Part shown: piece by piece, positions 1-64,000 of the stretch | Position numbering within the stretch: the stretch's first letter is position 1 | Layout: each line of letters starts with the position of its first letter | Assembly: GCF_030296935.1 (NCBI RefSeq) | Contig: NZ_AP028032.1 | Coordinates: forward strand, 1,984,001-2,048,000 | Length of the DNA: 64,000 nucleotides | Direction of reading: 5' to 3' | Origin: Coprobacter fastidiosus | Lineage (GTDB): Bacteria > Bacteroidota > Bacteroidia > Bacteroidales > Coprobacteraceae | The notes under the pieces: generated by a model | Told to the model about the DNA's origin: nothing | The model's input: only the letters and a program-made list of their open reading frames with translations | The model's database searches: none | Program-made: the position numbers and the translations under genes

Positions 1-1
1 T

Positions 2-562
2 TATTTGATTCAGAAAACTTCGGGACTTCCTAAAAACCGCGTAATCGGTATGGGTGGAGCATTGGACAGCTCTCGTTTCAAATGCTACTTAAGCAAGGCC
101 TTGAATGCCAACCCCAATGAAGTGGAAGGCGTTGTAATCGGCGGTCATGGCGACACGACAATGATTCCTTTAACTCGTCTTGCTACCTATAAAGGTTTGC
201 CGGTATCTCAACTTCTCGATGCCGAAACTTTAGAAAAAGTTGCTGCCGACACTATGGTAGGAGGTGCTACATTGACAAAATTACTAGGAACTTCTGCATG
301 GTATGCTCCGGGTGCGGCTGCTGCATACGTTGTTGAATCTATCCTTCACGATCAGAAAAAAATCGTTCCTTGCAGTGTATATCTGGAAGGCGAATACGGA
401 CAGTCAGACATCTGCATAGGCGTTCCGGTTGTTTTGGGTCGCACCGGTTGGGAAAAAGTTGTCGATTTCAAACTTAATGATGCAGAAAAAGAGTTGTTCG
501 AAAAAAGTGCTGCTGCCGTTCACAAGACAAACAGTGTACTTCACGAGATCAAAGCTCTCTAA
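2..562 (+). CDS. mdh: Malate dehydrogenase, C-terminal part (cut by window start)
   Basis: NAD-dependent oxidation of malate to oxaloacetate in the cytoplasm. The 186 visible residues are the C-terminal half of the LDH/MDH family. They hold the catalytic histidine in GGHGDTTMIPL and the family stretch GVPVVLGRTGWEKVVDF. The reading frame enters open at base 2, so the NAD-binding Rossmann half lies outside the window; the TTG at base 5 is not a real start. A strong intrinsic terminator follows the stop within 25 bases, so this gene ends its transcript. Family assignment is secure. MDH rather than LDH is inferred from overall resemblance, because the substrate-specificity loop is not visible. 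Confidence 0.93.
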   Translation, partial: YLIQKTSGLPKNRVIGMGGALDSSRFKCYLSKALNANPNEVEGVVIGGHGDTTMIPLTRLATYKGLPVSQLLDAETLEKVAADTMVGGATLTKLLGTSAWYAPGAAAAYVVESILHDQKKIVPCSVYLEGEYGQSDICIGVPVVLGRTGWEKVVDFKLNDAEKELFEKSAAAVHKTNSVLHEIKAL

Positions 563-584
563 AAATTACCGTATTTTCGATAAT

Positions 585-618
585 AAAAAGCCTGTTTGCA
601 AGTTGCAACAGGCTTTTT
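585..618 (+). terminator. Intrinsic terminator after mdh
   Basis: A 12-bp perfect stem (AAAAAGCCTGTT at 585-596 with AACAGGCTTTTT at 607-618) ends in a T-run. The loop can form four further pairs. The A-run on the 5' side means it could also work on the opposite strand, but no gene there needs it. Confidence 0.9.
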
Positions 619-886
619 CATTAATAGCCTGTTTAAATCGATAAAATTATATATCCGAATCTTTCGAGTCTTTTGCAACCTATTTTCTCATTCCGGTACA
701 CCACACAGTCAACTGCCGCCTTTAACTTCTTCCGAAAGGAACTCCCAAACCTGACCCGAGTAAAATCTAGCAGGTTTCAAAACCAGATTTTAAACACAAA
801 TAACCATTTTTCATACATCAAGGTTAACGGATATTTGTACTTTTGGAAAAATAAGATCAATTGTCACCAACTAATACAAAAGAAAT
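619..886. other. Intergenic region between mdh and the epimerase gene; weak promoter only
   Basis: There is no convincing gene here. A TACTTTTG box at 838-845 matches the TAnnTTTG -7 element of Bacteroidota promoters and would start transcription about 35 bases before the epimerase ATG. No clear TTTG is found 19-21 bases upstream of it. The remaining sequence shows no repeat or strong hairpin. Confidence 0.5.
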
Positions 887-1885
887 ATGCAAATCGAAAA
901 AATTGATTTTTACGGAATGTCAGCCATTCATTTCGAAGCAGGCGGATATGAAGCAATTATGATTCCCGAAATCGGGGCTAATGTCGTTAAACTAAGCCAT
1001 AAAGCTTCCGGCACAAATATATTGCGAACTCCGGCAGAAGACGAAATAGAGACTTTCAAAGGACGACCTCAAGTATTCGGACTTCCGCTTTTATTCCCTC
1101 CTAACCGTATCGAGGACGGAACTTATTCATTCGAGAACCGTACATACAAATATCCGATTACCATCCCCGCTCAGAACAATTACCATCATGGGATCATTAA
1201 ATCCCAGCCGTTTATAATTACCCGGACAGAAACCGGAAATGACTACGTAGAAATAGAGGCTTCTTATTTCTCTAACTTATTTAATGATCCCATTTATAAA
1301 CATTTTCCTCATGAATTCATTTGCCGCATGATTTTCCGACTGTCGGCAGAAGGTTTAAAACAAACTACCGTTTTCATCAATCAAAGCAAAGAAAATATGC
1401 CTATAGGCATGGGATTCCACACTCCTATCAATGTTCCCTTCACAACAAACGGAAAGCGAAACAACTATAAACTGAAACTGTCGGTGGGAAAACGCTGGGA
1501 AATGAGCGAACGTTCGCTCCCGACCGGAAAACTCAACGACTTGAACGAAGAAGAAGCTCTACTGCGCACCGAGGGTCTTTATCCTTTCGGCAAAGCAATA
1601 GAATGGGCTTTAACTAACGAACCGCTATCGATAGACGGGAAAAACTATAACGGAGCGATTCTGACCGATACAGAAAAAGGAATAAGCGTATTCTATGAAA
1701 CCGACGAGCAATTTAAACACTGGACTCTCTGGAACAACGGTGGCGAAGTTCCCTATGTATGTCCTGAACCGCAAAGCTGGGCAACGAACGCTCCGAACTT
1801 GAAACTGCCGGCACAACTCACCGGTTTTCAATTTATAGAACCCGGTAAAGAGTGGAAAGCCGTAACACGGTTATATGTGAGATAG
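887..1885 (+). CDS. Aldose 1-epimerase (galactose mutarotase) family protein
   Basis: A predicted cytoplasmic sugar mutarotase-like protein of 332 residues, the usual size for the aldose-1-epimerase superfamily, with no signal peptide. Recognition rests on the beta-sandwich pattern: an N-terminal IPEIGANVVKL strand pair, PLLFPPNRIEDG near residue 70, NYHHGIIKS with the paired histidines near residue 100, GMGFHTPINVPF near residue 175 and PEPQSWATNAPN near residue 300. The ATG at 887 is preceded by an A-rich stretch, as is common in this phylum. It stands alone between two terminators, so context says nothing about its sugar. Close homologues are often annotated only as family members. A role as hexose-6-phosphate epimerase cannot be excluded. 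Confidence 0.82.
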   Translation: MQIEKIDFYGMSAIHFEAGGYEAIMIPEIGANVVKLSHKASGTNILRTPAEDEIETFKGRPQVFGLPLLFPPNRIEDGTYSFENRTYKYPITIPAQNNYHHGIIKSQPFIITRTETGNDYVEIEASYFSNLFNDPIYKHFPHEFICRMIFRLSAEGLKQTTVFINQSKENMPIGMGFHTPINVPFTTNGKRNNYKLKLSVGKRWEMSERSLPTGKLNDLNEEEALLRTEGLYPFGKAIEWALTNEPLSIDGKNYNGAILTDTEKGISVFYETDEQFKHWTLWNNGGEVPYVCPEPQSWATNAPNLKLPAQLTGFQFIEPGKEWKAVTRLYVR

Positions 1886-1899
1886 ATAATTCATATACG

Positions 1900-1933
1900 A
1901 AAAACAGTCGCCTGAAAAACAGCGGCTGTTTTT
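1900..1933 (+). terminator. Intrinsic terminator after the epimerase gene
   Basis: AAAAACAGTCGC (1900-1911) pairs with GCGGCTGTTTTT (1922-1933) with one T-G wobble, leaving a 10-base loop and a T-rich 3' arm. Confidence 0.88.
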
Positions 1934-2106
1934 CTATTTACAATGACGTTTTGAATAAGATCCTTTTATAAAAGTGTGAATTTGAGTGTATCTTGAACTC
2001 TGTATATTTAGTATAATTAATCAAATCTTTTTTGCCTTTCGTCGTTAAAGATTAAATATTTACTGTCCAAAAAGTTGAAATCATTTCTTTTATTGTTGAA
2101 AAAAAC

Positions 2107-2114
2107 TAACTTTG
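2107..2114 (+). promoter_or_regulatory. Candidate -7 element for the structured RNA
   Basis: TAACTTTG fits the Bacteroidota TAnnTTTG -7 consensus exactly and would start transcription near 2120. The -33 TTTG is poor: only T-rich sequence lies at the right distance. It is placed well to drive the structured RNA that ends at the terminator 2295-2319. Confidence 0.5.
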
Positions 2115-2119
2115 TACAC

Positions 2120-2319
2120 GAAAGTCATTAGCAGCAAAAGACTTTTATATAATATTAATTGCGTTTGCAATCTTGTTCTTAATTCAGTGAAACGTAGGAA
2201 ATTTCATAGATATAACCGAGAACAGATGTGTGGACGTTCACGTTGCACGTGGGCGTTTCGGTCTGTTATATCCGGTTTTCCTACGACCGCACTGAGTGGA
2301 CTAGAAACGTCCACTTTTT
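2120..2319 (+). ncRNA. Structured RNA of unknown family, about 200 nt, ending in an intrinsic terminator
   Basis: This is a non-coding stretch with nested complementarity. CGTAGGAAA (2193-2201) pairs with TTTCCTACG (2277-2285). Inside it GATATAAC pairs with GTTATATC or, as an alternative, AACAGA with TCTGTT. At the tip a hairpin CACG-TTGCA-CGTG extends through G-T wobbles to about 11 bp. Near the 5' end AAAGTC pairs with GACTTT, and ATTGC with GCAAT. The stretch ends in a terminator hairpin. No long codon-like frame fits. It is either a free small RNA or a leader that stops transcription before the acyltransferase gene. I do not recognise the family. Its length recalls 6S RNA, but I cannot show the central bubble. 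Confidence 0.55.
2295..2319 (+). terminator. Intrinsic terminator of the structured RNA
   Basis: AGTGGAC (2295-2301) and GTCCACT (2309-2315) form a perfect 7-bp stem with loop TAGAAAC and five Ts (2315-2319). It lies 50 bases before the acyltransferase start, so read-through would be needed to express that gene from this promoter. Confidence 0.8.
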
Positions 2320-2370
2320 GTGTTCGTAGGAAAGAAGAGGGAGCATTAACGCAGATAACACATCTTCTTT

Positions 2371-3368
2371 ATGCAATACAGATTTTTGGATGTCATAAAA
2401 TACATTATGGCATTATTTGTTGTAGGAATTCATTGCCTGCAATTCAATGTACAAGCAGTTCCTCTATGGGTATATTTTTTCCTTCGCTGGGCAGTTCCTA
2501 TATTTTTTATTACTTCAGGCTATTTACTTGAACGCAAAACACAAACAAAATCAATCGATAAAGCCAATATAATTTATGAGCAATTTCTTCGTAAAAGTGT
2601 TAAACGTTATCTTATTTGGACGGTAATCTATCTTCCAATCACATTGTTTATATTTTGGACCAATGACTACAATTGGGTTATTGACTTGCTTTTCTTCATA
2701 CGTAATTTCTTTTTGTAGGCGAACAACCTTTCTCTTGGCCTTTGTGGTATTTACTTGCGCTTATTGTGGCCGTATTCATAATAAAATATTTTCGAACTCG
2801 TGGAGTACATTTAAAGGCTTTGTGGTATACCGGCTTAATATTTTTATTGGTAGGTTGTGAGTATGATCAACTTGATATAGAAAATCTTCCAAAAATTCCT
2901 CAACTTTTATGTAAAGCTTGTAAATGGATTTTTCCAAATGCACGAAATGGAGTATTTCAAGGATTAGCTTATGTCTCTACAGGAATGATGATTTTTCATT
3001 TACAGAAATATTCATTACGCATAAAATTTATTTTATTTACATTATGCATGAGTGCAAGTGTTCTTGTATTTATAATTGGAAATCTTACTCCTTTTAGCGG
3101 GTTACTTTCAGGTATAGCAGTTTTTATTGTTGCAATCGAAATAAATTTACCAGAAAAGAAAATCTATACTTGGCTGAGAAAAGAAAGCATTCTGATTTAT
3201 TTTCTGCACATGTATTTTGTGTTTTTATTATCACGGATATGGGGACATTTTACTTCTGATGTTTATAACCTTTGGCTTTTATGTGCTATACTAAGTACAC
3301 TAACAGCCTCTATTATAATAAAATTGAGCAAAAAACCACGTTTTAAATGGATTAATGAAATAATATAA
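2371..3368 (+). pseudogene. Acyltransferase family 3 membrane protein, frameshifted
   Basis: An integral-membrane O-acyltransferase of the acyltransferase-3 family, which acylates sugars of surface polysaccharides or other exported molecules. The N-terminal part begins with the family signature FLDVIKYIMALFVVGIHC (the motif histidine is present) and WAVPIFFITSGYLL, then meets TAG at 2716-2718. Reading one frame over from there, sequence like FVGEQPFSWPLWYLLALIV continues without a stop to 3368. One extra T in the five-T run at 2710-2714 would restore one frame of about 332 residues, the normal family length. The region looks more AT-rich than its neighbours, which may suggest transfer. It could be a decayed gene, a phase-variable gene or an assembly error. 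Confidence 0.85.
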
Positions 3369-3384
3369 TGATATTTCAGGCATA

Positions 3385-3861
3385 TTATTTTTGCAACAGC
3401 ACCGTGGCATAGACCGAAATACCTTCTTCTCGCCCTGTGAATCCAAGCTTCTCTGTTGTTGTAGCTTTTATAGATATATCCTCTTCATCAACTTCCATAA
3501 CTTCTGCCAGACACTTCTTCATTGCCGGAATATGAGGATTTAATTTGGGCCGCTCGGCACAAACCGTAATATCTGCATTACCTATTTGGTATCCCTTATC
3601 TCTAATCATCTTAACCGTATCTCGCAACAGAATTTTACTATCTATATTTTTATACTCTCCTGCCGTATCCGGAAAATGAAAGCCGATGTCCCGCATATTG
3701 GCTGCCCCCAACAAAGCATCGCATAGGGCATGAATCAAAACATCCGCATCCGAATGCCCGAGCAAACCGCACGAATGTTCTATGCGAATGCCTCCTAACC
3801 AAAGTTCCCGGCCTTCGACCAACCGATGAACATCAAAACCGAAGCCTACCCTTATCTTCAT
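3385..3861 (-). CDS. ispF: 2-C-methyl-D-erythritol 2,4-cyclodiphosphate synthase
   Basis: This enzyme of the MEP isoprenoid pathway cyclises CDP-ME 2-phosphate, releasing CMP. The 158-residue length is typical. The zinc ligands are visible in GFDVHRLVEG (Asp and His) and in the LLGHSDADVLIHALCDALLG segment. The C-terminal TTTEKLGFTGREEGI is the conserved substrate-binding end. It lies 12 bases after porV and reads in the same direction, so it is probably the last gene of the porU-porV transcript. The same order, porU-porV-ispF, is known in Porphyromonas gingivalis. It faces the broken acyltransferase gene tail to tail. Confidence 0.96.
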   Translation of the reverse strand: MKIRVGFGFDVHRLVEGRELWLGGIRIEHSCGLLGHSDADVLIHALCDALLGAANMRDIGFHFPDTAGEYKNIDSKILLRDTVKMIRDKGYQIGNADITVCAERPKLNPHIPAMKKCLAEVMEVDEEDISIKATTTEKLGFTGREEGISVYATVLLQK

Positions 3862-3873
3862 TTGTCTCTTTTA

Positions 3874-5076
3874 TCAACGTCTTCTACGTCCGACTAAATC
3901 TTTTATTCCGTCCATATCGAACGAAAGGGAAAAACGCAGAGTTTGATCTAACGGGCTACTCTGTGCAGTAGCAACTACATAAGCGGCATCCAGCCGAAGG
4001 ACCTTAAGTGCAAATCCTGCTCCGAAAGTAAAATATTTACGATTCCCCTTATACTTGTTTTCATTATAATATCCGGCCCTCAGAAAAAATTGATTGTTAT
4101 ATGCATACTCTGCACCTACCGAAAAATTTATCTCTTGAAGCTCTTCTTTAAATCCTCCGGGAGCATCTGAAAACGATTTGAAAATTCCGCTGATGGGAGA
4201 TGTACTTTGATACTTCTCTTTTGCAGCTTCATAAGCTTCTCTATCTTCGTTTCCCTCTACATCCAGATAATCTTCTTGTCTTGGAGCTGCAGGTACTAAC
4301 AGCTTATTCAAGTCAAGACTCAACGACAACGTATTATAATCAGCCAAAGGGAAAAGGAAAGTCGTTCCCAAACGCAAGTTCGTCGGCAAAAAAGCGCTGT
4401 TATTTCCGCCGTCATACGAAACTTTAGAACCGATATTGGAAATATTAAATCCCCATGACCACTGGCACTCGCTCCGTCCTACAATAGGATAAAAAGTCTG
4501 ATAACCGGATATATCCGCAGCGAAAGCCGCCGCCCCTTTCATTCCCTCGGTCTCATCATAAGCTAAATCTGAATAGATAAACCGGAAGACGACACCCATT
4601 GAAAAACTTTGTGACAATTTTCTGGAATAACCGAGGTCAAAGGCCATCTCATACGGATTTATAGAATTAGTTATATTTCCGCCATCATCTGTAATATTGA
4701 TCGATCCCAAAGAAAAATAACGCAATGAAGCACTCAATGCCTGTAAATCGCTACTGCCGAATTTCCAATAACCGGCCACATACGCTAAATTAATATCATT
4801 GACCAATTTACGCAGCCATGGAGTATAAGATACAGAAACTCCCGCACGGCTGAATGCAAAAGCATATTTTGCAGGATTCCAATATTGAGAGTTCACGTCA
4901 GGATCGGTAGCAGCTCCCAAGTCTCCCATAGATCCGCCTCGAGCATCCGGAGCAATACCCAAAGAGGTTACTCCCGTGTTAATCGGATTAAATTTATTCT
5001 TAACATCGTTCTGAGCAAACGAAGTAAAACAAGCTCCCAGAAAAGCAATTACAAAAAAACTTCGTATCCGGTTCAT
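3874..5076 (-). CDS. porV: Type IX secretion outer-membrane shuttle protein PorV (LptO)
   Basis: An outer-membrane beta-barrel of the PorV/FadL-like group. In the type IX secretion system PorV binds substrates leaving the translocon and presents them to the sortase PorU. The 400-residue protein has a signal peptide (MNRIRSFFVIAFLGACFTSFAQ), then a typical PorV opening, ITSLGIAPDARGGSMGDLGA with TDPDVNSQYWNPAKYAF. Alternating barrel strands follow (FFLRAGYYNENKYKG; YFTFGAGFALKVLRLDAAYV). It lies 60 bases downstream of porU in the same direction, which supports the assignment. It is unlikely to be a general porin, given the neighbour and the GGSMGD motif. Confidence 0.9.
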   Translation of the reverse strand: MNRIRSFFVIAFLGACFTSFAQNDVKNKFNPINTGVTSLGIAPDARGGSMGDLGAATDPDVNSQYWNPAKYAFAFSRAGVSVSYTPWLRKLVNDINLAYVAGYWKFGSSDLQALSASLRYFSLGSINITDDGGNITNSINPYEMAFDLGYSRKLSQSFSMGVVFRFIYSDLAYDETEGMKGAAAFAADISGYQTFYPIVGRSECQWSWGFNISNIGSKVSYDGGNNSAFLPTNLRLGTTFLFPLADYNTLSLSLDLNKLLVPAAPRQEDYLDVEGNEDREAYEAAKEKYQSTSPISGIFKSFSDAPGGFKEELQEINFSVGAEYAYNNQFFLRAGYYNENKYKGNRKYFTFGAGFALKVLRLDAAYVVATAQSSPLDQTLRFSLSFDMDGIKDLVGRRRR

Positions 5077-5136
5077 AAATATATTTCTCTCTTTTCTATT
5101 TTATTTCTCCTTAATAAAAACTGTATTCAAAGGCTT

Positions 5137-8100
5137 TTATTGTGCAACGACTATGATTTTTTTAGTCTTGGTAGCCTCCTTACTGCCTTCTGTCGAGATA
5201 TACGCCCGATAAAGATATACACCGGGCGCAACCCGTCTTCCGGCTTTATCGGTCAGATTCCAAACGATCGGTTGAGAAGTCCACATATCGGAAAGTCCGT
5301 CATCCGAATAAGTCCATAGTTCTGTACCCATCAAATTATAAATAGACAGCCTTAATTGTATATTCATATTCGGACGATCATGCTTCAAATAAAACTCTGC
5401 ATATTCCGACACCGGATTTTTTTGAGGATAAAGATCGAATATCTGGGGTTTCATACCCGGTACGACAACAAACGAAGTTGTCTTTTCCGTAGAATTACCT
5501 TCCGTATCCCAAACCTTAAACGTCAAAGTATGTGATCCTGCCGGTAAAGACGGTAATTGATACATTACTGTTCCTCGCCCGAATTCACCTACCACCGGAT
5601 CAAAGTAGTTATTAACAATATATTCTTGAGCCGAAGAATGGTCGATCGTTACCGTCATATTGTGCCCGATACCGATTCCAGAAATATTTATTCCCGATTC
5701 ATCTTCCACATCGGCAATAAACACAGGTTCTTCATTTACCTTATCGCCATAACTGAATGTCTCGCTATTCAGATACATAGAATGGATAATCGGACCTTCC
5801 GTATCCGCCTCGACATCATTATCCATGTCTCCTATGACAAACTGCTCATTCGATCCTTGTGCTTCACGTCCTTGCTCATCATACCCGTACAAATTCAATA
5901 ATCCGGTCTCCGAGGAGTAATTCAGTTCTACAGGCATTTTAAACTCAAATTCAAACTCTCCGTTCCGAACCGAATCTTTACCGGAATATAACATATTCGC
6001 ACGTTCATAAAACGTAAAGGGTACATCGCTTTCAAAACCATTCGTCGTTATCTCTTTCTTCGAATCATATAACCGGGGATATACCAAACCGTTAAAATCT
6101 TCTTTCTTTTCGCCTGTAGTATGATCCCGCACTTCTCCTTTCATTTTTACCCAAGAACGTGCTTTCAGAGTCTGTAAATCTGAAGTTTCGTCAATCGGAT
6201 CTCCGTTAATCTCGGTAATTACCATCTTATATTCAGGATAAGCCAACCGAAGCGCAGGGTCTCCCAAAAGAATAAAATTCAATTTGTTCAGATCTCTTTC
6301 ATACGGACGAACTCCATCCGAATTGACATATTCGGCAACAGCCTTCTTCGCAACACGCATCACATCTCCCAAGCGGTATCTCGAGCCGTCCGTATCCCGT
6401 TCGAAGATATTTTCGATCAACATTTTATTTAGAATGGCATTCTTTTCCATATATACCACTCGAGTCGTCGTAAAAAGGGCGATTCCTCCGCCTTTTGAAT
6501 TCAGGAACAACTCTTCTCCTCCAGAATTGGATTTGTCATCGAACCGGCTGAAATCGCAAGTTGCCGTAATCCATAACGGAAGACGCTTCAAATAAAGTTT
6601 CCGAATATCCGACATTTCCAAAATCTTCTCCGCCGTCCAGCTTGTAGAACTCCCATGCCCGCAAAAATTGATAAAGAGTAACCCATCGTCCAACAAATCG
6701 AACATACGTTTCTTTGCATCAGGGTAAGTACCTCCGCTCGCAGAACTTACCCGGGTATAAGCATCGAGATAAACTTTATACGGGAAAAATTCAGGATATT
6801 TCGACTCTATTTTATCGCACAACTCATCAGCCAATTCCATATGATCCGAATTATTTCCGTCATCGGCTACAAAACAAAGATTATTTTTCCATACTCCGAA
6901 ATTTTTGTTTTGTCCATATTCGATTACCTTATCCACGGCAACGGTCGCCTCGGCTAACGTTCGTACCGGAAAACGTCCGATACTAATATCCTGTTTATCA
7001 GCCAGTAGATTCGCGCCATCCGTGTCTTTCAAAAAACCGAAATAGTCATCCGTTACATAAGACGTACGTTCATCTAAGCTCGACTCTGACTGAAAAGTTA
7101 ATAAAAACGGATACTTATAGCCTTGCCATTCACTCGTAATCAAACGATTATCATACGTACCGTCTCCAAAAAGCAGCAAATAACGCGGTCTCAAATCTTC
7201 ATTTCCTTCAGCCCGGTCATAAAACATCTTCATAAAGCGCCTGTACGCTGTCGCATCAGGAGTTCCGGAAGAAAACTCATTGTAAATCTGTTCCGGATAT
7301 ACAATTAAATACGACATATCGTCTTCCGATTCATGGAATTTTCCCAAACGTTCGGCTTGTGAGTAAAATTCCGGCGGAACTATAATAACTAGATCGGCAC
7401 GGCTGTAACCATGCAAATTCTGGTTCGACACAATTCCTACATACTCAGGAGACGGGAATGTCCGTGCAGCATCGAATGCGACATACTCTTTTAATCCTAC
7501 CGACTGAGGAACAAACCACAAGCATCCGTCATGTTGTGAACTTTCGATAGATACAGGATTTTGAAGATCGGTTATATCCCAAATCCGAGGATCTGAAGAT
7601 CCTGATACATTAACGGCATATTTTAATAATGTATTGCGGGATTTCAAATTTCGGAATGCAACGATCCCGTCATAAATTTTCAGATCCCGTTCCATATTCA
7701 ATCGAATAAAATCGAGTCGCGCCGTAGAGGCCTGACTCCCTTCGAATTGTATCGTAATACGGTCGGGATTATCGGGATCTCTCACCCATGTTTTGGTAGT
7801 AGACGTAGAACGTCCGCTTGCATAAGTAGCTTCTTGGCTATTATTCAAAATCGCATAAACCCTATCCTGAGAAGATTGAGAAAGAGAGACATCGTTGTGC
7901 TTGATCTTTATCTGTCCGGCAATAGTATTGGAATTTGAGGCCAAAGCTTTAACAACAAAATCGATCTGCATCGAAACCGGAGTCTCCGTAATTCCCGGAA
8001 TATCGAATGTAAAAGTTCTGATTTGTTCATAAATAAAATCTTCACCATAAAATTTTCGGCCTGTACGTCCTAAATTAATAAGTTCCTGTTCATGCAAAGC

Positions 8101-8601
8101 ATAGTCATTAAAGACATTCACAGTTGTCGCACTCATAGACTCGTTTGCAGAGACTGTCTCCATCGTTCGAGGCTGGTCATCATTTTCGGACAAAAAATAA
8201 TATCCATACTGTGAATAAGGATTTCTTTCGTGTGTAAACGTCGAACTGCCGGCCGTCCATTTCACGACTCCCTGTGCATAGAAAATCATCCGCTCTCCGT
8301 AACGCATCACCGGCACTTCAGGCAAATCGTCGATATAAGGCTTTTGAAAGTCCTCCGGCAGCATTGCTCCGCCATATCCGTAAAGTTTCACTTTTGCCGG
8401 ATCGACAAATCCCCATGCCCGCAAATCGGCATAAGAAATCTGATATATACCGCTCTCCGATATTCTGATTTTTACCCAATAACCGGAATTTAATTTTGAT
8501 ATTCCGGTATATCGGTCAGACTGTGCATTCAACATTTCCGGGAAAAAGAAAATGCCAAAAGACAGTAACAAAAAAAATAAAACAACGGTATTCTTTCTCA
8601 T
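5137..8601 (-). CDS. porU: Type IX secretion sortase PorU (C25 cysteine peptidase)
   Basis: A gingipain-like C25 peptidase that removes the C-terminal signal of type IX cargo and attaches the cargo to a surface anchor. The signal peptide MRKNTVVLFFLLLSFGIFFF starts at the ATG at 8601; a TTG 18 bases upstream is less likely. The catalytic domain spans roughly residues 400-780. It holds the histidine of INFCGHGSSTSW near 650 and the cysteine of WITATCDFSRFDD near 682, so both catalytic residues are present. Ig-like domains follow, and the protein ends in a sorting-domain-like tail (GVYLYRAYISTEGSKEATKT). About 1,154 residues is normal for PorU. It precedes porV by 60 bases. Confidence 0.92.
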   Translation of the reverse strand: MRKNTVVLFFLLLSFGIFFFPEMLNAQSDRYTGISKLNSGYWVKIRISESGIYQISYADLRAWGFVDPAKVKLYGYGGAMLPEDFQKPYIDDLPEVPVMRYGERMIFYAQGVVKWTAGSSTFTHERNPYSQYGYYFLSENDDQPRTMETVSANESMSATTVNVFNDYALHEQELINLGRTGRKFYGEDFIYEQIRTFTFDIPGITETPVSMQIDFVVKALASNSNTIAGQIKIKHNDVSLSQSSQDRVYAILNNSQEATYASGRSTSTTKTWVRDPDNPDRITIQFEGSQASTARLDFIRLNMERDLKIYDGIVAFRNLKSRNTLLKYAVNVSGSSDPRIWDITDLQNPVSIESSQHDGCLWFVPQSVGLKEYVAFDAARTFPSPEYVGIVSNQNLHGYSRADLVIIVPPEFYSQAERLGKFHESEDDMSYLIVYPEQIYNEFSSGTPDATAYRRFMKMFYDRAEGNEDLRPRYLLLFGDGTYDNRLITSEWQGYKYPFLLTFQSESSLDERTSYVTDDYFGFLKDTDGANLLADKQDISIGRFPVRTLAEATVAVDKVIEYGQNKNFGVWKNNLCFVADDGNNSDHMELADELCDKIESKYPEFFPYKVYLDAYTRVSSASGGTYPDAKKRMFDLLDDGLLFINFCGHGSSTSWTAEKILEMSDIRKLYLKRLPLWITATCDFSRFDDKSNSGGEELFLNSKGGGIALFTTTRVVYMEKNAILNKMLIENIFERDTDGSRYRLGDVMRVAKKAVAEYVNSDGVRPYERDLNKLNFILLGDPALRLAYPEYKMVITEINGDPIDETSDLQTLKARSWVKMKGEVRDHTTGEKKEDFNGLVYPRLYDSKKEITTNGFESDVPFTFYERANMLYSGKDSVRNGEFEFEFKMPVELNYSSETGLLNLYGYDEQGREAQGSNEQFVIGDMDNDVEADTEGPIIHSMYLNSETFSYGDKVNEEPVFIADVEDESGINISGIGIGHNMTVTIDHSSAQEYIVNNYFDPVVGEFGRGTVMYQLPSLPAGSHTLTFKVWDTEGNSTEKTTSFVVVPGMKPQIFDLYPQKNPVSEYAEFYLKHDRPNMNIQLRLSIYNLMGTELWTYSDDGLSDMWTSQPIVWNLTDKAGRRVAPGVYLYRAYISTEGSKEATKTKKIIVVAQ

Positions 8602-8636
8602 TTTTATAATTCTAAGCAACAGAAATTTCTACCGGT

Positions 8637-9251
8637 CTATTTCACACGGAAATCCAATACTTTACGGTCTCCCAAAAATCCCTGCAAATGATCGTCTATC
8701 GCCACCGGTCCTACACCTTTCGGTGTTCCCGTATAAATCAGATCTCCTATCTTAAGCGTATAAAAACGACTTACATACGCAATAATTTCATCTACCGGGA
8801 AAATCATATCTATTGTATTTCCCTGCTGTACCGTTTCTCCGTTAATTTGCAATGAAAAGGCAAGATTTTGTATTTCTCCAGCCTGATCAAGCGAGACAAA
8901 ATCTCCGACAACTGCCGAAGAATCAAAACCCTTGGATATTTCCCACGGAGCTCCTTCACTTCGCAGCCGGGATTGTAAATCCCGTGCCGTAAAATCGATG
9001 CCGACAGTAACAGCATCATAATAACGGTGAGCAAAACGCGGAGCTATATTCTTTCCCAACCGACAAATATGAACCACGATTTCTGTTTCATATTCTATTT
9101 TGTTCGAAAAATCCGGAAGAAAAAACGGCTTGTGATCCTTTAATAAAGCCGTTTCGGGTTTCAGAAATATAACCGGTTCTTTTGGTAATAACGTACGATT
9201 CATCTCTTTATTGTGATCGAGATAATTCCAACCTACGGCAATAATTTTCAT
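8637..9251 (-). CDS. Fumarylacetoacetate hydrolase family protein
   Basis: A small cytoplasmic FAH-fold protein of 204 residues. Members of this size hydrolyse acylpyruvates or decarboxylate/tautomerise oxaloacetate; the substrate here is unknown. The metal-binding acidic residues appear in IEYETEIVVHI (Glu-x-Glu) and in GIDFTARDLQ (Asp). The family end motif DLIYTGTPKGVGPV is near residue 180, and KGFDSSAVVGDFV is also characteristic. It lies 48 bases after rex and 35 bases before the chosen porU start on the same strand, so co-transcription is likely though no functional link is obvious. An oxaloacetate tautomerase/decarboxylase role is plausible from family resemblance only. Confidence 0.85.
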   Translation of the reverse strand: MKIIAVGWNYLDHNKEMNRTLLPKEPVIFLKPETALLKDHKPFFLPDFSNKIEYETEIVVHICRLGKNIAPRFAHRYYDAVTVGIDFTARDLQSRLRSEGAPWEISKGFDSSAVVGDFVSLDQAGEIQNLAFSLQINGETVQQGNTIDMIFPVDEIIAYVSRFYTLKIGDLIYTGTPKGVGPVAIDDHLQGFLGDRKVLDFRVK

Positions 9252-9299
9252 TCTGAAGTATTTATAAGATTTCCGGAATAAAAAACCGGAAAGTATTTT

Positions 9300-9950
9300 T
9301 TATTTTTTAAGATTATTCAGTCTATTGAACATAACGGCAAGGTGTGCATAAATAGAAGTATTCTGAACGACAATATGTTTTGGCACACGTATTCTGAACG
9401 GAGTAAAATTCCAGATAGCCTTAACTCCTCCCGCGATCATACTTTCAGCAGTCTCCTGTGCACGTTCTACCGGGACCGTCAAAATACCGATGTGCGCATT
9501 CAACTCTTTTTGCCGTTCCTCAAACTCCGACACATGATATACCGGTATACCATTAATAAAAGTTCCTGCCAACTCTTCTTTTATATCAAATCCGGCAATC
9601 ACATTCATTCCGTACTGCGCCAGACCCGAATCCTGAAGCAATGCAGCACCCAGACTGCCGACTCCGAAAATGACAGCCTTATGAACATCTGTGAATCCGA
9701 GAAAATCTTCCAACACCGAAACTAAAGACTCCACCTCATATCCTACACGGGTCTTACCCGATATGTTGATAAACGAAAGATCCTTAGCTATCTGTGAAGC
9801 ATCGACATTAATATCTTTCGATATTTGCGTAGAAGACACATATTCGACCCCTCTGTCTTTAAGGAGTTTTACATACGCTAAATACCAAGGCAACCGCCTC
9901 AAAGACGGCTCAGGCAACTTAATCGTTATCTTTGAATTATCTCCAGCCAT
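9300..9950 (-). CDS. rex: Redox-sensing transcriptional repressor Rex
   Basis: A DNA-binding repressor that senses the NADH/NAD+ ratio and controls fermentation and respiration genes. The 216 residues comprise an N-terminal winged helix (LPWYLAYVKLLKDRGVEYVS, then DINVDASQIAKDLSFI as the recognition region) and a Rossmann domain with VIFGVGSLGAALL near residue 90. TVPVERAQETAESMIAGGVKAIWNF and the FRIRVPKHIVVQ stretch follow; the C-terminal helix contributes to dimer swapping. It is divergent from the SUI1-family gene, with 154 bases between the two starts. CAAAAGTA at 9975-9982 gives a minus-strand TACTTTTG -7 element. No certain Rex operator was identified there. Confidence 0.95.
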   Translation of the reverse strand: MAGDNSKITIKLPEPSLRRLPWYLAYVKLLKDRGVEYVSSTQISKDINVDASQIAKDLSFINISGKTRVGYEVESLVSVLEDFLGFTDVHKAVIFGVGSLGAALLQDSGLAQYGMNVIAGFDIKEELAGTFINGIPVYHVSEFEERQKELNAHIGILTVPVERAQETAESMIAGGVKAIWNFTPFRIRVPKHIVVQNTSIYAHLAVMFNRLNNLKK

Positions 9951-10011
9951 TCATCTGTTGTTTTCTGAATAATACAAAAGTAATAAATTTTTTCGTAAAC
10001 TATATATTTTG

Positions 10012-10043
10012 TTTGGCTACGTTCACGATCTGTATTAAATTTG
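10012..10043 (+). promoter_or_regulatory. Promoter of the SUI1-family gene
   Basis: TTTG at 10012-10015 and TAAATTTG at 10036-10043 are 20 bases apart, matching the Bacteroidota primary sigma-factor consensus. Transcription would start near 10049, giving a leader of about 55 bases. Confidence 0.75.
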
Positions 10044-10104
10044 AAAACAAATATACCGTATATCGGCTACAACCCGATAATCTCATTCTTTAAAATAGCG
10101 AACA

Positions 10105-10455
10105 ATGGCAAAAAATAATAATGACTGGAAAGATCGCCTGAATGTCGTTTATTCGACAAATCCCGATTTTTCGTACGATACCGGAGAAACAGAAGAACCG
10201 GAGACTCAAGCTCCGGAAAAACAACCGTTGAAAATACAACTCGACAAACGTAACCGAAACGGAAAATCGGTAACGTTGATCACAGGATTCTCCGGGAAAG
10301 AAGAAGACCTCAAAGAGTTAGGAAAAACATTAAAGACAAAATGCGGAGTCGGAGGATCAAGTAAAGACGGAGAAATCCTTATACAAGGGGATTTTCGTGC
10401 TAAGGTATTGGAAATTCTGAAAAAAGAAGGCTATACGAAAGCCCGGATTATTTAG
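10105..10455 (+). CDS. SUI1/eIF1-family translation initiation factor-like protein
   Basis: A 116-residue cytoplasmic protein with the SUI1 (eIF1/YciH) fold. Residues about 45-116 carry the domain: [15 protein letters not shown], then [37 protein letters not shown] and [10 protein letters not shown]. The first 40 residues are polar and probably disordered. The bacterial relatives (YciH) are thought to influence start-codon selection, but their cellular role is poorly defined. The gene ends 19 bases before the helicase-nuclease gene and shares its direction and promoter. It has no apparent link to recombination. Confidence 0.9.
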
Positions 10456-10474
10456 AGTCTAAATAAATATCGAT

Positions 10475-13400
10475 ATGCTCCATGTTTACAGAGCTTCAGC
10501 CGGGTCGGGGAAAACCTATAAGCTGACATTAGAATACCTCAAATTGTTATTATCTCCTGTTCGTCCCAATAACGAACCGATATTGCCATCGGAACGGAAC
10601 AAGGCTTTTCAACATATCCTTGCCGTAACCTTCACCAATAAAGCGACAGAAGAGATGAAGCGGCGCATTATCGAAAAACTCGATATTCTGGCTCATCAAA
10701 CTTCCGAATCGGAATATTTAAATGACCTGTTGGGGCAAGACGGAATCCCGGCAAGCATCGAAGAACTTCAAAAAAGAGCTTCAGAAATTTTATTTACCCT
10801 TCTGCACGATTTCTCGGGTTTCAATATCAGTACTATCGACAAGTTTTTTCAACAAACGACACGGGCGTTCACTCGAGAAATCGGTTTGCAAGGCGGATAC
10901 AATACCGAAATAGACAATAGTCATGTGCTTACGGAAGCCATAGACCGGATGTTTTTCGATCTCGAAAATCCTGAAAATAAAGATTTGCTAAACTGGCTGA
11001 TCCGATTTTCCGAAGAGCAGGTCGAAGGAGGAAAAAGCTGGGGAATACAACGAAATATCGTCCAGTTGGCACAAGAAATATTTAAAGAAGAATATAAATC
11101 GCACAGTTCGGAAATACGCCATTTCATGGCGGATAAAGATCTATTAAGAGCATATATCAAAAAACTGAATATCATAAAACAAGACTTCGAGTCCGAAAGT
11201 CGGAAAATAGCAAGAAAAGCCACCGAAATAATGAAAAAAGCGGGACTACCTCCTGAAGACCTGAAAGGCGGTAACCGTTCTCCGTTTAAAGAGTTTTCCA
11301 AATGGGCGGACGGTAACATAAAAGAACCGAACGCTTCATTTACACAACTATCCGACAATATCGAAAACTGGACGACAAAAAAAACTTCTCCCGACATTAT
11401 TACAAAAGTTCGGGAAATATATCCGGAATTAAACGAATATATCAAACAGATTATCGCTTGCTATAACGCTTATCCATTTTATATATCGGTAATGGAAACA
11501 CGCCGCTATATTTACACATTAGGGATTTTGAGCGACATCGACAAACACATTCAGACATACGAAAAAGAACACAATATCCTTCTTTTGTCCGATACCACCG
11601 AATTGCTCAACCGAATCATCGATGGTAGCGATACGCCTTTCGTATATGAAAAAACCGGTAACCGGATCGACCATTTTATGATCGATGAGTTTCAAGACAC
11701 CTCGCGGATGCAGTGGAATAATTTCTTTCCGTTGATTAAGGAGAGTAATGATAAAGGCGGCCGTAACCTCATCGTGGGGGATGTAAAACAAAGTATTTAT
11801 CGATGGAGAAATTCAGACTGGAAACTGCTGAATGACGAACTGGGCAACCAATTCAAGAAGCCGGAAGAACTGAACGACTATGTATTGGGGACGAACTGGC
11901 GAAGTTGTATAAATGTCATACAGTTCAACAATTCGTTTTTCAGGAAAGCATCATTCTTACTTCAAGAATCTTTACAAAAAGAAATAGCCGATACCCCCGC
12001 CAATGTACACATCGACTCCGAATATGCCGAGAAGATCGGGAAAGCATACCGAGATATATACCAACATATATCCCCTAAAAATAAAGGAAAAAAAGGCCAT
12101 GTAAAAGTAATGTTCTTGGAAACCGAGACGGAAGAAGGAGAAAAAATAGATTGGAAAAATCGGGCGACAGAACTACTTCCGCAAACCTTAAAAGAACTTC
12201 AAGATAAAAATATCTCGTTAAAGGACATTGCCATTCTGGTCAGAAGCAAAGCTGAAGGCAGCCTTGTTGCAGATTGTCTTTTAAAAGCCAAAGCCGAGAA
12301 TAACGATTCTACATATCGCTTCGATATTATTTCGGACGAAGCTCTTTTCATCCACAATGCCCCGATTGTCAAACTGGTAATCGGTATTTTAAACTACCTG
12401 CAAAATCCAGAGACGGAAATAAACCGGATACTTGCCGTATATGAATATTCGACAACGCACCGGAATCTCCCTCCGGAAACAGCTCTCGCCTCTTATTTTG
12501 CAGAAAAGGAGAAAGAATTATCGCATCATTTCGATCCTGAAATCGTCAGGGAACTCGAACAATTGAGAAACACGCCATTATTCGAAATGTGCGAAAAAAT
12601 TATCAGTTTGTTTCCTCCCTCCGGAGAACGAAATGAAAGTATATTCATTCAGGCATTCCAGGATATCGTACTCGACTATACAACAAATCATTCGGCCGAT
12701 CCCGCCTCTTTTTTACAATGGTGGAACGAACAAGGGATAAAGAAAACCATAACAACACCCGACTCCCAAAATGCAATTCGTATCATGACGATCCATAAAT
12801 CGAAAGGATTGGAATTCAAAGCCGTTATCATCCCGTTCTGCGATTGGGAAATCGATCACAACCCGCATCACGAAAACATACTTTGGTGCAACCAAAAAGA
12901 ACCTCTGGATGACATTCCGCTTGTCCCGATACGTTATGGATCGATCTTGAAAAAAAGCCTTTATGCCGATGCATACTTCAACGAAAAGATGCACGCCTAC
13001 ATCGACAATCTCAACATTGCATATGTAGCTTTTACCCGGGCGGAAGACGAACTGTTGCTCTTTACTCCGAAACCTAAGAAAGAAGGGACTTTCGGCTCTC
13101 TTTCCCGATTGCTATATTATTGTGTCAATCCCGAAAATGAAATAAACTGTCCGGAGGAAAAAGACAAACCGATAATCGATTTATCTGCCTATTATGATCC
13201 TGAAAAGAACTGTTATGAAGCCGGAGAGACATGGGAAAATCTACAAACAGCAAAAGAAAAACAGAAAATTAAAACAATGCCCGAATATCGGTCTACCGAT
13301 CCCGGCAAACGTCTTCAACTACGACTACACGGGAAAGGCTATTTCGGAGACAGTCACGAACGGCAACACGGCAATCTCATGCACGAAATTCTCAGCAACG

Positions 13401-13780
13401 TCCGCTATGCAGAAGATATTCACAACGCCGTTTTACCATATATATTTAACGGGCAACTCAGCCATGAAGAAGGAGTCATCTTAGAAAAAAAATTAAAAAC
13501 ATGGTTAGATCAACCTGAAGTTGCTCCATGGTTTTCTCCCGATACACAAATTATCAACGAAACGGAAATTTTACAGCAAAAAGGGACATTCCTCCGTCCG
13601 GATCGGGTAGTCATTTCCGGAGAAGAAGTTTCTGTAATCGACTATAAATTCGGGAATATTCAGAAAAAAAGCTATCATAAACAAGTGATCCGGTATATAT
13701 CCCTCATAAAAGAAATGGGATTCTCCCAAGTAAAAGGTTATATCTGGTATGTCGAATTAGGGAAAATCGTACCCGTATAG
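10475..13780 (+). CDS. UvrD/RecB-like ATP-dependent helicase with C-terminal PD-(D/E)XK nuclease (AddA-like)
   Basis: A double-strand-break repair enzyme of 1,101 residues. SF1A helicase motifs appear in order: Walker A in RASAGSGKTYKL near residue 10, ILAVTFTNKATEEMKRR (motif Ia) near 50, HFMIDEFQDTSRMQW (motif II) near 405, GDVKQSIYRWRNSD (motif III) near 433, IMTIHKSKGLEFKAV (motif V) near 770, and NIAYVAFTRAEDELLLF (motif VI) near 850. The C-terminal part has RQHGNLMHEIL near 965 and the nuclease core RPDRVVISGEEVSVIDYKFG near 1035-1055, with Asp and Lys visible. This is RecB/AddA architecture. Its usual AddB-like partner is not next to it. Confidence 0.93.
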   Translation: MLHVYRASAGSGKTYKLTLEYLKLLLSPVRPNNEPILPSERNKAFQHILAVTFTNKATEEMKRRIIEKLDILAHQTSESEYLNDLLGQDGIPASIEELQKRASEILFTLLHDFSGFNISTIDKFFQQTTRAFTREIGLQGGYNTEIDNSHVLTEAIDRMFFDLENPENKDLLNWLIRFSEEQVEGGKSWGIQRNIVQLAQEIFKEEYKSHSSEIRHFMADKDLLRAYIKKLNIIKQDFESESRKIARKATEIMKKAGLPPEDLKGGNRSPFKEFSKWADGNIKEPNASFTQLSDNIENWTTKKTSPDIITKVREIYPELNEYIKQIIACYNAYPFYISVMETRRYIYTLGILSDIDKHIQTYEKEHNILLLSDTTELLNRIIDGSDTPFVYEKTGNRIDHFMIDEFQDTSRMQWNNFFPLIKESNDKGGRNLIVGDVKQSIYRWRNSDWKLLNDELGNQFKKPEELNDYVLGTNWRSCINVIQFNNSFFRKASFLLQESLQKEIADTPANVHIDSEYAEKIGKAYRDIYQHISPKNKGKKGHVKVMFLETETEEGEKIDWKNRATELLPQTLKELQDKNISLKDIAILVRSKAEGSLVADCLLKAKAENNDSTYRFDIISDEALFIHNAPIVKLVIGILNYLQNPETEINRILAVYEYSTTHRNLPPETALASYFAEKEKELSHHFDPEIVRELEQLRNTPLFEMCEKIISLFPPSGERNESIFIQAFQDIVLDYTTNHSADPASFLQWWNEQGIKKTITTPDSQNAIRIMTIHKSKGLEFKAVIIPFCDWEIDHNPHHENILWCNQKEPLDDIPLVPIRYGSILKKSLYADAYFNEKMHAYIDNLNIAYVAFTRAEDELLLFTPKPKKEGTFGSLSRLLYYCVNPENEINCPEEKDKPIIDLSAYYDPEKNCYEAGETWENLQTAKEKQKIKTMPEYRSTDPGKRLQLRLHGKGYFGDSHERQHGNLMHEILSNVRYAEDIHNAVLPYIFNGQLSHEEGVILEKKLKTWLDQPEVAPWFSPDTQIINETEILQQKGTFLRPDRVVISGEEVSVIDYKFGNIQKKSYHKQVIRYISLIKEMGFSQVKGYIWYVELGKIVPV

Positions 13781-13955
13781 AGTATCTCAATTTTGCTTGG
13801 TCAAGTTCGAGAGTCTCTTTTGAAAATATTTTCCTGTTTTTACGAAAAGGATAATGGGTTATTTGACGAGTAGAAACAAAAAAACAGGCTAGGAAAAACA
13901 CAAAAATGATCGGATAACATTCCTTTATCAGGAAATTTAATGGCTTTCAACAACA

Positions 13956-14007
13956 AAAAGATTGTCCGTCAAAAATTCTCACAGGACTTTTAACGGACAA
14001 ATCTTTT
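13956..14007. terminator. Bidirectional terminator between the helicase gene and the PUL
   Basis: AAAAGATTGTCCGT pairs with ACGGACAAATCTTTT with one bulged A at 14001. The stem is flanked by an A-run and a T-run, so it can stop transcription arriving from both converging sides. Confidence 0.8.
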
Positions 14008-14020
14008 CTCACAACTCATA

Positions 14021-15430
14021 TCAGAAAATCACCTTCTCCGACTTTCCTCCATAAGAAACTATATGAGCACCCGAAAAATTAGAAAAATCTATCACATCTC
14101 CGGCTACAACATCAATTGTCTTTACTAACTGTCCGCTACCGGCAGCATATACATTCAGTTTAGATCCGGTATCGACCAAAATACGAACACTCTTGCCCTT
14201 CAAACTCCATTCGTTATTAGAGACTTTCGGGACAGATACACTTTCTGTATTATCCAATACCTTTATCGATACAGTATAGCAGCCCAGCTCTTTATTCACG
14301 TTATTAACCAAAGTTATCCGATCAATACGCATTACTCCTACGACCTTACTTCCGGCAGTTGAATTTTCATCGGTTTTAAAAAGAATGACATCTCCTTCGG
14401 CAGCAGGTTTTATCGTCCCTTTTCCGATCGTCTCCGGATCGATAGCCGCTATTTCAGATGCTGTTACATTATCGAAATCAATATCGTCGGCAGCCAAAAA
14501 ACGAGTTGCATTCGTCGTTTCCGCAGTCAATAAAGATTGTAATGTATTTCCTTCGGCATCTTTATATTGAGAGTTTTTTGAATCTCCGTTTTCCATACTA
14601 TACACACGAGGTTCAGAATCAGCTCCCTGCAAATGAAGTTTTATATCCACATTCCTAAAATTAGATTTAGCCTCATCTACGGTATATGATTTCAAATCTT
14701 TTATCGAAAGAAGAGAGCCTATACCTTCATACCCTTCAACTGTTCCTGTAGAAAATCCATAAGTACCAACTTTCACAACGCCATAACGGAATCCCGTAGT
14801 TTCTACTTTTGCCGGTTTCACCACTTTAATAGACACAGTAATCACCCCTTTACTGCTGGTCTCATTCTCTTTTACGATAGAATGAACTTTTATCAATCCC
14901 AAACGGTCAGCAGCTTTTGAAGTCTCTGCCGTTTTAAATACGATAACGTCCCCTTCATTCACAGGATTCACAGCATTCGTCCCTGTAAATGACAGACTCT
15001 TCAACTGATCAACAGTAGCCGCATCAAAATCAACACCTTTAACGGCCATAAAACGAGTTGCATTTTTTACCGTAAAATCGGCCTGAGTTTTATCTCCGCT
15101 TTTATATTCCGAATCTTTCGTGTTATTACCGCCATCCATACTATACAGACGTACCGTTGCATTATTACTTCCTCCCATAATATAGAATTTCATATCTATA
15201 TTATTCTCCTGTACACCGAAAACATCATCAAAAGCATAGGTTTTCAAATCATTTACCGAAATAAACGCAAACGATTCGAGATAATCGACCGGTGCAGTCT
15301 GTACATAATTCTGGCTACCGACCACCAAATTTTCAACAAAATCAAAACCATCTGTCACAACAGCGGCTTGTGTTGCAGAAACAGCGGCCATAACGACTAT
15401 TCCTGCCAAAAAGAGTCTAAATCTTTTCAT
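14021..15430 (-). CDS. Secreted two-repeat protein of unknown function with sorting-tail-like C-terminus
   Basis: I do not recognise this family. The 469-residue protein has a signal peptide (MKRFRLFLAGIVVMAAVSATQA) without a lipobox. Two tandem repeats of about 170-180 residues follow, near 33-205 and 212-395. Each carries the same ordered landmarks: VGSQ or VGTYG, LKTYAFD or LKSYTVD, MKFYIMGG or IKLHLQG, RLYSMDGG or RVYSMENG, TRFMA or TRFLA, DFDAAT or DFDNVT, and GDVIVFKT or GDVILFKT. One more copy ends the PUL surface lipoprotein at 25324-26865. The last 75 residues (LNVYAAGSGQLVKTIDV to HIVSYGGKSEKVIF) resemble a type A sorting domain of type IX cargo. It is the last gene of the PUL operon. 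Glycan binding is a guess from context. Confidence 0.75.
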   Translation of the reverse strand: MKRFRLFLAGIVVMAAVSATQAAVVTDGFDFVENLVVGSQNYVQTAPVDYLESFAFISVNDLKTYAFDDVFGVQENNIDMKFYIMGGSNNATVRLYSMDGGNNTKDSEYKSGDKTQADFTVKNATRFMAVKGVDFDAATVDQLKSLSFTGTNAVNPVNEGDVIVFKTAETSKAADRLGLIKVHSIVKENETSSKGVITVSIKVVKPAKVETTGFRYGVVKVGTYGFSTGTVEGYEGIGSLLSIKDLKSYTVDEAKSNFRNVDIKLHLQGADSEPRVYSMENGDSKNSQYKDAEGNTLQSLLTAETTNATRFLAADDIDFDNVTASEIAAIDPETIGKGTIKPAAEGDVILFKTDENSTAGSKVVGVMRIDRITLVNNVNKELGCYTVSIKVLDNTESVSVPKVSNNEWSLKGKSVRILVDTGSKLNVYAAGSGQLVKTIDVVAGDVIDFSNFSGAHIVSYGGKSEKVIF

Positions 15431-15460
15431 AATACAACATTTTATAAATAAAAGAATTAA

Positions 15461-16243
15461 TTACTTCCCCCTGTTATATCGGAGGACTTTCTCTGCATAC
15501 CGTTCTCCTAGTATAATTTGGCTATCGGTATCAAAATGAGGATCGTTCTCATCAATTAACGGTTTCAACCCCTCAGATGATACCACCTTAAATCGGGGAA
15601 TGCTATCTTCTAACGATCTGAGCATTTTATTGAAAGGGATTGTTCCTTCGGTATGCCCTGTCCAGTTCCATCGAGAAATTTCTCCCGCAACAAACAATAA
15701 ATCAGGCATATTCAAATCTGCACGCAACTGTTCAACCAATTTACAAATATAGATTTTATACGACTCGGGATAACGGCAATCGGCTTCCCCCTGATGCCAT
15801 AATACCGCCTTTAACCGACCATACTTCAAGGCTTCTCTAATTCGGCTCAACATCTCTCCATAATAATTATCCGATGCTCCTTTTTCCCATGATTTAATAG
15901 AAGAGCCGCCTCTGGCATTTACGACAAGCCCGATTTTACAATCACTCTTTTCTGAAACTTTACGGGCAAAAGAATAAGCCGGCCCTAATTTCTGCATTCC
16001 TATCCCTTTTCTTATTGTAGAATAACGATTCAGCGGATTAACGGCCGGTTCAAAAAAATTTCGGTCATTAAAAAGATAAACATTCACTAAAGTATCCATA
16101 ACAGCCGGTGTTAAAGTCGCCCGCCCTGCCATATTAGACTGACCGATACAAAGATATATGTCGAATTTCCCGGACGCTTCGGAACGGGCAATCATCATGG
16201 TAAACGTCAAACTACATATCAGATATGTAAAAAATCTTTTCAT
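15461..16243 (-). CDS. SASA-domain (sialate O-acetylesterase-like) carbohydrate esterase
   Basis: A secreted SGNH-like esterase of 260 residues with a signal peptide (MKRFFTYLICSLTFTMMIARSEA). The catalytic serine block is CIGQSNMAGRA near residue 35. NARGGSSIKSWEKG supplies oxyanion-hole residues, LWHQGEADC near 140-150 is a conserved block, and NDPHFDTDS near the C-terminus supplies the Asp and His. The family removes acetyl groups from sialic acid or from acetylated polysaccharides such as xylan. The specific substrate cannot be read here. It lies 30 bases before the repeat protein and 19 bases after the GH2 gene, so it belongs to the PUL and probably deacetylates the glycan before or during depolymerisation. 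Confidence 0.85.
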   Translation of the reverse strand: MKRFFTYLICSLTFTMMIARSEASGKFDIYLCIGQSNMAGRATLTPAVMDTLVNVYLFNDRNFFEPAVNPLNRYSTIRKGIGMQKLGPAYSFARKVSEKSDCKIGLVVNARGGSSIKSWEKGASDNYYGEMLSRIREALKYGRLKAVLWHQGEADCRYPESYKIYICKLVEQLRADLNMPDLLFVAGEISRWNWTGHTEGTIPFNKMLRSLEDSIPRFKVVSSEGLKPLIDENDPHFDTDSQIILGERYAEKVLRYNRGK

Positions 16244-16262
16244 TTTATAACCTGATTATCTC

Positions 16263-18938
16263 CTAATAATTTTTATAAATGCGAATAGCATTCAATATCG
16301 GTTCTCCTTCTATACGTTTAAAACCAACAGTCAGGCCTTTCCCGTCATTTACATTCACAATGAACTTCTGGATAACAGCACAACCAAAACCGTAATCTTC
16401 AGCAATATCGACCTTATCCATTACCGGATTACCATTTATTTCCAATCCGAAAGTACGCTTACTATACCCCCCGTTTTCCGTATCCGCGCCAAGATTATAT
16501 ACCAAAGATTCTTTCTTTTTATCAGTGTCCAATTCCGCCCAATAAAGATATACCGAATACTCTCCATCCGGGACATCCGCTTTAAAAGCTTCCAAACCGG
16601 TACGTTGAGTCTGGAAAATCGGATTATTGTCCGTTCCGAATATATCTATATCAGAACCTAACATCGAACCGAAGCCTGTTTTTCTGCGATAAGGCTCACC
16701 TCCGATATATCCCCAACTTCCCGGTTTATAAGGCTGTTCGGGTATCCAGATCATTTCTGCCGTACGATCTTCAAAATAACGGGGAGAACCGAGCATAACA
16801 TTCATTTCGGTAAAAGGAACGTCTCCATTTTTCAAATCATCGGGAATAAGTTTGAAATCGATCCGAATCATATCACGCAGCTCTTTCCCGTTTTTACGGG
16901 CAACTGCTTCCACAACATTTTCTCCATTGACAAACGGAACATCAAAAAACGCGATATTCTCTTCGCATTTTTTCGACCCGATACTTTTGCCGTTTACATA
17001 TAACTCAACCACCGGATAGTCAGAAAATACAGGAACAGATTGAACACATGTATTTTCTACCGTATTTACGACTCCTCCTCGATTTTTCCATTCTCGGTTA
17101 CCTATGCGCAAGACATCTTTGTTCCCTAAAGACGCCTCATAAAACAAATAGGTATCTTTACGCTCACGATCGAGCCCCGTTACACCCTTATTATTTACAT
17201 GAGGCACGGCATCTATTCGGGATTCGGAATAAAAATCATTCAGATTCCACATTGTAAATCCGGCAATAAACGGACGTGCCATCATTTCCCGCAAATAATG
17301 ACGATGATAAATAATTCCGTACTCTTGAGAAAAATCAAATCTCTCCGGTTTATAAGAGTGTAGTCTCGGATCAACTCCCGGCCCATATTCAGTCACCAAC
17401 AACACTTTTCCCTTATACTTATCATGAGCCCTGTCAAGAAGCCTTTGAAATTCATCGATATCCGGTTCATACCATCCTTGATACAAGTTCCATCCCATAA
17501 TCATCGGTATCTCCGTCAAATGAGCCCGTTCATAAAAATCAGGAGCATTATGGTATGCCATCATCGTATAACGGGACGTATCTTCTTTTCGAATAGTATT
17601 TTCCAACGTTCTCGCTGTCTTTTCCACAACGGGATAATAAGATTTTAGAAAATCCTCATCCGTACGCGGACGCCGAAGCAATATTTCATTCATATATCCC
17701 CAGATCATTACCGACGGGCGATTAAAATCCTGCCGGATCATCTCCTTCACCATATTTACCGAATTCTCAAGAAATTCCGGCGTATCGGTAACCGCATTCA
17801 CAACCGGTATTTCAACGGAAGTTACAATTCCCAACTTATCGCACATCTCCATAATAACCGGGTCTTGAGGATAATGAGATACTCTCAAGAAGTTGCTTCC
17901 CATCTGTTTCATCAACAAAATATCCCTGACATGCATCTCATCCCGCAAAGCATTTCCCTTAGCCAGATAATCCTGATGCCGATTATTTCCGACCAGCTTT
18001 CTCGGCTTACCGTTCAAGAAAAACCCCCGTTCCGGGTCGAACTCAAACCAACGAAGTCCGAGCGGATTAGAAACTTCGTCATAAAGGACATCGCCCTTTT
18101 TATCATAAACACGTGTATAAACTTGATAGCGATGCGGGTTATCAATATCCCAAAGCAAAGGATTATCGATTATGATTTTCTTTTGTATACCGGTTTCCGT
18201 AGTCCGAGATGCAATTTTCAGATTTGTCCGCAAAGATTTCACCTCTTTTCCGGTAGCATCGCATATTTTATTTTCAAGAATAATTTCCACAGGAGAATCA
18301 GTATCGTTACTGACCAAAGAGGTAATCTCCACAACCGCTTTTTTCTCTGTCACTTCAGGTGTACGAATATATACTCCCGAAGACGCATAATCATTTGTCG
18401 CCAAATGTACCTTATCGACAAACATCAGGTAAACATCTCTATAAATGCCTCCATAAAAGGTAAAATCTGCCGACAACGGAGGTATATTAGGATCATACCC
18501 GTTATCTACTTTTATAGCAAAAACATTTTTCTTTCCATAATTAAGGAAACGGCTGATATCAAAATTAAATCGGGTATATCCCCCTATATGTTTACCCACA
18601 TAAAGTCCGTTTACATAAAGTTCCACGACCTGATTCGCTCCCTCAAAAACAATAACCGCACTCTGATTTTCCCGGGACTCATCTACAAATATAGATTTCC
18701 TATACCACGCCGGACCTCTGTAATATCCCGGGATCTCATCATCTCCGTCAAGATTATTCCAAGTATGAGGAATATTTACGGTTTCCCACGAGCTATCATC
18801 AGCTCCGATATTTTGCGCATCAAAAGGAGATCCCGGACAAAACTTCCATCGGTCATTTATCGTATAGACTGTTCGTACTCCGGCTGAAGCTGTTGCGAAC
18901 AATGCTATTAGAAAAACAAATACTAAGTTCTTTCTCAT
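16263..18938 (-). CDS. Glycoside hydrolase family 2 enzyme with C-terminal malectin-like domain
   Basis: A secreted or periplasmic exo-acting glycosidase of 891 residues. After the signal peptide (to about residue 19) come the GH2 sugar-binding jelly roll (to about 175), an Ig-like domain (to about 300) and the TIM barrel. The acid/base glutamate is E418 in WGYMNE and the nucleophile E517 in LVTEYGPG; both are intact. ELYVNGKSIGSKKC marks an Ig-like domain near 650, and the last 180 residues, ending in NAIRIYKNY, look malectin-like. GH2 covers beta-galactosidase, beta-glucuronidase and beta-mannosidase; the linkage is not decided by what I can see. It is preceded by GH31 with a 9-base gap. 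Confidence 0.92.
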   Translation of the reverse strand: MRKNLVFVFLIALFATASAGVRTVYTINDRWKFCPGSPFDAQNIGADDSSWETVNIPHTWNNLDGDDEIPGYYRGPAWYRKSIFVDESRENQSAVIVFEGANQVVELYVNGLYVGKHIGGYTRFNFDISRFLNYGKKNVFAIKVDNGYDPNIPPLSADFTFYGGIYRDVYLMFVDKVHLATNDYASSGVYIRTPEVTEKKAVVEITSLVSNDTDSPVEIILENKICDATGKEVKSLRTNLKIASRTTETGIQKKIIIDNPLLWDIDNPHRYQVYTRVYDKKGDVLYDEVSNPLGLRWFEFDPERGFFLNGKPRKLVGNNRHQDYLAKGNALRDEMHVRDILLMKQMGSNFLRVSHYPQDPVIMEMCDKLGIVTSVEIPVVNAVTDTPEFLENSVNMVKEMIRQDFNRPSVMIWGYMNEILLRRPRTDEDFLKSYYPVVEKTARTLENTIRKEDTSRYTMMAYHNAPDFYERAHLTEIPMIMGWNLYQGWYEPDIDEFQRLLDRAHDKYKGKVLLVTEYGPGVDPRLHSYKPERFDFSQEYGIIYHRHYLREMMARPFIAGFTMWNLNDFYSESRIDAVPHVNNKGVTGLDRERKDTYLFYEASLGNKDVLRIGNREWKNRGGVVNTVENTCVQSVPVFSDYPVVELYVNGKSIGSKKCEENIAFFDVPFVNGENVVEAVARKNGKELRDMIRIDFKLIPDDLKNGDVPFTEMNVMLGSPRYFEDRTAEMIWIPEQPYKPGSWGYIGGEPYRRKTGFGSMLGSDIDIFGTDNNPIFQTQRTGLEAFKADVPDGEYSVYLYWAELDTDKKKESLVYNLGADTENGGYSKRTFGLEINGNPVMDKVDIAEDYGFGCAVIQKFIVNVNDGKGLTVGFKRIEGEPILNAIRIYKNY

Positions 18939-18947
18939 AATTATGCG

Positions 18948-21290
18948 TTATTTAAAATCGATTTTTATTTTTTCTCCTGTATAAAAAATTTCTCTTTCTA
19001 TCGGGGTAGATTGTTCCGGGAAATAAACTTTTACAATTACTCGTTGATTTTCAGTCATATTCCGATACTTTCCTATACGATCTCCCAATGTTACACTTTT
19101 ATCCGATTCATCCCACAAGACAGGACATATAGCAAACTCCCCGTTTTCATATCGATATGAGTCACCCTCATCATCATACCATTCGAAAGAGGCATCAGCC
19201 CCTGTATATATACGGAGTTCTACTTTCAGGTCAGGACATTCCGAAACATATTGTTTCACATCGGTCATAGGCAATATCGACCCGCCCCGCACAAAAAGAG
19301 GAATGACATCTAATGGTGACGAAGTTTTTTGCATACGTCCTCCACGATATGCCTCACCGGAATAAAAGTCATACCAATACGTTCCGGAATGTCCGGGCAG
19401 ATATGTACTCTTCTCCCGTGCACCGGGAGTCACGACAGGGCTAACCAGCAACGACGGACCGAACATATACGCATCGGCAATATCGTATGTAGATGTATCG
19501 GAGACAAAGTCCATACACAACCCTTTCATAACAGAGCCATGACGCTCTGTTACCTGCCGAGAGACGGAATAAATATAAGGTAACAATTTATATCGCAAGC
19601 GGATATATTTCAACTGTGTATCATAATATACAGAACTGGGTTCTCCAAATTGCCATATTTCTCTTGGTACATTCGTACCATGCGCCCGAAATAACGGAGA
19701 AAAACACCCAAACTGAAACCACCTAAGATACAATTCTTTATAGGCCGGATCATCCAATCCTTTCGGGAAACAAGCATCTCTTTCGGTTACAAAAAAACCT
19801 CCAATATCCGATGTCCAATAAGGAATGCCCGACATAGAAAGATTTATTCCCGCAGCAATCTGCTTGCGAAAATTCTCCCATGATGCAGATACGTCTCCCG
19901 ACCACACCGCCGTCGCATATCGTTGCTGAGAAGCAAACGCTGACCGGGTAAGTATAAACACCCGTTTTTCATCATTTTCGGTACGAAGTTTATCGTGTAA
20001 AAAACGTAACAATTCTAACGAATATACATTCAAATACCTATGAAATGAACCGATATACGTATTTCCGGCAGATTTTGTTTTCTCGGCCTGCTTCAACTGG
20101 GTAAACCCATCTCTGAAGGAAGGTTCTGTCGCATCCATCCACCATCCGTCAACACCTTGATCATATAGCCCTCGTTTCAAATGATTCCAGAATATTTCCC
20201 GAGCATAAGGATTGTAAGCATCAAATACTTTATAACCTGCCCAAGTAGGTTCATCAAACAAAGCGTGTATAGAATCAAGGTCTCTATAAACAGATGTTTC
20301 TTTTCCAAAACCAGGCCATACGGATAACGTAAAATGAACGTGATAATCATTCTGCAATCGGGCAATCGTCTCTTTAGGTCGGCTAAAATTCAACGTATCG
20401 AACATCAGGCCGTTCCAATGGGTCTTATCACCCCAATATTCCCAATCTTGTACAATATTATCAAGAGGGATACTATCTTCCCGATAGCGTTTCACGACAT
20501 TTTCTAATTCTGAGAACGAACGATAACGTTCTTTAGATTGCCAAAAACCGAAAACCCATTTACCGAACATCGGGACTCTCCCGGTAAGAGTTCGATAACC
20601 GGCGATTACCTCATCCATATTTTCCCCATAAACAAAATAATAATCTGAGGCATCTCCGACTTCCGAATCGAAACTGTATCCCTGTTCATTATCTCTAAAA
20701 CGGGTTTCAGAATAATTATCCCATAATATCCCGTATCGATTAGTAGAGATAAGAAATGGATTCACTATGTCCATATTTGCCTGTAACAAAAGAGCGGTAT
20801 CACCGCGATAATTCATGACACCTGTTTGATATTGACCTAAACCATACAGACCTTCTTTCTCTGTCGGGACAAAGCGTTGCGTTACGTGCAAGCAAGGTTC
20901 TTCGGCAACAGTATCTCTGCGGAACGTTCGAGCCTCCCCATTATTCTTCTCACGCAATAAAAGTCTGTCCGTACCGACCTCTCTAAATTCAAAGGCTTTC
21001 TCTTTTTTATCAAAAAGAATGATAAGTTCAGGAGTAACAAAACGGTACTCAGAAGAATTATCTTTTACAGTATAACCGGTATAACGAGGTAAGGAGGTAT
21101 CTACAACAAGTCTTTTCGTAACCAAAGTATCTCCCGACGGATATGATAATATCCGGACTATCCGCGGTGAAAAGAATTCGACCCGATAATCAACGTTATC
21201 TTCCCGAAAAGATATTATACCTGTTTCCGAGACAGAACATCCGGACAACAGAAAAACAAGAAGAATACAAATTCGGTCAATCATTTTCAT
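18948..21290 (-). CDS. Glycoside hydrolase family 31 lipoprotein (alpha-glycosidase)
   Basis: A retaining alpha-glycosidase of 780 residues. The N-terminus ICILLVFLLSGCS is a lipoprotein signal with the cysteine at 18, so the enzyme is membrane-anchored. An N-terminal beta-sandwich is followed by the GH31 barrel. The nucleophile is D386 in GWWMDATEPSF and the acid/base D466 in AVWSGDVSASW. FQFGCFSPLFRAHG near 525 and a C-terminal beta domain complete the fold. The WWMDATEP form of the nucleophile motif is common in polysaccharide-degrading Bacteroidota GH31 enzymes. Alpha-glucosidase and alpha-xylosidase activities both remain possible. Its start overlaps the preceding GH71/99-like gene by 14 bases, which implies translational coupling. 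Confidence 0.92.
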   Translation of the reverse strand: MKMIDRICILLVFLLSGCSVSETGIISFREDNVDYRVEFFSPRIVRILSYPSGDTLVTKRLVVDTSLPRYTGYTVKDNSSEYRFVTPELIILFDKKEKAFEFREVGTDRLLLREKNNGEARTFRRDTVAEEPCLHVTQRFVPTEKEGLYGLGQYQTGVMNYRGDTALLLQANMDIVNPFLISTNRYGILWDNYSETRFRDNEQGYSFDSEVGDASDYYFVYGENMDEVIAGYRTLTGRVPMFGKWVFGFWQSKERYRSFSELENVVKRYREDSIPLDNIVQDWEYWGDKTHWNGLMFDTLNFSRPKETIARLQNDYHVHFTLSVWPGFGKETSVYRDLDSIHALFDEPTWAGYKVFDAYNPYAREIFWNHLKRGLYDQGVDGWWMDATEPSFRDGFTQLKQAEKTKSAGNTYIGSFHRYLNVYSLELLRFLHDKLRTENDEKRVFILTRSAFASQQRYATAVWSGDVSASWENFRKQIAAGINLSMSGIPYWTSDIGGFFVTERDACFPKGLDDPAYKELYLRWFQFGCFSPLFRAHGTNVPREIWQFGEPSSVYYDTQLKYIRLRYKLLPYIYSVSRQVTERHGSVMKGLCMDFVSDTSTYDIADAYMFGPSLLVSPVVTPGAREKSTYLPGHSGTYWYDFYSGEAYRGGRMQKTSSPLDVIPLFVRGGSILPMTDVKQYVSECPDLKVELRIYTGADASFEWYDDEGDSYRYENGEFAICPVLWDESDKSVTLGDRIGKYRNMTENQRVIVKVYFPEQSTPIEREIFYTGEKIKIDFK

Positions 21291-23112
21291 AATGCATCAT
21301 CTGATATTGTAACATAATATTTCGAACATGCCCCCGTCCTTTAATATAAAATGCCGGATTATTCTCTTTATAAAAGATATTTCCCTTATAAAGACGTATT
21401 CGAACAGGTTTCCATTGACCGGTCTTATTTTTGCGAATACTTCCTACAACACTATATTTATCCTTAGGTATCCTATTTGTTTCGGAATATATCCGAATGA
21501 AATCATCTCCTTCATCTAAATATTCAAAACATATATATCCCTCATAATTATATTTTAAAAGCTTATGATGCAAATCCTTCGGCAAATAAAGTTTCAAACT
21601 TTTGCCGACATCATATCCCTGTTTATCGAGTGAGTCCCGTAAAAGATCTTTTTCCGAAAGGTTTAAATTTTCCTTCATCAAACGAGAAGACATTTTCAAG
21701 ACATAATCCGTACAAGCTCTCAATAATCCGTCCGCCTTTTTATATTTTTCTTTGGAAATATACTTAGCTGCATCATTTAACATTCGTACTTGCTTTTTTT
21801 CGATGTCTATGCCTGAATCTTTCAATAAGGCAAACTGTTTTCGAAGATAAAACAACCGTTCCGGCAAAAGCAATCCCCTTTTATCTGCAATCTTTTCTTT
21901 AAATAAAGAGGAATAATACAATGTAGTTTCCAGTTCACGTATTCCGTTTTCACGTGTCGGAGCAATTTCATGACCTTCCGTAAAATCGCTCCATGACGCA
22001 ATAAAAACCATGTCCAGACTATCCTTGTTCGCCATATTGAATCGCCACATTTTACGATATGTCTCTCCTCGATCTCTCGGAATATAAAAGAAATGCCCTC
22101 GTCCCCATCCTGCACATCCCCGATTATCCATACCGGGCATCACGAATCCCGACTTGATTCTGAAAACAGGATTCGGATTGTTCCAGATCGAATCACGAAA
22201 TGGTTTCATAAATTCGATCAAATCTTCCGTTTCCGCATAATTATCCCAATAAGGATGAGCCGCATCCATTATACGAACACGGGCAGGCAACCATGCTGTA
22301 GGAACTGCTCCCAAACCGATCCATTCATCAATTTCTTCGCTATGAGTAACCGGAATATAACGGTTATTTTCCAATCTTCCCCAATCTGCCCACCGACGTA
22401 AGACTACCGGAGCATTCATTCCTACAGGAATTCTGACTCTTTCATAAGCCCATTTATACTCTTCAACAGTCGCACCAGGACCAAATAGATAAAATACCGG
22501 ATATCCTTTTACTATCGGGGCTGTAACTCCAGTAAAAACACTATCGATAAGGTATTGGTAACAACGTACATAATGTTCGGTCTTTTTTTTGCGAGTATTA
22601 ATTTCAGGATAACGTTTGGTTATCCAATCATAATACAGCCAACCATCACACCAATTCACCCCGATTTCAAAATCGTATCGAGCCGCGACTTTTTGCATGG
22701 CTTTTAACAAGACATCATTCTCATGCCCCATAAATCCCCACTCGATAAAAAAGCCGTCGATCCCGGCAGTCTTTGCACTCAGAATTTGATACTCGATATA
22801 GTCTTCATCCAAATCGGACTGTATGCCGAGAATCGGATAATGAACCGATGCAATTTCATTCATATACGGCTCTTTATCTCCCGATAAATTATCTGCATTA
22901 TAACACAAGGAATTTATCCCCGTATGAGATTTTTGGGTATCGGCATACATAGTCCAACGACCTAACATCCCGTCATGATTTCGGGTATAACGTACTCCAT
23001 GATAATCGGCATATACTTTTTTGCCGTTCCCCGTATTCTTCGCTATCGTCGGATAACTTAATAGAAACAAAGACAGAAGCGGCATTAATCTATATAGTAG
23101 CCTTTTTTTCAT
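21277..23112 (-). CDS. GH71/GH99-like glycoside hydrolase, second copy (no sorting tail)
   Basis: A secreted enzyme-like protein of 611 residues with a signal peptide (MKKRLLYRLMPLLSLFLLSYPTIA). The catalytic region (about 30-400) matches the upstream neighbour step by step: KKVYADYHGVRYTR, PILGIQSDLD, SAKTAGIDGFFIEWG, CDGWLYY, TAPIVKGYPVFYLF, KSGFVMPGMDNRGC and IASWSDFTEGHEIAPT with D376 and E379. GH99 enzymes use two glutamates spaced as E-x-x-E at this place, whereas GH71 has an aspartate first. The pair here is D-x-x-E. Helical sequence follows, then a C-terminal domain with NYEGYICFEYLDEGDDFIRI. Likely substrates by family are alpha-1,3-glucan or alpha-mannan, which is unproven here. Confidence 0.78.
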   Translation of the reverse strand: MKKRLLYRLMPLLSLFLLSYPTIAKNTGNGKKVYADYHGVRYTRNHDGMLGRWTMYADTQKSHTGINSLCYNADNLSGDKEPYMNEIASVHYPILGIQSDLDEDYIEYQILSAKTAGIDGFFIEWGFMGHENDVLLKAMQKVAARYDFEIGVNWCDGWLYYDWITKRYPEINTRKKKTEHYVRCYQYLIDSVFTGVTAPIVKGYPVFYLFGPGATVEEYKWAYERVRIPVGMNAPVVLRRWADWGRLENNRYIPVTHSEEIDEWIGLGAVPTAWLPARVRIMDAAHPYWDNYAETEDLIEFMKPFRDSIWNNPNPVFRIKSGFVMPGMDNRGCAGWGRGHFFYIPRDRGETYRKMWRFNMANKDSLDMVFIASWSDFTEGHEIAPTRENGIRELETTLYYSSLFKEKIADKRGLLLPERLFYLRKQFALLKDSGIDIEKKQVRMLNDAAKYISKEKYKKADGLLRACTDYVLKMSSRLMKENLNLSEKDLLRDSLDKQGYDVGKSLKLYLPKDLHHKLLKYNYEGYICFEYLDEGDDFIRIYSETNRIPKDKYSVVGSIRKNKTGQWKPVRIRLYKGNIFYKENNPAFYIKGRGHVRNIMLQYQMMHYEND

Positions 23113-23131
23113 GATCCGGATATTTTATCGG

Positions 23132-25216
23132 TTAACGGATAAACTTACATGAGGAATACTGGCTGTCCGAAACAATAAACGCAATATACACTCCCGAAGA
23201 CAAACTTGTAAGATCTACTGTTTCAACCGCTTTTGTCACAAGCATATCACAAACCGAACTTCCCCCAGCAGCATTATATATCTGCAAACGGGCATTTTCC
23301 CCTGCATTAAGAATATTCAGTTTTTTCCCGGACATAAAAAGCCGTACAGATGTTTCGGATACCGATTTTGAAACAGCTCCCGATGTTGTCGAATAAACGG
23401 TAAAATCAAATGACAGATTTCTGATCTTAGAAACCTTCGAATCGTCTCCATAAAACGAAATATCGCTATTTCCCGATTCTGCTCCATATTTTACATTCTC
23501 TTTATATAAGCGTATTTTCGCAGTTTTCCATGCACCCAGTCCTTCATGCTTAAGTTGCGCTATCGTTTTGAACATATCTCGGGGTTCTTTATATGTTCCG
23601 GATACGATATTGATATTCTTACCCCATGTGTCATCCCAATATTCGAAATTCATATATCCCTCATAATTCTGGGCAGCCAATTTACCTTTAAGATCATTGT
23701 CTTTTATCGTTACTCCGGTACGGCCATTAGACAATACATATTCACCGTCATCATTCAATGAGCCTGTAATCGTCAAACCGGCTGCATCGATATGATAACT
23801 CTCTGAAGTTACCCCTGCTTCCAACTGAGCAAACCGGTCTTTCATATCCTCAATCTCCGATTCTGCATCGGCGTAATCTCCATCGGATATAGACATGGCT
23901 ATCTTATCAAGATCAGAAGTATAAGCAGAACCGTCTATGCCGCAAAGAGTAAAAAACTCAGCTTTCTTACGTAACTTAAATAGTTCGAGCGGCAGGGTTA
24001 TACCCGATTCATCATAGGAGGTTTCACCTTTAAACTGTGTCGCATATTTAAGCGTCATACGCAAATCACGATCTCCGTTCTCGACAGTCGGTTCGATTTC
24101 ATGCCCTTCGGTATAATCATTCCATGATCCGATATAAATCATGTTTAACATATTCTTATATTTCAGATTCAATTCCCACATTCTCTCATAGGTATCTCCA
24201 TCATCTCTCGGAATATAAGAAAGTTTTCCGGTCGTTGACCATCCTCCACACCCGTAGTTATTCATTCCGGGAGCTACAAATCCCGATTTGACGGGATATC
24301 CCGAACGCCATACCGTCGTAGCAAAAGCATTCAAAAATATTTCACAATCATCAGCAGAAGCATATCGGTGAAATTTAGGAGTCAGATGATAACCGGTACG
24401 TATGCGTTCAGGCATCCAAGGTGTAGGCACGACTTTATTTTCATTCACCCATTCAGAACCGGCTTGTGTCAACGGACTTTTAGGAGTATATACATCGTTC
24501 GTCAAAGACGGGTTAAGTGTCGTACGCATAATTACATTCGGAAATTTATCCGTACCGCTTACCGGATAACCATCCGGATACGTATAAGTATATTCACGAA
24601 TCGTTTTAAACTCTTCGGCGGTAAATCCGTCATGAAACAAATAAAATACAGGTTTACCATTGACAATCGGTGCTGTCGAACCGGTAAACACATTATCTAT
24701 AAGATATTGCATACAGGTAATAAAATACTCTACGTTCTCTTCTCGTGTACCGGCATGCCATCCCTTTTCCATCAACCATCCATCACAAATATTAACGCCC
24801 ACTTCAAAATCATACTTTTTCGCAACCTCCTGAATTTTTTGCAAAAGAGTGTTCGATGTATGGTCTATATAACCCCATTCCACAAAAAATCCGTCAATCC
24901 CGGCAGTTTTGGCACTTAATACTTGATATTCGATATTATCCGGATCGTATTGCGATTGCATACCCACCAAAGGATATTCATAGGCCGCGATATTATGCTG
25001 TCCATTCGCCAAAATCAGATCAGGATTATACGTTAATTGAGTAACGCCTGACTTTTCCGGGCTGTAAGTCATTTTCGAAGCATACTTCCATTCTCCGAAT
25101 TCACCGTCATAGAGACGGGTACGGCGGATTCCATGATAATCGGCATATACCTTTTTTTGCGAATAAACGGGAAAAAGTAAAACCGTCAGCAGAAATAAAG
25201 TCAACAATCTTTTCAT
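23132..25216 (-). CDS. GH71/GH99-like glycoside hydrolase, first copy, with type-IX-like sorting tail
   Basis: A secreted protein of 694 residues. The signal peptide (MKRLLTLFLLTVLLFPVYSQ) is followed by a barrel recognisable from ADYHGIRRTRLYDG, PLVGMQSQYDPDNIEYQVL, GIDGFFVEWGYID, GVNICDGWL, KSGFVAPGMNNYGC and GSWNDYTEGHEIEPT, with acidic residues D367 and E370. A helical stretch near 400-470 and a second beta domain (NYEGYMNFEYWDDTWG) follow. The last 70 residues (LNILNAGENARLQIYNAAGG, then SSGVYIAFIVSDSQYSSCKF) look like a type A sorting domain, which the paralogue at 21277-23112 lacks. The two genes are 19 bases apart and probably arose by tandem duplication. The substrate is unknown. Confidence 0.8.
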   Translation of the reverse strand: MKRLLTLFLLTVLLFPVYSQKKVYADYHGIRRTRLYDGEFGEWKYASKMTYSPEKSGVTQLTYNPDLILANGQHNIAAYEYPLVGMQSQYDPDNIEYQVLSAKTAGIDGFFVEWGYIDHTSNTLLQKIQEVAKKYDFEVGVNICDGWLMEKGWHAGTREENVEYFITCMQYLIDNVFTGSTAPIVNGKPVFYLFHDGFTAEEFKTIREYTYTYPDGYPVSGTDKFPNVIMRTTLNPSLTNDVYTPKSPLTQAGSEWVNENKVVPTPWMPERIRTGYHLTPKFHRYASADDCEIFLNAFATTVWRSGYPVKSGFVAPGMNNYGCGGWSTTGKLSYIPRDDGDTYERMWELNLKYKNMLNMIYIGSWNDYTEGHEIEPTVENGDRDLRMTLKYATQFKGETSYDESGITLPLELFKLRKKAEFFTLCGIDGSAYTSDLDKIAMSISDGDYADAESEIEDMKDRFAQLEAGVTSESYHIDAAGLTITGSLNDDGEYVLSNGRTGVTIKDNDLKGKLAAQNYEGYMNFEYWDDTWGKNINIVSGTYKEPRDMFKTIAQLKHEGLGAWKTAKIRLYKENVKYGAESGNSDISFYGDDSKVSKIRNLSFDFTVYSTTSGAVSKSVSETSVRLFMSGKKLNILNAGENARLQIYNAAGGSSVCDMLVTKAVETVDLTSLSSGVYIAFIVSDSQYSSCKFIR

Positions 25217-25323
25217 AAAACACTATTTGAACAGAAGTTATACATTCTTGATTAGGATTACGAAAAAAGAGAATACACGGTATAGCATATAAAAATGCCA
25301 TACCGCATATTTTCATTCAAGAT

Positions 25324-26865
25324 TTATTTTTTCGGAAGCTTGATCGATACTGTTATGATACGGGCTGTCGGATTATTCGACACAACCTGCGTATCGCTCA
25401 AGATTTTCATTACACCGATACGGCCGCCTCCTGCAGTAGAGGTATCTACCGTTTTAAATGCAATTATATCTCCGACAACAAACGGATTGATTTTGTTCGA
25501 TGTTATATTAGATGCAGAAATAGCATTCGATATAGACTCTGCCGTGGCATTATCGAAATCAAATCCGGGAACTGCCAACAAACGAGTTTTGTTTTGAACC
25601 TCCATATCTGCTACCGATCCGTTCTTTCCTTTAAATTCAGAACATTTCGTATCATTACCTCCATCTATTGCATACATACGCAATACCCCTTGTCCGCCAT
25701 AAGCATAAAATTTGAGATCTACATTTGAAGCGTTGGCCGAACTTTCAAGTGCATAATCTACCGAATAAGTCTTCATATCTTTCAATGAGATCAAGGCATA
25801 TACATCCGGATAATTTGCATTCCCATTAGCCAATATCTGGCTGCCGACAGAAAGATTAGCGACAAAATCCATATTGACAATCGCCGTCATCGTCGCCTCC
25901 GATGTCTTATCCACAACATCGGTAGCCACAATTTTCAGCTTAGATGTCGCATTCGTCAACAATACATCCAAAGATTCGGTAACCGAAAGAGGAGAGTCTG
26001 CAAAATCTTTCGTAGCGGCAAGCACCTCTTGCGAATCTTCTATACGATAAATTTTCACATTGCGGATACCGCGTTGAGATTCCATACGCAATGTAATCGC
26101 TTTCGTTTCATCCTTATCCGCAAATACAGTATCTTCTTTCAACGTAATAGTCGGAGGTGCTGGTGTCAGATAATTTACCGTCATCGTAACAATTTTCACT
26201 TGTCCGTAAACATCGGTAGCTTTTACTTTAAAACCTTTGTCCCCTTCCATATACATAATCTGCTCATCAAAAACATATTCGGTCTCAGCATTATCAAACT
26301 CGATCGGGAAACCATATTGCATTTGTCCGCTTTCCGACACAAGATACATCTCGATCTTCTTCAATCCGGCGACAGAGGTTACCGTGAAATGCGTTTTCGG
26401 CATATCCCCGCCAACCAACTCATCATAAGTAATCGATTCAGGATCAAAGACTATCGACGGACCTTCTTTTATTCCCGTAACTCCTAACTCCAAAGTCGCT
26501 TTGGCTTCCCGGTTCAGTTTATCGATCGCAGTAACGACAAAAGCTTTATAATCTTCCTGATAGTTCAGGTTCTCAGACAGGCTATATGCCTTCTCATTAA
26601 AGAACGTCGTTACCGTTTTATAATCGATCATCCCTGTTTCCGTCTCGATTTGCATTATAACTTTTTTCAGTCCAAGCTCAGAACGGATAACAGCGACTAC
26701 CGGCAAATTATCCACTTCATTCATATCGGCCTGAAGATCATCATAAGCGAACTTAATAACCGGTTGGCTCAATGACGGATCTAAGGTCTCTTCGTCATCT
26801 TTACAGCTCGAAAACGGTAAAATGCAAGCTGTAAGAAACAATATTGATAATATTTTTTTTAACAT
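25324..26865 (-). CDS. PUL surface lipoprotein with Ig-like repeats (SusE-position protein)
   Basis: A predicted cell-surface glycan-binding lipoprotein of 513 residues in the SusE/SGBP position. The signal ends in PFSSCKDDEE, with cysteine 21 followed by the acidic CKDDEE surface-export signature. Three Ig-like repeats follow. Each has a pattern of the type SELGLKKVIMQIETETG, SVAGLKKIEMYLVSESG or SQRGIRNVKIYRIED, then a VTAIDKLNREA- or VKATDVYGQV-like strand. Residues about 333-513 are one copy of the domain found twice in the protein at 14021-15430 (LKDMKTYSVDYA, LRMYAIDGGND, TRLLAVPGFDFDNAT, GDIIAFKT). Binding is inferred from position, not from a known binding site. Confidence 0.8.
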   Translation of the reverse strand: MLKKILSILFLTACILPFSSCKDDEETLDPSLSQPVIKFAYDDLQADMNEVDNLPVVAVIRSELGLKKVIMQIETETGMIDYKTVTTFFNEKAYSLSENLNYQEDYKAFVVTAIDKLNREAKATLELGVTGIKEGPSIVFDPESITYDELVGGDMPKTHFTVTSVAGLKKIEMYLVSESGQMQYGFPIEFDNAETEYVFDEQIMYMEGDKGFKVKATDVYGQVKIVTMTVNYLTPAPPTITLKEDTVFADKDETKAITLRMESQRGIRNVKIYRIEDSQEVLAATKDFADSPLSVTESLDVLLTNATSKLKIVATDVVDKTSEATMTAIVNMDFVANLSVGSQILANGNANYPDVYALISLKDMKTYSVDYALESSANASNVDLKFYAYGGQGVLRMYAIDGGNDTKCSEFKGKNGSVADMEVQNKTRLLAVPGFDFDNATAESISNAISASNITSNKINPFVVGDIIAFKTVDTSTAGGGRIGVMKILSDTQVVSNNPTARIITVSIKLPKK

Positions 26866-26900
26866 ACGTTTATATATTAAGCGTTACTACTTATGATAAA

Positions 26901-27512
26901 CTATTTTTTATAATAGCAATATGAGTCAAAGACATGAATTACACCGTTTACAGGCATAATATTGCTGGTGATAGCTGCTCTCATCGGAGAATTTCCATTT
27001 GTCCCCGTATCATTGATAATCACTTTACCCGCATCTGCTTGCCATGGATTTTTCCGTACCAGGATAGTCATAAGACCTTCTTCTCCTCTTAGCAAAGTAA
27101 GAACATGGATTGCTTCTACGGGCAAATCTCCATAAGCGCTATAACTTCCTTCAATAATATGATACTGCAATAATTTTTTTACGCTTTCCATATCACAATC
27201 AGAAATAGATGATATTCCCGGAAAACGATCTGCCATAAAATTTTTCATGGCAGTATTGTTCAATGCCAAAAAAGTATATTCGGTATCAGTCTGAGTAAAA
27301 TAATCTTTCATTCCGGTATATTCTATTGCTTCGATATAGGTTGAAAATATATCCGGACGAGAATTAATATACTCCCATGCAGTCATATTCACATGCGGAT
27401 CAAGAACAGAACTTTCATAGTCGTAATTTTTCTGCAACGGCATGTCACAACTATTCATCGTACCGATAATGACCAGTAGAACCGCTATCTTATTTAATAA
27501 ATTCTTCAACAT
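26901..27512 (-). CDS. Fasciclin (FAS1) domain lipoprotein
   Basis: A predicted outer-membrane lipoprotein of 203 residues. The signal ends in IIGTMNSCD with the lipid cysteine near 22. One FAS1 domain follows: WEYINSRPDIFSTYIEAIEYTGM (first helices), EYTFLALNNTAMKNFM (the H1-like motif, near 90), LLQYHIIEGSYS, and a C-terminal NIMPVNGVIHVFDSYCYYKK in place of the H2 motif. FAS1 domains mediate adhesion and carbohydrate or protein contacts. FAS1 lipoproteins recur after SusD in some Bacteroidota PULs, where their role is not settled. It lies 27 bases downstream of susD and 35 bases before the Ig-repeat lipoprotein, and is co-transcribed with them. Confidence 0.85.
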   Translation of the reverse strand: MLKNLLNKIAVLLVIIGTMNSCDMPLQKNYDYESSVLDPHVNMTAWEYINSRPDIFSTYIEAIEYTGMKDYFTQTDTEYTFLALNNTAMKNFMADRFPGISSISDCDMESVKKLLQYHIIEGSYSAYGDLPVEAIHVLTLLRGEEGLMTILVRKNPWQADAGKVIINDTGTNGNSPMRAAITSNIMPVNGVIHVFDSYCYYKK

Positions 27513-27539
27513 GATTCTATATTTTAGATGTGGTTATTT

Positions 27540-28973
27540 TTACTTACCGTAATACGGATTCTGTGTTAATTTCGGATTCTCATTGATATGGGAATAGTGT
27601 ATCGGGAAAAGTTCATTTCCATCTTGGTTCATTCCATTAATAGGCTCCATGACTTCTTTCCACTTTTTCGTACGCAACAAATCGAACCAACGGCGTCCTT
27701 CTCCGACCAACTCTATTTGACGTTCATCCAAAATATAATTGATAATATCGTCCTCCGAAGCAAAATCCATAGACGTAGCGGTTGTCAACCCAGCACGGTC
27801 GCGAATCTGTTTTACCAAATCCAACGCTTCTTCCCATTTTCCCATACGGGCACGCGCTTCGGCCTGTAACAAAATCATATCTGAATAGCGGTAAATAGGA
27901 TAAGCCACTTCACATGTCTTATTTAAAGTCGTACTGATTGTTCCTCCGATAAATTTATTGAGCTCCCACCCATTTTGATAATACTGAGTTGTATATGCTT
28001 TTCTTAAATCATCATCAGAAAACTTTTCAAGAATAGCATCTGATAAAACGGCGGCACGGTTTCCCGATCCAGTAAACCATTGATACATATAACTATATCC
28101 ACTCGATCCCACTTCGTCCATATCAAAATGGACAACAAAGATGAGTTCTTTAGTCGTGTATTCATCATTCTCAGGAGTATCATCCGAAGGTTTTCCGTTC
28201 AGTTCTTCCACAAACATTTTCCGCCAATTCTCAATACTTGTTTCAAGTTTCATAAACGTAGCGTCTCCGGACATCTTATCAATAGTCTGATCTGCCAAAT
28301 TATACTCCTCAAGCCACATATACACATCTGCCATAATAGCCCAAACGCCATAAATAGAAATGCGTTTCCGTTCTTTATTATTCGTTTTATCCATCAATTC
28401 TTCAGCTTTTTTAAGGTCTTCAAGAATCACATTCCTAAGGATATAATTTTTATCGGTACGCTCTTTATATAGATCAGTACTATACTTTTCGTTCGGCTCA
28501 GTAAACAAAGGTACGTCTCCCCAAACGCGAATAGCATAAAAATAACCGAGAGCTCTCATGGCATAGGCCTGTCCTAAATAATCGTTACGAGTAGCGATAG
28601 AAGGCATATCGACTGTCGGAATATACTTAATCGCCAGATTTGCCTGATTGATCATTTTATATAAATCTGTCCACTTGGCACATTCATGACTCGTCGTTAT
28701 CAAGTTATCGATTACCCTTTGTTGATCTGCTGCAGAAGAAGAACCGGGAGACATATTGTCTGAACGGAACTCTCCCCAGTAAAAATAATTCTTCCGCATA
28801 GTCGTACGGAAAAGTCCGTAAATTTCATTTACTCCGGCTTTTACATCCCGTGAAGTTTGCCACATCTCTTCTACCGGTATTTCACTTATCGGCTCTTCCT
28901 CAAGAAATGCCTCGCAAGAACTCAACGAAAAAGCAAGTGCGGCAACTCCAAAAAATAACTTTATCCTATTCAT
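27540..28973 (-). CDS. SusD/RagB-family nutrient-binding lipoprotein
   Basis: The lipoprotein lid of the SusCD outer-membrane glycan importer, 477 residues. The signal MNRIKLFFGVAALAFSLSSC ends at cysteine 20, followed by EAFLEEEPISEIPVEEMWQTS, the usual SusD start. Four TPR-like helical pairs are implied by QANLAIKYIP, YLGQAYAMRALGYFYAIRVWGDVPLF and EDLKKAEELMDK. The C-terminal family block includes YRYSDMILLQAEARARMGKWEEAL, LVKQIRDRAGL and DERQIELVGEGRRWFDLLR. It follows susC by 11 bases, and the two gene products form the complex. The glycan bound is not deducible. Confidence 0.95.
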   Translation of the reverse strand: MNRIKLFFGVAALAFSLSSCEAFLEEEPISEIPVEEMWQTSRDVKAGVNEIYGLFRTTMRKNYFYWGEFRSDNMSPGSSSAADQQRVIDNLITTSHECAKWTDLYKMINQANLAIKYIPTVDMPSIATRNDYLGQAYAMRALGYFYAIRVWGDVPLFTEPNEKYSTDLYKERTDKNYILRNVILEDLKKAEELMDKTNNKERKRISIYGVWAIMADVYMWLEEYNLADQTIDKMSGDATFMKLETSIENWRKMFVEELNGKPSDDTPENDEYTTKELIFVVHFDMDEVGSSGYSYMYQWFTGSGNRAAVLSDAILEKFSDDDLRKAYTTQYYQNGWELNKFIGGTISTTLNKTCEVAYPIYRYSDMILLQAEARARMGKWEEALDLVKQIRDRAGLTTATSMDFASEDDIINYILDERQIELVGEGRRWFDLLRTKKWKEVMEPINGMNQDGNELFPIHYSHINENPKLTQNPYYGK

Positions 28974-28984
28974 AGTAGTTTCGA

Positions 28985-31900
28985 TTAAAAATTAACAGAC
29001 ATACCTACACCATATTCTCTTTTTTTCGGGTAACGATAATTATCCCGACCGATTTGTAACGGATCGCTCGTCGAAAACTCCGGATCAAATCCCGAATATT
29101 TAGTCCAAGTAAGAGCGTTATTTACAAAAGCATACAGATTTATACCTTTTACACCACATTTCCGACACCAATTTTTCGGTAGGTTATAACTTAACCGCAC
29201 ATTCTGTAATCGGATGAAAGAACCGTCTTCGACATAGAAAGAGTTAGCATAACGGGCATTATCATATTCATCATTATAAGGTCTCGGATAAAGGGCTATA
29301 TCTCCCTGTTTCAACCATGTATTATAAATTACATCCGGAGAAGGTGTCGTTCCGGTATATTTAAACATATTCCGGTTATGCTCACCGAAGTTGTAAATCT
29401 CTCCACCCAAAGAGTAATAAAAAGAAATAAACAAGCTCCAATCCTTATACGTAAACTGAGTGCTAAGACCTCCTGTAACATCAGGAAGTGCATTGCCGAT
29501 AATCATACGGTCATTATCATCGATAATTCCGTCACGACTACCTTCTGGTTCTTCCCAGTTAATATCTCCTCCGCGAAAAGGTTTTCCGTTCGGTAAAGTT
29601 TTCTGCAAGACTTTACCGGTATATTCCGTTCCATTCAATAAATATTTATTTTGAAACACACCATTTTCAAAAACCGGTGTAAGCTGTTGCCATGATCCTT
29701 CGGCAAAAGCATTAGACTCATCATATTGGAAAACATTAATATATTTATATCCATAGAAGTCTCCGATACGTCCTCCTTCTTGCATCCACCATAAATCTCC
29801 TTCCAAATAAGCTTTACCTTCAGAAAGACGCTCTATCTGATTTATGTTTCGTGAAATATTAAACGAAGCATTCCATCGGAAATTTTTTGTACGGATGATA
29901 TCTCCGGCAATAGCGACTTCGAATCCTCGGTTGCTGACCTCGCCCACATTGGTTTTCATCGTTGAAAAACCCGACTCTTTCGGGAGTTCATAATCTGCCA
30001 ACAATCCTGAAGTATATTTGTCATAGTAATCAAATGTAGCGGTAAGACGGCTATTCCAGAAAGAAAGGTCAAGACCGATATCAAACTGTTTTGTCTCTTC
30101 CCATTTCAGATTGTCTTTACCGATACGAGTTGCAGAAACGCCTCCGACACCGTCATAAATAGTGCTCGGAGAATAAGTATATACGTAATCGTAATTTCCG
30201 ATAGACTCATTTCCGGTTACACCATAACTTACACGAATCTTCGCATCATCGAGTGCAGGTTTGGCAAATTGCATGAACTTCTCATCAGAAATACGCCAAC
30301 CGACAGATGCAGACGGGAAATTCCCCCATTTATTATTCTCAGCAAAACGAGAAGATCCGTCTCGGCGCACATTTGCCGTCAATAAATAACGTCCTTTATA
30401 ATCATAAGTTATACGAGCAAACAAAGAAGCTAAAGAATGGCTCGTCTGCCATGTACCGGTAGAAGTTTGAGTCAAATTAGACGCAAAAGCGTTCATCGTA
30501 TAAATATAATCGGTAGAAGAATTAGTCCCTACAAGAATTTCATTTTGATTTGACCAACGCTGAGCACTAAAACCCGCCATTGCAGAAAAATTATGGTCTC
30601 CCCATTTGTGGCTATAACTGAAATAATCTTCATTCATCCAGTTCCAGCCTAAATAGTTATAAGAACCGCCTTCATTACTTTTTTGCCACTCATCCGTAAT
30701 AATACTGGGATATAATTTCTTCCGTTTACTAAGCGAGAAATTGGCATTGATATTCGTACGGAACTTCAAACCTTTATAAATGTCAAATTCAAAGAACTGA
30801 TAAAAATTCCCTTTATATGCGTCTGTAAAATCTGTTGTATACTCGACTTGCGCAATCGGATTTTTCTGTCCGTTAAACACTCCCACAAGCGAGCCATCAG
30901 GGTAGTATGTCGAGAAATAAGGACGACGACTCAACATTGCATTTAATAATGCATTCTCGTTTATACCCTCTTTTTTAGAGTAAGTAAGAGCGATGCGGCT
31001 ACCCATATTCATCCATTTTACCGGTTTGTAATCAGAATTAATACGAGTTGTCAACCGCTGAAATGCCGTATTAGGAACTATACCTCTTTCATTAAAATAA
31101 CCGGTATTGATAAAATATTTGATTTTGTCGCTGCCACCGCCCACACTAATATCAACCTGATCCTTCTGTGCAGTTTGCAAAATCATATCCTGATAGTCAT
31201 TATCTACATTAAAAAATACATTCAACGAGTCTTGAATCATTTGGATACTCTCATCTGCATTACCGATATTATTATCTAAAAAATACTGACGACGAGCATT
31301 ATCATAATAACGACGATCAGCACGGTTTGCCTGAGCCAACTTATGAGACAATGTTCCCCATGAATGATTGTACTTCACATCAATACGGGGCTTACCCGCT
31401 TCTCCTTGCTTAGTTGTAATGATAATCACACCATTAGCAGAACGAGAACCGTAAATAGCTGCCGAAGCTGCATCTTTCAAAATTTCCATAGATGCAATAT
31501 CCGTTGGGTTGATTCCATCAATATCATCCAAAGGAATACCATCCACAATATAAAGGGGTTTTACTCCATCGGCAGAGAATGTAGATGTTCCACGTATTTT
31601 AATTGAAGAAGTTTCCCCGGGTTGGCCAGAACCGGAAATAATCTGAATTCCGGCAGTCTGTCCTTGTAAAGCCTCAAACACATTCGTCGCCATCTTCTGC
31701 TCTATATCTTTACTGGATATAGAACTGATAGCACCTGTTACATCTCGTTTTTTCATCGTTCCGTATCCGACAACGACTACTTCATCGAGATTTTTAGAAT
31801 TTTCGGACAAAATAACTTTCATATCCGGCTTTGATGTAACCTCTTTAGTTACATACCCGACATACGAAACGATCAAAGTAGCACCGCTTTTCGATACTTT

Positions 31901-32122
31901 AATCGTAAACTTACCATCCAAATCGGTCGCTGCAACATTTTTTGTCCCTTTTTCTGTGACGGTAGCACCGGGCAATGTTTCCCCTGCCTCGTCCAGAACA
32001 ACACCTTTCACACTTACTTTACCGGAAGTCTGCGCATTTATTGGCTGCACCAGCAATAAGAAATTGAAAAAAGCCATTAGGCATCCGACAATACGGACTA
32101 TTCGCTCTGTTCCACTTTTCAT
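28985..32122 (-). CDS. SusC/RagA-family TonB-linked outer-membrane transporter
   Basis: The barrel of the PUL importer; energy is supplied by TonB across the periplasm. From the ATG at 32122 the protein has about 1,045 residues, with a signal peptide through QPINAQ. The order is a carboxypeptidase-regulatory-like domain (VKGVVLDEAGETLPGATV to VSYVGYV), the TonB box and plug (LDEVVVVGYGTMKKRDVTGA, EALQGQTAGIQI, YIVDGIPLDDI, GSRSANGVIIITTK), and a 22-strand barrel ending in REYGVGMSVNF. Starts at 32203 or 32218 in the same frame are possible and would add up to 32 residues, but the signal peptide fits 32122 best. The leader holds a promoter and a terminator-like hairpin. Confidence 0.94.
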   Translation of the reverse strand: MKSGTERIVRIVGCLMAFFNFLLLVQPINAQTSGKVSVKGVVLDEAGETLPGATVTEKGTKNVAATDLDGKFTIKVSKSGATLIVSYVGYVTKEVTSKPDMKVILSENSKNLDEVVVVGYGTMKKRDVTGAISSISSKDIEQKMATNVFEALQGQTAGIQIISGSGQPGETSSIKIRGTSTFSADGVKPLYIVDGIPLDDIDGINPTDIASMEILKDAASAAIYGSRSANGVIIITTKQGEAGKPRIDVKYNHSWGTLSHKLAQANRADRRYYDNARRQYFLDNNIGNADESIQMIQDSLNVFFNVDNDYQDMILQTAQKDQVDISVGGGSDKIKYFINTGYFNERGIVPNTAFQRLTTRINSDYKPVKWMNMGSRIALTYSKKEGINENALLNAMLSRRPYFSTYYPDGSLVGVFNGQKNPIAQVEYTTDFTDAYKGNFYQFFEFDIYKGLKFRTNINANFSLSKRKKLYPSIITDEWQKSNEGGSYNYLGWNWMNEDYFSYSHKWGDHNFSAMAGFSAQRWSNQNEILVGTNSSTDYIYTMNAFASNLTQTSTGTWQTSHSLASLFARITYDYKGRYLLTANVRRDGSSRFAENNKWGNFPSASVGWRISDEKFMQFAKPALDDAKIRVSYGVTGNESIGNYDYVYTYSPSTIYDGVGGVSATRIGKDNLKWEETKQFDIGLDLSFWNSRLTATFDYYDKYTSGLLADYELPKESGFSTMKTNVGEVSNRGFEVAIAGDIIRTKNFRWNASFNISRNINQIERLSEGKAYLEGDLWWMQEGGRIGDFYGYKYINVFQYDESNAFAEGSWQQLTPVFENGVFQNKYLLNGTEYTGKVLQKTLPNGKPFRGGDINWEEPEGSRDGIIDDNDRMIIGNALPDVTGGLSTQFTYKDWSLFISFYYSLGGEIYNFGEHNRNMFKYTGTTPSPDVIYNTWLKQGDIALYPRPYNDEYDNARYANSFYVEDGSFIRLQNVRLSYNLPKNWCRKCGVKGINLYAFVNNALTWTKYSGFDPEFSTSDPLQIGRDNYRYPKKREYGVGMSVNF

Positions 32123-32207
32123 GTTATGTATTAGTTTAGTAAAAAAATTTAAACACTCAGATAGACATGGTAATAGATATCTTCTTTTATTTACAAACTC
32201 CATCTTT

Positions 32208-32230
32208 TGTCCAAACAAATGTTCGTTTTA
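32208..32230 (-). repeat. Downstream inverted copy complementary to the leader hairpin
   Basis: On the minus strand this reads AACGAACATTTGTTTGGACA within its 23 bases. The same 20-mer with two changes occurs on the plus strand at 32348-32367, inside the leader hairpin. In the susC transcript this segment could therefore pair with the 5' arm of the hairpin. It overlaps the first codons of the longer susC reading frame. Confidence 0.7.
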
Positions 32231-32330
32231 CTAAACGGAATGAAAAGTCTTAAATATGTAGTGTTGGATATTCGATAAATGTATTGATAACAAAAATTTG
32301 TGTAAAAATTAAGGAAGAAATTTAGTGAAT

Positions 32331-32366
32331 AAAAAAAAGTCCGAATAAACGAACGTTTATTTGGAC
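32331..32366 (-). terminator. Terminator-like hairpin in the susC leader
   Basis: Read on the minus strand, GTCCAAATAAACG, loop TT and CGTTTATTCGGAC form a 13-bp stem with one internal mismatch, followed directly by eight Ts (32338-32331). It lies about 40-70 bases downstream of the predicted start and over 200 bases before the susC ATG. It could be an attenuator, or the end of a short leader RNA of about 75 nt. Confidence 0.75.
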
Positions 32367-32413
32367 AGTCTAATCAATCGGCATAAAAACAGATTTAGGC
32401 TCAATTTCACGGA

Positions 32414-32444
32414 CAAATATATGGCATAAATTTTAAATAACAAA
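32414..32444 (-). promoter_or_regulatory. Promoter of the PUL (susC) operon
   Basis: On the minus strand TTTG (32444-32441), exactly 19 bases, then TATATTTG (32421-32414) match both elements of the Bacteroidota primary promoter. The start is predicted near 32408, giving a leader of about 286 bases. Confidence 0.75.
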
Positions 32445-32446
32445 TA

Positions 32447-32460
32447 TGTGTGCGCACACA
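32447..32460. promoter_or_regulatory. Perfect palindrome abutting the PUL promoter, operator candidate
   Basis: TGTGTGCGCACACA is a perfect 14-bp palindrome two bases upstream of the -33 element, centred near -45. The TGTG...CACA ends are reminiscent of sites for CRP/FNR-type activators, which suggests but does not prove an activator site. Confidence 0.5.
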
Positions 32461-33123
32461 CAAAACACACAAAATCACATATTTTATTACAAATCAAATG
32501 TTTATAAAAAAATATCAAGTATAAAATATGTTATTAAACATATTCTGAGATAATAATTCTACAATTAAAACAACATATTGTTATACTATTAATATAAAAA
32601 AGAAACACAAAAGCCATAAATGTATTCTTTACTATAAAAATATATCTATATATACAACCCGCTTCAAAGTCTTTTAATATTAATAGTGACGATATACAAA
32701 CTATATTCAGATCTGTCGTCTAAATTTTGCTCAGTCTACGTTTGAGAATTTCGATTGAGGATATTTCTTCGATTTTACGAGAATGATGGCCTGCTATCTA
32801 ACGAGTGAAAACCGGAAAACAGACTGGAAGAAAACAATGGCCTGATAACATTTTCTCTCAGACAGGGCTCTAAATTGGAATGGTAAAATGCGTAAAATAA
32901 AAAGCTAAATATTTAAATTACGAAGAAAATAAAGATAACATAGTAGATATATCGATTATTATATCGTTATTTGCAATACAAACAAAGAGAGTTTATATCG
33001 CTCTTACTCTTCTATGAGGATTTTCTCAAACGCAAACCGTTGAGTATTTTTTTATCGTCGGTCAAGATCTTTCCCCAAATCTCGTTGTTTCAATTTTTTA
33101 TTATTTATTTTTATTTCATTCTT
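32461..33123. other. AT-rich non-coding region between the PUL promoter and the RRM gene
   Basis: No reading frame here is convincing. 32461-32730 is almost pure AT with no clear element. About 32735-32890 is more balanced in base composition and contains a TACGTTTG box (32737-32744) and two copies of the ATGGCCTG core, near 32789 and 32840; it may hide a small RNA. 32960-33123 is the probable leader of the RRM gene. Confidence 0.45.
33025..33053 (+). promoter_or_regulatory. Possible attenuator hairpin in the RRM gene leader
   Basis: CTCAA-(A)-CG, loop CAAAC, CG-TTGAG, then TATTTTTTT. This is a short stem of seven pairs with one bulge, followed by a T-run, about 70 bases before the ATG. It could be a weak intrinsic terminator. 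Confidence 0.4.
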
Positions 33124-33369
33124 ATGAATATTTACATTGGTAACCTTAGCTATAATGTTAAGGAGTCAGATTTAATCCAAGTTTTGGAAGAGTATGGTAC
33201 AGTTAACTCTGTAAAATTAATTAAAGATCGCGAAACCGGTCGTTCCAAAGGTTTTGCTTTTGCAGAAATGCCAGATGACATGCAAGCAGCAAACACAATT
33301 AAAGAACTTAATGGTGCACAGTATGACAATCGCACGATGGTAGTAAAAGAAGCCCGACCTCGATTCTAA
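33124..33369 (+). CDS. RRM-domain RNA-binding protein (Rbp family)
   Basis: An 81-residue single-RRM protein of the glycine-poor RbpA/B type found in Bacteroidota and cyanobacteria. RNP2 is IYIGNL (residues 3-8) and RNP1 is KGFAFAEM (about 43-50); FAFAEM keeps the two aromatic positions that stack on RNA bases. The C-terminus ends at EARPRF with no extra tail. The ATG at 33124 starts directly at the RRM; an in-frame extension to 32971 has no RRM character and is probably leader. Relatives in Bacteroides bind small RNAs and mRNA leaders and influence PUL expression, so its position beside a PUL with a structured leader is suggestive only. A palindromic terminator follows. Confidence 0.93.
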   Translation: MNIYIGNLSYNVKESDLIQVLEEYGTVNSVKLIKDRETGRSKGFAFAEMPDDMQAANTIKELNGAQYDNRTMVVKEARPRF

Positions 33370-33402
33370 ACTCTTGAATTTTCGTATTTCCATTATACGA
33401 CT

Positions 33403-33442
33403 AAAAAAAATATCCGGACTTTAAAGTCCGGATATTTTTTTT
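33403..33442. terminator. Bidirectional intrinsic terminator after the RRM gene
   Basis: A 20-bp perfect inverted repeat (core TATCCGGACTTT / AAAGTCCGGATA) is flanked by eight As and eight Ts. It can serve the RRM gene on plus and, on minus, transcripts arriving from the tRNA side. Confidence 0.92.
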
Positions 33443-33500
33443 AGTCCCAATATTTTCTGCCTTAAAAATCAGGACAAACCGCCCCCAATAAAACAAAAAA

Positions 33501-33524
33501 AGAACGCCAACCACTTAGCGCTCT
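33501..33524 (-). terminator. Terminator downstream of tRNA-fMet
   Basis: On the minus strand AGAGCGC and GCGTTCT pair with one G-T wobble around a 10-base loop, followed by a T-run (plus-strand As at 33495-33500). Confidence 0.65.
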
Positions 33525-33533
33525 TAAACTTAG

Positions 33534-33605
<72 letters not shown>

Positions 33606-33741
33606 ATATTTATGATGCAAATTTATAACATATTGTCCGATTATACAAGAAGAGAAATGTTAAATCTACATATTTAACACAGTGTTGAGTCCTAAGCATA
33701 GAAAAATGCTATTTTCGATTGAAAACAAGCAAAAACAGACT

Positions 33742-34467
33742 TTATTCGAAATAGAATGTAAGCACGACCATATTAGAAGATGCCCGCTTAATCGCTTGTG
33801 TATATTTATAATCCAAAGGATCGCGCAGATCAGGACGCTTATGCTGCAAAATATCGCCAAGACCGAAACAAAATTTAAGTTCCGGAATCAATTTAAAAAA
33901 AGGCAAATAAATATCACACCCCAATCCTACTTGTAAATAAGTATCATAAGTCTTAAGCTTCAACAGTTCATTTTTCTTTTTTGAAATATCAAAAGCCCCA
34001 GCAACTCCTGCAGTAATATAAGGGCAATAATTATTCAGACGTTTCGCACTATATTTTATATCTATCGGAATCATAATATAATTCGACTTCAAATCTACAG
34101 TACGACGTTCATCTGTATGATCTTCCCGAAATTCGACCGTCTTATTTCCAAAATACATGGTGGGACAGAAGCGAAGGTTAAGATATTTACAAAGATAAAG
34201 GTCGCTAACCAGCCCGACATTAAAACCGGGAGAGAAAGAGGGGACTTCGGCATACCAAGTTTCTCCCGCTTCAGTCATATATCCGGTATGAGTAAATCCT
34301 AAATCTTGCGTATGTAATCCCACCGAGAATCCGAAATGTATTCTCCGCTGGTCAATATAAGGCAATCTTTCCAATTTACGTTTCTGCGCAATCCCTGAAA
34401 CAGCCATTAATGACATCAAAAACAAAAGTATCGTCTTTCTCAATCGCGTCTCCTTTAATACATACAT
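33742..34467 (-). CDS. porT: PorT-family outer-membrane protein (type IX secretion / porin-like barrel)
   Basis: A predicted outer-membrane beta-barrel of about 241 residues. The chosen ATG at 34467 (MYVLKETRLRKTILLF) gives a signal peptide ending in SGIAQ. A TATCTTTG -7 box at 34505-34498 lies just upstream of this start and inside the longer frame that opens at 34542, which argues against the longer start. Strand patterns include RIHFGFSVGLHTQDLGF, FNVGLVSDLYLCKYLNLRFCPTMYFG, YIMIPIDIKYSAKRLNNYCPYITAG and LIPELKFCFGLGDIL. This order matches PorT, a type IX secretion component in Porphyromonas and other Bacteroidota. A general PorT-like porin is the alternative. It supports the presence of the system suggested by porU and porV. 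Confidence 0.8.
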   Translation of the reverse strand: MYVLKETRLRKTILLFLMSLMAVSGIAQKRKLERLPYIDQRRIHFGFSVGLHTQDLGFTHTGYMTEAGETWYAEVPSFSPGFNVGLVSDLYLCKYLNLRFCPTMYFGNKTVEFREDHTDERRTVDLKSNYIMIPIDIKYSAKRLNNYCPYITAGVAGAFDISKKKNELLKLKTYDTYLQVGLGCDIYLPFFKLIPELKFCFGLGDILQHKRPDLRDPLDYKYTQAIKRASSNMVVLTFYFE

Positions 34468-34557
34468 TAAACGGTGAAAAGTTCCTCTTATTGCCTGCAA
34501 AGATAACATTTTGGCAATACCTGTCAGTAAACGCCAAAACAAAAAAGTCCTTTTTTA

Positions 34558-34588
34558 TTTGAATGAACCGATAAAACTACTACTTTTG
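34558..34588 (+). promoter_or_regulatory. Promoter of the ferredoxin gene
   Basis: TTTG (34558-34561), 19 bases, TACTTTTG (34581-34588): an exact match to the Bacteroidota consensus. The start is predicted near 34594, a leader of about 40 bases. Confidence 0.85.
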
Positions 34589-34632
34589 CAGAACATAATT
34601 AGTACTAATTCATCAATTAAAACTTAGAAACA

Positions 34633-34803
34633 ATGGCTTACGTTATTAGTGACGATTGTATTGCTTGCGGAACTTGCATCAGCGAATGTCCGGTAGAAGC
34701 TATCTCTGAAGGCGATATCTACAAAATCGACCCATCAATTTGCGCAGATTGCGGAACTTGTGCTGACGCTTGTCCGACCGGAGCTATTCATCCTGCTGAA
34801 TAA
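34633..34803 (+). CDS. Small 2[4Fe-4S] ferredoxin
   Basis: A 56-residue clostridial-type ferredoxin. Two CxxCxxCxxxCP clusters are complete: CIACGTCISECP near residues 9-20 and CADCGTCADACP near 37-48, with the pseudo-twofold repeat typical of the family. It would carry low-potential electrons in the cytoplasm, for example with pyruvate:ferredoxin oxidoreductase or hydrogenase in a fermenter. It has its own near-consensus promoter and an intrinsic terminator, so it is a strongly expressed single gene. The ATG at 34633 gives the standard MAYVISDD start. Confidence 0.96.
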   Translation: MAYVISDDCIACGTCISECPVEAISEGDIYKIDPSICADCGTCADACPTGAIHPAE

Positions 34804-34830
34804 GCAATATAATCAAGATTAAAAAAAACG

Positions 34831-34860
34831 AAAGACGATTCTTCGAATCGTCTTTTTTTG
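34831..34860 (+). terminator. Intrinsic terminator after the ferredoxin gene
   Basis: AAAGACGATTC and GAATCGTCTTT pair perfectly over 11 bp around a TTC loop, ending in seven Ts. Confidence 0.93.
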
Positions 34861-34921
34861 TACCTTAATATCCATCAGCCGAAAATACTTCTATCAAATC
34901 AGATTTGCACAAATGTAATAT

Positions 34922-34958
34922 AAAGAAAGCCGGTCGAAATATTTCGACCGGCTTTCTT
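34922..34958 (-). terminator. Terminator of the tRNA-Tyr/tRNA-Gly transcript
   Basis: AGAAAGCCGGTCGAAAT / ATTTCGACCGGCTTTCT is a perfect inverted repeat just past the 3' end of tRNA-Gly. It faces the ferredoxin gene and may act in both directions. Confidence 0.85.
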
Positions 34959-34961
34959 GTG

Positions 34962-35034
34962 AGCGGGAAACGGGACTCAAACCCGCGACCCTCAGCTTGG
35001 AAGGCTAATGCTCTATCAACTGAGCTATTCCCGC
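34962..35034 (-). tRNA. tRNA-Gly (TCC)
   Basis: A cloverleaf of 73 bases on minus with a GCGGGAA/TTTCCCGC acceptor stem, AGCTCAGTTGATAGAGC D arm, anticodon TCC (35001-34999) and GGTTTGAGTCC T arm. CCA is not encoded. It is the second gene of a two-tRNA unit. Confidence 0.95.
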
Positions 35035-35055
35035 ATTTATACAACCTAAAAAAGG

Positions 35056-35138
35056 TGGGCGAAGATGGATTCGAACCACCGAAGTCGTAAGACAGCAGAT
35101 TTACAGTCTGCCCCATTTGGCCACTCTGGTATTCGCCC
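35056..35138 (-). tRNA. tRNA-Tyr (GTA)
   Basis: A cloverleaf of 83 bases on minus with a GGGCGAA/TTCGCCC acceptor stem, anticodon GTA (35104-35102) and the long variable arm expected for tyrosine. It is followed 21 bases later by tRNA-Gly. Confidence 0.95.
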
Positions 35139-35170
35139 CTTTTCTTAATTGCGGAGCAAAGGTAGTCAAA

Positions 35171-35662
35171 TTATTTTAATCTGCAAGCAAAAGCATGCAT
35201 TTTTATTGCTGTTATTGCTGCTTCATCTCCTTTATTCCCATATTTTCCTCCTGAACGGTCTATTGCCTGCTGCATATTTCCGGTAGTTAACACTCCGAAA
35301 ATCACGGGAATATCCAATACCTCATTTAAATGAGTTATACCCGATGTCACTCCCTGACACACATAATCAAAATGAGGGGTATCTCCCTGTACGACACATC
35401 CCAATACAATTACGGCATCCGGATGATAAAAAGAAGCCATACGTTGAGCACCAAAAGTCAGTTCAAATGTCCCGGGCACACGACCGACAAATATATTGTC
35501 GCTTTTCACACCATGCTTCTCAAGCGTATTACAAGCTCCCTCAAGAAGTTTCTCGGTAATATTCGCATTCCATTCAGCACAAACGATCGCTACTCGCATA
35601 TTACTTGCATCAGGGACTGTAGCCGGATCATAAGAGGATAAATTTTGATAAGCTGTCGCCAT
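35171..35662 (-). CDS. ribH: 6,7-dimethyl-8-ribityllumazine synthase
   Basis: The penultimate step of riboflavin synthesis: it condenses 5-amino-6-ribitylaminouracil with dihydroxybutanone phosphate and assembles as large oligomers. The 163 residues are standard. [16 protein letters not shown] carries the aromatic substrate-stacking site near 30, [17 protein letters not shown] is near 60, [17 protein letters not shown] holds the catalytic histidine near 98, and [16 protein letters not shown]-like sequence ([20 protein letters not shown]) is near 125. It stands alone between the tRNA-Tyr gene and the terminator of the TPR gene. Confidence 0.97.
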
Positions 35663-35702
35663 ATATCTTCAAAATTTTTATTTATATATTCAACTTGTTA
35701 AA

Positions 35703-35729
35703 AAAAGCCACCCGAAAAAGGCGGCTTTT
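35703..35729 (-). terminator. Terminator of the TPR gene
   Basis: On the minus strand AAAAGCCGCC and GGTGGCTTTT pair with one G-T wobble around a 7-base loop, then more Ts. The wobble pairs only on the minus strand, so the direction is clear. Confidence 0.85.
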
Positions 35730-35752
35730 CATTTATAATATATGATTCAGGT

Positions 35753-36439
35753 TTATTTTACATGAGCTTTAGCTCTTTCTATATATTTATCAATATCACG
35801 ACCGATCATAGATTGTGAGTATTCATCTTTGATCTTCTGATAAAAATCCAGAGCTTTCTTATAATTTCCCATCTTTTCTGCTACGGTAGCGGCTTTTTGT
35901 AAAAATATAGGTGAAGCCATTTCATTATCCGCCTTTTTTGCAGCCTTTTCAAAGGCCTTGATTGCATCATCATATTGGTCCATATTGGCATAACAATTAC
36001 CGATCATAGCTTCAATATTCGGAGACAGAAATGCATCGTCACCATCAAATTTTTTCAAATACGCCAAAGCTTCCGCATCTTTGCCCAAGTTATAATAACA
36101 AATACCGGCATATGCCGCAGCCAAATTTCCTGCTTTTGTAGAGGAATAATCATCGGCAATTGCCTCAAACCCTACAAAATCTGCACCATTTCCTTTCAAA
36201 GCTAATTCAAAAGAATCCTTAGCGAAATATATTTCACCTTTGTACATCGCAGCCTGAGCTTTCACTTCACGGGGCTGAAAATAAAAATGCCGTACCGAAA
36301 GGAAACCGGCTACCACAAGAATAATGATCAATACGGTAACCAACAAAGGCTTTTGATATTTTTCTACAAATTGTTCGGAGGACGACAAAACCTCATTTAC
36401 CTTATCAAGTTCGTCGTGTTCAAGTTTTTCTTTTGACAT
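35753..36439 (-). CDS. TPR-repeat inner-membrane protein (YfgM/AncM-like)
   Basis: A 228-residue protein with a cytoplasmic N-terminus and one transmembrane segment near residues 31-52 (LLVTVLIIILVVAGFLSV). A periplasmic domain of TPR helices follows: GNLAAAYAGICYYNLGKDAEAL, PNIEAMIGNCYANMDQYDDAIKAFEKAA and KAATVAEKMGNYKKALDFYQKI. The architecture matches the YfgM family, which associates with the Sec translocon and periplasmic chaperones in other bacteria; that function is inferred here. It is divergent from recF across 207 bases, where CAAAAGTA (36494-36501) gives a minus-strand -7 element. Confidence 0.85.
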   Translation of the reverse strand: MSKEKLEHDELDKVNEVLSSSEQFVEKYQKPLLVTVLIIILVVAGFLSVRHFYFQPREVKAQAAMYKGEIYFAKDSFELALKGNGADFVGFEAIADDYSSTKAGNLAAAYAGICYYNLGKDAEALAYLKKFDGDDAFLSPNIEAMIGNCYANMDQYDDAIKAFEKAAKKADNEMASPIFLQKAATVAEKMGNYKKALDFYQKIKDEYSQSMIGRDIDKYIERAKAHVK

Positions 36440-36618
36440 ATGATTTTAATTTTATTTCGCGTATAAATTTTTAAGCATGTGTTTTTAGGTTGACAAAAGT
36501 AATTTAATTATATTTATAAATGAAATTTCCATCTCATTTTTTTACATCTACCCCCTTAATATCTTGTTTTTTATCGGGTTTTAACCACCAAATTCCCTTT
36601 AGAATAAAAAAGTTTATG

Positions 36619-36626
36619 TACGTTTG
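36619..36626 (+). promoter_or_regulatory. -7 element upstream of recF
   Basis: TACGTTTG matches TAnnTTTG and predicts a start about 14 bases before the recF ATG. The -33 element is poor (TTTA at 36598-36601, spacing 17). Confidence 0.5.
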
Positions 36627-36646
36627 CATCTCAAACGTATATACGA

Positions 36647-37750
36647 ATGATCTTATCACGGTTATCCATTATAAATTTCAAGAATATCGCACAGGCAGAC
36701 CTTTCGTTCTCCCCGAATATCAACTGTTTTTTAGGGAATAACGGTATGGGGAAAACAAATCTGTTGGATGCGATCTATTATCTTTCGTTCTGCAAAAGCT
36801 ACTCTCACATAGCCGACTCGCAAATCATCCGCCATGACGAAGACTTTTTTATGTTACAAGGGTATTATGATAATAACGGAAATGAAGAAGAGGTATATTG
36901 CGGGATGAAAAAACGTCAAAAAAAACAGTTCAAAAGGAATAAGAAAGAATACGGCAGGCTATCCGACCACATCGGATTCATTCCTTTGGTTATGGTTTCG
37001 CCATCCGACTCAGATCTTATTTTGGGAGGAAGTGACGAACGACGGCGCTTTTTAGACCTTGTAATTTCCCAATTCGACAAGAACTACCTCGATACGCTTA
37101 TTCGTTATAACAAAGCTTTAGCTCAACGGAACGCTTTGCTTAAGCAAGAGATCAAAGATGCCGCTTTATATGAAATATGGGAAGAACAGATGTCTGTTAC
37201 GGGAGAAGAGATTTTCAAACAAAGGAAATCGTTTTTATCCACATTCATACCGGTCTTCCAAGAATTTTATACTTATATATCCGGCGGTAATGAATCGGTC
37301 GGATTATCTTATCGGTCACATCACGAACATGGAGAACTATTCGCCCAATTGGCAGAAGTAAGAGAACGTGACCGTATTTTAGGTTACACCACTCGAGGTT
37401 CTCATAAAGATGAACTGGAAATGACATTGGGAGAATATCCCATGAAACGAATCGGGTCACAAGGTCAGAATAAAACTTTTCTGATCGCCTTGAAACTTGC
37501 CCAATTCGACTTCCTGAACCGGAACGGATTCACTTCTCCGATTTTACTATTAGACGACATTTTCGACAAATTAGACTCCCAACGGATGGAGCGTATCATT
37601 TCTTTAGTCTCAGAAGAGCGTTTCGGGCAAATTTTCATAACAGATACCAACCGGGAATATCTCGACGAAATTATCCGTAAAACCGGACATGATTTTCATC
37701 TTTATCAGGTAATACAGGGAAATATCGAGAGTTTAAAGGAGGAGAAATAA
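36647..37750 (+). CDS. recF: DNA replication and repair protein RecF
   Basis: An SMC-like ATPase that loads RecA at gapped DNA with RecO and RecR. The 367-residue length is typical. Walker A is FLGNNGMGKTNLLDAIYY near residue 30. GFIPLVMVSPSDSDLILGGSDERRRFLD is the RecF central motif near 115. The signature RIGSQGQNKTFLIALKLAQ is near 275, and Walker B PILLLDDIFDKLD is near 305. It is followed one base later by the DUF721 gene and then a thioesterase, forming a compact three-gene operon. Confidence 0.96.
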   Translation: MILSRLSIINFKNIAQADLSFSPNINCFLGNNGMGKTNLLDAIYYLSFCKSYSHIADSQIIRHDEDFFMLQGYYDNNGNEEEVYCGMKKRQKKQFKRNKKEYGRLSDHIGFIPLVMVSPSDSDLILGGSDERRRFLDLVISQFDKNYLDTLIRYNKALAQRNALLKQEIKDAALYEIWEEQMSVTGEEIFKQRKSFLSTFIPVFQEFYTYISGGNESVGLSYRSHHEHGELFAQLAEVRERDRILGYTTRGSHKDELEMTLGEYPMKRIGSQGQNKTFLIALKLAQFDFLNRNGFTSPILLLDDIFDKLDSQRMERIISLVSEERFGQIFITDTNREYLDEIIRKTGHDFHLYQVIQGNIESLKEEK

Positions 37751-37751
37751 A

Positions 37752-38042
37752 ATGAAAAAGCAAGATGCCCAATCTATCGGAGAAATCATCGATCGAGTAC
37801 TCAAAGAACAAAATCTCGATTTGAAGTTAGACGAAACCCGCCTTATAAAGGCATGGAATTCTCTGCTGGGCGAGCAAGTCGCGTCTTATACGACCAAACT
37901 TTATATTCAACGGGGTGTTCTGTATGTACATCTCTCATCTTCCGTATTACGCAGCGAACTCAGTATGTGCCGGAATATGTTGATGGACAGACTAAATAAA
38001 CAAGTAGGACGTCAAATTATAACAAACATAATATTCAGATAG
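37752..38042 (+). CDS. DUF721 (DciA-like) protein
   Basis: A 96-residue protein of the DUF721 family. The pattern is an N-terminal helix (SIGEIIDRVLKEQNL), then LIKAWNSLLGEQVASYT, KLYIQRGVLYVHLSSSVLRSELSM and NMLMDRLNKQVG. The longer DciA members help recruit the replicative helicase; whether this short form does the same is unproven. The tight placement one base after recF fits a replication or repair role and is a recurrent neighbourhood for the family. Confidence 0.88.
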   Translation: MKKQDAQSIGEIIDRVLKEQNLDLKLDETRLIKAWNSLLGEQVASYTTKLYIQRGVLYVHLSSSVLRSELSMCRNMLMDRLNKQVGRQIITNIIFR

Positions 38043-38046
38043 CTCT

Positions 38047-38499
38047 ATGCAAGACATGATTTTCAAACATACGTTACCCGTACAACTCAGATTCAACGAC
38101 ATCGATGCCTTAGGACATGTAAACAATTCTATTTATTTCACATTCTATGATTTGGGGAAAGCCCGTTATTTTGAAGACGTAAAACGCAGCCCCATCAACT
38201 GGAATGATGCAGATCTCGTCATCGCGAATATCAATGCCAATTTTTTACTACCGGTCTTCATGCACGAAAAAATAGCTGTGCAGACCGCCACAATATCTAT
38301 CGGAAACAAAAGCCTGAAAGTTGCCCAACGAATCATAAATATCGAGACAAAAGAGATAAAAGCAACTTGTGAAACAATCTTGGTCGGATTCGACGTGAAA
38401 ACATCTTCGGCAAAAGAAATTTCCGATGCATGGAGAGAGGCTATTTCTTTTTATGAAGAACGGGATTTCTCTAAAAAGCCACAAATCAGACCCGAATAA
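38047..38499 (+). CDS. Acyl-CoA thioesterase, 4HBT (hotdog) family
   Basis: A 150-residue hotdog-fold thioesterase-like protein. The signature is LRFNDIDALGHVNNSIYFTFYDLGKARYF, with the catalytic-type aspartate in NDID and the HVNN turn. VIANINANFLLPVFMHEKIAVQT and SLKVAQRIINIETKEIKATCETILVGF follow. Substrates in this family range from 4-hydroxybenzoyl-CoA to fatty acyl-CoA and are not resolvable here. It closes the recF operon. The next gene is on the opposite strand. Confidence 0.88.
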   Translation: MQDMIFKHTLPVQLRFNDIDALGHVNNSIYFTFYDLGKARYFEDVKRSPINWNDADLVIANINANFLLPVFMHEKIAVQTATISIGNKSLKVAQRIINIETKEIKATCETILVGFDVKTSSAKEISDAWREAISFYEERDFSKKPQIRPE

Positions 38500-38544
38500 A
38501 TTTAAACAAATCTTTTAAACCGGTAATTACAGACAAAAAGTTTT

Positions 38545-39654
38545 TTACTTTTTGCCCGTAGTAACACGTTCATAACAAGATTCTCCCCACACAGCATTCG
38601 CCTCATAGTCATGACTCAAGCCATTATATTGAGGATTTATCTCGTAACGGCCTTCTTTATTTATAAATCCTATATAATCCCCGACCCAAACTGCGGCTAA
38701 ATTACCCACAAAAGGGAGAGCCCTATCGAATTGGGGTTTAATAACAACCATACCTTTTCTGTCGATATACGCCCATTTCTCCTCAAGGAGTACAGGAGCC
38801 CTGTCTCCGTCAAAAAAGCCGAATGCTTTCTCAAAACGGGGAGAGATTACTATTTCCCCGCTAAGGTCACACCAACCCCACAAGTTTTCTTCAGACTTCA
38901 CCTGAAACCATTTTCCATCACTACACATCATCTCAAACTGAGGGTCAACAACATATTTACCCTTCTCATCAATGGCTCCCCACAATCTGTCCTCTCTCAC
39001 CAAAGCTACACCCCGATCATTAAAAGGCATTGCTTCATCATAACGGCATTCAATAACCGCCTCCCCGCCTTTATCTATAAAACCCCATTTCCCTTTAGCA
39101 TCCCGAACTGCGGCTTTACCCCGAGAAAAAGACATTGCCCCGGAAAAAACCGGTTCTATTACCGGTTCTCCTTTTTTATCGACATATCCATAACGAAGTT
39201 TCCCTTTTTCACGGATCGAATAGAGTGCCATATCTTCATGATAAGTCTCCACACTTTCTGCATCCCGAAGTGTAAATTTCAGCTCTCCCTTTTGATTAAT
39301 GGCACAAGGTGCTTCTCCCGGACGAACGACAAAAGCCATTCCTTCACGAAAAACCGTTGCCTGTGTATAAACAGCCGGCAGAACAAATTCTCCGGAATTG
39401 TCGATAAACCCGATACGAGCACCACGCCCGGCCGTCTGTACCAAAGCAATATCCTCACGGAAAAGCGAAACCGAAGGATATAGTCCGTTAAACTCCATTT
39501 TATCTTCAGCGTTTATATATAAACAGCTATCTCCATGCCAAACCGGAATAAGAGTAACAGATTCGATACGTCCCGATTGTGAATTACAGGCAGAAAAAAC
39601 AAACAGCGATACCAAAACCGCTCCAAGACAATACTTAACTTTCCGTGCAACCAT
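38545..39654 (-). CDS. WG-repeat lipoprotein
   Basis: A protein of about 369 residues from the ATG at 39654. The signal MVARKVKYCLGAVLVSLFVFSAC has a lipobox, whereas the longer frame from 39711 would bury it. The rest is a row of WG-type beta repeats of about 35-45 residues, with units such as GYVDKKGEPVIEPVF, KWGFIDKGGEAVIECRYD, LWGAIDEKGKYVVDPQFE, LWGWCDLSGEIVISPRFE and KWAYIDRKGMVVIKPQFD. The function of WG repeats is not known; they are read as protein- or surface-binding modules. The lipobox places it at the outer membrane or periplasm. It runs convergently with the thioesterase gene. Confidence 0.87.
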   Translation of the reverse strand: MVARKVKYCLGAVLVSLFVFSACNSQSGRIESVTLIPVWHGDSCLYINAEDKMEFNGLYPSVSLFREDIALVQTAGRGARIGFIDNSGEFVLPAVYTQATVFREGMAFVVRPGEAPCAINQKGELKFTLRDAESVETYHEDMALYSIREKGKLRYGYVDKKGEPVIEPVFSGAMSFSRGKAAVRDAKGKWGFIDKGGEAVIECRYDEAMPFNDRGVALVREDRLWGAIDEKGKYVVDPQFEMMCSDGKWFQVKSEENLWGWCDLSGEIVISPRFEKAFGFFDGDRAPVLLEEKWAYIDRKGMVVIKPQFDRALPFVGNLAAVWVGDYIGFINKEGRYEINPQYNGLSHDYEANAVWGESCYERVTTGKK

Positions 39655-39756
39655 CTGTCTACAACTTTTATGTATAACTACAAATATACGGTTTTGTTTC
39701 ATATTTTTCATCGAAAAAATTCAGGCAGGCTCTTAAAACAGCAAGAATACAAAAGT

Positions 39757-40470
39757 CTATACCCGTTTCAACCGAGCTTTAAATTCATCTACTTTATCAT
39801 TCATCACCAATGCTTCCGGAAACTCGGTTTCCCTCAATAAATCATACAGCCTGTCATAACAGGCTATATCGAATGATATATGGGCATCGCTCCCGAGAAT
39901 AACAGGGACTTCATACTTTTTACACAGCCTTAAAATCTCCAAGTTATTTCTACGTGCAGCACTCTTATTACGGACAGGATTTAAAGAACTGTTGTTTATT
40001 TCAAGCAATGTACCGTATTCTTTAGATGCCAATACAATCGGTTCAAAATTCAAAAGAGCAGTTCCATCTCCGGGATGACTTATGATATCGATATGCGGAT
40101 TGCTTATAGCTCCGATTACCGCATCGGTATTCTGATCTGCCGTTCCGGAAGAATAACAAAAAGAATGAATCCCTGCGATACAAATATCCAAAAAAGAAAA
40201 ATATTCTTCCGGCAAATCCACATTTCCTTTATAATCAACGATATTGGTTTCCGCACCTAATAACAACTCCACTCCATACATTTTCCGGGGAACTACGTGC
40301 AAATTCCTGAAATAAATCAAATCGCACGTTCCCGGAATGCCGGGAGTATGCTCTGTTATTCCCAATAACCGCAATCGTTTTTCCGCAGCGCTTTTCACCA
40401 TCTCCTGCAAAGAACTGAACGCATGACCGCTCGCAATCGTATGAGTATGTACATCCAACAATATATCCAT
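39757..40470 (-). CDS. PHP-domain phosphatase/hydrolase (YcdX-like)
   Basis: A cytoplasmic metal-dependent phosphoesterase-like protein of 237 residues. The PHP metal-binding motifs are visible: MDILLDVHTHTIASGHAFS (HxH plus a later His), RLLGITEHTPG, SFLDICIAGIHSF, NPHIDIISHPGDG and VPVILGSDAHISFD. The ATG at 40470 starts at the first beta strand; the longer frame from 40503 overlaps the terminator of the preceding gene. Relatives act on small phosphorylated compounds, but the substrate is unknown. Confidence 0.87.
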   Translation of the reverse strand: MDILLDVHTHTIASGHAFSSLQEMVKSAAEKRLRLLGITEHTPGIPGTCDLIYFRNLHVVPRKMYGVELLLGAETNIVDYKGNVDLPEEYFSFLDICIAGIHSFCYSSGTADQNTDAVIGAISNPHIDIISHPGDGTALLNFEPIVLASKEYGTLLEINNSSLNPVRNKSAARRNNLEILRLCKKYEVPVILGSDAHISFDIACYDRLYDLLRETEFPEALVMNDKVDEFKARLKRV

Positions 40471-40493
40471 AAACATTTTTAAATATAAAAGCA

Positions 40494-40522
40494 AAAAGGA
40501 CATCTTGATAAGATGTCCTTTT
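40494..40522 (-). terminator. Terminator after glsB
   Basis: AAAAGGACATCTT and AAGATGTCCTTTT pair perfectly over 13 bp with a three-base loop. It ends the glsA-glsB transcript on the minus strand and separates it from the PHP gene. Confidence 0.9.
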
Positions 40523-40547
40523 ACAGACCTATTTCATACAACTTCGA

Positions 40548-41492
40548 TTATACTATCTTTATATTTGATTTATCATATGTTTCGATATGCCGGCTTCTTT
40601 TTTCTTCCAGAATTTCATCTACGGCAATCAATATTCCCGACTCCTCCACATCTCCGAATTCATCATTAATAGCCGTCCCGAACATCCTCATCGTAGGAGA
40701 TAAACTCATATAAGCATTTACTAAAGGCGGAATATTGAATCCCAAAGATCTTACATACTGATTCAAGACTTTATAATCTTCTTTAAAATCGTCGTTTCTA
40801 AACAGTCCGGACATTTTTTCATAATCCATGTTGGTCTCCAAAGGCGTTCTCGGCCAGACTAAATGATCAGGATCCGGGAAATGCTTATTCAAGAAATAAA
40901 GAATCATATTGCGTCCCTCTGCAGAGAAAGTAGGATACATCGTCACCTTACCAAAAAAATATCTGATTTGCGGATATTCTACGGTCAAAGCACCCAAACC
41001 GTCCCAAAGATTATCTAACGCAAACAAACCCTTAGAACCCGAACGGGTAGATTGATACTCCAATGTCACAAACGATCGCCCCAGCTCCAAAGTGCTGGGC
41101 ATATATTCATCAATAAATTTCTGAGAAAAATCAAACATATGAGAAGTCGCGATTATTGGATGTCCGGATTCATCATAACGGACATTTTCTCCCAATATAA
41201 ACCGATAACCGCCCAATATTTCCTCAGCATCCGGATTCCATACCAAAAGCTGCTGGCACGGCTCATCCATCAGATCATACCTGTCTACATCGACCTCCTT
41301 TCCTGTCCCACCACCGGCATGACGAAATGCTATCTCCCGTAACCGTCCTATCTCTCTCATCGTATGAGGAGCATTAAAACAGTTGACGATATATATATCA
41401 TTTCCCCCTTTACGAGTATGGCGAAGAAAGCGTTCCGGAGTAAGTTCGGCTTTGATCAGGTCTCTATCTATCGGCGCTATAATTTCTTCCAT
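40548..41492 (-). CDS. glsB: Glycine-lipid synthase N-acyltransferase GlsB (OlsB-like)
   Basis: A GNAT-fold N-acyltransferase of 314 residues. It transfers a beta-hydroxy fatty acid from acyl carrier protein to the amino group of glycine, the first step to the glycine and flavolipin-type lipids of Bacteroidota. Recognisable parts are MREIGRLREIAFRHAGGGTG, DRYDLMDEPCQQLLVWNPDAEEILGGYRFILG, STLELGRSFVTLEYQ and GLFALDNLWDGLGALTV, as in OlsB/hemolysin-type acyltransferases. It lies 22 bases downstream of the GlsA-like gene; the paired order and neighbouring cell-division cluster match what is known for Bacteroides thetaiotaomicron. Assignment to glycine rather than ornithine is by phylum and context. 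Confidence 0.85.
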   Translation of the reverse strand: MEEIIAPIDRDLIKAELTPERFLRHTRKGGNDIYIVNCFNAPHTMREIGRLREIAFRHAGGGTGKEVDVDRYDLMDEPCQQLLVWNPDAEEILGGYRFILGENVRYDESGHPIIATSHMFDFSQKFIDEYMPSTLELGRSFVTLEYQSTRSGSKGLFALDNLWDGLGALTVEYPQIRYFFGKVTMYPTFSAEGRNMILYFLNKHFPDPDHLVWPRTPLETNMDYEKMSGLFRNDDFKEDYKVLNQYVRSLGFNIPPLVNAYMSLSPTMRMFGTAINDEFGDVEESGILIAVDEILEEKRSRHIETYDKSNIKIV

Positions 41493-41514
41493 AATATCAC
41501 TGATGAATTTCTTA

Positions 41515-42348
41515 TCATTTTTTTAATTCGTACACCTTATCTTTCACAAACTGAGCCCATTCAAAAAGGCTTTTCGATTTATCAAAAGTTTGCCAAGGTA
41601 TAGGCTTACCGATATGTATCACAAATGTTTTGTTTTTACTTTTAAACATTTCACTCGGCAAATATATCATTTCTATATTAAATTTCAATCCCAGTTTCCT
41701 ACGAATACGAGCAAACCGATAAAAAAAACTGGAATTTAATCCCTCGAAATATATAGGAATCACATCCCTCTGAAACTGGATAGTCTTAGAAATAAAAGCT
41801 TTTTTCCATTCCAAATCGCAAATTCGACCTTTTTGTCGTCGGGATACCAATCCTGCAGGAAAAACGAACATTTGATCATCCGATTCATAGGCATTCTTCA
41901 ATACATCGGCTGCATCTTTCGCCTGACGTCCATGCTTATTTATCGGCAAAAACACAGGAGCTAAAGGTGCTACATTCATCAACAGATCATTTACCTGAAC
42001 CTTAATATGAGAATTGTATTTTTTCCCGAACACAGACACCAAAGAAACACCGTCCAAGCCCCCCAAAGGATGATTCGATGCAAACGTAAATTTACCTTCA
42101 GCAGGAATGTTCTCCTCTCCCTCCAACTTCACCTTTACATTCAACTCCGACAACAAAGCATCTGCAAAATCAACGCCTTTGCAATCGGCATATTCCCGCA
42201 GAATATAATTCATCTGCTCCTGACAAATCGTTTTTTCTAAAAAACGATATACAAATCCGGGAATTTTTTTCCCGACCTCAGGAGCTTTTTTCTTAATAAC
42301 CTTTTCAATATCAATCTGTATAGGCTCTTCCTTTTCCATTTTATCCAT
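41515..42348 (-). CDS. glsA: Glycine-lipid O-acyltransferase GlsA (PlsC-like)
   Basis: A membrane-associated lysophospholipid-type acyltransferase of about 277 residues from the ATG at 42348 (MDKMEKEEPIQ). A 17-residue longer start at 42399 is possible. The PlsC signature is FASNHPLGGLDGVSLV (HxxxxD) near residue 110; FLPINKHGRQAKDAADVL and MFVFPAGLVSRRQKG (the glycerol-phosphate-type motif) follow. It would add the second acyl chain to N-acyl-glycine. It is transcribed with glsB and runs divergently from the rsmH-led cell-wall cluster. Confidence 0.84.
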   Translation of the reverse strand: MDKMEKEEPIQIDIEKVIKKKAPEVGKKIPGFVYRFLEKTICQEQMNYILREYADCKGVDFADALLSELNVKVKLEGEENIPAEGKFTFASNHPLGGLDGVSLVSVFGKKYNSHIKVQVNDLLMNVAPLAPVFLPINKHGRQAKDAADVLKNAYESDDQMFVFPAGLVSRRQKGRICDLEWKKAFISKTIQFQRDVIPIYFEGLNSSFFYRFARIRRKLGLKFNIEMIYLPSEMFKSKNKTFVIHIGKPIPWQTFDKSKSLFEWAQFVKDKVYELKK

Positions 42349-42651
42349 AAAAAGAGAAACAAAAATAGCATATATTTCTTTAACTCCCTTGAGCTTCATT
42401 CTTATTTTTTTAATTTTTATTCCTTATCTCTTAAAATTTTCAATATCGAATGCCGTTTTTTCCGAAGATTTTACATCAAAAAAAACAATTTTCACATATT
42501 GTTTAACATTACAATAACCCACTATCCGACAAACCCTTGCAAAGCCATATTTTGTTGATAACTTTTGATAAAAAAATAAAGCTCCTATAAATAATTATTC
42601 ATACCTTTATCGTCTAAAAACTATTTCATATTTATCGGCGATCAAAAACTT

Positions 42652-43560
42652 ATGCAAAACACTGTATATCACATACCTGCATTACTCAATGAATGTATCG
42701 AAGGATTGAATATCCGACCAAGCGGAATATATGTCGATGTTACGTTCGGAGGAGGTGGACATTCTAAAGCGATACTAAACTGTCTGGATGATGACGGACA
42801 CCTATACGGATTTGATCAAGATGCCGATGCAGAGCAGAATATCTTACACGACAGCCGATTCACTTTTGTCCGTAGCAATTTCCGTTTTCTTAAGAATTTC
42901 ATGCATTATTATAATGTCGAAAAAATCGATGGACTATTAGCTGATTTAGGTGTTTCATTTCATCATTTCGATGATTCTGAGCGAGGCTTTTCTTTTCGGT
43001 TTGGCGGAAAACTGGATATGCGGATGAACAATCGGGCAGGAATTTCTGCCATTGATATTTTAAATAATTATGATGAAGAAAAATTATCGGGCATATTTTC
43101 TCTTTACGGAGAATTAAAAACCGCCCGGAAAATAGCTGCAGCAATTGTTCAAAAAAGAACAGTAGGAAAAATAACGGATATTGAAAATTTTTTAGAGATA
43201 ATACATCCGTTCATAAACCGGAAACAAGAAAAAAAAGAATTGGCCCAATTATTCCAAGCTTTACGCATCGAAGTAAACCACGAAATGGACAGCCTCCGTA
43301 AAATGCTGACACAAGCAGCCGAGTTATTAAAACCCGGAGGACGTATTGCTATTCTGACTTATCATTCTCTTGAAGATAGATTGGTGAAGAATTTTTTCAA
43401 GACCGGTAATTTCGAAGGGAAAGCCGAAAAAGATTTTTTCGGAAGAATTAATACTCCTTTTAAACCGATAAACAACAAAGTGATCGCCCCGTCCGATGCA
43501 GAAATAGAACGAAATCCAAGGTCAAGAAGTGCAAAATTGCGTATTGCGGAAAAAATATAA
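42652..43560 (+). CDS. rsmH: 16S rRNA (cytosine-1402-N4)-methyltransferase RsmH
   Basis: An S-adenosylmethionine-dependent enzyme that methylates C1402 in the ribosomal P site. The 302 residues are usual. HIPALLNECIEGL is the start motif, YVDVTFGGGGHSKAIL the SAM-binding loop near 30, GLLADLGVSFHHFDDSERGFSF the family block near 95-115, and RIEVNHEMDSL and ILTYHSLEDRLVKNFF are near 200-245. It opens the division and cell-wall cluster. In many Bacteroidota mraZ precedes it, but here the 252 bases upstream hold no mraZ frame. Confidence 0.97.
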   Translation: MQNTVYHIPALLNECIEGLNIRPSGIYVDVTFGGGGHSKAILNCLDDDGHLYGFDQDADAEQNILHDSRFTFVRSNFRFLKNFMHYYNVEKIDGLLADLGVSFHHFDDSERGFSFRFGGKLDMRMNNRAGISAIDILNNYDEEKLSGIFSLYGELKTARKIAAAIVQKRTVGKITDIENFLEIIHPFINRKQEKKELAQLFQALRIEVNHEMDSLRKMLTQAAELLKPGGRIAILTYHSLEDRLVKNFFKTGNFEGKAEKDFFGRINTPFKPINNKVIAPSDAEIERNPRSRSAKLRIAEKI

Positions 43561-43594
43561 TAGATAAATTTTCTAAAGAAAATTATCCACTCAA

Positions 43595-44002
43595 ATGGAA
43601 GAAAATATAAAAACGGAGAAAAATCAAGAAGTTCAGGAAGACAAAAAAGGATTTCGTATCGGAGATCTTTTTCAGGGACTTCATGTAAAAGATATTTTTC
43701 TGGGACGATTCATTTCCAATGACATTCTTATACGCCAATGGAAACGCATTCTGGTAATTGTCATATTACTTTTCATTTATATCAGCAACAGATATACCTG
43801 CCAGCAAAAAATCACCCAGATCGGTGAATTACAAAAACATCTGGTCGATGTCCGTTATGAGGCCCTGACATTGTCTTCTAAATTAATGGGAAGCAGCCGT
43901 CAATCGCAAGTCGAGAAATTAATAGAATCGAAAGGTCTTGATCTGCATGAGTCAAAACAGCCCCCGTTTAAACTTGTAAAGAAAAATCATGGCAACCGAT
44001 AG
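43595..44002 (+). CDS. FtsL-like cell-division protein
   Basis: A bitopic membrane protein of 135 residues in the ftsL position between rsmH and ftsI. A charged cytoplasmic N-terminus of about 50 residues is followed by one transmembrane segment (ILVIVILLFIYISN, near 53-67). A periplasmic helix with coiled-coil character follows (QKITQIGELQKHLVDVRYEAL to RQSQVEKLIESKG). Bacteroidota FtsL proteins are recognised by place and topology rather than by strong sequence signature. In the divisome FtsL bridges FtsQ/FtsB to FtsW/FtsI. It overlaps ftsI by 14 bases. Confidence 0.82.
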   Translation: MEENIKTEKNQEVQEDKKGFRIGDLFQGLHVKDIFLGRFISNDILIRQWKRILVIVILLFIYISNRYTCQQKITQIGELQKHLVDVRYEALTLSSKLMGSSRQSQVEKLIESKGLDLHESKQPPFKLVKKNHGNR

Positions 44003-46112
44003 AGGAAACATCATATTTCGATATATTATCATTACCTTATTAATCGTATTCATTTGCTGTGCAATACTTTATAAGGTAGGCCGCACTGCTTTTATCGATA
44101 GAGAGCACTGGCAACGAAAAGCAGATTCTCTCAAAATCGAAAATATAACGATTCTGCCAGAACGAGGCAATATTCTGGCAGAAGACGGACGATTAATGGC
44201 TAGTACCGTTCCTCAATACTATTTGTACATAGACTTCAAAGCCGACGGATTGAAACGGGACACCCTCATGAAATACATCACACCTTTGAGCAAAGCTCTT
44301 TCAGAAAAACTCGGGGATCGTACTCCTGCCGGATATGAAGCCCATTTATTGAAAGGATACCGTTCTAAAAGCCGCCAATATCCCGTTTATCGAAAAAGGG
44401 TTTCCTATACAGATTTGAAAGAGATAAAGCAGTTCCCGCTCTTCAGAATGGGACCTAATAAAAGCGGATTTTATACGAAGCAAATGGTCCGAAGAATAAA
44501 ACCTTTCGGATCATTAGCTTCCCGTACAATCGGAGATATTTACGGAGAATATGAAAAAGGCGGAAAAAACGGGATAGAACTTGCCTATGACTCTTTATTG
44601 CGTGGGACTCCAGGTCGCGGAACAAAACAAAAAATACGCGGACGTTGGGTAAACATGACTAATATCGAACCGATAAACGGGGCAAATATCCGCACGACAA
44701 TAGACATAAAAATTCAAGATATTACAGAAAAGGCTCTTGTCGAAAAACTCTCGGAAATTGAGGCTGAATCAGGCACGGCAATTGTGATGGAAGTTGCTAC
44801 CGGAGAGATAAAAGCAATCACAAATATCGGACGCATGCCGGACGGGACATACGCAGAAACTCGCAACCACGCTGTTGCAGATGAAGTAGAGCCGGGGTCA
44901 ACATTTAAAACCGTCTCTATGATGGTAGCCTTGGATGCCGGCATCATACAACCCGATGATACCGTAGATGTCGGAAACGGTATCTTCATGTATGCAGGCT
45001 CTCGAATGACCGACCACAATGCTCACAGAGGCGGGTATCATCGCATCAGTGCAGCTCAGACAATTTGGTATTCGTCCAATATAGGAATCGCAAAAATCAT
45101 CCTCAAAGGATTCGAAAAACGTCCGCAAGACTTTGTCGACAGACTATATGCTATGGGTCTGAATACACCTGTAAACCTCAATATCCCCGGTGAAGGACGA
45201 CCCAAAATCAAACATCCGATCAAAGACAAGAACCGATGGTATAAAACGACCTTACCATGGATGACATTCGGTTATGAGATACAAATACCGCCTATATACA
45301 CTCTGATGTTCTATAATGCCATTGCGAACGGGGGGAAAATGATCAAACCTATTTTCGTTAAAGAAATCAGTAAAGACGGGGTTATTATCGAAACTAAAAA
45401 AACAGAAACCATCAACCCTCAGATTTGTACACCCAAAACATTAGCACAGATACAGCAAATGCTGACCGATGTCGTTCAAAAGGGAACAGCAGGTCCTGTA
45501 AAATCGGATTACGTAAAAATTGCAGGAAAGACAGGAACGGCTCAAATAGCCCAAGGAGCAGCCGGATACCGGGGTAATGGGAAACAGCACAGGGTCTCAT
45601 TCTGCGGATATTTTCCGGCAGACGGGACACCAAGATATACATGCATGGTCTTAGTAAGCAACCCTCATAAGGGTTATCCGTCGGGAGGCTCTATGTCCGG
45701 AGCTGTAGTTCGGAGTATTGCAGAACAAATATACGCTCAAGGATTATACCCTTCTGTCGTCGTACAGCATCCCGATACGCTCCACCCCCTCATCCCATAT
45801 ATCAAAAACGGGAATTTTCAGAAATTGACATTTGCTTGCGATTTATTGAAAATTCAATATGAGGATTATGCTAAAGAGTGTTCATGGGTAGAAACGGCAA
45901 ACCATTCAAATAAAATTATTTTAAACGGGATAAAAACACCAGAAGAATCGATTCCTTCTGTCAAAGGGATGGGAGCTCGAGATGCCATATATTTGTTGGA
46001 GAAAGCCGGACTTCATGTAACAATTTCCGGAAAAGGGAAAGTCGTCGAGCAATCGATTCCGGCAGGAGCTCGCTTAATTAAAGGTCAAAGAATCACGTTG
46101 ACATTAAAATAG
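43989..46112 (+). CDS. ftsI: Division-specific penicillin-binding transpeptidase FtsI (PBP3) with PASTA domain
   Basis: The septal peptidoglycan transpeptidase, 707 residues. One N-terminal transmembrane segment (near 10-28) is followed by the dimerisation domain ([19 protein letters not shown]). The transpeptidase domain carries the SxxK motif PGSTFKTV near 305, the SxN motif in YSSNIGIAK near 360, and [10 protein letters not shown] near 515. The last 70 residues are one PASTA domain ([21 protein letters not shown] to [11 protein letters not shown]). It shares one base with the upstream-extended murE frame, and the reading continues into murE without a gap. Confidence 0.95.
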
Positions 46113-46138
46113 TGTCGGATAAAAAAACAGAAACAATT

Positions 46139-47608
46139 ATGAAATTAGAATCATTGATACAAGCAATTCCGGTCAAACAAATATCAGGAAATACAAATAA
46201 AGAAATTTCCGGTTTAGATTCCGATTCAAGAAACATACAGCAAGATTTCCTTTTTGTTGCCGTAAAAGGCACTGCCGTCGATGGACACCAGTTTATCGAC
46301 AAAGCGATCGAATCAGGAGCGACAGCAATAGTCTGTGAAGAAATGCCGGAAAACATAACTCCGACAACAACTTATATTCAAGTATCCGACAGTAAAGAAG
46401 CATTAGGATTATTAGCCTCCAAGTGGTATGCAAATCCATCCCGACAATTGACATTGGTCGGAGTTACCGGTACTAACGGCAAAACAACTATTGCGACACT
46501 GTTATACGAGATGTTCCGCCTATTCGGAGAAAAAGCAGGTTTGCTCTCTACCGTTTGCAATTATATAGACGAAAAAGCCGTCCCGGCCACACATACGACA
46601 CCCGATCCTATCACCCTGAACAAACTATTACGGGAAATGGTAGATGCCGGATGCCGATATGCATTTATGGAAGTAAGTTCTCATTCTGCCGATCAAAAAC
46701 GTATAGCTGGATTAGACTTCGACGGCGGAATTTTTACAAACCTCACACGGGATCATCTCGACTACCATAAAACCGTAGAGGCTTATTTAAAAGCAAAAAA
46801 ATCGTTTTTCGATCATCTGCCGAAAAACGCATTCGCTCTTACCAACTTGGACGATAAGTCCGGCATGGTCATGCTGCAAAACACAAAAGCCGCAAAACAC
46901 ACATACTCGCTAAAAACTTTGGCCGATTATAAAGGGCGCATCATAGAAAGCCGTTTGGACGGAACGACTCTCGAAATAAACGGAAGAGAAGTTGAAGTTC
47001 AATTTGTCGGCAAATTCAACGCATATAACTTATTGGCTGTATATGGAGCAACTTGCCTATTAGGAGAAAATCCGGAAAAAGCACTGATAAAACTCAGCAT
47101 GCTTATACCCGTAGCCGGACGTTTCCAAACCATTCATTCCCCTGAAAAATATACGGTAATTATCGACTATGCTCACACTCCGGACGCATTAGCCAACGTG
47201 CTCGGCTCAATACGTGAGGTCGTCGGTAAAAAAGGCCGGATCATTACAGTCGTAGGAGCAGGCGGTAACCGGGATAAAGGCAAACGCCCTATAATGGCAC
47301 AAGAAGCTGTTAAAATAAGTGACCGTGTAATCTTGACATCCGATAATCCCCGATTCGAAGAACCGGAAGATATTCTTTCGGATATGCGGGCAGGACTCTC
47401 TCCTCAACAACTGCGTCAGGTTCTGTCTATCTCCGACCGAAGAGAAGCGATAAAGACGGCAACTCAATTTGCTCAGCCGGGAGATGTCATACTTATCGCA
47501 GGAAAAGGTCACGAAGACTATCAGGAGATTAAAGGTGTGAAATACCATTTCAACGACAAAGAAGAAGTAGAGAAAATTTTTAAAGAATACGATCAATCAG
47601 AAAAATAA
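46139..47608 (+). CDS. murE: UDP-MurNAc-tripeptide synthetase MurE (diaminopimelate-adding)
   Basis: A cytoplasmic ligase that adds the third residue of the peptidoglycan stem peptide, 489 residues from the ATG at 46139. A GTG 27 bases upstream is a weaker start. The N-terminal UDP-sugar domain has [20 protein letters not shown]. The ATP loop is [19 protein letters not shown] near 110, [16 protein letters not shown] is near 150, and the specificity motif DNPR lies in [15 protein letters not shown] near 400. DNPR is the meso-diaminopimelate form, so DAP-type peptidoglycan is expected. Confidence 0.96.
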
Positions 47609-47623
47609 GAAATCCGACAAACA

Positions 47624-48883
47624 ATGCTTTATTACTTATTTCAATATCTCGACCAATTAGACTTTCCCGGAGCAGGGATGTTTAAATATATCTCCTTCCG
47701 ATCCGGATTGGCGCTAATTCTATCCCTGTTCATCTCAACGATCATAGGTAAACGGATCATAGACAAATTACAATACTTACAGATCGGAGAGATCATTCGA
47801 GACCTCGGGCTCGAAGGTCAAATGAGTAAAAAAGGGACTCCGACGATGGGAGGCATTATCATTATCATCGCCATTATCATTCCATGCTTGTTAGTAGGAA
47901 AGCTCGAAAACATCTATATGATACTGATGCTGGTCACGACATTGTGGTTAGGGACACTCGGATTCCTGGACGATTACATCAAGGTATTTAAAAAAGATAA
48001 AGAGGGGTTGCATGGGAAATTCAAAATTATCGGTCAGGTAGGATTAGGGCTTATCGTCGGACTGACCCTTTACCTCAGCCCGAATGTCGTAATCAGAGAA
48101 AATGTGCTTATAAAAGATGCCAATAATCAAGAAGTTGTCGGATATATGCCCGAAAATATCAAATCGACGCAAACGACTATCCCATTCCTAAAAAACAATA
48201 ACTTTGATTATGCCGATTTAGTGTCTTTCATGGGAGATCATGCTCAAACTGCCGGATGGATCATTTTCGTGTTAGTAACTATTTTTATTGTTACAGCAGT
48301 TTCAAACGGTGCAAATCTGACAGACGGACTCGATGGACTGGCTACCGGGAGTTCGGCAATCATAGGTGTCACATTAGGCATTCTCGCTTATCTATCAGGA
48401 CATATCGCTTACGCCTCTTATTTGAACATCATGTATATTCCGGGAACAGAAGAGTTAGTGGTTTTCGCCAGTGCGTTCATCGGAGCGACGATCGGATTTC
48501 TATGGTACAACGCATATCCTGCCCAAGTTTTCATGGGAGATACGGGAAGCCTCACTTTAGGCGGTATCATAGCAGTATTCGCAATTATTATACACAAAGA
48601 ACTATTAATACCCATTCTCTGCGGGATATTTCTTGTAGAAGAATTATCGGTAATGATTCAAGTCGCCTATTTCCGGTTTACAAAACGGAAATACGGAGAA
48701 GGGAAACGCATATTCAAGATGACTCCGTTACACCATCATTTCCAGAAACCGGGAAATGCCGGAATCATAGCGTTGATACAAAAACCTTTTCGTCCGGTTC
48801 CGGAATCAAAAATCGTTGTCCGGTTTTGGATCATTGGCATTATACTTGCGGTCATTACCATCGTAACTTTAAAAATGCGATAA
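47624..48883 (+). CDS. mraY: Phospho-MurNAc-pentapeptide transferase MraY
   Basis: An integral inner-membrane enzyme making lipid I from undecaprenyl phosphate, 419 residues with about ten transmembrane helices. Visible motifs are [13 protein letters not shown] near 70, [20 protein letters not shown] near 115, [12 protein letters not shown] near 240, and [12 protein letters not shown] then [12 protein letters not shown] at the C-terminal half, including the conserved HHH. It begins 15 bases after murE and is 28 bases from murD. Confidence 0.97.
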
Positions 48884-48911
48884 AGAACATATATTAAAAC
48901 AATATATATCA

Positions 48912-50249
48912 ATGAATAAACGAATTGTAGTTTTAGGAGCCGGAGAGAGCGGTGCAGGAGCTGCCGTTTTGGCGAAAGTAAAAGGATTTGACGTTTTTGT
49001 CTCGGACATGTCCCTGATCAAGGATACTTACAAGGCGTTATTAAATAAATATGAAATAGAATGGGAAGACGGCCGTCACAGTATCGAAAAAATTCTCAAT
49101 GCTGATGAAATAATAAAAAGTCCCGGAATACCCGATACCGCACCGGTTATTCGAGAAATACAAAAAGAGGGAATTCCTATAATTTCCGAGATCGAATTCG
49201 CAGGAAGATATACTCATGCGAAAATGATTTGTATCACCGGGAGTAACGGAAAAACGACAACAACATTATTAACATATCACATTCTTAAAAATGCAGGACT
49301 AAATGTCGGCCTTGCCGGGAATGTAGGCAAAAGTTTGGCATTGCAGGTAGCAACAGAAAATTTCGACTATTATGTAATCGAACTGAGCAGCTTCCAACTT
49401 GATAACATGTATAAATTCAAAGCCGATATCGCAGTTTTGCTAAACATTACCCCCGATCATCTTGACCGATACGGATATGACATGCAAAATTATATCAACG
49501 CCAAATTCAGAATTACGCAAAATCAAACCCCAAACGATGCATTTATCTACTGGAATGATGACCCGATCATAACCAAAGAACTAAAAGCCCATGACCTGAA
49601 AGCCCGTCTCTATCCTTTTTCAGAAGAAAAAGAGGAAGGAGTAAAGGCTTACACGGAAAACAACCAAATTGTCATCGATGCTCCGAACGATACTCTGACA
49701 ATTACTGAAGATGATTTAGCATTACAAGGACGACATAATTTATATAATTCCATGGCAGCAAGTATTTCGGCAAAAGTTCTCGATATAAAAAAAGAAGACA
49801 TACGGGAAGGGCTTAAAGATTTCAAAGGGGTGGAACATCGTCTTGAAAAAGTCGCCCGTGTACGAGGTGTAGAATTTATCAATGATTCGAAAGCGACAAA
49901 CGTAAATTCCTGCTGGTATGCACTCGAAAGCATGCGTACCAAAGTTATATTGATACTTGGCGGAAAAGATAAAGGTAACGACTATTCCGAAATTGAAGAG
50001 TTGGTAAAAGAAAAGGTAAATGCAATCATCTGTTTAGGTGTCGACAACAGCAAACTACACGCATTTTTTGAAGGGAAAGTTCCGCATATAGAAGATGCCT
50101 CATCAATGAAAGAAGCCGTAGATAAAGCTTTTGCTTGTGCTCAAAAAGGAGAAACCGTGCTGTTGTCCCCTTGTTGTGCAAGCTTCGACTTATTCAAAAG
50201 TTACGAGGATCGAGGAGAACAATTCAAAGAATGTGTACGCAATTTATAA
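48912..50249 (+). CDS. murD: UDP-MurNAc-alanine-D-glutamate ligase MurD
   Basis: The cytoplasmic ligase adding D-glutamate, 445 residues. The N-terminal nucleotide-binding domain starts VVLGAGESGAGAAVLAK. The ATP loop is CITGSNGKTTTTLLTYHIL near 110. ELSSFQLDNMYKFKADIAVLLNITPDHLDRYG is near 155-185, and the C-terminal domain has NDSKATNVNSCWYAL and LILGGKDKGNDY near 330-355. It follows mraY and is 15 bases from ftsW. Confidence 0.97.
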   Translation: MNKRIVVLGAGESGAGAAVLAKVKGFDVFVSDMSLIKDTYKALLNKYEIEWEDGRHSIEKILNADEIIKSPGIPDTAPVIREIQKEGIPIISEIEFAGRYTHAKMICITGSNGKTTTTLLTYHILKNAGLNVGLAGNVGKSLALQVATENFDYYVIELSSFQLDNMYKFKADIAVLLNITPDHLDRYGYDMQNYINAKFRITQNQTPNDAFIYWNDDPIITKELKAHDLKARLYPFSEEKEEGVKAYTENNQIVIDAPNDTLTITEDDLALQGRHNLYNSMAASISAKVLDIKKEDIREGLKDFKGVEHRLEKVARVRGVEFINDSKATNVNSCWYALESMRTKVILILGGKDKGNDYSEIEELVKEKVNAIICLGVDNSKLHAFFEGKVPHIEDASSMKEAVDKAFACAQKGETVLLSPCCASFDLFKSYEDRGEQFKECVRNL

Positions 50250-50264
50250 CTAAATAAAAAAGTT

Positions 50265-51497
50265 ATGGATACTGTAAAATCGATTCTGAAAGGAGATAAA
50301 TATATCTGGGGGGTATACCTGATGCTCTGTATGATTTCAATAGTAGAAATGTATAGCGCCACCAGTACACTGACCTTCAAGATCCAAGATTATCTAGCAC
50401 CCACAATCAGGCACACACTCATTCTTTTTTGCGGGACAATCGGGGTCATCATTATTCATAATTTTCACTATAAATGGTTCAAACTGATACCGGTAGTATT
50501 ATTGCCACTATCGTTCATTCTGCTCGTTTACGCGATGTTTTTCGGAGAAGAAGTAAACGGGGCACAGCGTTGGCTGACAATCTGCGGAATTCCGTTACAG
50601 CCATCCGAATTAGCTAAAATGGCGGTAGTCATCACCGTATCATTCATTTTGGCTAAAAAACAAGTACCGGGGGGTGTGCAACCCGACACATTCAAAACGA
50701 TACTCATCATAGTCAGTATCTTCTGCATGTTGATCCTGCCCGAAAACTTTTCCACATCGGCACTATTAGGACTGGTCTGTTTTTGCCTAATGCTGATCGG
50801 ACGTGTAGAATTGATAAAACTATTCAAGTTAGTAGCAGTACTCGCAGGATTCGTTATCGTACTGTTCTCTATCAGTCCCTACATTCCTGAAAATACACCC
50901 GTACTGGATCGTATTCCTACTTGGCGAGCCCGTATCCTTAATTTTTCTCATGGAAACGACGTCCCGGAATATGCAGTAAAAACAAACGACAAGAATTATC
51001 AGGTACACCATGCCCGCATGGCAATAGCAAACGGAGGAGCGATAGGGACATTTCCCGGGAACAGTCGGGAGCGCGATTTTTTACCACAGGCTTACTCCGA
51101 TTTTATCTATGCGATTATCATCGAAGAAATGGGAGTTGTAGGCGGAGTTGTAGTAATGGCTCTTTATCTGTCCCTACTTATAAGGGCCGGAATGATTGCA
51201 AAAAAATGTACCCGGGCTTTTCCGGCATTTCTGATCATGGGTATTGCCATGATGATCGTATTCCAGGCCATAGTCAACATGTCGGTCGCATCGGGGCTCA
51301 TTCCCGTAACCGGCCAGCCCCTTCCTTTGATAAGTCGAGGAGGGACATCGACGATCATTACTTGTGCTTATTTCGGGATCATGCTAAGTATCAGCCGATA
51401 TGCGACCCAAGACGCTATTAAAGAAGAAAAAGAATTGACAGGAGAAGAAACAGAAATACCAGAAGACATTTCTGCTCCGAATCCCAATATGTTGTAA
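50265..51497 (+). CDS. ftsW: Septal peptidoglycan glycosyltransferase FtsW
   Basis: A SEDS-family polytopic membrane protein of 410 residues that polymerises septal glycan with FtsI. Motifs include NGAQRWLTICGIPLQPSELAKMAV near 95-115 (SEDS hallmark), YQVHHARMAIANGGAIG near 250, FIYAIIIEEMGVVGGVVVM near 285 and LPLISRGGTSTIITC near 355. The usual ten membrane segments can be traced. Its C-terminal tail is charged and glutamate-rich. FtsW rather than RodA is supported by its place in the division cluster. Confidence 0.96.
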   Translation: MDTVKSILKGDKYIWGVYLMLCMISIVEMYSATSTLTFKIQDYLAPTIRHTLILFCGTIGVIIIHNFHYKWFKLIPVVLLPLSFILLVYAMFFGEEVNGAQRWLTICGIPLQPSELAKMAVVITVSFILAKKQVPGGVQPDTFKTILIIVSIFCMLILPENFSTSALLGLVCFCLMLIGRVELIKLFKLVAVLAGFVIVLFSISPYIPENTPVLDRIPTWRARILNFSHGNDVPEYAVKTNDKNYQVHHARMAIANGGAIGTFPGNSRERDFLPQAYSDFIYAIIIEEMGVVGGVVVMALYLSLLIRAGMIAKKCTRAFPAFLIMGIAMMIVFQAIVNMSVASGLIPVTGQPLPLISRGGTSTIITCAYFGIMLSISRYATQDAIKEEKELTGEETEIPEDISAPNPNML

Positions 51498-51500
51498 ATA

Positions 51501-52634
51501 ATGAATATCATGGATAAAAAAATAAAAGTTCTTGTCAGCGGCGGAGGAACTGGAGGACACATCTTTCCGGCCATTTCTATTGCGAACGCCATTAAAAACA
51601 AATGTCCGAATGCCGATATTCTTTTTGTCGGAGCAGAAAATCGTATGGAAATGGAAAAAGTTCCCGCTGCAGGCTATCCTATTATAGGACTGCCGGTCAG
51701 CGGTTTTGACCGCAAGCATCTGCTAAAAAATATCAAAGTATTATTCAGATTATTCAAAAGCATCCGTTTAGCAGATAAGACCGTAAAATCATTTTCTCCG
51801 GATATTGCAGTAGGTGTAGGAGGGTATGCCAGCGGTCCTACCTTATGGGCTGCTGCACGAAGGGGCATTCCGACATTGATTCAAGAACAGAATTCTTATG
51901 CTGGTGTTACCAACAAATTACTTGCATCTAAAGCGAAGGCAATATGTGTGGCCTACGAAAATATGGAACGATTTTTCCCTAAAGACCGGATTATCCTCAC
52001 AGGGAATCCGGTGCGGCAAGAATTACAAAACGATACGATAAACAGGGAAGAAGCTATTCGTTTTTTCAATCTCGATCCCTCGAAAAAAACAATTCTTGTT
52101 ATCGGAGGCAGCCTCGGAGCACGTACAATCAATAACAGTATCGCTGCAGGAATAGAAAAAATTCCTCAGAATATACAATTAATCTGGCAAAGCGGGAAAG
52201 GATATGATACTCAGGCAAAAAAGGCTCTGGAAGAGAAAAAACCGGAGAATATAAAACAAATGCCGTTTATCTCTCGTATGGATATGGCCTATAAAGCTGC
52301 TGATTTGGTAATATCAAGAGCCGGAGCGAGTTCTATATCAGAACTTTGCTTATTAGGGAAACCCGTAATACTGATTCCTTCCCCAAATGTAGCCGAAGAT
52401 CATCAAACAAAGAATGCTCAGGCCTTATCGACAAAGAATGCAGCTCTGATGATACGGGACTGCGATGCCCAAAATCTATTGATAGACACAGCATTAAAAA
52501 CTGTTCAAGATGAAACGTCATTAAAAAACATGAGCGACAACATTTCAAAAATGGCGCAACGAGATTCTGCGACACGCATTGCCGACATTATTTTTGAACT
52601 GGTCACTAAAAACAAGAAAAATGGAAAACTATAA
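51501..52634 (+). CDS. murG: Lipid II synthase MurG (GlcNAc transferase)
   Basis: A peripheral inner-membrane glycosyltransferase converting lipid I to lipid II, 377 residues. The N-terminal loop VLVSGGGTGGHIFPAISIA binds substrate. GVGGYASGPTLWAA and LIQEQNSYAGVTNKLL are near 95-130, VIGGSLGARTIN near 200, and ISRAGASSISELCLLGKPVILIPSPNVAEDHQ is the UDP-GlcNAc site near 270. It starts three bases after the ftsW stop. Its end overlaps the murC start by 14 bases, so translation is probably coupled. Confidence 0.97.
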   Translation: MNIMDKKIKVLVSGGGTGGHIFPAISIANAIKNKCPNADILFVGAENRMEMEKVPAAGYPIIGLPVSGFDRKHLLKNIKVLFRLFKSIRLADKTVKSFSPDIAVGVGGYASGPTLWAAARRGIPTLIQEQNSYAGVTNKLLASKAKAICVAYENMERFFPKDRIILTGNPVRQELQNDTINREEAIRFFNLDPSKKTILVIGGSLGARTINNSIAAGIEKIPQNIQLIWQSGKGYDTQAKKALEEKKPENIKQMPFISRMDMAYKAADLVISRAGASSISELCLLGKPVILIPSPNVAEDHQTKNAQALSTKNAALMIRDCDAQNLLIDTALKTVQDETSLKNMSDNISKMAQRDSATRIADIIFELVTKNKKNGKL

Positions 52635-53991
52635 ATCATTATACTTTATCGGAGCAGGAGGAATCGGCATGAGTGCCTTGATTCGATATTTCCTAGCCAA
52701 AGGTTATCCTGTTGCCGGATATGACAAAACTCCATCCCCCCTCACAGAAGAGCTTATAAAAGAAGGTGCGCAAATCGTGTACGATGAAAACCCGATGTTG
52801 ATTCCCTCCGATTTCAAAAATCCGGGAAACACGTTGGTCGTATATACTCCGGCTGTTCCCGAATCCCATGCCGGAATGATATGGTTCAAAGAAAACAGCT
52901 TCGAAATCGTAAAACGCGCCCGGCTGCTCGGAATGATTACCCGTACAAGCAAGGGGTTATGTTTTGCCGGAACACATGGAAAAACGACCACATCCAGCAT
53001 GGCGGCACATATATTTGCACAATCTCCGGTAGGATGCAATGCCTTTCTCGGCGGAATACTGAAAAATTACGGCAGCAATCTGATTCTTTCCGATCACAGC
53101 GATCTGACAGTCATCGAAGCTGACGAATATGACCGTTCTTTCCACCAGCTAAGTCCGTATATGGCAGTAATTACTGCTGCCGATCCCGATCACTTAGATA
53201 TATACGGAAACGAAGATGCTTATCTGGAAAGTTTCCGATATTTCACGACATTGATACGACCGGGAGGTGTCCTTATCATAAAAAAGGGGATAAAGATTCG
53301 GCCCGACGTACAAAACGGAGTAACCGTTTATCATTATTCTATGAATGGCGGAGGAGATTTTTATGCCCAAAATATCCGTATCGGAAACGGACAAATCATT
53401 TTTGACTTTGTAACTCCGAAAGAGACAATTAAAGATATAGAGCTTGGCGTCCCTGTAAAAATAAATATCGAAAACAGCATTGCGGCAATGGCCATAGCCT
53501 GGTTGAACGGTGTATCGGCAACAGATATAAAAAATGCCGTCGCATCATTCCAAGGAGCAAAACGGCGTTTCGATTTTTGGATAAAACGAGATGATTTGGT
53601 AATGATCGACGATTATGCTCATCATCCGGATGAAATCAAAGCCAGCATCTCATCCGTTAAAGAACTTTATCCGGAGAAAAAAATCAGTGTCATTTTTCAA
53701 CCCCACCTCTACACGCGTACCCGGGATTTTGCTCCACAATTTGCAAAAGCACTGTCTCTTGCGGACGAATTGATTCTGTTGGATATTTATCCGGCACGGG
53801 AAGAACCGATTCCGGGTGTCACGTCCGAAATAATTTTTGATAAAGTAACTTGCAGAAATAAAGAACTTTGTCACAAAGATATGTTGTTAGAAAAAATAAA
53901 ACAACGTAACTTTGAAGTCCTAATTACATTGGGGGCCGGAGATATAGACCGCATGCTTCCTGAAATACGAGACACGCTGAACTATAAATGA
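52621..53991 (+). CDS. murC: UDP-MurNAc-alanine ligase MurC
   Basis: The cytoplasmic ligase adding the first L-alanine, 456 residues from the ATG at 52621 (MENYKSLYFIGAGGIGMS). The 14-residue longer frame has no family match and is rejected. The ATP loop is CFAGTHGKTTTSSMAAHIF near 120, EADEYDRSFHQLSP is near 175, and DYAHHPDEIKASISSVKELYP plus FQPHLYTRTRDF are near 335-365. Its stop overlaps the ftsQ start as ATGA. Confidence 0.96.
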   Translation: MENYKSLYFIGAGGIGMSALIRYFLAKGYPVAGYDKTPSPLTEELIKEGAQIVYDENPMLIPSDFKNPGNTLVVYTPAVPESHAGMIWFKENSFEIVKRARLLGMITRTSKGLCFAGTHGKTTTSSMAAHIFAQSPVGCNAFLGGILKNYGSNLILSDHSDLTVIEADEYDRSFHQLSPYMAVITAADPDHLDIYGNEDAYLESFRYFTTLIRPGGVLIIKKGIKIRPDVQNGVTVYHYSMNGGGDFYAQNIRIGNGQIIFDFVTPKETIKDIELGVPVKINIENSIAAMAIAWLNGVSATDIKNAVASFQGAKRRFDFWIKRDDLVMIDDYAHHPDEIKASISSVKELYPEKKISVIFQPHLYTRTRDFAPQFAKALSLADELILLDIYPAREEPIPGVTSEIIFDKVTCRNKELCHKDMLLEKIKQRNFEVLITLGAGDIDRMLPEIRDTLNYK

Positions 53992-54722
53992 AAAAGTTTT
54001 TTAAATACATACTTGTTTCATTATTGCCGGCATATCTGATTGCCAGCCTTGTTTTTTATGCATCAGCACATGACGAGCAGAAATGTTCGCGCATAGAAAT
54101 CACTTTGTTGGACAGCACCGATACCCATTTTACATCTGTTCAAGAAATCAAAAAACAGATCAAAGATGAAGGCATAGATCCTACGGGCAAACCATTAGGA
54201 AGCATCAACACCGAAAAAATGGAAAAGATTCTCAAAAAGAATCAACTAATAGCCCGTGCCGAATGTTATAAATCTCCGTCGGGGATTATTCGCATAGACA
54301 TAGAACAGCGTGTACCGATTATGCGGATTATCAGCGGATTTGAATCGTATTACATCGATGAAAACGGAGATATTATGCCGACAACATCTTCGTTTACAGC
54401 ATATTTGCCTTTAGCAACAGGATATATCACCCATTCCTACGCAAAATCGCAACTATATCCGATGGCCGTCTATCTGAAAAATAACCCGTTCTGGGATGCC
54501 CAGATCGAGCAAATATATGTTACGGAAAACAACGAGATAGAATTAATTCCTCGTATTGGGGATAACTTGATACTTTTGGGAAAAATTGATAACTTTGAAC
54601 AGAAACTCGAGAATCTGCAATGTTTATATGAACAAGCACTTTCCAAAGTAGGATGGAACAAATATGACACAATCAACCTGAAATATAACAATCAGGTGAT
54701 TTGTTCAAAAAGAGATAAATAA
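53988..54722 (+). CDS. ftsQ: Cell-division protein FtsQ/DivIB-like
   Basis: A bitopic inner-membrane divisome protein of 244 residues. A short cytoplasmic start is followed by one transmembrane helix (YILVSLLPAYLIASLVFYASA, near 6-26). The POTRA-like segment is CSRIEITLLDSTDTHFTSVQEIKKQI, and a beta domain has RIDIEQRVPIMRII and YYIDENGDIMPTT. Sequence is weakly conserved in this family, so the position between murC and ftsA carries much of the weight. It shares an ATGA overlap with murC and precedes ftsA by six bases. Confidence 0.92.
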   Translation: MKKFFKYILVSLLPAYLIASLVFYASAHDEQKCSRIEITLLDSTDTHFTSVQEIKKQIKDEGIDPTGKPLGSINTEKMEKILKKNQLIARAECYKSPSGIIRIDIEQRVPIMRIISGFESYYIDENGDIMPTTSSFTAYLPLATGYITHSYAKSQLYPMAVYLKNNPFWDAQIEQIYVTENNEIELIPRIGDNLILLGKIDNFEQKLENLQCLYEQALSKVGWNKYDTINLKYNNQVICSKRDK

Positions 54723-54728
54723 ACCGTT

Positions 54729-56090
54729 ATGGAAGCAGGGAAATACATAGTAGCAATAGAACTTGGGACATCAAAAATAGTCGGGATTGTCGGAGTTAAA
54801 AACGAAGACGGCAGATTAAATATTCTGGCTACGGAGAAAGAAGACTCCGCCGGCTGTATAAAGCGAGGATGTATCTTCAACGTCGAAGATACCGCCTCTA
54901 AAATACAGAAAATCATCAAAAAACTCGAAAACAGGCTTTCTCTCAAGATCACAAAAGTATATGTCGGTGTCGGCGGGCAATCGGTGCACTCGATCAGTCA
55001 TTCCGTTTTCCGGCAATTGGCAGAGGATACTCCTATTACCGATATGATCATCAACTCCCTGCATGCCGAGAGCCGGAGTTTCCCGGTCGCCAATGCAGAA
55101 ATTATGGACGTCATTCCCAATGAATATACAATCGACAATCATTTGGAAACTCAACCTAAAGGCACTTATGCCTCAGAAATCGAAGCCCATTTACAACTTG
55201 TAGTAGGACGTCCGTCTATAAAGAAAAATATAAACCGTTGCATCGTCGAACGGCTGAAACTTCCCATAGCCGGCTATATAATGTCGGTGCATGCAGATGC
55301 CGCCGCCTTATTAGACGATGAAGAAAAGAGTCTGGGGTGCGCCTTGATCAATTTCGGAGCAGGAACAACCACACTATCCATCTATAAAGACAATTTTCTG
55401 AGATATGTAGTGACGATTCCATTCGGCGGACGCAATATTACACAAGATATCAGCAGCCTGAATATTCTGATGTCGGAAGCCGAACGACTGAAATTGGCCT
55501 TCGGGTGCGCCATCAACAATGGAGAAGAACCCAAAGGTATCGGAATAGAAGGTATTGATTCTTCTAAAATCAATTATCAAGAATTATGCCGTGTAACAGA
55601 AGCCCGTATTGAGGAAATCGTTGCCAATATTGTCGAACAAATCAAAGAATCGGGATATAAAGACCAGTTATCGGCAGGTATCATTTTAACCGGTGGTGCA
55701 TCGCTACTGAAAGAACTGCCCGAACTTCTTGCCCGAGAAACAAAAATGTCGGTACAACGGGGTAATCTTCAAAAAGGAATTACATTCTCTGGACATCAAG
55801 AAGGCGGTTTGACGGCTTATTCACAAGCGATAGGATTGCTTTTATTAGGTGAAGAGAATTGCGTAGAGAAACCTATCACCCCAAAAACAGAACCGACTGT
55901 AGAAGAACCGGAGAAGCCCGAAAATAAAGAAATCTCAGACGAAAAGAAAAAGAAAGAACATGAGAAAAAACCGAAAAAATCATGGAATATTTTCGGGGCT
56001 ATTGAAAAAATGACCGATAAAGTCATCAGTTCTACTGAAAACTTTTTAACAGATGAGGAAGATGCAAACCCTCCTCGAAAAAAAAATTAA
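54729..56090 (+). CDS. ftsA: Cell-division actin-like protein FtsA
   Basis: The actin-family membrane anchor of the FtsZ ring, 453 residues. ATPase phosphate-1 loop: VAIELGTSKIVGIVG near 10. The SHS2/1C insert follows near 85-170 (VYVGVGGQSVHSISHSVFRQL). Phosphate-2 CALINFGAGTTTLSIY is near 205, and the adenosine motif AGIILTGGASLLKELPEL near 320. The C-terminal 60 residues are a lysine/glutamate-rich linker and an amphipathic segment (WNIFGAIEKMTDKV) that may contact membrane. The motif in ILTGGAS is intact. Confidence 0.96.
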   Translation: MEAGKYIVAIELGTSKIVGIVGVKNEDGRLNILATEKEDSAGCIKRGCIFNVEDTASKIQKIIKKLENRLSLKITKVYVGVGGQSVHSISHSVFRQLAEDTPITDMIINSLHAESRSFPVANAEIMDVIPNEYTIDNHLETQPKGTYASEIEAHLQLVVGRPSIKKNINRCIVERLKLPIAGYIMSVHADAAALLDDEEKSLGCALINFGAGTTTLSIYKDNFLRYVVTIPFGGRNITQDISSLNILMSEAERLKLAFGCAINNGEEPKGIGIEGIDSSKINYQELCRVTEARIEEIVANIVEQIKESGYKDQLSAGIILTGGASLLKELPELLARETKMSVQRGNLQKGITFSGHQEGGLTAYSQAIGLLLLGEENCVEKPITPKTEPTVEEPEKPENKEISDEKKKKEHEKKPKKSWNIFGAIEKMTDKVISSTENFLTDEEDANPPRKKN

Positions 56091-56139
56091 TACGGAGTAT
56101 TGATCTCAGACCATTCATGAAATTAAAATCACAACGGCT

Positions 56140-57507
56140 ATGGATGAAACTATCGACATAAATAATACACTTCCCTTTGAGGGAGGAAACCCTTCTCCTT
56201 CGATCATTAAAGTGATCGGAGTCGGCGGTGGTGGCGGCAATGCCGTAAACCACATGTACAAAACCGGAATAGAGGATGTTACATTCGTTCTCTGTAATAC
56301 CGACCGACAAGCTTTAGCAAATTCGGACATTCCCCGAAAATTGCAAATCGGAAAAGGCCGGGGAGCCGGATTGGGAGCTGGCGGTATTCCTCCTAAAGGA
56401 AGAGAAGCTGCAGAAGAAAGTATAGATGAAATTACCGAACTGTTCAATGACGGAACTCAAATGGCTTTTATTACGGCCGGAATGGGTGGAGGAACAGGAA
56501 CAGGTGCAGCTCCGATCGTAGCCAAAGTCGCCAAAGATTTGGGTATTCTTACCGTCGGAATCGTAACGATTCCGTTCATTTTCGAAGGCCGAAAAAAGAT
56601 ACAACAAGCATGGGTCGGTGTCGAAGAAATGCGGAAAAACGTAGATGCACTACTCGTAATCAATAACGAACGACTCCGGGAAATTTATCCGGACTTGAAC
56701 TTTATGAACGCTTTTGCCAAAGCCGATGATACATTGACTATCGCAGCAAAAAGTATCGCAGAAATCATTACGATAGAGGGGCGCATAAATCTCGACTTCG
56801 CCGATGTAAAAACCACATTGAAAAATGGTGGTGTAGCCATTATGAGCAGCGGATACGGTAAAGGGGAGAAGCGTGTAACCAAAGCGATCGAAGATGCATT
56901 GAACTCTCCTCTTCTAAACGATGACAACGTATTCGATGCTAAACGGGTACTGTTCAACCTTTATTTCAGCCCTGAAGACCAAGATCAGGTAAAAATGGAA
57001 GAGATGAACGAAGTAAACGAGTTCATGTCTAAATTTAACGATGATGTCGAAGTCATCTGGGGTGCGGCATTCGACAATTCACTCAAGGATACGATGAAAA
57101 TTACGATTCTGGCAACAGGATTCGGATCAAGTGCATTACCCGGCCGACCGCAATACGCAGAGATAGAAAATCCTTGGGAGATTCCTTCGGATGAACATCC
57201 GGAAGAAAAAAACGAACAGATACCGAATAATAAAGAAAATATTATAGAGCAAATCTACGGGCAAAAGGCTGCCGATGAGATGAAACGTACCAAAGCTCGG
57301 GCTTCATTCGCCATCTTGTCGATAGACCAAATGGATAACGACACGATACTGGAAATGATCGATAAATCCCCGACTTACAACAGAACCCCGCAATTCAAAT
57401 CCCAGCTGGAAAAAGCAATGGAAAATAAAGCCGAAGAGCAGGAAAGCGTAATTTCGGTACAAACTTCCGAAAAGGATAATAACCCGAACGGGAGAATATT
57501 ATTTTAA
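56140..57507 (+). CDS. ftsZ: Cell-division tubulin FtsZ
   Basis: The GTPase that forms the division ring, 455 residues. A 20-residue leader precedes [18 protein letters not shown]. The tubulin signature is [18 protein letters not shown] near 115. The T7 catalytic loop is visible as [15 protein letters not shown] with the aspartates near 215. The globular part ends near 330. A long variable C-terminal linker follows, rich in glutamate, and the end [21 protein letters not shown] is Bacteroidota-like. The final residues NPNGRILF differ from the classical FtsA-binding peptide of proteobacteria. It lies 49 bases after ftsA. Confidence 0.97.
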
Positions 57508-57536
57508 AATAAATTGAACTTAAATACTACAAACAA

Positions 57537-57986
57537 ATGAGCCTATTTGATCAAATCAGCAGCGATATAAAAGCTGCTATGCTGGCAAGAGACAAACAGA
57601 GACTGGAAGCTCTGCGTGGTGTAAAAAAAGAATTTCTGGAAGCTAAAACGGCAAAAGGATCGGACGGAGATCTGCCCGATGAAACAGCAATGAAGATTTT
57701 AGTAAAAATGGTAAAACAGCGCAAGGACAGTGCACAAATATATATCGAGCAAAACCGTCCGGAATTAGCGGAAGGTGAATTAGCAGAAGCTAAAATCATA
57801 GAAGAGTATTTGCCGCAACAAATGACAGAAGAGGAACTGAAAACAGCATTAAAAGCCATCATAGCCGAAACCGGTGCTACTTCGGCAAAAGATATGGGCA
57901 AAGTCATGGGTATAGCAACCAAACAATTGGCAGGGAAAGCCGAAGGAAAAGCTATCTCGGCAAAAGTAAAAGAATTACTTGCCTAA
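57537..57986 (+). CDS. GatB/YqeY domain protein
   Basis: A 149-residue cytoplasmic protein of the GatB/YqeY family, the tRNA-binding tail domain of amidotransferase GatB occurring alone. Landmarks are SDIKAAMLARDKQRLEALRGVKKEF, DETAMKILVKMVKQRKDSAQIYIEQNR, EAKIIEEYLPQQMTEEEL and GKVMGIATKQLAGKAEGK. A role linked to tRNA quality is inferred from the fold. It follows ftsZ by 29 bases and overlaps nothing, so it probably shares the cluster transcript. Confidence 0.92.
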   Translation: MSLFDQISSDIKAAMLARDKQRLEALRGVKKEFLEAKTAKGSDGDLPDETAMKILVKMVKQRKDSAQIYIEQNRPELAEGELAEAKIIEEYLPQQMTEEELKTALKAIIAETGATSAKDMGKVMGIATKQLAGKAEGKAISAKVKELLA

Positions 57987-58014
57987 TCTATTCACGAACA
58001 AAACATTATGTTAT

Positions 58015-59286
58015 ATGTTAACACTTGCTGCTATTAAAGAAAATCCCGAAGAAATCATTCGGAAATTAGCAAAAAAACATTTCGACGCAAAAGACGCGAT
58101 CGAAAAAGTGCTGGATCTGGACAAAACAAGACGGACGTCTCAAGCAGAATTGGATACTCGTCTGTCTGAATTGAAAACTCTTTCCGCCCAAGTAGGCCAG
58201 CTAATGAAAGAAGGGAAAAAAGCCGAAGCCGAAACGGTTAAAAATAAAGTTTCCGAACTAAAAGAACACAATAAAACGCTCGAAGCAAATATGAAAAATG
58301 CTGAAGCGGAAATTACGGAAATTTTGTTATCCGTACCCAATACTCCATGTGACATGGTTCCAGAAGGAAAGAGTGCTGAAGATAACGTTGTCGTACGAGA
58401 AGGCGGTCCTATGCCCGATTTGGGAGAAGACGCTCTCCCCCATTGGGAATTGGCAAAAAAATATGACTTGATCGATTTTGAATTAGGTGTAAAGATTACA
58501 GGAGCAGGTTTCCCGGTTTATAAAGGTAAAGGAGCACGTCTGCAACGGGCTCTGATCAGTTTCTTTCTGGATAATGCTCGGGAAGCCGGATATTTAGAAA
58601 TACAACCGCCTTATGTCGTTAATGCGGCATCGGGATACGGGACAGGGCAATTACCCGACAAAGAGGGACAAATGTACCATTGTAACGAAGACGACTTATA
58701 TTTGATTCCGACAGCAGAAGTCCCGGTTACCAATCTTTATCGAGATGTAATTTTCAACGAAGAAGATTTGCCGATAAAAAATACGGCATACTCTGCTTGC
58801 TTCCGCCGTGAAGCCGGCTCATACGGGAAAGACGTAAGAGGGTTGAACCGTCTGCACCAATTCGACAAAGTCGAAATCGTACAGATACAACATCCCGACC
58901 ACTCTTATGAAGCTTTAGACGAAATGATCGCTCATGTTCAAAGCCTGGTCGAAAAGCTGGAATTACCTTGGCATATCCTGCGTCTCTGCGGAGGAGATAT
59001 GAGTTTTACTTCTGCCATTACTTATGACTTCGAAGTATTCTCTGCAGCCCAAAAACGATGGTTAGAGGTAAGTTCTGTTTCTAATTTTGAAAGCTATCAG
59101 GCAAACCGTCTGAAGTGCCGTTTCCGTACCAATGATAAGAAAACCCGATTGGTGCATACTCTTAACGGCAGTGCTTTGGCTTTACCTCGTATCGTAGCAG
59201 CTTTGCTCGAAAATAACCAAACTCCGGAAGGAATCCGCATTCCCAAAGCATTAGTTCCTTATACGGGCTTTGATATTATCGACTAA
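58015..59286 (+). CDS. serS: Seryl-tRNA synthetase
   Basis: A class II aminoacyl-tRNA synthetase of 423 residues from the ATG at 58015 (MLTLAAIKENPEEI). The 12-residue longer frame starting at 57979 overlaps the previous stop and is unlikely. The N-terminal coiled-coil arm spans about residues 30-105 (LDTRLSELKTLSAQVGQLMKEG and following). The class II core shows TAEVPVTNLYRDV, FRREAGSYGKDVRGLNRLHQFDKVE (motif 2) and NGSALALPRIVAALLENNQ (motif 3). A strong terminator closes the cluster. Confidence 0.97.
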   Translation: MLTLAAIKENPEEIIRKLAKKHFDAKDAIEKVLDLDKTRRTSQAELDTRLSELKTLSAQVGQLMKEGKKAEAETVKNKVSELKEHNKTLEANMKNAEAEITEILLSVPNTPCDMVPEGKSAEDNVVVREGGPMPDLGEDALPHWELAKKYDLIDFELGVKITGAGFPVYKGKGARLQRALISFFLDNAREAGYLEIQPPYVVNAASGYGTGQLPDKEGQMYHCNEDDLYLIPTAEVPVTNLYRDVIFNEEDLPIKNTAYSACFRREAGSYGKDVRGLNRLHQFDKVEIVQIQHPDHSYEALDEMIAHVQSLVEKLELPWHILRLCGGDMSFTSAITYDFEVFSAAQKRWLEVSSVSNFESYQANRLKCRFRTNDKKTRLVHTLNGSALALPRIVAALLENNQTPEGIRIPKALVPYTGFDIID

Positions 59287-59351
59287 AAAATCAACACTCC
59301 TATCGAAAGGAGAAATCGAAAATATTTTCAAAACTGAAAATCAACAATCAC

Positions 59352-59399
59352 AAAAGAGCCATATCAAACTCTATTTTTGAGTAAGGATATGGCTCTTTT
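59352..59399. terminator. Intrinsic terminator after serS
   Basis: AAAAGAGCCATATC (59352-59365) and GATATGGCTCTTTT (59386-59399) form a 14-bp perfect stem. The loop contains ACTC and GAGT, which extend it. As on one side and Ts on the other let it serve the opposing operon too. Confidence 0.93.
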
Positions 59400-59560
59400 C
59401 ATTACAAAATTTCAGAGTCTTTTTACACTTCCCAATAAGAGCATTTTATCAGATTATCTTTTCGTTTTCTTTTGGACAGCTTTCCCGTTTTCACTCTCAG
59501 AAAAACATCCTTGAAAAAAGCTCTCAAACCCGATACGATCAAAATTAAACACTCTCTTAG

Positions 59561-60046
59561 TTATTCTTTCAAAAGAAATTCATCGATAATTTTCTTGAAT
59601 TCTTCTTTCCCGATAGCTCCTTGTATCATCTGCGGTTGTCCGTTCATCGGGATAAATAACAGCGAAGGAATAGAACGAATGCCAAAATCAGCAGCCAACT
59701 CCTGCTCTTGATCTGTATCGATTTTATAAATATAAATCTGATCTTTATATTCCTTTGCCAAATCATCTAAAATCGGAGCAACAGCTTTACACGGACCGCA
59801 CCAAGTGGCATAAAAATCTATGATTGCCGGCTTATCTCCACGATATACCCATGTGTCCGGATTCTTTTCATAATCCGCCACCTTATCCAAAAACTGTACT
59901 TTATTCAGGTGAACCGGAACATTTTCCGGCTCACTACTTAAAACGGATTGTGTCTCATCCGAAATATTCTCTTTTTCCGGCTTACTTTGTCCATTACAGG
60001 CCACAAATAAAGGAAACAGTAAAAATGCGAATACAAAATTTTTCAT
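59561..60046 (-). CDS. Thioredoxin-fold lipoprotein
   Basis: A membrane-anchored thioredoxin of 161 residues from the ATG at 60046; the longer frame to 60124 would overlap the upstream gene. The signal MKNFVFAFLLFPLFVAC carries a lipobox with the cysteine at 17. The catalytic site is FYATWCGPCKAVAP near 80, followed by the YKIDTDQEQELAADFGIRSIPSLLF fold with the cis-proline. The fold is periplasmic thiol-reducing or disulfide-exchange in type. It is the last gene of an operon with a CoA-disulfide-reductase-like protein and a MarR-like regulator, so a role in periplasmic redox or sulfur stress is likely. Confidence 0.9.
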   Translation of the reverse strand: MKNFVFAFLLFPLFVACNGQSKPEKENISDETQSVLSSEPENVPVHLNKVQFLDKVADYEKNPDTWVYRGDKPAIIDFYATWCGPCKAVAPILDDLAKEYKDQIYIYKIDTDQEQELAADFGIRSIPSLLFIPMNGQPQMIQGAIGKEEFKKIIDEFLLKE

Positions 60047-60065
60047 AACCAACCTTGTCTTATAA

Positions 60066-60431
60066 TTACCTTCTGTTACAATTTTTTTCAAATATCGGCT
60101 GCAAAATATCCGGTACAGGAACACTTCCGCAAACCATTCCCTGCAAACATTCCCGACCTTTTACCGTCAAATGAAAATACATCTGACGCTTATCCCGTTC
60201 TCCTAAAACACGTTCTATCAATCCTTTTCCTTCAACCGAACCTATCATTTTCGAAGTATGGGAACAAGTCATTCCCGTACTTTCCGCAATTTCGCCGGAC
60301 GATAGAGATGCATTTTCTAAACAACAAAGTACCATCGCTTCATTCAGCCCTACTCCATGTACTTTCTCAAAATCCCGTTCGAAGTCGTTTAACGCCCGGT
60401 ATATATCCCGCATAATACATATATTTCTCAT
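60066..60431 (-). CDS. Cysteine-rich MarR-family transcriptional regulator
   Basis: A 121-residue winged-helix protein with the MarR-like order: helix LNEAMVLCCLENASLSSGEIAEST, recognition helix MTCSHTSKMIGSVEGKGLIER and wing VLGERDKRQMYFHLTVKGRE. A shorter start at 60413 is possible. It has seven cysteines (six with the shorter start), among them the CC pair and the C of TCSHTS, unusually many for this size. It sits in the redox operon, six bases after the TusA-DsrE frame and 19 bases before the thioredoxin lipoprotein. Inference: a thiol- or persulfide-responsive repressor of its own operon. Confidence 0.82.
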   Translation of the reverse strand: MRNICIMRDIYRALNDFERDFEKVHGVGLNEAMVLCCLENASLSSGEIAESTGMTCSHTSKMIGSVEGKGLIERVLGERDKRQMYFHLTVKGRECLQGMVCGSVPVPDILQPIFEKNCNRR

Positions 60432-60437
60432 AACTCC

Positions 60438-61157
60438 TTAAATAAAAAGATTCACATTAGATTCATCCGCCTTAGCCATATATGTAGCTACTCCGCCTAC
60501 AGAAACCTCATCCAACAACTCTTCGGGATGTATGCCCATAACATCCATAGACATTTGGCAAGCAATAAACTCTACTCCGTTTTCCAAAGCCTGACGTCGC
60601 ATAGATTCTAACGAATCTACACCTTTCTTACTCATCAAAAAGCGCATCATACGTCTACCCAATCCTCCCATATTCATTTTGGAAAGTTTGAGTTTCAAAG
60701 AGTCCGAAGGCAGCATAAATCCGAACATCCTGCCAAAAATATCTTTCTTAACCTTTGGTTTTATCTCCTTCTTTATAACATTCAGACCCCAGAACGTAAA
60801 AAACAAAGTCACCTTTCCTCCTGTTGCAGCCGCACCGTTTGCCAATACAAATGTAGCCAAAGCCTTATCCAAATCATCGCTAAACAGAATAAAAGTTTTC
60901 CCTTTGGGAGTAGTACTACATACCGACTGAACGTCCACATCTTTCTTCACATTCTTTTCAACTACAGTCGAGAATCTTCCCGATGCTTCCGTTTGAGCGA
61001 TAAGCTTATGCCCTGTCTGCTTACACCACGCAGCACTGTCTCTTAAGAAACCCGGATCAGAGGAAATCAACTCTACACGTTCTCCCGGCGCTATCTCATC
61101 GATACTTTTCTTCAGTTTGAGTATAGACCCCGGACATTGCAATCCGCACGCATCCAC
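60438..61157 (-). CDS. TusA-DsrE part of a CoA-disulfide-reductase-like fusion, separated by frameshift
   Basis: A C-terminal fragment of 239 residues. TusA part (about 1-70): DACGLQCPGSILKLKK with the sulfur-carrier cysteine in CPGS, then LISSDPGFLRDSAAWCKQTGH. DsrE2-like part (about 80-239): TFILFSDDLDKALATFVLANGAA, LFFTFWGLNVIKKE and FIACQMSMDVMGIHPEEL. The GTG used as start is an internal codon of the full-length form: in-frame coding sequence (SPEIPQCELDAVIQ and on) continues upstream to about 61242. A frameshift there separates it from the oxidoreductase-rhodanese part. Full length would be about 820 residues, the size of the single-chain homologues in related genera. Confidence 0.85.
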   Translation of the reverse strand: MDACGLQCPGSILKLKKSIDEIAPGERVELISSDPGFLRDSAAWCKQTGHKLIAQTEASGRFSTVVEKNVKKDVDVQSVCSTTPKGKTFILFSDDLDKALATFVLANGAAATGGKVTLFFTFWGLNVIKKEIKPKVKKDIFGRMFGFMLPSDSLKLKLSKMNMGGLGRRMMRFLMSKKGVDSLESMRRQALENGVEFIACQMSMDVMGIHPEELLDEVSVGGVATYMAKADESNVNLFI

Positions 61158-61236
61158 AGTTAAGACGCCAACTGGCTTTTGCGCTTTCTGATTATCGATA
61201 TCCTGAATAACCGCATCCAGTTCACACTGCGGAATT

Positions 61237-62892
61237 TCAGGAGAGAGAATGCATTACTGCGCTATAAGTTTTATATCCGCCCGAAAGATTTTTCACCTCT
61301 TGAAATCCGTTTCCTTTCAAAATACAAGAAGCCAAATACCCTCTTAAGCCGACAGCACAATATACATATACAGGCTTATTCCGAGGAATTTCATCCAAAT
61401 GTTCTCTCAATTCGTCCAACGGTATATTTTTAGCCCCTTCGATAGAACACAATGCAAACTCATCTGCTGTACGGACGTCGAGCAACGTTACTTTATTTCG
61501 GTCAAGAGTCTTCAACTCTCTCCAATAAAACGGATTCATTTTTTTCTCCAAAATATTTCCGGCAACATATCCAGCAATAGCTACAGGATCTTTCGCTGAA
61601 GAAAAAGGCGGGGCATAAGCATGCTCCAGCGTCATTAAATCATACACCGTTCCATTATGCTTAATTACCTGAGCAAATTGATCTATCCGCTTATCTACAC
61701 CTTGATATCCTACAATCTGAGCTCCATATAACTTTCCGGTCAGTCGGTCGAAAGTAATTTTTATCGACATAGGTGCTGCTCCGGGATAATAACCGGCATT
61801 AGACCCCGAATGGGTAATAGAAGAGCAATAATCAATGCTTTCCTGAGCTAAGCGCTTAGCCGGCAAGCCGGTAGTTGCTACCGTCATATCAAAGACTTTC
61901 GCAATTGCAGTCCCGACAGCGCCTTCATACATGACGACATTTCCTTTACTCATATTATCAGCAGCAATACGCCCCTGACGATTTGCAGGAACTGCTAAAA
62001 AATTCATCCAAGGCTTTCCGGTCAACGGATGCGGATACTCGATAACATCCCCTACGGCATACACACTCTCGTCCGAAGTCCGGAGAAATTTATCAACGAC
62101 AATTCCTCCCCGTTCCCCGATTTTTAACCCGGCACTAACAGCCAACGAATTATTCGGACGAACTCCGATAGACAGAATTACCATATCGGTATCTATGACC
62201 CGCCCGCTTTTAAAATTCACTTTTAATCCGGAAGCAGTTCGTTCAAAAGAGATTACACTCTCATTCAACAACAAATCCACACCTTTTTGACGCAAATGTT
62301 CGTGTATTATAGCCGCAGTCGAATAATCGACCGGAGTCATTACCTGATTTGCCATTTCGATGACAGAAACACGTATATTATTATGCCAAAGATTCTCCGC
62401 CATTTCCAACCCGATAAATCCGCCACCGACAACAACCGCCTTCTTCACGTCTCGAGTCTGGAGAAATTTCTTAATGTCATCGGTATCATCGACATTACGC
62501 AAAGTGAATATACCCTCCGAATCGATTCCCGGAAGAGGAGGACGTACGGGTATTGCTCCCGGAGACAAAAGCAGCTTATCGTAAGATTCGGCATACTCTT
62601 CTCCTTTACCGTTACGCACCAGGACTCTCTTCTGACCGAGATCTACAGAAATGACCTCCGATTCTGTCCTGACATCCAAATTAAACCGTTTTCCGAATAT
62701 TTCAGGGGTCTGCACAAATAATTTTTCTCTATCCTGTATTATGCCACCGATATAGTAAGGCAATCCGCAATTGGCATAAGATATATACTTACCTTTTTCA
62801 AACAATATAATCTCAGCCTGTTCATCATTCCGTCTAAGCCGAGCCGCTGCTGTCGCTCCACCGGCGACTCCTCCTACAATTAAATATTTCAT
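61237..62892 (-). CDS. CoA-disulfide reductase/NADH-oxidase-like flavoprotein with rhodanese domain
   Basis: A pyridine-nucleotide disulfide oxidoreductase of 551 residues that reduces CoA disulfide, polysulfide or persulfide. FAD site: LIVGGVAGGATAAARLRRND. The redox cysteine is C43 in YISYANCGLPYYIGG, as in CoADR. NAD site: KAVVVGGGFIGLEMAEN. The FAD-ribityl motif is VYAVGDVIEYPHPL, and a rhodanese domain fills about 455-545 with the active cysteine in YVYCAVGLRGYLAS. The frame ends in MHSLS and TGA at 61239-61237. One more GA unit at the plus-strand (GA)4 tract 61241-61248 would join it to the TusA-DsrE frame. It heads the operon. Confidence 0.92.
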   Translation of the reverse strand: MKYLIVGGVAGGATAAARLRRNDEQAEIILFEKGKYISYANCGLPYYIGGIIQDREKLFVQTPEIFGKRFNLDVRTESEVISVDLGQKRVLVRNGKGEEYAESYDKLLLSPGAIPVRPPLPGIDSEGIFTLRNVDDTDDIKKFLQTRDVKKAVVVGGGFIGLEMAENLWHNNIRVSVIEMANQVMTPVDYSTAAIIHEHLRQKGVDLLLNESVISFERTASGLKVNFKSGRVIDTDMVILSIGVRPNNSLAVSAGLKIGERGGIVVDKFLRTSDESVYAVGDVIEYPHPLTGKPWMNFLAVPANRQGRIAADNMSKGNVVMYEGAVGTAIAKVFDMTVATTGLPAKRLAQESIDYCSSITHSGSNAGYYPGAAPMSIKITFDRLTGKLYGAQIVGYQGVDKRIDQFAQVIKHNGTVYDLMTLEHAYAPPFSSAKDPVAIAGYVAGNILEKKMNPFYWRELKTLDRNKVTLLDVRTADEFALCSIEGAKNIPLDELREHLDEIPRNKPVYVYCAVGLRGYLASCILKGNGFQEVKNLSGGYKTYSAVMHSLS

Positions 62893-62920
62893 ATTATCTC
62901 TATTTATTTCTTACAAAAAT

Positions 62921-62937
62921 ATTTTCCAAAAGAAAAT
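62921..62937. promoter_or_regulatory. Operator candidate B, at the predicted start
   Basis: ATTTTC (62921-62926) and GAAAAT (62932-62937) form an inverted repeat with a five-base centre. It covers the transcription start predicted for the flavoprotein operon and shares ATTTTCCAA with candidate A read on the other strand. Confidence 0.5.
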
Positions 62938-62944
62938 AATATTG

Positions 62945-62975
62945 CAAAGATAGATATATTTTTCAATAAAACAAA
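62945..62975 (-). promoter_or_regulatory. Promoter of the flavoprotein operon
   Basis: On minus, TTTG (62975-62972), 19 bases, TATCTTTG (62952-62945): an exact match to the Bacteroidota consensus. The start is predicted near 62939, about 47 bases before the ATG. Confidence 0.75.
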
Positions 62976-62988
62976 TTTCCATTGGAAA
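62976..62988. promoter_or_regulatory. Operator candidate A, abutting the -33 element
   Basis: TTTCC-ATT-GGAAA is an inverted repeat directly next to the -33 TTTG. With candidate B it brackets the promoter, about 54 bases centre to centre, as expected for a dimeric repressor such as the MarR-like protein of the same operon. Confidence 0.5.
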
Positions 62989-63090
62989 ATATTTAATTCA
63001 TAAGATAAATACAAGATTATAAAAATAAAAATCCCTCATGCCACTTTCTGCTCAAAACTACATGAGGTTATTTCATAAAAAATCAAAATA

Positions 63091-63675
63091 TCACTTTCCC
63101 TTTTTCTGCCTTTCATATTCGGCAACAGTCAGGCACAACTCATCATACCATTCCTGACCGAATCTGCGAATTAAAGGTTCTCGAAGAAACTGATATACTT
63201 TCACCCCCTCTTTTCTACCTAAAACTTCAGCAGCCTTGCAAATTTTCCATCGGCTATAATTCACTGCCGTAAAAGTATCATAAGCCGTCAGACGTATAGG
63301 ATAAAGGTGGCAAGATATCGGTTTATAAAAATCGGTCTTCCCTTCCCGATAAGCCTTTTCTATGGCACAATGGCACATGCCTCCCGGCTCATAACAGGTA
63401 AATACACAGTCTTTCCCATTGACAATAGAGGTAACCAAATCTCCTTCTTCGTCGATATAAGCAACTCCTTGTTCTTCTATTACCCGATGAGCAGCAGGAG
63501 TCAAGTCATTCCATACCACCGGTAATACTTCTTTTAATTTTCTCCGCTCTTCTTCATCGATCGGAGCTCCGGCATCACCCTCAATGCAACAAGCACCCCG
63601 GCAAGCTTCCAGATCGCAGATAAATTCTTTCTCGACTACATCAAAACTAACCAACGTATCTTGTATCTGCAACAT
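63091..63675 (-). CDS. DUF3109 family cysteine-rich protein
   Basis: A 194-residue cytoplasmic protein of the DUF3109 family, function unknown. Conserved cysteines lie in KEFICDLEACRGACCIEGDAG (near 18-38), CVFTCYEPGGMCHCAIEKAYREG (near 89-111) and PISCHLYPIRL (near 120), a pattern that suggests a bound metal or iron-sulfur cluster. Related YkgJ-type zinc/iron-chelating proteins share such spacing. It is bounded by the flavoprotein promoter region and gpmI. No function is claimed beyond metal binding. Confidence 0.85.
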   Translation of the reverse strand: MLQIQDTLVSFDVVEKEFICDLEACRGACCIEGDAGAPIDEEERRKLKEVLPVVWNDLTPAAHRVIEEQGVAYIDEEGDLVTSIVNGKDCVFTCYEPGGMCHCAIEKAYREGKTDFYKPISCHLYPIRLTAYDTFTAVNYSRWKICKAAEVLGRKEGVKVYQFLREPLIRRFGQEWYDELCLTVAEYERQKKGK

Positions 63676-63757
63676 AAATTTTTCTTACTAAAAGACAATG
63701 GATAACAGGGACATTCCTATTATCCATTGCATATAAAATTACGAACCTTCAAATTTT

Positions 63758-64000
63758 TTAATCGTTAATCAAGCACTTACCCGTCATTTCGGCAGGAGGA
63801 ACAATTCCCAAAATATGACAAATCGAAGGAGCTACATCTGCCAAAATTCCGTTTTCCACTTTCGCAGACTTGTTTTCCGTCACATATACAAACGGAACAG
63901 GATTCAAGGAATGTGCCGTATTCGGTGTGCCATCACTATTCAAAGCATGGTCTGCATTTCCATGATCAGCAATAATAATAGCTTCATATCCGTTTGCCTT
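63758..64000 (-). CDS. gpmI: 2,3-bisphosphoglycerate-independent phosphoglycerate mutase, C-terminal part (cut by window end)
   Basis: The last 80 residues of the glycolytic GpmI enzyme, which interconverts 3- and 2-phosphoglycerate using two manganese ions. The metal motif [17 protein letters not shown], then [13 protein letters not shown] and [22 protein letters not shown], are all family-specific ends. The reading frame is open at base 64000, so the N-terminal part lies outside; the ATG at 63943 is internal. Confidence 0.95.

Follow-up and report, generated by a model that had tools for sequence, protein, structure and literature searches.

A putative Mpi-type DNA-inversion switch acting on a transcription terminator in a susC leader of Coprobacter fastidiosus

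Small invertible segments of gut Bacteroidales have mostly been read as invertible promoters. In Bacteroides fragilis, Mpi controls invertible promoters in 13 regions, and seven of these are capsule promoters (PMC4747536, PMC5903667); tyrosine-recombinase invertons of the same species include the Tsr0667 SusC/SusD shufflons and Tsr19, with more promoter-gene repeats reported alongside lower expression (PMC4747536). For cwpV of C. difficile, which has a surface protein downstream, the promoter precedes the segment and is not part of it, and inversion is proposed to generate, where the left repeat meets the segment, an intrinsic terminator that in the OFF state lies 60-70 nt after the transcription start (Emerson et al., 2009; PMC2784873). 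Here we analyse a 64-kb stretch of the C. fastidiosus chromosome (64,000 nucleotides, the window), in which a susC gene heads a PUL. The leader of this gene is probably an Mpi-type DNA-inversion switch that operates as a phase-variable attenuator, with the assembly representing its OFF state.

On the minus strand, the leader is preceded by a promoter, TTTG-N19-TATATTTG (32444-32414; TTTG at 32444-32441, a 19-nt spacer and TATATTTG at 32421-32414), which matches the Bacteroides sigma consensus exactly, as the initial annotation had stated, and is located outside and upstream of the segment predicted to invert. The TTTG box is part of the Bacteroides promoter consensus. The transcription start is predicted from the consensus at about 32409, and TAnnTTTG at -7 is documented for Bacteroides (PMC4747536). 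Perfect matches to TTTG-N19-21-TAnnTTTG occur four times in the window, both strands included, and that of the susC leader alone is followed by a strong terminator at no more than 110 nt. After a gap of about 40 nt comes a hairpin, GTCCAAATAAACGTTCGTTTATTCGGAC (32366-32339, minus strand), and then, on the same strand, the run of eight Ts that had been described, TTTTTTTT (32338-32331). The susC ATG (32122-32120) is 209 nt downstream of the last T, in agreement with the distance of over 200 bases given earlier. The hairpin had been drawn as a 13-bp stem with one mismatch: stem and mismatch are there (11 pairs plus one A.C mismatch in the RNA, with a GUUC loop), and pairing at a 13th position would leave a loop of just 2 nt. 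The stem is poor in G-C pairs and the hairpin alone folds at -9.9 kcal/mol; the 46-nt hairpin stretch folds at -11.1 kcal/mol (z = -2.8), as well as which only 1 of 200 dinucleotide shuffles folded, and a terminator this good at the same distance appeared in 2 of 300 dinucleotide-shuffled leaders.

The gene that would be switched, susC (28985-32122, minus strand; TIGR04056, E = 1.8e-267), is the first of the PUL, the rest of which (14021-28973, minus strand) encodes, by Pfam matches, SusD, a fasciclin-domain protein, glycoside hydrolases (GH99/71-like, GH31 and GH2), and a sialate-type acetylesterase, together with unassigned genes. From gene order, these remaining genes are expected to follow susC transcription. 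Three minus-strand tRNA genes lie upstream of the PUL (33534-33605, 34962-35034 and 35056-35138), and a 20-pair terminator-like palindrome, GACTAAAAAAAATATCCGGAC...GTCCGGATATTTTTTTTAGTC (33399-33446), is found between the susC leader and a tRNA gene. The possibility that the leader hairpin terminates an upstream transcript was rejected, given that the tRNA gene at 33605-33534 (minus strand) has its own terminator-like hairpin at 33525-33500.

When the genome was searched with the leader, it was the hairpin alone that recurred at other places, and a pattern search defined it as a 28-bp palindrome, GTCCAAAnAAACG-NN-CGTTTnTTTGGAC, occurring in pairs. Two half-sites flanking a 2-bp core are the site layout of serine invertases such as Hin and Gin. 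The leader hairpin is one such site (site A; core TT, 32353-32352), and 130 bp downstream is its inverted partner, GTTTAGTAAAACGAACATTTGTTTGGAC (site B; 32236-32209, minus strand; core AA, 32223-32222), with a degenerate left half and a score of 19/25; the initial annotation had seen neither this partner nor the sister pairs elsewhere in the genome. Scores of at least 18/25 were obtained in the window at positions 32339 and 32209 only, and the chance expectation for a partner scoring at least 17 at 110-150 bp is about 0.0013 per site. Altogether, the 3.44-Mb genome has 11 site pairs spaced 117-142 bp apart, a count that comes from pattern searches, which may miss weak pairs. Central dinucleotides match inverted within every one of the 11 (TT/AA in eight, AT/AT in two, TA/TA in one), which is what strand exchange requires. 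With up to three mismatches allowed, the site pattern gave 11 sites in this genome, none for the reversed control and none in four congeners. Within site A, AAACGTTCGT fits ARACGTWCGT, which we take to be the consensus of the B. fragilis Mpi site. At one other place (G000:C1:1854833-1854876), two palindromes overlap, 16 bp apart, with no partner at about 130 bp. The paired sites of the leader very probably delimit a serine-invertase inversion region, whose predicted invertible segment, deduced from the two sites and their cores, spans 130 bp from core to core (32223-32352).

Candidate enzymes are present in the genome, which encodes two proteins with a resolvase domain (PF00239) that are 54% identical to each other. 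Both match NCBIfam NF009949, 'master DNA invertase Mpi family' (E = 4e-81 and 4e-70), with bit scores of 271.4 and 235.6 that are under the curated cut-off of 272, the better one by less than 1 bit, and the first aligned to the solved structures of gamma-delta resolvase and DNA invertases. Exact palindrome pairs at matching spacing were found in four of 393 Bacteroidales genomes, three of which have an Mpi-family gene, itself present in 36 of the 393; in the fourth, with a GG core, the pair looks like a chance occurrence. In a genome from another Bacteroidales family, paired sites of this kind occur in four paralogous leaders, with TTTG-N19-TACCTTTG immediately external to them and a conserved GTCCCAATTGCCTGAAACAGG stretch next; their site A would form a strong hairpin only when inverted, with no T tract. 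Opposite orientations were sought among these four paralogous loci, and all were the same way round.

Each segment was inverted in silico between its cores and then folded. Site A of the window, which as sequenced folds at -9.9 kcal/mol and is followed by T8, becomes on inversion GTCCAAATAAACGTTCGTTTTACTAAAC, with no predicted fold (0.0 kcal/mol) and no T tract, the latter being within the segment and hence moved away; the hairpin re-forms at site B, followed by AAAAGATGG and again no T tract. Another susC leader with this arrangement (L048; G000:C1:2541400-2544900, sites at 1682 and 1799) has no site A terminator as sequenced and acquires one of -18.0 kcal/mol, followed by TTTTC, when inverted. 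Its stem is extended by AAGGTT outside the site pairing with AACCTT from the far segment end, and this extension, being shifted by one base, was missed by a simple pair count and detected by the folding scan. L048 appears to have been sequenced in the ON state. At a third locus, the leader of a gene for a 787-aa secreted protein with a metalloprotease-like gene next to it (L050; G000:C1:3178800-3185000, sites at 1599 and 1728), the terminator folds at -14.7 kcal/mol as sequenced versus -4.8 kcal/mol inverted. Three such orientation-specific loci were obtained in none of 300 randomisations in which flanks and segments were randomised and the sites kept.

We propose that an Mpi-family serine invertase, encoded elsewhere in the chromosome, would recombine sites A and B and so turn around the 130 bp between the 2-bp cores, while the promoter, not being part of the segment, would keep its place upstream. 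In the sequenced, OFF orientation, the near-perfect palindrome of site A and the T8 tract would form an intrinsic terminator and transcription would stop after about 75-79 nt; in the inverted, ON orientation, site A would have neither fold nor T tract, site B would have a hairpin with no T tract, and transcription would read through into susC. The expected outcome is ON/OFF heterogeneity of the whole PUL through an invertible terminator. From the sequence we infer the inversion, the invertase that acts, the efficiency of termination and the assignment of ON and OFF; once an inversion region is granted, it is quite probable that the terminator is what inversion switches.

The 11 pairs of the genome show two designs. 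At four loci (L040, L041, L044 and L049), a TAnnTTTG promoter is inside the segment and abuts a site. Those of L041 and L044 face away from the downstream gene, as would be seen in an invertible promoter in its OFF state. The inner promoter of L049 (G000:C1:2586200-2589700, sites at 1676 and 1806, TA core) faces a gene for a 183-aa protein that resembles an ECF sigma factor, with an anti-sigma-like gene next; this may be a phase-variable sigma factor. At six loci (L039, L042, L043, L046, which is that of the window, L048 and L050), the promoter is outside the segment, on the gene strand and 44-83 nt upstream of site A, and L047 has no promoter of either placement. Since TAnnTTTG is present in the 100 nt upstream of site A at six of the seven loci lacking an inner promoter, against 0.69 expected, the segment often lies between promoter and gene; on the opposite strand of the same 100 nt, none of the seven has this motif. 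Folding revealed no strong intrinsic terminator in either orientation at the other four of these seven loci, and hence the terminator mechanism is not general to the class. These four may act otherwise, with Rho as one option, or not at all.

Most Bacteroides invertons are invertible promoters (PMC4747536, PMC11892184) and, with four sister loci having inner promoters, the segment of the window might also be a classical invertible promoter. What would matter then is a promoter-like match inside the segment facing susC, TTTA-N19-TACATTTA, the outer promoter and hairpin being incidental and the assembly ON. This match is weak, with one mismatch per box, and sits in the middle of the segment; the four clear inner promoters, by contrast, adjoin a site. 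Perfect TAnnTTTG is absent from the segment on both strands, and the outer promoter is a perfect match. We therefore consider an invertible promoter at this locus unlikely.

An attenuator that is fixed would stop transcription by default until a trans factor or small molecule permits read-through, its repeats not being recombined. Promoter and terminator are indeed real, and the early stop with a ~75-nt RNA put forward in the initial annotation fits the sequence as assembled. A default stop with regulated read-through, which it had added, found no support: no antiterminator was found in the roughly 40 nt that separate the hairpin from the promoter, Rfam gave no match, and the hairpin is absent from orthologous leaders. 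A riboswitch or other Rfam leader RNA was discarded, with no match at the gathering score and weak matches far under the cut-offs, as was an antiterminator formed by pairing of the 5' arm of the hairpin with 32223-32207, both stretches being members of the paired-site family. Leaders of orthologous SusC (65-73% identity; Bacteroides, Paludibacter, Alistipes, Prevotella and others), in a scan of genome contigs that excludes C. fastidiosus itself, had neither the sites nor this terminator, which dismisses a conserved PUL attenuator. A fixed attenuator would also leave unexplained the inverted partner, the 11 core-matched pairs, the Mpi-family genes and the terminator of L048, present only after inversion, and we judge it improbable. 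Because the hairpin is a recombination site with an inverted partner and the T tract is inside the segment, control is probably by DNA inversion.

In the genome of C. fastidiosus itself, the sites are found in three of 23 susC leaders, and that of the window is the only one of the 23 to combine the full promoter consensus with a strong site terminator as sequenced. About 124 nt ahead of the start of another of its susC genes (G000:C1:1077753-1080833) is a strong terminator-like hairpin of different sequence, TGGGACTATGG...CATAGTCCCA (-16.4); this leader has no paired sites. Four susC orthologs from Bacteroides and a Prevotellaceae MAG (L075, L077, L080 and L081) have in common TAGGGT about 20 nt before TACTTTTG; this motif, absent from the leader of the window, is possibly an activator or -33 motif.

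The near-constant pairs, 117-142 bp apart and before surface genes, would also fit operators of a dimeric, DNA-looping transcription factor, with the hairpin as a side effect. Nevertheless, the core dinucleotide varies from one pair to the next and yet the two members of each pair always agree in the inverted sense, the inner promoters of two pairs point away from the gene that follows, and sites are located both upstream and downstream of promoters, so that looping operators seem very improbable. Least probable is a former inversion switch, now immobile, whose leader is permanently terminated or ordinary. In its favour are the degeneracy of site B in its left half and the single known orientation; against it, cores and right halves remain intact, and a similar one-sided degeneracy is seen in other pairs.

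Beyond the leader of the window, there is a wider reading, slightly less probable than not, in which a global Mpi-type invertase flips leader segments, not promoters, at about half of the inversion loci of this species. These would constitute genome-wide phase-variable transcription attenuators before susC and secreted-protein genes, with terminators made in part of the recombination site and in part of flanks that pair in one orientation only. Should leader segments behind a fixed outer promoter indeed behave as flip-switch terminators, invertible segments lacking an inner promoter deserve re-examination, and whether a PUL takes up its glycan would depend on chance in the individual cell in addition to the glycan itself. 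In this genome, two susC loci were apparently caught in opposite states, which makes a direct test simple.

How the proposed switch relates to described systems can now be specified. The FopS sRNAs of B. thetaiotaomicron have, as here, a short RNA, a canonical promoter, a Rho-independent terminator and a role in susC control, but they are trans-acting and a mostly intergenic family (PMC11697453), whereas the leader of the window matches no Rfam family. Tsr0667 and Tsr19 share with it an inversion affecting SusC/SusD or surface expression and differ in recombinase class and in that promoters or gene cassettes are what moves there. In the flg switch of C. difficile, too, the promoter is separated from the gene by an invertible leader, and transcripts terminate in the OFF state; termination there is Rho-dependent (PMC7446863), versus the intrinsic kind predicted in the leader of the window, and sister loci that lack hairpin and T tract may, by analogy, follow the flg pattern. 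In the literature searched, whose coverage is incomplete, invertible terminators are not reported for Bacteroidota, and we do not claim priority. The arrangement most resembles cwpV: the promoter precedes the segment, and a terminator is predicted where repeat and segment join, in just one of the two orientations. However, cwpV has 21-bp repeats 195 bp apart and a tyrosine recombinase, RecV, and its inversion and reporters have been tested (PMC2784873), whereas the sites at the locus of the window are 28-bp palindromes around a 2-bp core, spaced 130 bp apart, with a predicted Mpi-family serine invertase, a Bacteroidales host and the susC of a PUL downstream. As its sites and the matching enzymes are of the serine type, it would work like cwpV without being a member of that system. 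With the B. fragilis Mpi system it shares a global serine invertase of one NCBI family, small segments scattered in number over the genome, TAnnTTTG promoters, surface genes and, at four loci, a promoter inside the segment; unlike in B. fragilis, the promoter is outside at the window and five sister loci, so that it is the leader that would flip, with a terminator at three of them. The leader of the window would hence be a variant within the Mpi-type inversion regions, set apart by its fixed promoter.
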